From: a virus
Reading direction: 5' to 3' (one strand)
IMG/VR virus record: IMGVR_UViG_3300009605_000142
Location: 1 to 24,344 of that record
Length of the DNA: 24,344 nt
The notes under the pieces were generated by a model, which searched no databases, was not told the origin of the DNA, and worked only from the letters and a program-made list of their open reading frames with translations. The translations under genes and the position numbers were made by a program. Every line of letters starts with the position of its first letter. The stretch's first letter is position 1. Of this stretch, positions 1 to 24,344 are shown in pieces.

Positions 1-3000
1 AAATCTTTGTCTTTCTTGCATAACATGGACTAATTCCTTTAGGAGTAATTTCTTCATCCTGCAATGGAACATCCCACGAAGAACCACCCAACGTACCCAC
101 TTCACCTGCTACATTGTTTGTGTGCCACCAACTGTCAGTGTCAGTTGTCATTTTATGAATACCAGCATATGGCGGACACCAATATGACGGACCATTGAAA
201 CTTCTACCGAATGTAAATCTATAACGATCTTTCACACCGCTTGTGTCGCCAGGCCAATTTGGATATGAGTCGCCTATTAAAGCATTTACTCCATTAGCCC
301 CACTGGCCATTGCCCACCAATGTGCAATTTCCCAACCACCATAAATGGTGTTGTGAAGTGGCCCACTCCCCTGGCCCCATGATGGAGTCGTTGACGGGCC
401 AGGATCATCATCTACTATACTCTTGGGGAACCAACCACCGATAGATAGAGAATTAGGATTCCAAACATAGTCATTTATTTGAAGATCTTCTATATGTTCA
501 TTCCATGCAGTTGTGTGTGTATTGGTATTCCAAATCTTTGGTGGCCAGTGAATCACACCGCTGTCCCCATCATCCCAAATGCTTGTAGAAGAATCAGGAT
601 AACCTTGATATCTTGGATTCGTGTTATTAATACCCCTCCAATCTTCTGGTGTTGATGACCAAGGATTGGTTGGTATCAATGCTGCCATTGGATAATTTAT
701 AATCCAATAATCATCTGTGTGGGGCCTCTCTGACCACGAACTAAAGGTTGAGTTTATTATAATTCTTTGGGAAGACCATAAATCTCTTCCTCTTCCAAAA
801 TCGTGCTTTACCCAGTCCCCCCAATCATTGCCGTATGAATTCGTCCCAACATCAAAAGTAATCCATCCGTCATTATCATTGGGTTGCTGACCTGCTATAT
901 CCCAGTCCCAATGGCAACAACCAGGCGAACATGCACCTATGGGTAAAGTATCATCATAAGCACAATCAAAAAGGGAGAATGATGGATGACATGGGCATCC
1001 ATAATTTTCCCAACCTGTACCATCGTTTAGTTCTTCACCAGCATATGGGAAGATTGCATTCCGATCATAGGGATCAGTTCCTGTATCACACGGTGAACTA
1101 GTGCAAGGAACAATAAACCCAGTATTTTTAAAATTCCATTGATTTGGACCCGAAGTATCAATCATCGGTTCAACTTTGTTGATAGCGGTAGGGTCATTAA
1201 CGAATTTTGTAACATCACATCCATCACAGGCATAAGAAGCAGAAGTAAAATCATATGCTTGTGTCTCCGACGGGTCGCTGGACCCCCACTTCACACCACT
1301 AACATATTGACCCCCACATCCAGCATATACACCCATAAGTGGTAATTCATCGGTTGGAACACCTACTACATCATCACCTTGATCAAAGTTACTTGCTCCC
1401 AAACAAGATCTTGGAACATATTCGCCTGCTTTATAAGTTCCACAACTATTAAGGCTCCCAGTTTCATCTACATTAATCTGCTTATCACACACACAGTTCA
1501 AGCACCAATAATCATTAACACCATCTTCATTATCATCACAGCAATTTGAATTATCACCTACTATTGGACCATCAGGATCATCAATATCACATTCTATATC
1601 TGCACACAACTCGTTACAGGTATGCACACCACCGATGCCCGTGCAATCTACATATGACCAGCCATCATGACATGCTTTACTAGTACAACAAGCACCCGCG
1701 CATTCACAACCAGCACTACAATCATCACCGAGAGTTTCACAAGGATTCCAAACACCACCTGCTGTCTCACAACCACATTTTGTGTGATGTGTAGTATAGG
1801 GGTCTTCATTTCCATATTCATAATAATTTGATAAGTCTGAATCACACCCATCCGTACAAGTACCATCGGTAAAACAACACTTACCAAGAATAATTCCACT
1901 TGAACGATCTTCCCCTTGCCAACTACCAGCACAAGGAGTTTCAGAAAGACTTGTTATATCATCAAGACATTGTGTTGTATCTGGACAAGATGCTGATAAC
2001 TCATCTTTATCACAAACTCCAGTACATCCGATGCAATATTCTGAAATGGGACAACAATGAGTACCACAATTTTGGTGAATAATATATCCTCCATCACCAT
2101 AATCTAAATCTCTAGAGTGTAAAATCATATCTAGATCATACGGAAGAGGATCTCCCTTCCAATATGTTTCTTTACCAATAGTAGTTGTCCAAGCATGAGG
2201 TGGTGCATCTGTTGCATCATCAAATCTTCCACACCAAATTGGCCAGCCTGCTGGATTGTCTGCTGGATTACTTCCTGTATAAATTAAACCAGATTCTGCT
2301 AAACATTCATATTGGTTGAACTCATCTTTACAACCATCACAAGTACAACAAGCACCCACTGGAAGAGGATCAGATACTACATTTCCAGAGGGTTCTTCGG
2401 CATCATAACCCCCTTCGTGTTGACCATGTAAAGCAAGTTGTGCCCCAACATACGCACCACCACCCTCTTCTCCCAATATTCCCCTAACCATTGTCTTGCC
2501 AGGACAGTATTTACCAAGATAAATCATATTCATACCGTCAGTCTGAAGTTGATATTTTTTACCAACCAACCAATGGTCATCACAATTGCCTTCTATATCA
2601 CATGGATTTGGTTCCCAAGGAAAGAATCCTTTGGAATTTCCTCCCGAAGACATATCTAACCATCTAGCAAACAATAACTGGCTTTTCCATGTTTCATCGC
2701 CATTGCTCTGCTTGGAAGCAACCAAACTAACTTTATAATTCAAATTTGAACCAGCCTGAACATATGCATATAATGGATTGGTTTGATAATTAGTACCCAT
2801 TCGGAAAGATGATGACCATGTTGGATTTATACCACTCGATCCAAAATCTCCATCAGGCTCGTCGTTAATAAATCCTTCCTGTATTCTTCTCATAAGAAAT
2901 GACAGTTCATGAATTGATGGGACATACATTCTTAATCCACAACCACCTTCAGCACCACCACATTCATCTGGGGTATCACCACAATCACCGCCGCCCCAAC

Positions 3001-6000
3001 AAGGTTGATTATTATCCAAACATCCTGAATCAGATAAATTTGCGGCCTGCCAGAAAATATCACTAGAACTAGATTCTGCAACCGATCCACAACCATAATT
3101 CTGACTTCCATACGCAACTTGGCAAAGACCCAAACCTAATCTATTGTTGTTCAGAAGTCTGCTTAAATCAGGTGCGTCATTGCCAGGACTCTTTATAGTG
3201 CATGATGCTCCTGGCCACATTCCAAACACATTATATGGACCATCATATGAATAATTCTCAATAGAAGTAATATAATTATTCCAATCACCCGCAGTTGGAA
3301 ATTCTCCAACATTCCATACTATAGGAGAAACAAACGGAGGATTGGAATCGGGTATAGAACCTATTTCGGGATATCCTTGATGACTTCCACGACCCATTGC
3401 GTGTCCCTGACCAGCAGAAGAACATAACCACTTTGGGAACCCCCAACTGTTCCAATAACCATCACTTCCTCTTGTCAATATTATATCAAGAGCATCCCAG
3501 TCCTCGGTTGCATTTGTATCAATGGTTGCATTGCTGATTTGAGTATCCCAAACAAATATATGCCAACCACCTGGACCATCACAGATATCAATATCTTCAT
3601 CTGGTTCCTGATAATAACAATCACCACATGCTTGGCCAGGACTCCAAGTACAATCACCACAAAGTCCTTCATCTATTCTCGCTTGACATTGTTCCCAAGT
3701 ATAATACTGACACGCACATCCAGCGGTGCCATCTTCATCTCCGTCACAACAACACCTACCAGAAACTTCTCCCCCCTCATCAACACAACAATATACTGCA
3801 TTCTCACCCTCACATTGTTGAAATATACCTTGGAAAATTCCGCCTGAGTCTTTACAACCTATAGGAGTTGCCTGAACACATGTCCCTTCTGAAAGACAAC
3901 ATGCACCTTTTATATGGTCACAACAATCAAATATGTTTCCATCTTCATCATGACCAGTGCTATTATCATCACATATTGAATATGCGTCCATCCATGTACC
4001 AGACATATTAGTACATTCAGACTCAGACATACCAATTCCATTTTCACCAGCATCACAAAAACCACCAATACAACAAGCACCAAGTGGTTCACAATCTACG
4101 CATTCTAGATCACCTCTTGCACCACCATTACCACGAGGCCCAGGCGTGCAGGTAGTGTCTGTACAATCACCATTTAGATCGGAATCCCACTCACCCCCAA
4201 CCGCATCACACCAACCTAATGTATACCACGGAACCGTTACTCCATCTATACAACAACAACCTAGTTGTTTGGGAAGACAAGTATCTGTAGTCGCAGTAGG
4301 ACAAGAGTTACATAATTGAGTCATACAATCTGGAGTATGCGGATTCCCATCATCGTTTACATCATGGGTAAAACACGGAAGCATACACTCTGGAAACTCC
4401 TGATTCACTCCACAATCCCACAACATAATTTGACGACAAAGTGTATCATCTGACACATCGTAATTTTCATCTATGTAATCTGCTACCTCTTGCAAACTGC
4501 CTCCTAATATACAACCCCGCGCACCATCCACATCTATCCAACAACCCATCCAATCGCCTTCAGTTTCTTCTTCATCACTACAACAGACAAAGTTTTCATA
4601 ATAATGTCCAGCAACTTGATCACAAAAATGATTGGTAGTATTATAGCAACCCGTAGGATCACCCAAACATGGTTCTTCTAAACAACATGCCCAACCACTT
4701 CCGCACGGATATCCTAAAGACTCACATTCAGAGCAACTTGAATTTGCTCCATAGAATGTGGTTGTTATTCCATGGTCTGTCTCTATACAGTCACATTTTT
4801 CAGCAGATATCTGTAAGCAATCTATGCAATTTGTTGATGATTCCCCATTTGTCCATGATTCGATACAGCACGCACCAATAACCTCGTCTGGTTCGTCGCA
4901 AGGATAATCATTACAACTCCAACCATTTCCGCATATTGCGCCTGGAACAAAATATCCTTGGAAGTTTTCACAATCTTCTTCCAGACTTTGAATACATGTG
5001 TGCATTGTGCAGCAAGCACCCTCTAAGGATTGATTACAAGGAGTGAACAAACAATCTCTTAATTCATAAAAAGATTCAAAATCCTCATAACCTTCACAAA
5101 CTTCTCTGGTAATATAATCTTCACATTCTCCACCATGACAACATGCGCCTGGTATATCTGGATATCCTGCAAAAGTAATACCATATCCACTACTTGGATT
5201 TAAAGGCAACCATTTTCTAGAACTACCATCTCCCCCTGAAATAGTTTCTGAATAAACAAAGTTGAAAATATCAATCTTATCACTAAACACAACTTCTTCA
5301 CGATCTGTAAAATCAACATCTGAAGGGCCAGGATTTTTGAATATCTGCCATGGTTCCAAGGATCCATCACCCCAATGATCTGTTACGAGTCCATGAGATT
5401 CAGCATTATGTAAAATTAGTGTTAGGGTTTCTACAAAACCATGTGTGATGCCTTCACTGGTTGGGAAAGGATCCTCTGGAAGATGAATATAACCCATAGT
5501 TGGTCCACAATAAATTTTTTGTATGTGACCATCACCGAGATTTAAATTCACATCTGTTACTTCATTTAAAGCATGTCCAACTGCATATGCAGTTATCCCT
5601 GCATGAAGTCCATGTCTTTTTATAATTTCTCTATGATCAACAAGTCTCGTTGTTAATGATTCATGATAAGCAGATGCTCCTGCTGCGGGAGTAGGCCATG
5701 CACTTGCATTCCAAAAAGTTAATGTTGCTCCATCTGCAAAACCATCTTTGGTAATATAAAGCAACTGACCAGTTAATCCCATATCAATGGCATCGGCAGA
5801 GTCTGCACTAATTCCACCAACAAATACAGTTCCTAAAGTAGATCCTTGAGCAAAATGAACATCACTACCAGATGCATCGAGTTCTTTAAACACAACTTTA
5901 GGATATATGTAATTGTCTGGATCAGAAAAATCTCCTGGCTCAATACGAGAAACTATAGATTCTCCATCACCAAGAACAACAATACCAACTTGACCAACTT

Positions 6001-6406
6001 CAGCATTTTCTCCACTTGGTCCAGTAATACTTGCTACAACACCATCATCTACGGCGGGGTGTGGTCCTGGAATTAAAACTCTAGTTCCATTATCCAAGTA
6101 TAAAACCAAAGAATTCATTACAGGATTGCCAGTTGTTCCAGTTATACCAACATAGCGATAGTAATGATAATCTCCTGTAATTCCCTCGTGTCCTTCAAAT
6201 GTATATCCTTCAGGAGTTGTCGAAACTGGTCCACAGAATCCAAACTGAACACCAGTTCCACCACAACTTCCAAAGAACCCTGCTGGGCCAGTTGGGCCAG
6301 TAGGACCAGTTGGTCCAGTAGGACCAGTACCGCCTATAGATCCACTATAGTCAGCCCCTACTGCACCAGTGGGTCCTAAAACACCAACATGACTACTGTT
6401 TGACAT
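1..6406 (-). CDS. Giant collagen-like, cysteine-rich tail adhesin (3' end beyond window)
   Basis: Starting from the ATG at 6406, I checked every codon to the left edge and found no stop, so at least 2135 codons are open and the C-terminus lies outside. A GGAGG Shine-Dalgarno lies 14 bases upstream, inside the end of the previous gene, whose TAA is 2 bases away. Residues about 9-40 are Gly-X-Y repeats (GPT units) typical of trimeric collagen-like phage fibres. Residues 41-415 are a Gly/Asp-rich region I do not recognise. Residues about 418-945 carry some 72 cysteines in repeated modules opening GACC, with DxDxDG-like loops. Residues about 1158-1253 contain YVPSIHELSFLMRRI followed by NPTWSSS, resembling a DUF1566/Lcl C-terminal domain. 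More GACC modules follow at about 1351 and 1571. The last visible 400 residues are rich in Trp, Asn, Gly and Ser. A distal baseplate or fibre adhesin is the likely role, by inference from context and the collagen stalk. The coding frame is certain; the function is not. Confidence 0.85.
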   Translation of the reverse strand, partial: MSNSSHVGVLGPTGAVGADYSGSIGGTGPTGPTGPTGPTGPAGFFGSCGGTGVQFGFCGPVSTTPEGYTFEGHEGITGDYHYYRYVGITGTTGNPVMNSLVLYLDNGTRVLIPGPHPAVDDGVVASITGPSGENAEVGQVGIVVLGDGESIVSRIEPGDFSDPDNYIYPKVVFKELDASGSDVHFAQGSTLGTVFVGGISADSADAIDMGLTGQLLYITKDGFADGATLTFWNASAWPTPAAGASAYHESLTTRLVDHREIIKRHGLHAGITAYAVGHALNEVTDVNLNLGDGHIQKIYCGPTMGYIHLPEDPFPTSEGITHGFVETLTLILHNAESHGLVTDHWGDGSLEPWQIFKNPGPSDVDFTDREEVVFSDKIDIFNFVYSETISGGDGSSRKWLPLNPSSGYGITFAGYPDIPGACCHGGECEDYITREVCEGYEDFESFYELRDCLFTPCNQSLEGACCTMHTCIQSLEEDCENFQGYFVPGAICGNGWSCNDYPCDEPDEVIGACCIESWTNGESSTNCIDCLQISAEKCDCIETDHGITTTFYGANSSCSECESLGYPCGSGWACCLEEPCLGDPTGCYNTTNHFCDQVAGHYYENFVCCSDEEETEGDWMGCWIDVDGARGCILGGSLQEVADYIDENYDVSDDTLCRQIMLWDCGVNQEFPECMLPCFTHDVNDDGNPHTPDCMTQLCNSCPTATTDTCLPKQLGCCCIDGVTVPWYTLGWCDAVGGEWDSDLNGDCTDTTCTPGPRGNGGARGDLECVDCEPLGACCIGGFCDAGENGIGMSESECTNMSGTWMDAYSICDDNSTGHDEDGNIFDCCDHIKGACCLSEGTCVQATPIGCKDSGGIFQGIFQQCEGENAVYCCVDEGGEVSGRCCCDGDEDGTAGCACQYYTWEQCQARIDEGLCGDCTWSPGQACGDCYYQEPDEDIDICDGPGGWHIFVWDTQISNATIDTNATEDWDALDIILTRGSDGYWNSWGFPKWLCSSAGQGHAMGRGSHQGYPEIGSIPDSNPPFVSPIVWNVGEFPTAGDWNNYITSIENYSYDGPYNVFGMWPGASCTIKSPGNDAPDLSRLLNNNRLGLGLCQVAYGSQNYGCGSVAESSSSDIFWQAANLSDSGCLDNNQPCWGGGDCGDTPDECGGAEGGCGLRMYVPSIHELSFLMRRIQEGFINDEPDGDFGSSGINPTWSSSFRMGTNYQTNPLYAYVQAGSNLNYKVSLVASKQSNGDETWKSQLLFARWLDMSSGGNSKGFFPWEPNPCDIEGNCDDHWLVGKKYQLQTDGMNMIYLGKYCPGKTMVRGILGEEGGGAYVGAQLALHGQHEGGYDAEEPSGNVVSDPLPVGACCTCDGCKDEFNQYECLAESGLIYTGSNPADNPAGWPIWCGRFDDATDAPPHAWTTTIGKETYWKGDPLPYDLDMILHSRDLDYGDGGYIIHQNCGTHCCPISEYCIGCTGVCDKDELSASCPDTTQCLDDITSLSETPCAGSWQGEDRSSGIILGKCCFTDGTCTDGCDSDLSNYYEYGNEDPYTTHHTKCGCETAGGVWNPCETLGDDCSAGCECAGACCTSKACHDGWSYVDCTGIGGVHTCNELCADIECDIDDPDGPIVGDNSNCCDDNEDGVNDYWCLNCVCDKQINVDETGSLNSCGTYKAGEYVPRSCLGASNFDQGDDVVGVPTDELPLMGVYAGCGGQYVSGVKWGSSDPSETQAYDFTSASYACDGCDVTKFVNDPTAINKVEPMIDTSGPNQWNFKNTGFIVPCTSSPCDTGTDPYDRNAIFPYAGEELNDGTGWENYGCPCHPSFSLFDCAYDDTLPIGACSPGCCHWDWDIAGQQPNDNDGWITFDVGTNSYGNDWGDWVKHDFGRGRDLWSSQRIIINSTFSSWSERPHTDDYWIINYPMAALIPTNPWSSTPEDWRGINNTNPRYQGYPDSSTSIWDDGDSGVIHWPPKIWNTNTHTTAWNEHIEDLQINDYVWNPNSLSIGGWFPKSIVDDDPGPSTTPSWGQGSGPLHNTIYGGWEIAHWWAMASGANGVNALIGDSYPNWPGDTSGVKDRYRFTFGRSFNGPSYWCPPYAGIHKMTTDTDSWWHTNNVAGEVGTLGGSSWDVPLQDEEITPKGISPCYARKTKI
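1510..2360 (-). repeat. Second cluster of GACC-type cysteine modules
   Basis: A second block in the same frame has GACC starts near 2355 and 1695 and a GKCC variant near 1884. It ends with an Asp/Asn-rich loop, DDNEDGVNDYWC, at about 1500-1553. The DNA of two module starts shares an identical 16-base stretch, agtacaacaagcaccc, at 1682-1697 and 2342-2357. This suggests descent by duplication, or gene conversion between modules. Confidence 0.65.
3560..5155 (-). repeat. Array of degenerate cysteine-rich GACC protein modules
   Basis: Within the giant adhesin, modules beginning Gly-Ala-Cys-Cys recur with their starts near 5154, 5021, 4877, 4081 and 3907, with variants GCCC near 4263 and RCCC near 3757. 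A typical module has the pattern GACC, about 4-6 residues, C, about 7-10 residues, C, a Gly-rich stretch, then C and C. The module near 3907 reads GACCLSEGTCVQATPIGC at its start and is the closest to the form I know from secreted proteins of planctomycetes and related bacteria. I count about 72 cysteines in roughly 530 residues. The pattern is visible directly; the kinship with the bacterial repeat is from memory of that family and has not been searched. Confidence 0.75.
6285..6329 (-). repeat. Tandem 9-base collagen-like repeat (five units)
   Basis: Five consecutive 9-base units, read on the plus strand as GGNCCAGTT or GGNCCAGTA, encode Gly-Pro-Thr triplets near the N-terminus of the giant adhesin. 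Units differ only at the third and last bases. Such arrays can change copy number by slippage, which would alter the stalk length. Confidence 0.85.
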
Positions 6407-6408
6407 GA

Positions 6409-7524
6409 TTAATCAGTTTGCCTCCAAGGATTTCCATCTGATCTTACATACATTCCATACCATTCCGTTCTTTTGCTTTCGGTATCATAATAACCAAGTG
6501 TAATAAACTGTATAATATCTATATCATTAGTTGTACGAGGATTTAATGAATATGGAAATTTCCAATTTGATGGGAACATACTATTATATGGATAATTAAC
6601 ATAATCCGCTAAAGACTTTTTAATTATTAAAGTAAAACCAACAGAAGCAAATGGACCAAAATCTGATTCAAATCTATCATAATGATCCCATGATTGATCG
6701 TGAGTTTGAGACACATCAATAATTTTAACATCTGGTGTATCTGATGGTGATTGGTTAAACTCTTCTTTATAGTCTGAATATGGATCTATAATAAAGGTAT
6801 TGCCCATCGAACGATTATTTTTTGCTCCCCATACACTCAAACTTTTATCTGGATCTATTTCATAAACATAAAGATTATGTTCCTCTGAATATAGAACAGG
6901 TCTTATTCTACCAGATACTTCACTGTGTCTATAATTAGTAACTTTTAATGCAGCAGTTGGTCCTGGGAAAAATTGTGTTAGAGTTGCCCCAGATAATCCT
7001 GTTTCCCCACCAGAATTTTGGCTCAAGAACGCAAGTTCTCCTGTATTTCCTCTTGCCACTGCTGCATTATGTGTTCTATATTTAATTCTGATTAATTCTT
7101 CGTTACTTTCAACAACAAGTCCACCACCACCAGTTATACTTTTAAGATACATCACACCATTAATTGTATCATGATAAAATGCACCACCAGTTATGTAACC
7201 CATATTTACACCATACAAGGGATAAAGAGCGGCCCCTGTTGGTCCACGATAATACCCACCATCACTGGTAGTACCATCATCATATTGAACTATTAAATGA
7301 TATGCATTTGATCCAGTGGAGGAAAATGTTACACCAACCACATTATAGGTTGCACCCGTTCCACCAGTTGTTCCAGTTGGTCCAGTTGTCCCAATTGGTC
7401 CCATTGAACCAGTTACCGCCCAACCACTAGAACCATCGGCCATGGGATAACCATCAAGAGTTACCCCCTCAGCCCCTGTTGGTCCTATTCCTGAGATGGT
7501 GAATGGATGGGCACTACTAGACAT
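6409..7524 (-). CDS. Short collagen-like tail fibre protein
   Basis: This is a 371-residue protein. Its ATG follows a G-rich GGGGGG tract that can serve as the ribosome-binding site. Residues about 38-60 form an imperfect Gly-X-Y run (GPIGTTGPTGTTGGTGAT), and GIGPTGAEG lies near residue 12. The rest is Gly-, Ser-, Tyr- and Asp-rich, predicted to be beta-structured, and not recognised. Its opening, MSSSAH followed by GPTGA, resembles the opening of the next gene, MSNSSH followed by GPTGA. The two proteins may therefore share an N-terminal attachment segment and dock to the same partner. Its TAA stop is 2 bases before the next ATG, so translation is probably coupled. A role as a trimeric host-contact fibre is inferred from the collagen-like stalk and its place downstream of the tail-collar fibre. 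Confidence 0.85.
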   Translation of the reverse strand: MSSSAHPFTISGIGPTGAEGVTLDGYPMADGSSGWAVTGSMGPIGTTGPTGTTGGTGATYNVVGVTFSSTGSNAYHLIVQYDDGTTSDGGYYRGPTGAALYPLYGVNMGYITGGAFYHDTINGVMYLKSITGGGGLVVESNEELIRIKYRTHNAAVARGNTGELAFLSQNSGGETGLSGATLTQFFPGPTAALKVTNYRHSEVSGRIRPVLYSEEHNLYVYEIDPDKSLSVWGAKNNRSMGNTFIIDPYSDYKEEFNQSPSDTPDVKIIDVSQTHDQSWDHYDRFESDFGPFASVGFTLIIKKSLADYVNYPYNSMFPSNWKFPYSLNPRTTNDIDIIQFITLGYYDTESKRTEWYGMYVRSDGNPWRQTD

Positions 7525-7539
7525 TATTTACCCCCCAAC

Positions 7540-9075
7540 TTATGTTTTAATTTTTAGATCAGCACCATCTCGCCAAACAGTCCATTGATCTGCTGGTTCT
7601 GCCGCAGCGAGGTTTGTAAGTAATAGATTTTTAACTGATAATGTGTCAAGTATTGCAGCATATGAAGTACTATTTTTTCTAATAATCCAATTCATAGTAA
7701 CATATGGAGGCAAAGTCTCTTGTTTGTGGGCCCATCCAGTCATTTCCATACCTCCCTCATAATAACTCCGCACACCACTACCAAACGGAGTAATTGGTTC
7801 ATCATATGATTCGTTTTCGAAAATCAAATCCATGCTTCCAGTTCCACCAACTCGATTCAACACAGAACTGGTGTTTGGGCTACCCAGTCCATACGGTAAT
7901 GCAACACCTGATGGTTCTGCGCCCAAAACAAATCTATTTCTAAGATCTGGTGCTAAACAAGAATAAACTCCAGCATTATTGCTTTCGTCATTTACTAGTT
8001 GAACTCCATCTACAGGATCACCATTAAGATCAACAAGTTGAAATCCACTAATAGGATTACCTGCTTGTGCTAATGGAAATGTGCTAGGAGTACTTACCAT
8101 ATATTTTATATTTAAGTGTTTGTTTTCACCACTTCGTATTCTTTCAGCATCACCACCAGCATAGTTATCTGTGGTATCATCAAAATTTTGATTTCTTGCC
8201 TGGAAAACATCGTTTACTTCAACATCTTCATAGGAATTATACACTGATTGTTTTACAAAACAAAAATCACCAGAAACACCTACTACAACACCAGCAATGG
8301 TCCTACCTCCTACTGCACCATAAACATACCCATCAAGATCGCCCGATCCCCATGATCTATCTGTTTTTAATAATTCAACCCACCCATATTGTAATCCAAC
8401 ATTAGTATAATATTCAGAGTTTGTACTTACAGGAATGCCTGGAACTGTAGCAGTTGAATCAGCACCATCACCATCACATAAAGCCCAACCCGTTGGAGCA
8501 TTCTTCCCAGCCCATGCTTGAACTGTGCCAGCGGGGATAAGCCCGTCTAGAGAAACAGCAACACTTCCTCCAAGATGACTTCCAACATAATTTGTTACCA
8601 AACCAAAAATATTACCCGATGCATCTTCTGCTAATCTAGTAATAACTGGTTTTGCAACCCACCCAGGCGTAGAAGGTCTGGTTGGAGTCATATATCCAGC
8701 AGTAAGACCGCTGAGAAAATAAACATCATCCTGCGTGATTCCCTCACCTCCTTCAATAACTCCTCCCACCTCAAACAATTCATTTATGGTAACAGTTCCT
8801 CCCATTGTTAATTCAAAACTATTAGTACTTAAAACATCTGAAACAATTCCAACAACTTCTGCATTATATGGAGTATCTGCCTGAGCAAGACGATATTCTG
8901 CGGCTGTTCCATCAACACCACTATTCCAACGAATTGCTGAACCAAGTTTAAAACCATGACTATCTTGAGTTATAGTAATTGCTAATCTTGAACCTACAGC
9001 ATTTGCACCATGAACACAAACACTAGGATTCATAATTGAAGTACTTTGAGTATTGGGATCAGATAAATTTGCCAT
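7540..9075 (-). CDS. Tail-collar domain fibre protein
   Basis: This 511-residue protein has a clear phage tail-collar domain (Pfam Tail collar, as in T4 gp12-type short fibres). Residues about 180-204 read IPAGTVQAWAGKNAPTGWAL then CDG, the classic collar motif. LRNRFVLGA near residue 378 and LPPYVTMNWIIRK near residue 453 are the usual later landmarks. About 170 residues lie between the first two landmarks, so the domain is expanded. Residues about 38-165 form a separate module (HGFKLGSAIRWNSG, then AEVVGIVSDV, then DVYFLSGLTAGYMTP) that recurs twice in the upstream long fibre. AGGAGA at 9086-9091 is the ribosome-binding site and overlaps the TAG stop of that gene. It probably forms a trimeric fibre at the baseplate rim. 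Collar identity is strong; the receptor is unknown. Confidence 0.93.
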   Translation of the reverse strand: MANLSDPNTQSTSIMNPSVCVHGANAVGSRLAITITQDSHGFKLGSAIRWNSGVDGTAAEYRLAQADTPYNAEVVGIVSDVLSTNSFELTMGGTVTINELFEVGGVIEGGEGITQDDVYFLSGLTAGYMTPTRPSTPGWVAKPVITRLAEDASGNIFGLVTNYVGSHLGGSVAVSLDGLIPAGTVQAWAGKNAPTGWALCDGDGADSTATVPGIPVSTNSEYYTNVGLQYGWVELLKTDRSWGSGDLDGYVYGAVGGRTIAGVVVGVSGDFCFVKQSVYNSYEDVEVNDVFQARNQNFDDTTDNYAGGDAERIRSGENKHLNIKYMVSTPSTFPLAQAGNPISGFQLVDLNGDPVDGVQLVNDESNNAGVYSCLAPDLRNRFVLGAEPSGVALPYGLGSPNTSSVLNRVGGTGSMDLIFENESYDEPITPFGSGVRSYYEGGMEMTGWAHKQETLPPYVTMNWIIRKNSTSYAAILDTLSVKNLLLTNLAAAEPADQWTVWRDGADLKIKT

Positions 9076-9085
9076 TATTTAATAT

Positions 9086-9091
9086 TCTCCT
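9086..9091 (-). promoter_or_regulatory. Shine-Dalgarno overlapping upstream stop
   Basis: AGGAGA shares its first two bases with the TAG stop (9090-9092) of the long fibre gene and lies 10 bases before the ATG of the collar fibre. A ribosome ending the long fibre gene covers this site, so coupled translation of the two fibres is likely. The same stop/SD overlap occurs before the gp7-position gene (AGGAAA, 16326-16331) and before the 213-residue gene (AAAGGAAG, 13182-13189). Confidence 0.75.
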
Positions 9092-12000
9092 ATTGAACCT
9101 GTGTTGGTAAGGCGTTGTTTAATTCTGAATCTGCTTCATAGTGAACAACAACTGTATCCAATCTAGCAGAACCATATGGTACTTTAATAATCATACCATT
9201 TGGTGTACTTGCTCCGCAATTCACACTGAGAGCATTTGAATTCGTTTTTCTAACTTCCCCCAACGATCCTTTTGTTGAAGTTGTTGAACTTAAATCTCTT
9301 GCAACATCAACATTAAATCCTTCATTCTTTGTTCCTGTTGGTGACCAAAGAGTGCAAGATGGGTTAATTCTCATTCTTTCTGGTAATTCATAATTATATT
9401 GTGCTGTTCCAGGCACCATAAACCAAACACCACTAGTATCTGGTCTATTACTTAACATTGTATTGTAGCCAGGATATTTTCCAAACTCATAACTAGTCTG
9501 ATAGAAATACCAGCACTTTCTTAATTCTTCATTATAGTTAATGGAGGAGAATGGTGTTACCATATCACCTCTCTCAAGTTTAACATTTGCAAGATGTAAT
9601 TCATGATTAAAGTATATGTTCTTTATTCTGTCGTTTGGTGTACTTGTACATTGAGTATAGAATGCAAGACTTGCAAAGTGATTTGCAGTTATCCCTCCGT
9701 CTAGTGGGAAGTGATTTGCGCCCGAAGAACCTGCTACTCCAGAAAGTTCTGGAACAAAGAACGAGTATGCATAATTCGTCCAAGTTGTTGATAGCGCAAA
9801 GTCTGTAATTGGATGAATCAATTCGTTTGCTGTTAGACCTCGACCATCAGGTATTGTTGCCTCTCCCCGATGACCACTTGCACCAGCAACTGCTCCAGTT
9901 GTTCCTGTTAGGTTTTGAATCCATGCTAAGTGACAATCACCAATTCCACCACTTGATCTTGCCCAGAATGATGCGGTCATTACTTCACCAGCAAAGGAAG
10001 TTGCATCTGGTAATCTTTGTTCAACCCGATAGAACTCATTACTGTTTGTTCCACCATGATAAGTAATTTTACCTTTAATTGCGGCATAATAATTTGGATG
10101 GTTCGGTACTTGTGTCTCACTCTTCTGGAACTTCTTCCTCTGAAGAAGATAATCATAACTTCTATGAGTACCACCAGAAATTCCCTCATATGGATTGTTT
10201 GTGTTTGGCCCAGTTCCTGTTTGAGATATTCTTAACCAACGATCTGCAAAATAAGTATTGTTGGTCATCGTCCAACCATCATTACCATAACTATCTGTTG
10301 TTAAACCAACATTTCTTTGCCATATTGAGAAATCAGGATTATATAGTTCATTCTTGTTTACCCGTCGAACAGTATCAAAGGTTTCACCAGTTCCTGCACT
10401 ATTACCAAGAATTGGTGATGCAATTCCTATCGCTGCACCCCTAACTCTACTACTTAGACTTCTCATGCCAGGATCAGAATAATTTGGTGCATCTATATTC
10501 ATAACCAAAGTTGTTGAGTTAACCATGTCACCAAGTTTTACAGTCCACGCATTTCGAGGTAGGTCTGATGCCCAGCCTGGTGTTTCATCAAGATAAATTG
10601 GTCCAGGAGTAGTAACATTCTCTTGCCACGCAGGATCAGTGGCAAAGAATATTGTTCCTGATGTGGCAATTCTAACATACTTACTTGATGTATCTACATG
10701 AGTAACAACACCAATAACATGTGCTGCTGCTTCATCTGTAGAATATGCTTTTCTAAATACCGTTGTTGATCCTTTAGCATTCCAACTAAGCCAATCACCA
10801 ACAGAATAATCATCATCACCTGCATATGGTAATTCGAATTGTGTTGCATCATCACCACTTGCACCATTAATACCACTAGCGGTTCCCCAAGTACAACCAG
10901 TAGGACTTAAATATTGTCCTCTATAATGAAGTATAAGTGCTGTTTGTTTTCTCTCGTTGTTATGATCTTGTTCTTCAAGAGCAAGCAAAACAGGTTTACT
11001 AACATAACCAGCAACATTTGGTTGCTGCTTTTGTATCAATCCTTCATTACCGCCTGCTGATGTTGATAAGAAGTAAACACTGCCAGGAACTAATCCATCA
11101 CTAGCATCGTCAGTAATAATACTATTCCATTGTGCAGTTGTTCCTCGAACCTCACCACTAATAGTCATTTCAAATTCATCACCAGATACTATATTTGAAA
11201 CAATTCCAACAACCTCTGCTGCATTTATAAAATCATCATTGGGTTCAAACTGACCCATTGCAGAAGCATATGTATATCCGTTTGTTATACCACTATATCT
11301 AACACATTCACCAAACATAAATCCATGATTATTTTTCTTGATTCTTTTCTTATTTACACCACGATAGATGTTTGTATAACCATCTGTATCAAAATCTAGA
11401 AGAGGGCCAGCAGTATTACCAATTACTAATGCATTAGCAATACCACCAGTGGGTGTTTCATTTGTGTTTATGTCATGCCATGCTGTTCCTGTAACACCTG
11501 CTCGTCCACCTCTTCCATCAATATCTAAGAAATTATAATTTGATAATGTTGGTCCAAAGAACAATCTTACAACACCACCAGATACCCCTGCTCCCTGTGC
11601 TTGATTTTTGAAGAAGATATTATCTGTATCAAGAGTACAACCAGTATATCCATATGGACCAAACGGGTAAGCATCAGAAGTCGAACCTACATGAGCATGG
11701 TTGCCTTCTCCACCAGTTCCACCAAAAACTTCTTGGTGAAGAAGTTTTCCTTCTAACCAAAGACCTTCTTTAGTTCTCCAAAGACCTTGTTTGTGTAACA
11801 GATATGGTCTGTCAAAAGCAAATGCGTTATCAATATCACCACCAGGCGAATCTCGCAAAGCAGTAACTTCAGTTCCATCAATATAATATGGTCCAGTAAC
11901 AGAACCACCGATAATCAATCCTGCATGACGACATCCAACAACTGGATCCTCGTCTGTGTTTAGAATTATCAAACTTTCATTGAAGTTTTTACCATAAGTT

Positions 12001-12515
12001 ACTGAATTGGTAGGAGCAGAAACATTAATACTAGTACCAGCAACAGTTAATTCACCACCAATATTTAAATCATTACAGAATGTAACATTTTGCCTTGTTA
12101 CATTTCCTGAGAATGCTATTGTTAAAGTACCACCTGTGGTATTTGCGATCATGATGCCATCACCAAAAGTGGCACCATAAACTTTTAATTTGTTCAGTTT
12201 TCCAATAATATCAGAATTAGTTTTTGCTCTCCATGTTTCAAATGTATCAGATAATGCAACACTATTAATTTGGTAATCTCTATAATCAACAGTTAAAGTA
12301 TATCCTTCGTTCCCACTATTAGAATCCCAACTATGTTCACCATATTCGCCTGGATAAATACTTCCAGTACCGCCTGGTAATTGCCATGAAGGTCGCCAAG
12401 AACCTGCCCCACCAATTGGTGTAAATTCTTGACCATATTGACCCGACCAAGCCCATGTATATCCTGTACATCCGCTTGAGGGGAAAAAACCACCATTGTA
12501 ATTCGAAGTAGGCAT
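9090..12515 (-). CDS. Long tail fibre with C-terminal carbohydrate-binding-like region
   Basis: This is a 1141-residue fibre protein. Residues 1-70 are Gly/Trp/Ser-rich. LNIGGELTVAGTSINVSA near residue 148 is a phrase common in phage fibre shafts. Residues about 393-531 and 562-678 are two copies of the module also present at residues 38-165 of the collar fibre (AEVVGIVSNIV, then GSVYFLSTSAGG, then KPVLLAL; and AAHVIGVVTHV). From about 721 the sequence follows a family pattern I know from phage tail-fibre tips. It shows NPDFSIWQRN, then ADRWLRI, then VEQRLPDATSFAGEVMTASF near 840, then LANVKLERGDMVTPF and EELRKCWYFYQ at about 966-1002. That layout resembles jelly-roll carbohydrate-binding modules, so sugar recognition on the host surface is a reasonable inference. 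AAGGATGAG lies upstream of the ATG, just past the stop of the preceding gene. It is likely the main host-range fibre. Confidence 0.9.
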   Translation of the reverse strand: MPTSNYNGGFFPSSGCTGYTWAWSGQYGQEFTPIGGAGSWRPSWQLPGGTGSIYPGEYGEHSWDSNSGNEGYTLTVDYRDYQINSVALSDTFETWRAKTNSDIIGKLNKLKVYGATFGDGIMIANTTGGTLTIAFSGNVTRQNVTFCNDLNIGGELTVAGTSINVSAPTNSVTYGKNFNESLIILNTDEDPVVGCRHAGLIIGGSVTGPYYIDGTEVTALRDSPGGDIDNAFAFDRPYLLHKQGLWRTKEGLWLEGKLLHQEVFGGTGGEGNHAHVGSTSDAYPFGPYGYTGCTLDTDNIFFKNQAQGAGVSGGVVRLFFGPTLSNYNFLDIDGRGGRAGVTGTAWHDINTNETPTGGIANALVIGNTAGPLLDFDTDGYTNIYRGVNKKRIKKNNHGFMFGECVRYSGITNGYTYASAMGQFEPNDDFINAAEVVGIVSNIVSGDEFEMTISGEVRGTTAQWNSIITDDASDGLVPGSVYFLSTSAGGNEGLIQKQQPNVAGYVSKPVLLALEEQDHNNERKQTALILHYRGQYLSPTGCTWGTASGINGASGDDATQFELPYAGDDDYSVGDWLSWNAKGSTTVFRKAYSTDEAAAHVIGVVTHVDTSSKYVRIATSGTIFFATDPAWQENVTTPGPIYLDETPGWASDLPRNAWTVKLGDMVNSTTLVMNIDAPNYSDPGMRSLSSRVRGAAIGIASPILGNSAGTGETFDTVRRVNKNELYNPDFSIWQRNVGLTTDSYGNDGWTMTNNTYFADRWLRISQTGTGPNTNNPYEGISGGTHRSYDYLLQRKKFQKSETQVPNHPNYYAAIKGKITYHGGTNSNEFYRVEQRLPDATSFAGEVMTASFWARSSGGIGDCHLAWIQNLTGTTGAVAGASGHRGEATIPDGRGLTANELIHPITDFALSTTWTNYAYSFFVPELSGVAGSSGANHFPLDGGITANHFASLAFYTQCTSTPNDRIKNIYFNHELHLANVKLERGDMVTPFSSINYNEELRKCWYFYQTSYEFGKYPGYNTMLSNRPDTSGVWFMVPGTAQYNYELPERMRINPSCTLWSPTGTKNEGFNVDVARDLSSTTSTKGSLGEVRKTNSNALSVNCGASTPNGMIIKVPYGSARLDTVVVHYEADSELNNALPTQVQ

Positions 12516-12532
12516 TATTTGTTACTCATCCT

Positions 12533-13174
12533 TTATGTAGGTATAACATCACCAGTATCATAATATTTAGGTATACCGTCCTCTATATAAAAAACAATTG
12601 CAGCATTTGCTGGTAAATTTATAGTACCATCATCTAGATACCATCCCGCACCTATAATATTAATTTGATATCGTGAAGCGCCTGGAGCCATCCAATTTGA
12701 ATATCCTTGAGCATTATCTTTAAGTGTTTCATCTACCTTAACTGTTGCATATCCTCCACCACCTAAATGTTCTTCTCCGTCTGGGTTTACCTGAACCTCT
12801 TCCCACTGAATATAACCATATACTGTTCCGTCGGCGGGAGCATTTATATTTGGAATAGTTAGGGCTGATGAATTATAAACAAAATAACCAACATCTTTTA
12901 AATATGGTTCAACATAATAATACCCACTTGTTAAGGTTGCACTCCAGTCTTCCCCACTCCCCTGTACAATAACTTGATTAACGGGGTCTGTGGCGCTACC
13001 ATTCTTTAAAAACCTTCTTGCAAATGCAGTAAGTTGGGCCTGCATTATCGTTTGCATTTGGGTTAACTCTCTTGCTTGAATTGCAAAACCAGGCCTAAAT
13101 CCCATTTGAACATAATTGTTCAACTTGTTATAATCATCTAAACCAGAATCCTGAAATCTATAAAATACGGTCAT
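12533..13174 (-). CDS. Baseplate/fibre-connector structural protein (DUF4815-like N-terminus)
   Basis: This is a 213-residue protein. Residues 26-60 (FRPGFAIQARELTQMQTIMQ, then AQLTAFARRFLKNGS) match the 'PGxALQARELxxLQxxxQxQ..FxxHxFKxG' pattern that I associate with DUF4815 virion proteins of marine T4-like phages. An amphipathic helix there probably packs in a trimer. The remaining residues are beta-rich, with the Gly-rich segment EHLGGGGYATVKVDE, and are not recognised. It lies between gp8 and the first long fibre, where T4 has genes 9 and 10, so a role attaching fibres to the wedge is plausible. It is short compared with DUF4815 proteins as I know them, so it may be a reduced form. AAAGGAAG precedes the start and overlaps the TAA of the gp8 gene. 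Confidence 0.8.
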   Translation of the reverse strand: MTVFYRFQDSGLDDYNKLNNYVQMGFRPGFAIQARELTQMQTIMQAQLTAFARRFLKNGSATDPVNQVIVQGSGEDWSATLTSGYYYVEPYLKDVGYFVYNSSALTIPNINAPADGTVYGYIQWEEVQVNPDGEEHLGGGGYATVKVDETLKDNAQGYSNWMAPGASRYQINIIGAGWYLDDGTINLPANAAIVFYIEDGIPKYYDTGDVIPT

Positions 13175-13187
13175 TTAATTACTTCCT

Positions 13188-14822
13188 TTAACTACGAGTT
13201 AGAGTTTCATCTGTTAATCTAAATTTAAGAAGAATACCCTGTGCTGCGTTTAATGTTTGGGTTCCCAAACTAATTGTTCCTAAATTTTGTGTTTTTTGTC
13301 CTATTCCCACTTCTGAATTTACAACATCTGATACAGTATATGTAGTAGCACTTTCAAAAGCAGCCTTTCCATCTACTGCGCTGCCGGGACCAATAGCATG
13401 TTTTGCTGGAGTAAATTCTGTTGAATCATATAACTCTTGTCCTATTTTCCAATTTTTATCTGAATTTACCAATCGATATGTTGTACTAGATCCAACGGTA
13501 CTACTTGAACTTACTTGACCTGCTCCTCTTAGAGCCGATCCAGAAGCAGGTGTAGATTTTACAGACTTTCCATCATCTAAAGCGGTGGCAGAAGAAACAG
13601 TAACTTTGGTTGACATATCATAAAGTCTGGCAGTTCCACCCCTCGCTGCTTCGAATCTATCAGATTTAGAAATTTCTTTACCACCAACATATGGTGTAGA
13701 AACCAAAGTAGCAGCACCAATATTACTAATATCTGTTCCTATTGTTCTTTTAAGATCATCTGCTGTGATTAATGCATTTACTCCTAAAATATTTGCACCA
13801 AGAAGATCTCGTACATTTGACATTCCTCTTTTATAAGGAGAAATAACCAATTTGATAATTCTATCACTTTGATCTGAAAATCGACTTGATCCAAAAATGT
13901 AATCTGATGTCCATTCGCCACTAAATTCATTTTGATTTGGTTCATAATTAAAATATAACGAATATGCTGATGTTGGATGATATCTAGCACCACCATCTGT
14001 AACTTTAAATCCTGTAATTTTCCAACCCTCTACTTCAGAATTATTTGGGTCGGTAATATAGGTCGCTTGTGTTTCTATTATCGCTTCTCTACCACCATCT
14101 TCTGGACTAGAAATAAATCTTAATATTGGTTTTCTGTCTAATGGCCATCTTAACTTAGATAATACATCATTATTCGTTACTCGAACGGCAAGAATTTCTC
14201 CCCAATTGGTAAGTTCTCGTTCTTCAATATCTTTCTTTATTAAAACAGGATCTGTAGATGCATATTTTTTATAATTATCATCAACACTTAACATTTCTTT
14301 AATCGGTATATGTTTTTGATCTACAAACTGAATATCTTTACCCACAACAAGATCAATAGTTTTCCATCTATACCCATCTTCTGTATCAAACCCCCCATAA
14401 TTTATTTGATCAGGTGGTTTTACAGAAGCAACTCCTAAAGATCCATTGCCAGGAGAATTAATACAAACTTGAATTGCCCATGCCCCAGCATATCTACCAC
14501 TAGTAATTTTATGATCAACATAAAATGGTTTTTCAAACATATCCTTTGTATGATCCCAAGGAGTGTAAATTTTTCCGCTTGTCCATTTATTTCTTTTTAC
14601 TAATATTGTTCCCATCCACTCTGGTAAAATTGCAAGAGCAAAACCACTATCTGCACTAGTATCTGATTCTAATTGCGACCCTGCTTCACCAGAAATTTCA
14701 ACATTAGGGGCTTGTGAAAAAACTACACCATAAACCTTATCCGTTACATCTGCTGCAAATGTACTAATAAGGGCTTCAGCGGCCTTACCAAACAACGGTG
14801 AATTTTTATTAGATGTTGCCAT
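13188..14822 (-). CDS. gp8: Baseplate wedge subunit gp8-like
   Basis: This 544-residue protein has a conserved gp8 block at residues about 67-160: PEWMGTILVKRNKW, then YTPWD, AWAIQVCINSPG, SLGVASVKPP and DTEDGYRWKTIDLV. T4 gp8 has the corresponding sequence of an Arg/Asp-Trp motif, a 'VYRCLD' strand, 'IASL', 'PPEGRGD' and 'DGYVWEYLFEI'. gp8 dimers join the gp10-gp7-gp8-gp6 wedge around the hub. The protein is longer than T4 gp8 (334 residues). The extra length is mainly C-terminal, including a Ser/Thr/Ala/Gly-rich low-complexity stretch around residues 405-455. GGGAG precedes the ATG. Gene order after gp6 and the gp7-position gene supports the call. Confidence 0.85.
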   Translation of the reverse strand: MATSNKNSPLFGKAAEALISTFAADVTDKVYGVVFSQAPNVEISGEAGSQLESDTSADSGFALAILPEWMGTILVKRNKWTSGKIYTPWDHTKDMFEKPFYVDHKITSGRYAGAWAIQVCINSPGNGSLGVASVKPPDQINYGGFDTEDGYRWKTIDLVVGKDIQFVDQKHIPIKEMLSVDDNYKKYASTDPVLIKKDIEERELTNWGEILAVRVTNNDVLSKLRWPLDRKPILRFISSPEDGGREAIIETQATYITDPNNSEVEGWKITGFKVTDGGARYHPTSAYSLYFNYEPNQNEFSGEWTSDYIFGSSRFSDQSDRIIKLVISPYKRGMSNVRDLLGANILGVNALITADDLKRTIGTDISNIGAATLVSTPYVGGKEISKSDRFEAARGGTARLYDMSTKVTVSSATALDDGKSVKSTPASGSALRGAGQVSSSSTVGSSTTYRLVNSDKNWKIGQELYDSTEFTPAKHAIGPGSAVDGKAAFESATTYTVSDVVNSEVGIGQKTQNLGTISLGTQTLNAAQGILLKFRLTDETLTRS

Positions 14823-14834
14823 TATTTCTCCCTT

Positions 14835-16319
14835 TTAATATCCACAACTATTATCCTCCGTAGGATCATTAGGAGATCCTGCACTACTATCTATAGCGGT
14901 TAAGAAAACAAAATCTCCAAGGTGTACTCCACCAAATGTCATCCCAGAAGGAACCTGTTGCGTCCATGAATTTGGATGATGGAAAATTCTAAAGTAATCT
15001 ACCCCCATATTTAGCGCCGCTGTTCCTCCAGTAATAGAACCATCAGAAGATGTTAAACCAAGAGGAGCAGAAATACCTGCTGGTGTTAATGGAGCATGTG
15101 CGGTTGTCCCAGCAGGATCTTTAATCCATATACCACCACTATCTTCGAGATGAGTACTTTCTCCCGTAACACCACTCATATAAGGATTCCATCCACATGG
15201 ATATAAATCAACCGCAGATGCATTGTTTCTAAAATTAACAGTATCAGAAAATCTATAAGCACCATAAAATGCAATAATTGGTGTTTCTACAGGATAGACA
15301 TCTCCAGTATAACCTGGCATTTCAAACTCATCCCATATCGTAAAATTACCAGCAGCAAAAAGTCCCGCAGGGTGAATAATATTTTTCACATAAGGCCAAT
15401 AACTATCCCAAGGAACCTCGCTATTGATCAGATATGAATAATCTTGGAAAATCTTACTATCTTGTATTACACTTCTACCGCTTAATGTTCCTAGTTCGTC
15501 CCAATAATATACTCCACAAGGAGATCCAGGCGCACATCCTTCTGGACATGCAGGATAATCTCCTGACATAGCATAAGTACTGCCTGGGCTATAACATGTT
15601 ACTCCATGCAATCTGGCAGAGAAGGGGATTTCTCCGATGCCTTCTGCCCAATACCAACACGGACCAGTTGGGCTTCCATCAGGACCTGTTTGTCCCCAAT
15701 AAGTACAAGGCGCTCCAGTTGTTCCAGCAGATGCTCCTCTATATGGAGCATCTGAAAGTCTCATCACTCTAATTTTTGGATATCCTATCTCAACATCTTT
15801 TGCAAAAAATGATCTAAAGAAAAATTCATATACTTCTTGCAAACTTTTTAATTGATAAAAATCCTTAACAAAATGAAGAAAATTCCTCACATCAAGTGTA
15901 CTATTATCTGGATCTAAAAAGTCTACAAGAACTACAGGATCTAATGGTACTTGATCACCTATACCAGAGTTCTCCGCCCAGTTTTCTCTGCTTATTACTA
16001 TACGATCAGGAAAATCACCAGCATAAGTATTTTTTATTAACTTAATAAAAGAATCTTCTGTTAAGTCTAAATCTTGTAATATGTCAAGTCTTCCAAAATC
16101 ATTTTCACAATTTAACCATTTGTAAAATAGTCTTAAAAATTCAACAAATTTTGGATTCTCTTCAGTAACCCATGTGGGTAAACGATCTGCTAAGAAGAAT
16201 TGAAATGTACTAAAACATTCAGATTCTGAAACGCCAGCCTCGGCAAACCGAGCAGCGGCATCATAATGACCGCCAGGAGTCGGTCCCGTTACCGCAGCAT
16301 GTACTAAAGTAATAGTCAT
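14835..16319 (-). CDS. Baseplate wedge protein at gp7 position, with cysteine-rich insert
   Basis: This is a 494-residue protein. Residues 48-100 (PTWVTEENPKFVEFLRLFYK, then LDLTEDSFIKLIKNTYAGDF) and 146-190 (FLHFVKDFYQLKSLQEVYEF, then DVEIGYPKIRVMRLSD) are the helical blocks of a family widespread in T4-like phages of marine bacteria at the gene-7 place. Residues about 278-325 (SGRSVIQDSKIFQDYSYLIN, then VKNIIHPAGLFAAGNF) are the family's usual closing block. Residues about 203-275, between these blocks, hold six cysteines with Gly/Pro/Tyr/Trp-rich sequence that looks inserted. The last 150 residues are Gly/Ser/Thr-rich and variable. It should connect gp6 and gp8 in the wedge. The family match is good; orthology to T4 gp7 (1032 residues) is inferred from position. 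AGGAAA at 16326-16331 is the ribosome-binding site. Confidence 0.8.
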   Translation of the reverse strand: MTITLVHAAVTGPTPGGHYDAAARFAEAGVSESECFSTFQFFLADRLPTWVTEENPKFVEFLRLFYKWLNCENDFGRLDILQDLDLTEDSFIKLIKNTYAGDFPDRIVISRENWAENSGIGDQVPLDPVVLVDFLDPDNSTLDVRNFLHFVKDFYQLKSLQEVYEFFFRSFFAKDVEIGYPKIRVMRLSDAPYRGASAGTTGAPCTYWGQTGPDGSPTGPCWYWAEGIGEIPFSARLHGVTCYSPGSTYAMSGDYPACPEGCAPGSPCGVYYWDELGTLSGRSVIQDSKIFQDYSYLINSEVPWDSYWPYVKNIIHPAGLFAAGNFTIWDEFEMPGYTGDVYPVETPIIAFYGAYRFSDTVNFRNNASAVDLYPCGWNPYMSGVTGESTHLEDSGGIWIKDPAGTTAHAPLTPAGISAPLGLTSSDGSITGGTAALNMGVDYFRIFHHPNSWTQQVPSGMTFGGVHLGDFVFLTAIDSSAGSPNDPTEDNSCGY

Positions 16320-16329
16320 TTATTATTTC

Positions 16330-18066
16330 CTAATTAACTAGTACAATACCATCATTAACAAGATTTAATAAAATGTTACCCTTTGCAAACACATTATTTG
16401 TTCTTGGTCGTAATCTTATTCTAAAATCACCAACAATATGTAATCCATCTAATTGTACTCTACCTTTTTTATAAAATACAGAACCAACACTAGTTTCAAA
16501 CAAAGCATTATTGTCTGAATAATATGCTCTAATTACTGAATTTCCATCATCTACCACATACACATTTTGAAGTTGTCCATCCTTCATAACATTTATATCA
16601 AATCCTTCTAAAACCGTTCCCTCTAATCCGCCTGGATCTGCTAATTCTGTATTAACGGAATATGATATAGAAGTTATAGGATCTGCCGCTGATGCACTAA
16701 AACTCTTTGAAATATATGGAATAATATTATCACCAACAAAACCAGAATCTTTTTCTAGCAAACCAACAGCAAATTCAGAATAATTAAACGCGCTTTCAAA
16801 GTCATTTAACTTATTAGATTCATATTCTCTAATGTATTGATTTATTATGTTTAATAAATCACCTTGAGTTGATGTAGTTGCATATGGATCATAATACACA
16901 TAACCTTCTAATAAAATATCTAACATATTTGGATCAACAAAAACAGGAAGAATAGAAACAACACACTTCTTTGTGACAAGTTCTTTTATCTGTTCCTTTG
17001 TTTCATTAGAAATTTCATTCATAGCATCTCCATATGCGGTAATAAAAACTTTCCCATATTGTGGTGGGTCTTGATCCTCACCCCCCCATGCATTTCCAAT
17101 TAAACCAAGGTTTGATTGTATTATCGTAGTTTTTAAATCGTTTGCGGTAACTGCTCTCCCTTGTGTTTGGAAAAATAGAGGCGCTCTTTGTTTTGTAGTT
17201 TCTATATCTTCTGGATTGCTTCCTCCAGCACCCCCCAATACTGTTGAAACAACATTAAGGTCTACTATATTATCAGTAAAGGAAGCAACACCATTTCCAC
17301 GTTCTCCTAAAGTCCTTAAAAAATGAAATGTTACTGTTGAATTATTATTAGGCCTGGCCCCTAAAATATTATCTCCAAAATAAACTTCATATCCCCCATC
17401 TACAGAACTCGAAAGAAAATATACTTTTTGTCCTGCGGTAACTCCAACAATCCCACCTTCAATATCATTAACATCATTCCACTCAGTGCCGACACCACCA
17501 TCCCCTGTCTCATTAACATAAACTTTAAGGGTAGAAGTATCTAAACCTTCTGTTGAATTTATTTTAAATCTTTGATGGGGTTGAGAATTTTCAACAAAGT
17601 CTCCGTGGTTGTCTATAGTCCAAGTCCCTTGCATAATATCAATTTCTCTCTCACCATTTACAACATAATCTCTAACAGGAGTCCATACCATACCATTACC
17701 AGAGAAAGCATCACCAGGACCGATGTTTACTTCTTGAGTTGAAGTAACTTTGATTGTTGCCCTTGCCCCCCTAGCAGAAGCAGGAAGATAACTTAAAGGT
17801 TTTACCAAAGACCCCACAGAATTTTTTTTGGTTGCAGTGTCTAAAAACGATTCGTTTGCAATCATGTTTGCATAATAAGAATAAAAAACACTGTTGTATG
17901 TTAACAAGTCTAATAATGTTGATAGCGCCGACCCTTCGAAATCATACCCCGAAAAAGAATCAGACTCTGTTAAATAGTTTTTTAAAGAATCTCTGATTTC
18001 ATAAAAATCTAAGTTGCCCAACATTACTATTGGATCTGAACTTGTACTTCCTTGAACATATGCCAT
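16330..18066 (-). CDS. gp6: Baseplate wedge subunit gp6 (baseplate J-like)
   Basis: This 578-residue protein has a clear gp6 N-terminus: LDFYEIRDSLKNYLTES, then FEGSALSTLLDLLTYNSVFY, then ANESFLDTATKKNSVGSLVK and PLSYLPASARGA, at residues about 19-102. The Gly-rich central domain includes YEVYFGDNILGARPNNNSTV near residue 230, then ETTKQRAPLFFQTQGRAVTA, the baseplate-J signature. gp6 forms the inner iris of the baseplate that opens on contraction, and its size is close to that of T4 gp6 (660 residues). The ATG directly abuts the TAA of gp25, and the ribosome-binding site AGAGGA (18075-18080) lies inside the gp25 coding sequence, so the two wedge proteins are translationally coupled. No unusual insertions are seen, which makes it a useful anchor for phylogeny. 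Confidence 0.96.
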   Translation of the reverse strand: MAYVQGSTSSDPIVMLGNLDFYEIRDSLKNYLTESDSFSGYDFEGSALSTLLDLLTYNSVFYSYYANMIANESFLDTATKKNSVGSLVKPLSYLPASARGARATIKVTSTQEVNIGPGDAFSGNGMVWTPVRDYVVNGEREIDIMQGTWTIDNHGDFVENSQPHQRFKINSTEGLDTSTLKVYVNETGDGGVGTEWNDVNDIEGGIVGVTAGQKVYFLSSSVDGGYEVYFGDNILGARPNNNSTVTFHFLRTLGERGNGVASFTDNIVDLNVVSTVLGGAGGSNPEDIETTKQRAPLFFQTQGRAVTANDLKTTIIQSNLGLIGNAWGGEDQDPPQYGKVFITAYGDAMNEISNETKEQIKELVTKKCVVSILPVFVDPNMLDILLEGYVYYDPYATTSTQGDLLNIINQYIREYESNKLNDFESAFNYSEFAVGLLEKDSGFVGDNIIPYISKSFSASAADPITSISYSVNTELADPGGLEGTVLEGFDINVMKDGQLQNVYVVDDGNSVIRAYYSDNNALFETSVGSVFYKKGRVQLDGLHIVGDFRIRLRPRTNNVFAKGNILLNLVNDGIVLVN

Positions 18067-18567
18067 TTATCGAATCCTCTTTACTGCTATCTTTACTATA
18101 ACCGTCCTTGGGTTTGAGAGTTTAGTAATTGTTTTTAACTTATAAGATATTGAAATATTTAATGTGTCTTGATATTTGTCTGATGTAGCAATAGAAACAT
18201 TTTCTACTGTTATTCTTGGTTCATATAATCCTAATTGATTTTTTATTTTTTCCTGTATTTGAAATGTCTCAAAAAAATCAAACTCTATATCTTCAAATAA
18301 TAAATTACGAATATTACATCCCATAGTTGGTTTCCACGGTCTTTCATATGTATTTGTTAATACAATATTTTTAACAGATTGTTTTATAGCATCTCCATCA
18401 AATTTTTTTGCAACATCACCAGACAAACCAGCCTCTTGATATGCTAGGGTTGGTTTGAAGATAAAATCTAAATCAGAATAAACATAATCATGTAAAGAAT
18501 CAAAGGATAGAGATTCTTCTTCACGTGTTTGTCTATCACCTGTATACCCTCTACCATGAACTGCCAT
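18067..18567 (-). CDS. gp25: Baseplate wedge subunit gp25
   Basis: This is a 166-residue protein of the gp25/lysozyme-like wedge family. Residues 45-90 (GDVAKKFDGDAIKQSVKNIV, then RPWKPTMGCNIRNLLFE) and the E116-P117-R118 triad in LGLYEPRITVENVSI are the family hallmarks. The EPR motif is known to matter for attachment of the first sheath ring and for wedge assembly. Residues 1-25 are a polar extension. The protein ends KIAVKRIR, directly followed by the gp6 start. Despite the family's name it is not expected to be an active lysozyme. AAAGGAAA lies upstream of the ATG. Confidence 0.95.
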   Translation of the reverse strand: MAVHGRGYTGDRQTREEESLSFDSLHDYVYSDLDFIFKPTLAYQEAGLSGDVAKKFDGDAIKQSVKNIVLTNTYERPWKPTMGCNIRNLLFEDIEFDFFETFQIQEKIKNQLGLYEPRITVENVSIATSDKYQDTLNISISYKLKTITKLSNPRTVIVKIAVKRIR

Positions 18568-18589
18568 TTATTAATTTCCTTTTATGAAC

Positions 18590-18595
18590 ATTATA
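18590..18595 (-). promoter_or_regulatory. Possible promoter -10 element before gp25
   Basis: The 41-base gap between the hub C-terminal gene and gp25, the widest in the window, contains TATAAT on the minus strand in a TATTATAATG context, 22 bases before the gp25 ATG. It also loosely resembles a T4-type late promoter (TATAAATA). No -35 element is visible at the expected distance, and in AT-rich DNA such a hexamer can occur by chance. Confidence 0.25.
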
Positions 18596-18608
18596 ATATG
18601 TAGGAATT

Positions 18609-19925
18609 TTATTCGGGTTTACTGTCTCTAACTATAGTTAATTTTGTTCTATGTACATTTGCTTCAGTCATTGTATGTTTTGCAGACAAAATCATATACT
18701 TACCACTTAGTACACTTAAACCTTCAATATTCTCTCCTTCAACACCCATAGCAGCCTTTGGTAATTTAATTCGTATAATTGATCCTACTTTTATTGATAA
18801 ATCTCCAGGCACAATAATATCTAATACTTGTGTGAATAATAATTTTTTTTGTGCTACTCTTAACAGAGGAGTTATCTTAGGAGTATTCCAAAATCTAGCA
18901 TCAACACTACGAACATATTCTAGATACTCTGGATACTTTTCACCATATTCTGGAAAATTACATGAAGAAATATATTTTGGAAAAACACCATCTGTGTTGT
19001 CTAAGCAACCACAAACATCTCCAGTAAATCCACCAAACGCTCCATAAAAAGGAAACTTAGGATCGCTTTCTGTGAAGTCATCTTCTTCTTTTACATCAAT
19101 ACATTCATACACACCAATTGATGATTGATATGGTGGAAAGTGTCTTTGACGAACAAGAGCGTTTCCCATTGAAGCAGAAAAAGTAGATCCAGCAACTGGT
19201 GCATCTGGGTCTAAATCATATACATCATTATCTAAATATTCTGTTGGAAGCCAACCATACCACCAATATTTATTCATATCAGAACCAGAATATGTTGCAC
19301 CAAGATCTTCCGTTTCATTAATAAGATCACATTCAAGAGGAATATCGTTTATTGCATCTTTTACTTGCTGACAGGTGACCTCTTCTTCAACAGGCGGTGT
19401 TATATTATTTTCTGGAAATTCTCTTTGTATTGCTTTGTATGTACTCCACTTTTTAAAAATGTCTTCTAGTTTTTTTGCTTCTATTACTTTTTCTACTATT
19501 GGCTTTCTTACATTATTTTTAATTGATTTCATTATTTCTAAATCAAGATCAGTATTGCTATACCAAGAATGCAAAGGATTACCAACACCAAGTTTTGAAG
19601 AATAATCAAAACCATAAGAAGGATATTTTTGATGAAGTTTTGTTGCACCTTCACCTGCAATAATAGTTCCAGCATGTTCTAGTGGTATAATTGGTTCTGC
19701 TTCAATATGATTCCATTTTTCCCAATCTTCTGGATAAGAATATGTAATTCCCTCTCGAACAAATAGGGGTTCTGGATTTGGATTATTAGCGGGAGAAAAA
19801 TATTGTTGTGTTTTTAAATCAAAATGACATTCAGGACGAACGCATTCATATCTTTTATCATATGGATCTGCTCGCCAATCAGGACTATTAAAGATTGGAG
19901 TTGTGTTTCCTTCGTCATATGGCAT
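18609..19925 (-). CDS. Baseplate hub protein, gp27-like C-terminal part
   Basis: This is a 438-residue protein. Residues about 355-438 (LLRVAQKKLLFTQVLDIIVP, then GDLSIKVGSIIRIKLPK, then LSGKYMILSAKHTMT and LTIVRDSKPE) follow the pattern with which gp27-like hub proteins end: a 'VPG..LxVGdxI' strand, 'SGKYLIxxxrH' and '..LxxxKDS'. Residues 1-350 are polar, rich in Tyr, Pro, Asp and Glu, with eight cysteines in the whole protein, and are not recognised. A Lys/Glu-rich stretch around 130-170 is probably helical. The gp27 hub fits inside the wedge iris, binds gp5 and continues the tail tube. The N-terminal half of the hub appears to be encoded separately at 23175-24344, on the far side of the cysteine-rich gene. 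AGGGAGA precedes the ATG. The C-terminal assignment is a pattern match and needs a structural search. Confidence 0.72.
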   Translation of the reverse strand: MPYDEGNTTPIFNSPDWRADPYDKRYECVRPECHFDLKTQQYFSPANNPNPEPLFVREGITYSYPEDWEKWNHIEAEPIIPLEHAGTIIAGEGATKLHQKYPSYGFDYSSKLGVGNPLHSWYSNTDLDLEIMKSIKNNVRKPIVEKVIEAKKLEDIFKKWSTYKAIQREFPENNITPPVEEEVTCQQVKDAINDIPLECDLINETEDLGATYSGSDMNKYWWYGWLPTEYLDNDVYDLDPDAPVAGSTFSASMGNALVRQRHFPPYQSSIGVYECIDVKEEDDFTESDPKFPFYGAFGGFTGDVCGCLDNTDGVFPKYISSCNFPEYGEKYPEYLEYVRSVDARFWNTPKITPLLRVAQKKLLFTQVLDIIVPGDLSIKVGSIIRIKLPKAAMGVEGENIEGLSVLSGKYMILSAKHTMTEANVHRTKLTIVRDSKPE

Positions 19926-19954
19926 TTATAATATCTCCCTTAGTATATATCTTC

Positions 19955-22900
19955 TTATGTACAATTACATGGCCAATTTCCTGGACCACCCTCACAAGGA
20001 CAAGTACACCAAGGATTATAATACCAAGTTTCGCTTTCGGGATCGTATGAGTGATAACTCCCGTCTACGCAACTAGGAGGATCACCATAACAATGATGTT
20101 CAACACAAGGAGGTTCGCATGAAGTGCAGTCGATATCGGGACAACAACCGCAGTCCTCGTGTTCATACTCGCCGCAGTCCCAAGTATTGCAGTTCGTAGT
20201 GGCACAGGTTGGATCATTATCCCAACCACACGGGTACAAATTCCCTACCGAGGATGAGCCATCGGCCGTCCAGTATGAAAAGTAATCCCTGTGCGACTGC
20301 CCTGTACAGGGCTGCGTGATATCACCATCACATCGACTGGCGCCAGTATGTTCGCCGTCATAAAAAACTATATGGTTTGGTATAATAGATAACATGCTGT
20401 TGGTGCTGCATGGCCATGTTGCAGGAACAGGTCCCTGTTCGTCTGTATCCCAATCAGTTCTCCAATTAATTCTATCTCTCCACCATTCACGCACTGGCGC
20501 GCCCGAGCAGGGCAAGTACTCATTGACCCATGTATTATATGAATCCTGAACAAACCACCCGTCTAGAGAACCCCAAGGAACACCACCATCCCAACCCTGA
20601 AGAGTATAGAGCAGATTGGGGTCAAATGGATCGAGCCACGGCAGTACCACAGCGTTTGGACAAGGTGCCCACGGCCGCGTATATTCGGCCCGCTCACCAA
20701 ATCCACCACATTCATTTATTTTTTCCAAACTACAAAAACTATTCCCACTGGTTTGCGTCCAGTACATCTCCGCAACCATTATTAGGTTTGACAACCAATC
20801 GCCGCGATGATGTTCAACTTCGTCGATGCCTCCCCACCCGCCGCCTGGGAAACACTTGTAATCTCGTCCACAACTGCCATGGCCCCCGTGGCTACCAGGA
20901 CCCCAGTACGAAGCGCCACGGTTGATAATTTGCTGGTTCCCGCCCTCGCGAGGCATCGAGATTGCTAAATGCCAAGGTTGTAAAAACTGCTGGCATTGAT
21001 ATAACCACGGAATACCGTTAATCATCTGACAAGGAGGGTCCCACGGATCGGAGTAGTCATCGCATGTCGAGTACCACTCCCGCGCCGGCGGGGCCCAAAA
21101 ACAATTTATATTCAACAATTCGTGTAAGTTTTCTTCACCGCACACTGACCCATCCAAGGCCTCGGTAAAATAAGTATGCCCATACCCATAACCCGCATAG
21201 AAAAACTGTCTAGTAGGTTCTGTGTGATCTACAAGACCACCATATTCATAAGAATTTTGATAACCAGCATAAGCACCACCCTCTAAAGGATGATTGCTAC
21301 AATTACAACATATTGCGCCTTCTGGAGGAAGGCCTTCCCCAGTTAACCCGTCGTAGCAGTGCCTTCCATGTCCTATTCCTATTCCTTCGCCACCACAAGG
21401 GGGATAAGCACACGGGCAATAAACATCTTGATCACCATCGTCATCCTGATCCCAGTCGTGCGGACCACATATGGTGCCCTCACCATGAAAACAGGCACGC
21501 ACTCCTGCCGGAACTCCAATTTCAGGAACGCCATTTTCAAATATAAAAAGAGGATTACAGTTTTCTCTTGTTGTGTGAATACATGTGGACAACTGACCCT
21601 CTTCGTTTACTTCACAAGGGGGGTCCCCCCACTCAGGCGCATAACAATCAATGTCAGGAGGTGGAGGATCGTCATCAGGAACGGGTACGACACACATACA
21701 ACATGCACCCATATCAGTTGGTGGATTGTGACAGAACTGGGAACAATCCAAATCCTGTTCTACACATCCCTCTCCCCAATGTGTAGAATCTAAAATTCTG
21801 CTTTGCCATCCATAACAAGCAGAAGTGGCCCAGTGAAAATGGTGCGCATGTGCATGGTGATCAAAATCTGTCTGTTTCAATGTGTATGACCACGCTTGCG
21901 CATGCTCTCGTTCGACAAGCAGGCCTGGCCTCTCGGGGTCACATTGATCCGAACCACTATGATAGTAGTGCCACCATGAAGAATAACCCCACTGTTCATC
22001 GGGACATTTACATGAACTGCCAACACTTAGTTCATTAATAATTGTTTTTTCTTGATCAATATGACTACAGGGCAGGAATTTTTTTAGTGCCACCTCTTCC
22101 CCCCATTCAGAAACAAAAATTTCCCACACCGCTGCTACGATCTTTTGCCATCCTTCCTGAAGAGTTACGCTCTCCGAATAGCCCCAGTTGAAGTATTTGC
22201 CGAGAACATTATCCCCAATATTAAATAACACTTGATGTGGAAGTGGGTTCATTTTACCACTTGAAAGTATTTGTGGTCCAAATCTTTCAACAATCAAATC
22301 AACAATTTCTTGTGCTGTTTGCCTATATTCTGGCAACAAAAAATGCACAGGAGACGAAGATCCACAAGGATGCTCACAATCGCCGAGATGCTGCCCACCA
22401 GGCCGCCTCCACTCAGTGGGCCATGGGTCTTCGCCCTGATTGTTGATTTGTCCACCCTGCCACCATTCACACCCTTCTTTTGCATAAGGAGTTTCGATAA
22501 CTTCTATTGGTAGTTCATGACAATCTGGTGGACCAAAATCCTGGCAATTACCTAAAAGTTCATCACCCTCAAGTGGTATTGTGTAATCATGGCCAGGTTC
22601 ATCAGGATCTTCATTGAAGGGAGAACATCCATAATAGTACCCACACATAAGCCTATATTCACACAGTCCAGTTGGTTTTACTCTTACTTCAAGTCCTGCA
22701 CGAACCCTTCCATCACCATCTACAAATTCGTTATTGATTTCATGAGCGGCCGCATTAACTTTTGGATGTATAATATCTTCGTCTATTAAGCACCAAGGAG
22801 AGCAAGGATTTTCATACCACTCTTTACAAACATTATATCCCAAATATGGTTTTAAACAATTATCTGGTCTATGAGGAAAACAATCACAGTGACTATCAGC

Positions 22901-23161
22901 AGGATACTCCCCATCGTCGTTGGGCTCCCCTGGTCCACAATACTTATAGGAACCACACAGAGATCCATACCCTTGCGATTCAAGTTGCTCACACCAACTC
23001 TCTACGGTTGGATATGGGGGAAATATACCATGAAAAAACTCATTGTTAAAGTTTGCTTCGCACCGTTCTTGATAAGAACAACCCCAATCCTGGCTATAAC
23101 CAAGCATTATGATTGCAGCAGGTCCTTGATTACAACAACAACACGATTTAATAATACTCAT
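19955..23161 (-). CDS. Extremely cysteine-rich virion-associated protein, function unknown
   Basis: This 1068-residue protein has about 78 cysteines by hand count, plus high Trp, Tyr, Gly, Pro and His. It opens MSIIKSCCCCNQG. A calmer, probably helical block covers about 278-363 (TAQEIVDLIVERFGPQ to VALKKFLPC). Residues near 432 read DHHAHAHHFHW, a likely metal-binding histidine cluster. MGACCMC near 485 and GAICCNC near 614 resemble the GACC modules of the giant adhesin, and DWDQDDDGDQDVYCPC near 570 resembles a calcium-binding loop. The last 70 residues are cysteine-dense (DCGCCPDIDCTSC) and end PCNCT. There is no signal peptide or membrane segment. It lies between two apparent halves of the hub, so it may sit at the baseplate centre or tip. 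GC is locally raised. There is no good Shine-Dalgarno before the ATG. The frame is certain; I do not recognise the family. Confidence 0.85.
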   Translation of the reverse strand: MSIIKSCCCCNQGPAAIIMLGYSQDWGCSYQERCEANFNNEFFHGIFPPYPTVESWCEQLESQGYGSLCGSYKYCGPGEPNDDGEYPADSHCDCFPHRPDNCLKPYLGYNVCKEWYENPCSPWCLIDEDIIHPKVNAAAHEINNEFVDGDGRVRAGLEVRVKPTGLCEYRLMCGYYYGCSPFNEDPDEPGHDYTIPLEGDELLGNCQDFGPPDCHELPIEVIETPYAKEGCEWWQGGQINNQGEDPWPTEWRRPGGQHLGDCEHPCGSSSPVHFLLPEYRQTAQEIVDLIVERFGPQILSSGKMNPLPHQVLFNIGDNVLGKYFNWGYSESVTLQEGWQKIVAAVWEIFVSEWGEEVALKKFLPCSHIDQEKTIINELSVGSSCKCPDEQWGYSSWWHYYHSGSDQCDPERPGLLVEREHAQAWSYTLKQTDFDHHAHAHHFHWATSACYGWQSRILDSTHWGEGCVEQDLDCSQFCHNPPTDMGACCMCVVPVPDDDPPPPDIDCYAPEWGDPPCEVNEEGQLSTCIHTTRENCNPLFIFENGVPEIGVPAGVRACFHGEGTICGPHDWDQDDDGDQDVYCPCAYPPCGGEGIGIGHGRHCYDGLTGEGLPPEGAICCNCSNHPLEGGAYAGYQNSYEYGGLVDHTEPTRQFFYAGYGYGHTYFTEALDGSVCGEENLHELLNINCFWAPPAREWYSTCDDYSDPWDPPCQMINGIPWLYQCQQFLQPWHLAISMPREGGNQQIINRGASYWGPGSHGGHGSCGRDYKCFPGGGWGGIDEVEHHRGDWLSNLIMVAEMYWTQTSGNSFCSLEKINECGGFGERAEYTRPWAPCPNAVVLPWLDPFDPNLLYTLQGWDGGVPWGSLDGWFVQDSYNTWVNEYLPCSGAPVREWWRDRINWRTDWDTDEQGPVPATWPCSTNSMLSIIPNHIVFYDGEHTGASRCDGDITQPCTGQSHRDYFSYWTADGSSSVGNLYPCGWDNDPTCATTNCNTWDCGEYEHEDCGCCPDIDCTSCEPPCVEHHCYGDPPSCVDGSYHSYDPESETWYYNPWCTCPCEGGPGNWPCNCT

Positions 23162-23174
23162 AATCTATACCAAC

Positions 23175-24344
23175 TTAATAATCTTCTGGAGTATCTTTAC
23201 AATCTGATTCTCCCGTAGAAGAACATTCACCATCCACACCATTTGCAGCATTAAAGAAATAGTGGGCTTCGTTATCTTGATCCCAATAAATCTTCATATT
23301 AACAACTGGATAAATTTCATCAACAGCAACATCATCGTCAATAGTTCCAGAAAGACCTATTGCTTCTATAACATTGTTTGATTCTTCGTTTGGTCCAATC
23401 AAATGATCGAAATTATATCCACCATCAGAACCACTTCCCATAGAACCTCGTATTGGTTGAATTTTAAAACAACTCTTTTCCCATGTTGCAGTATCTAATC
23501 GTATACCAGGCGATTCCCACCCAAGAGATTTTATGTGTGTATAATCATATAACCCATCATTTCCAGATTCCATAGTATTGAAACCTGCTCTTGCAAACAT
23601 ATCATATCCATGTTGTCCTCCGTTTATCCAATGAGGACCATCTTCTTTATACGCAACCCAAGAACGAATTCCTCCTCGATCAATTGGTTTTATTCTGAAG
23701 GAAGGTATGTTGTTTACATAATCAAAATCAAGATACACTTCAGCAAAAGCATATCTCCATTTAGCCTTATGTTCTTCTATTTGTTGAAATCCTACTAATG
23801 CAGCAGGGAACGAATCTTTTAAAACACAATTAACACGATAATGAAAAGTTTTAATATTCGATGATAACCAATCGGTGTATGCTTCCGTGTTTATTCTTGG
23901 AATACTATAAGTCATAGTACTAAACAACGCACCAGAATCCAAAAGATTTAATTCATTTAAAACATTAGATCCTGAGAGTGAAATAATTGCACTATAAGGG
24001 TCCCCTCCACATTCTTCATCCAATCCTATACTACCAGCAGATGCATAACAATAAACGCTACTTTCTTCTTCTTTAGATAATTGTTCTACAGATTTAAAAT
24101 TCCAATTCTCCATTCCTTGCCAGTAAAAAAAGTTTACGGCGTTTGGATTTTCCTTATCGGTTGACATCTCTGTTGCTTGTTGTATTAATTCGCCAATTGA
24201 TCTATGACTATCTTTTCTTATACTTTCATATGATCTGTCATTATATGATGGCCTATACCAAACATAATTAGAAGTTTCATCTAATTTGAGTCTATATCCT
24301 GCCTGTGACATATTATTTTGTTCTGTTTGGTGTGAATAATGTAA
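23175..24344 (-). CDS. Baseplate hub protein, gp27-like N-terminal part (5' end beyond window)
   Basis: The frame is open from the right edge. The first ATG is at 24311 (378 residues), but the 11 codons before it (TTA to AAT) contain no stop and no Shine-Dalgarno, so the true start is probably outside. RSIGELIQQATEM followed by VNFFYWQGMENWNFKSVEQL (residues 37-78 from that ATG) matches the gp27-like hub phrase in which a 'FFxxxxxGFxFKSIDSL' strand follows an N-terminal domain of roughly 100 or more residues. That domain would lie beyond the edge. ALFSTMTYSIPRIN near 130 fits the next hub strand. The protein ends in an acidic Cys/Asp-rich tail, DGECSSTGESDCKDTPEDY, and lacks the usual hub C-terminal domain, which appears instead at 18609-19925. 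This is inferred to be half of a split hub. Confidence 0.72.
   Translation of the reverse strand, partial: LHYSHQTEQNNMSQAGYRLKLDETSNYVWYRPSYNDRSYESIRKDSHRSIGELIQQATEMSTDKENPNAVNFFYWQGMENWNFKSVEQLSKEEESSVYCYASAGSIGLDEECGGDPYSAIISLSGSNVLNELNLLDSGALFSTMTYSIPRINTEAYTDWLSSNIKTFHYRVNCVLKDSFPAALVGFQQIEEHKAKWRYAFAEVYLDFDYVNNIPSFRIKPIDRGGIRSWVAYKEDGPHWINGGQHGYDMFARAGFNTMESGNDGLYDYTHIKSLGWESPGIRLDTATWEKSCFKIQPIRGSMGSGSDGGYNFDHLIGPNEESNNVIEAIGLSGTIDDDVAVDEIYPVVNMKIYWDQDNEAHYFFNAANGVDGECSSTGESDCKDTPEDY

Follow-up and report, generated by a model that had tools for sequence, protein, structure and literature searches.

A cysteine-rich protein family encoded at the break of a divided baseplate hub in T4-like phages, a candidate tail-tip structural protein

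The window analysed here, the whole 24,344-nucleotide stretch of IMG/VR virus record IMGVR_UViG_3300009605_000142, derives from a T4-like marine phage of the cyanophage/pelagiphage kind and encodes a large cysteine-rich protein whose gene is flanked by the two genes into which the baseplate hub has been split. The protein belongs to a family that keeps this slot from lineage to lineage, with a conserved core and cysteine-rich inserts that change fast. This family is absent from the databases searched, and the place of the gene makes the protein a probable component of the tail tip, braced by disulfides and in contact with the host or piercing it; our preferred reading, to which we give about an even chance, is that the slot protein is a structural protein of the tail tip, seated on a baseplate hub split in two.

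The slot ORF (19,955–23,161, on the minus strand, where the original prediction gave no strand) starts with ATG and encodes 1068 residues, of which 78 (7.30%) are cysteine. This agrees with the predicted count of about 78, and the other compositional features described at the time are equally borne out by residue positions and a composition count: CCCC occupies residues 7–10, the closing clusters include C1052, C1054, C1056, C1065 and C1067, and tryptophan and tyrosine make up 4.4% and 5.2% of the protein. The plus strand opposite is filled with stops, the five alternative frames of the same DNA yield 2.2–4.0% cysteine together with many stops, and a second assembly carries the gene on a near-identical contig (99.94% identity across 10.3 kb). 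The cysteine content had been called exceptional for a baseplate-region gene, which holds against the other complete ORFs of that region (0–2.0% cysteine); it is not unique in the window, however, because a fibre-like ORF (2–6406, minus strand) reaches 6.5%. This second ORF, at least 2135 residues long and open at the contig end, has collagen-like GPT repeats followed by 139 cysteines and six GACC motifs, and three of its domains score marginally above shuffled sequences with the GACC-repeat HMM discussed below.

In transcription order, the genes are a gp48/54-type tube cap, gp53, hub-N, the cysteine-rich ORF, hub-C, gp25, gp6, and further wedge and fibre genes, the upstream part being read from L002, an extension of the window. 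Hub-N lies partly within the window (23,175–24,311, minus strand); the 543-residue gene is complete in L002 (2209–3840), where it matches phrog_350 positions 32–267. Hub-C (18,609–19,925, minus strand, 438 residues) matches phrog_350 positions 350–427 with its residues 357–435. Beyond it follow the baseplate wedge genes gp25 (18,067–18,567, minus strand; PF04965, 6e-13) and gp6 (16,330–18,066, minus strand; phrog_219, 2e-111). A further wedge gene of 494 residues (14,835–16,319, minus strand), with partial matches to phrog_2885, phrog_701 and phrog_26741, is a short relative of the giant baseplate proteins (very long virion protein families).

Phrog_350 is the hub of T4-like cyano- and pelagiphages, and in the reference phages HTVC008M (a Pelagibacter phage) and S-T4 it is one intact, full-length gene; here, in contrast, its N-terminal and C-terminal parts match the genes on either side of the slot ORF, and the break has gained a new gene as well as several hundred additional residues. 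All ten contigs in which both sides are present (seven distinct lineages) match phrog_350 twice, hub-N at about positions 9–320 and hub-C at about 340–432, with the cysteine-rich gene between. In profile comparison, hub-N matches phrog_350 at 2.5e-19 and hub-C matches it at 1.7e-13, without overlap between the two, and both proteins have long lineage-specific stretches beside the break. The alignment of phrog_350 with T4 gp27 is weak (C-terminal barrel, 58 columns, 1.3e-4, 53% probability), so that “gp27-like hub” is a likely rather than a proven description; a direct profile match of hub-N to T4 gp27 was not significant.

Two cysteines near the C-terminus of hub-N are invariant (DGEC...DC, 12/12 sequences, with DGLCRC in the clade that is most distant). 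Hub-C has two invariant internal cysteines and, for the majority of members, cysteine near its N-terminus as well; conservation of these invariant cysteines was not seen in unsplit hubs. Hub-N, the slot protein with its CCC start, and hub-C all carry cysteines at or near their adjoining ends, a pattern in the sequences that hints at disulfides between the chains or at a metal site in common, and which we offer as a lead, not a result. In L017, the hub-C gene (7914–9824) itself encodes 38 cysteines (6%) and has cysteine-rich inserts of its own.

The original prediction recognised no family for the slot protein, and in part this stands: comparison with Pfam, PHROGs, NCBIfam, PDB sequences and, by tblastn, 50,697 phage records returned no credible match. 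A family conserved in position does exist, however, although it is uncatalogued. Neighbour-based and block-based scans of IMG/VR gathered about 15 distinct lineages in which a cysteine-rich ORF (3.8–18.4% cysteine) occupies the slot, and every relative with a readable neighbourhood has it between hub-N and hub-C, beside gp53 and gp25/gp6. The long form, in 11 lineages, has 3.8–8.3% cysteine and measures 844–1278 residues where complete (the copies in L008 and L014 are interrupted by a contig end or assembly gap), and the short form, in four, has 396–553 residues and 15–18% cysteine. CCC stands near the N-terminus of every slot protein, long or short, whose start is present. The window protein belongs to the family by its place between the N and C halves of phrog_350, its N-terminal CCC, and two of the conserved sequence blocks described next (B and C2). 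Scanning IMG/VR with block B returned only contigs already found through block C2 or the neighbour scans, so IMG/VR is probably exhausted at this sensitivity; the same block found no relative in GTDB genomes.

The 11 long-form lineages share a common core with conserved blocks, all of which are given here by their minus-strand position in the window. Block A (23,096–23,161; residues 1–22) joins the CCCC to a PAAIIMLG strand, with a strand predicted at residues 16–20 (family consensus CCC, PAAxIxxG). Block B (22,664–22,825; residues 113–166), beta-rich and taken from the alignment, reads CxxEDxIHPxV...NxxV...VRxGxE (consensus CxxEDxIHPxVxA...IxNxxV...VRxGxE), and block C1 (22,472–22,546; residues 206–230) has the motif PPDCHELP (consensus PxCxxLP). 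Block C2 (22,208–22,327; residues 279–318) is a helix followed by the strand RFGPQxLxxGxxNPxPxxIxF (consensus RFGPxxLxxGxxNPxPxxIxF), and block C3 (22,064–22,153; residues 337–366) is a helix with the end WGEEVALKKFLPC (consensus helix, GEEVAxxKF). A tentative block C4 (20,702–20,803; residues 787–820), a helix plus FCSLEKINEC, comes from hand-guided alignment and has a pLDDT of 65–81 in the AlphaFold2 model of L007. In L016 and L023, the distant blocks were aligned as fragments.

The AlphaFold2 models of L007 (residues 1–490) and of the window protein (residues 1–368) have low overall pLDDT, 58 and 61, and high confidence across the same blocks, which in the window model reaches 92–95 at residues 131–160 of block B and 94–97 at residues 281–310 of block C2; the modelled core is alpha/beta. 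Foldseek found no match at E ≤ 0.001 for the L007 core in PDB and BFVD or for the window core in PDB, and a PDB profile search with the core was likewise empty. The top rows from VIA-align, a short-chain oxidoreductase, tubulins and FtsZ at Z 4.0–4.6, fall within that tool’s “common” range, so a tubulin-like reading was dropped. No conserved catalytic motif was recognised in the slot protein, which leaves an enzymatic role unsupported, though conceivable.

Most of the cysteines lie within fast-evolving inserts, also on the minus strand. The first cysteine-rich variable insert (22,826–23,095; residues 23–112) is missing or different in relatives; the large hypervariable one (20,804–22,063; residues 367–786) is unalignable in most relatives and has raised GC3s; and the C-terminal variable region (19,958–20,701; residues 821–1068) is very rich in cysteine from about residue 978. 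When L022 is compared with L027, identity is 60% for the slot protein against 81–86% for its neighbours, and within the slot protein it is 80% for the conserved blocks and 53% for the inserts (the rest), a contrast that is somewhat inflated because the blocks were picked for conservation across the family. Codon use differs as well: GC3 at synonymous codons in the window is 0.35 in the inserts, 0.22 in the core blocks and 0.15 in the neighbours (insert vs. core, p = 4e-4). Over the whole slot gene, the window, L014 and L017 show a GC3 unlike that of the neighbouring genes, and the other relatives do not clearly do so; in the window it is about twice that of every neighbour, a rise focused in the inserts and unseen in most relatives.

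These features can be joined in a tail-tip model. The small alpha/beta core (blocks A–C) would dock the slot protein on both hub halves, the long, fast-changing inserts would fold through disulfides once the cell is lysed, and the braced inserts would form a hard, exposed tip in contact with the host, replacing or capping the usual gp5 spike. Against the model, several relatives have odd cysteine counts, so not every cysteine can pair inside one chain. The original prediction offered a disulfide-locked spike or tip decoration, a metal-binding device, or an enzyme of unfamiliar fold; of these three, the split hub, the spike-like position and the hypervariable cysteine-rich inserts best support the first. 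The family, its fixed slot, the divided hub, the conserved core, and the faster change and distinct codon use of the inserts are computational results, from which we infer the place of the protein in the virion, its disulfides, its spike-like role and its contact with the host.

Two or three places past the hub, HTVC008M and three Synechococcus phages have a gene that in three of the four carries a gp5 or central-spike annotation, and the slot gene, which directly follows hub-N, has a similar gp5-like position near the hub, consistent with a possible tip role. Unlike T4 gp5 and HTVC008M gp5, however, the slot protein has no match to the gp5 OB-fold, lysozyme or needle repeats and is far richer in cysteine, and it shows no recognisable beta-helix or PAAR-like spike feature. 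The OB-fold model PF06714 matches the gene at this place in HTVC008M, has a match in 0/11 slot contigs, and misses the annotated gp5 of S-T4 too. The needle-repeat model PF06715 has no match in the slot contigs, and this Gp5_C search is uninformative because the reference cyano- and pelagiphages give none either. No recognisable gp5 was seen near the slot, in contigs that are partial (at most 51.7 kb) and with gp5 models that miss known cyanophage spikes; given such partial contigs, gp5 may lie elsewhere in these genomes. Among pelagimyophages, gp5 is unusually divergent (PMC7029224).

A disulfide-reinforced contractile tail has a precedent in Agrobacterium phage Milano (PMC10811340), whose structural proteins average 2.1% cysteine, spread across sheath and wedges, and whose spike is ordinary (PMC10811340). 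Here, by contrast, the cysteines are concentrated in one hub-linked protein, at 7.3% in the window and up to 18.4% in relatives.

The alternative that survives best, possible if rather unlikely in our estimate, is that the slot protein is a receptor-binding adhesin on the baseplate rim or fibre base, its inserts tracking host receptors and its place in the hub gene order incidental. The fast evolution of the inserts fits this, as does the disulfide-type GACC repeat of which the short slot proteins are built: an HMM of the repeat, which has no hit in shuffled sequences, also picks up several of the long forms and fibre-region ORFs from related contigs. The window slot protein, however, has no scorable repeat (best domain −10.9 bits, with its shuffles reaching 6.6; a GACC motif at residues 485–488 does not score as a repeat), and the position between the hub halves is constant in about 15 lineages, unlike that of fibre genes. 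On the L008 contig (L019, 1–17723), six fibre-region ORFs have 5.9–11.2% cysteine, several of them bearing GACC, so modules of the disulfide type are widespread in such phages.

We think it improbable that the slot protein carries a von Willebrand A-like adhesion domain that has a metal site and that, in the window copy, has lost its metal residues. L007 and L008 do read IYFGVDN[TS]GSM past block C2, a DxSxS-like motif with a helix and then a strand after it, and gp164 of Bacillus phage 0305phi8-36, likewise from a baseplate/fibre gene cluster, is reported to contain a vWA domain (PMC2147016). Whereas the domain in gp164 is recognised as such, the motif here occurs in these two relatives and in none of the nine remaining long members, including the window protein, which reads GDNVLGKYF, so vWA membership is not claimed; Pfam gives no match, and no structural match is significant (PDB E ≤ 0.001; best Z 4.6).

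Quite improbable, too, is a metal-binding protein, with zinc or iron bound by its CCC, CxC and His-rich stretches so that the tip is stiffened, as it is by iron in other phage spikes. The window protein has nine CxC and six CC pairs, 4.1% histidine and a HHAHAHHFH cluster at about residues 435–443, and iron is known in contractile-tail spikes, for example at the HVH site of Milano (PMC10811340); several relatives, however, have only 1–2% histidine, and the inserts show no conserved cysteine spacing. An assembly chaperone or scaffold that helps to build the split hub and is no part of the mature virion would suit a gene always found between the two halves, but is very improbable for a hypervariable cysteine-rich protein of up to 1278 residues, unlike known hub chaperones, in a phage where a separate gp26-type hub gene (phrog_150) is already present.

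The tail-tip reading can be taken further, to a T4-like marine lineage in which the hub is split and a disulfide-knotted, hypervariable tip replaces gp5, bound to both hub halves by inter-chain disulfides; we advance this new design of puncturing tip tentatively, well below an even chance. The CCC start, EDxIHP and RFGPxxLxxGxxNPxP provide a clear marker for finding the family. Few parts of contractile tails are as conserved as the hub and spike, and a hub split around a cysteine-rich, fast-evolving protein would, if the reading is true, be a different way of building a puncturing tip; it would suggest that uncultivated marine phages have tips hardened by disulfides and a new place where variation is driven by the host.
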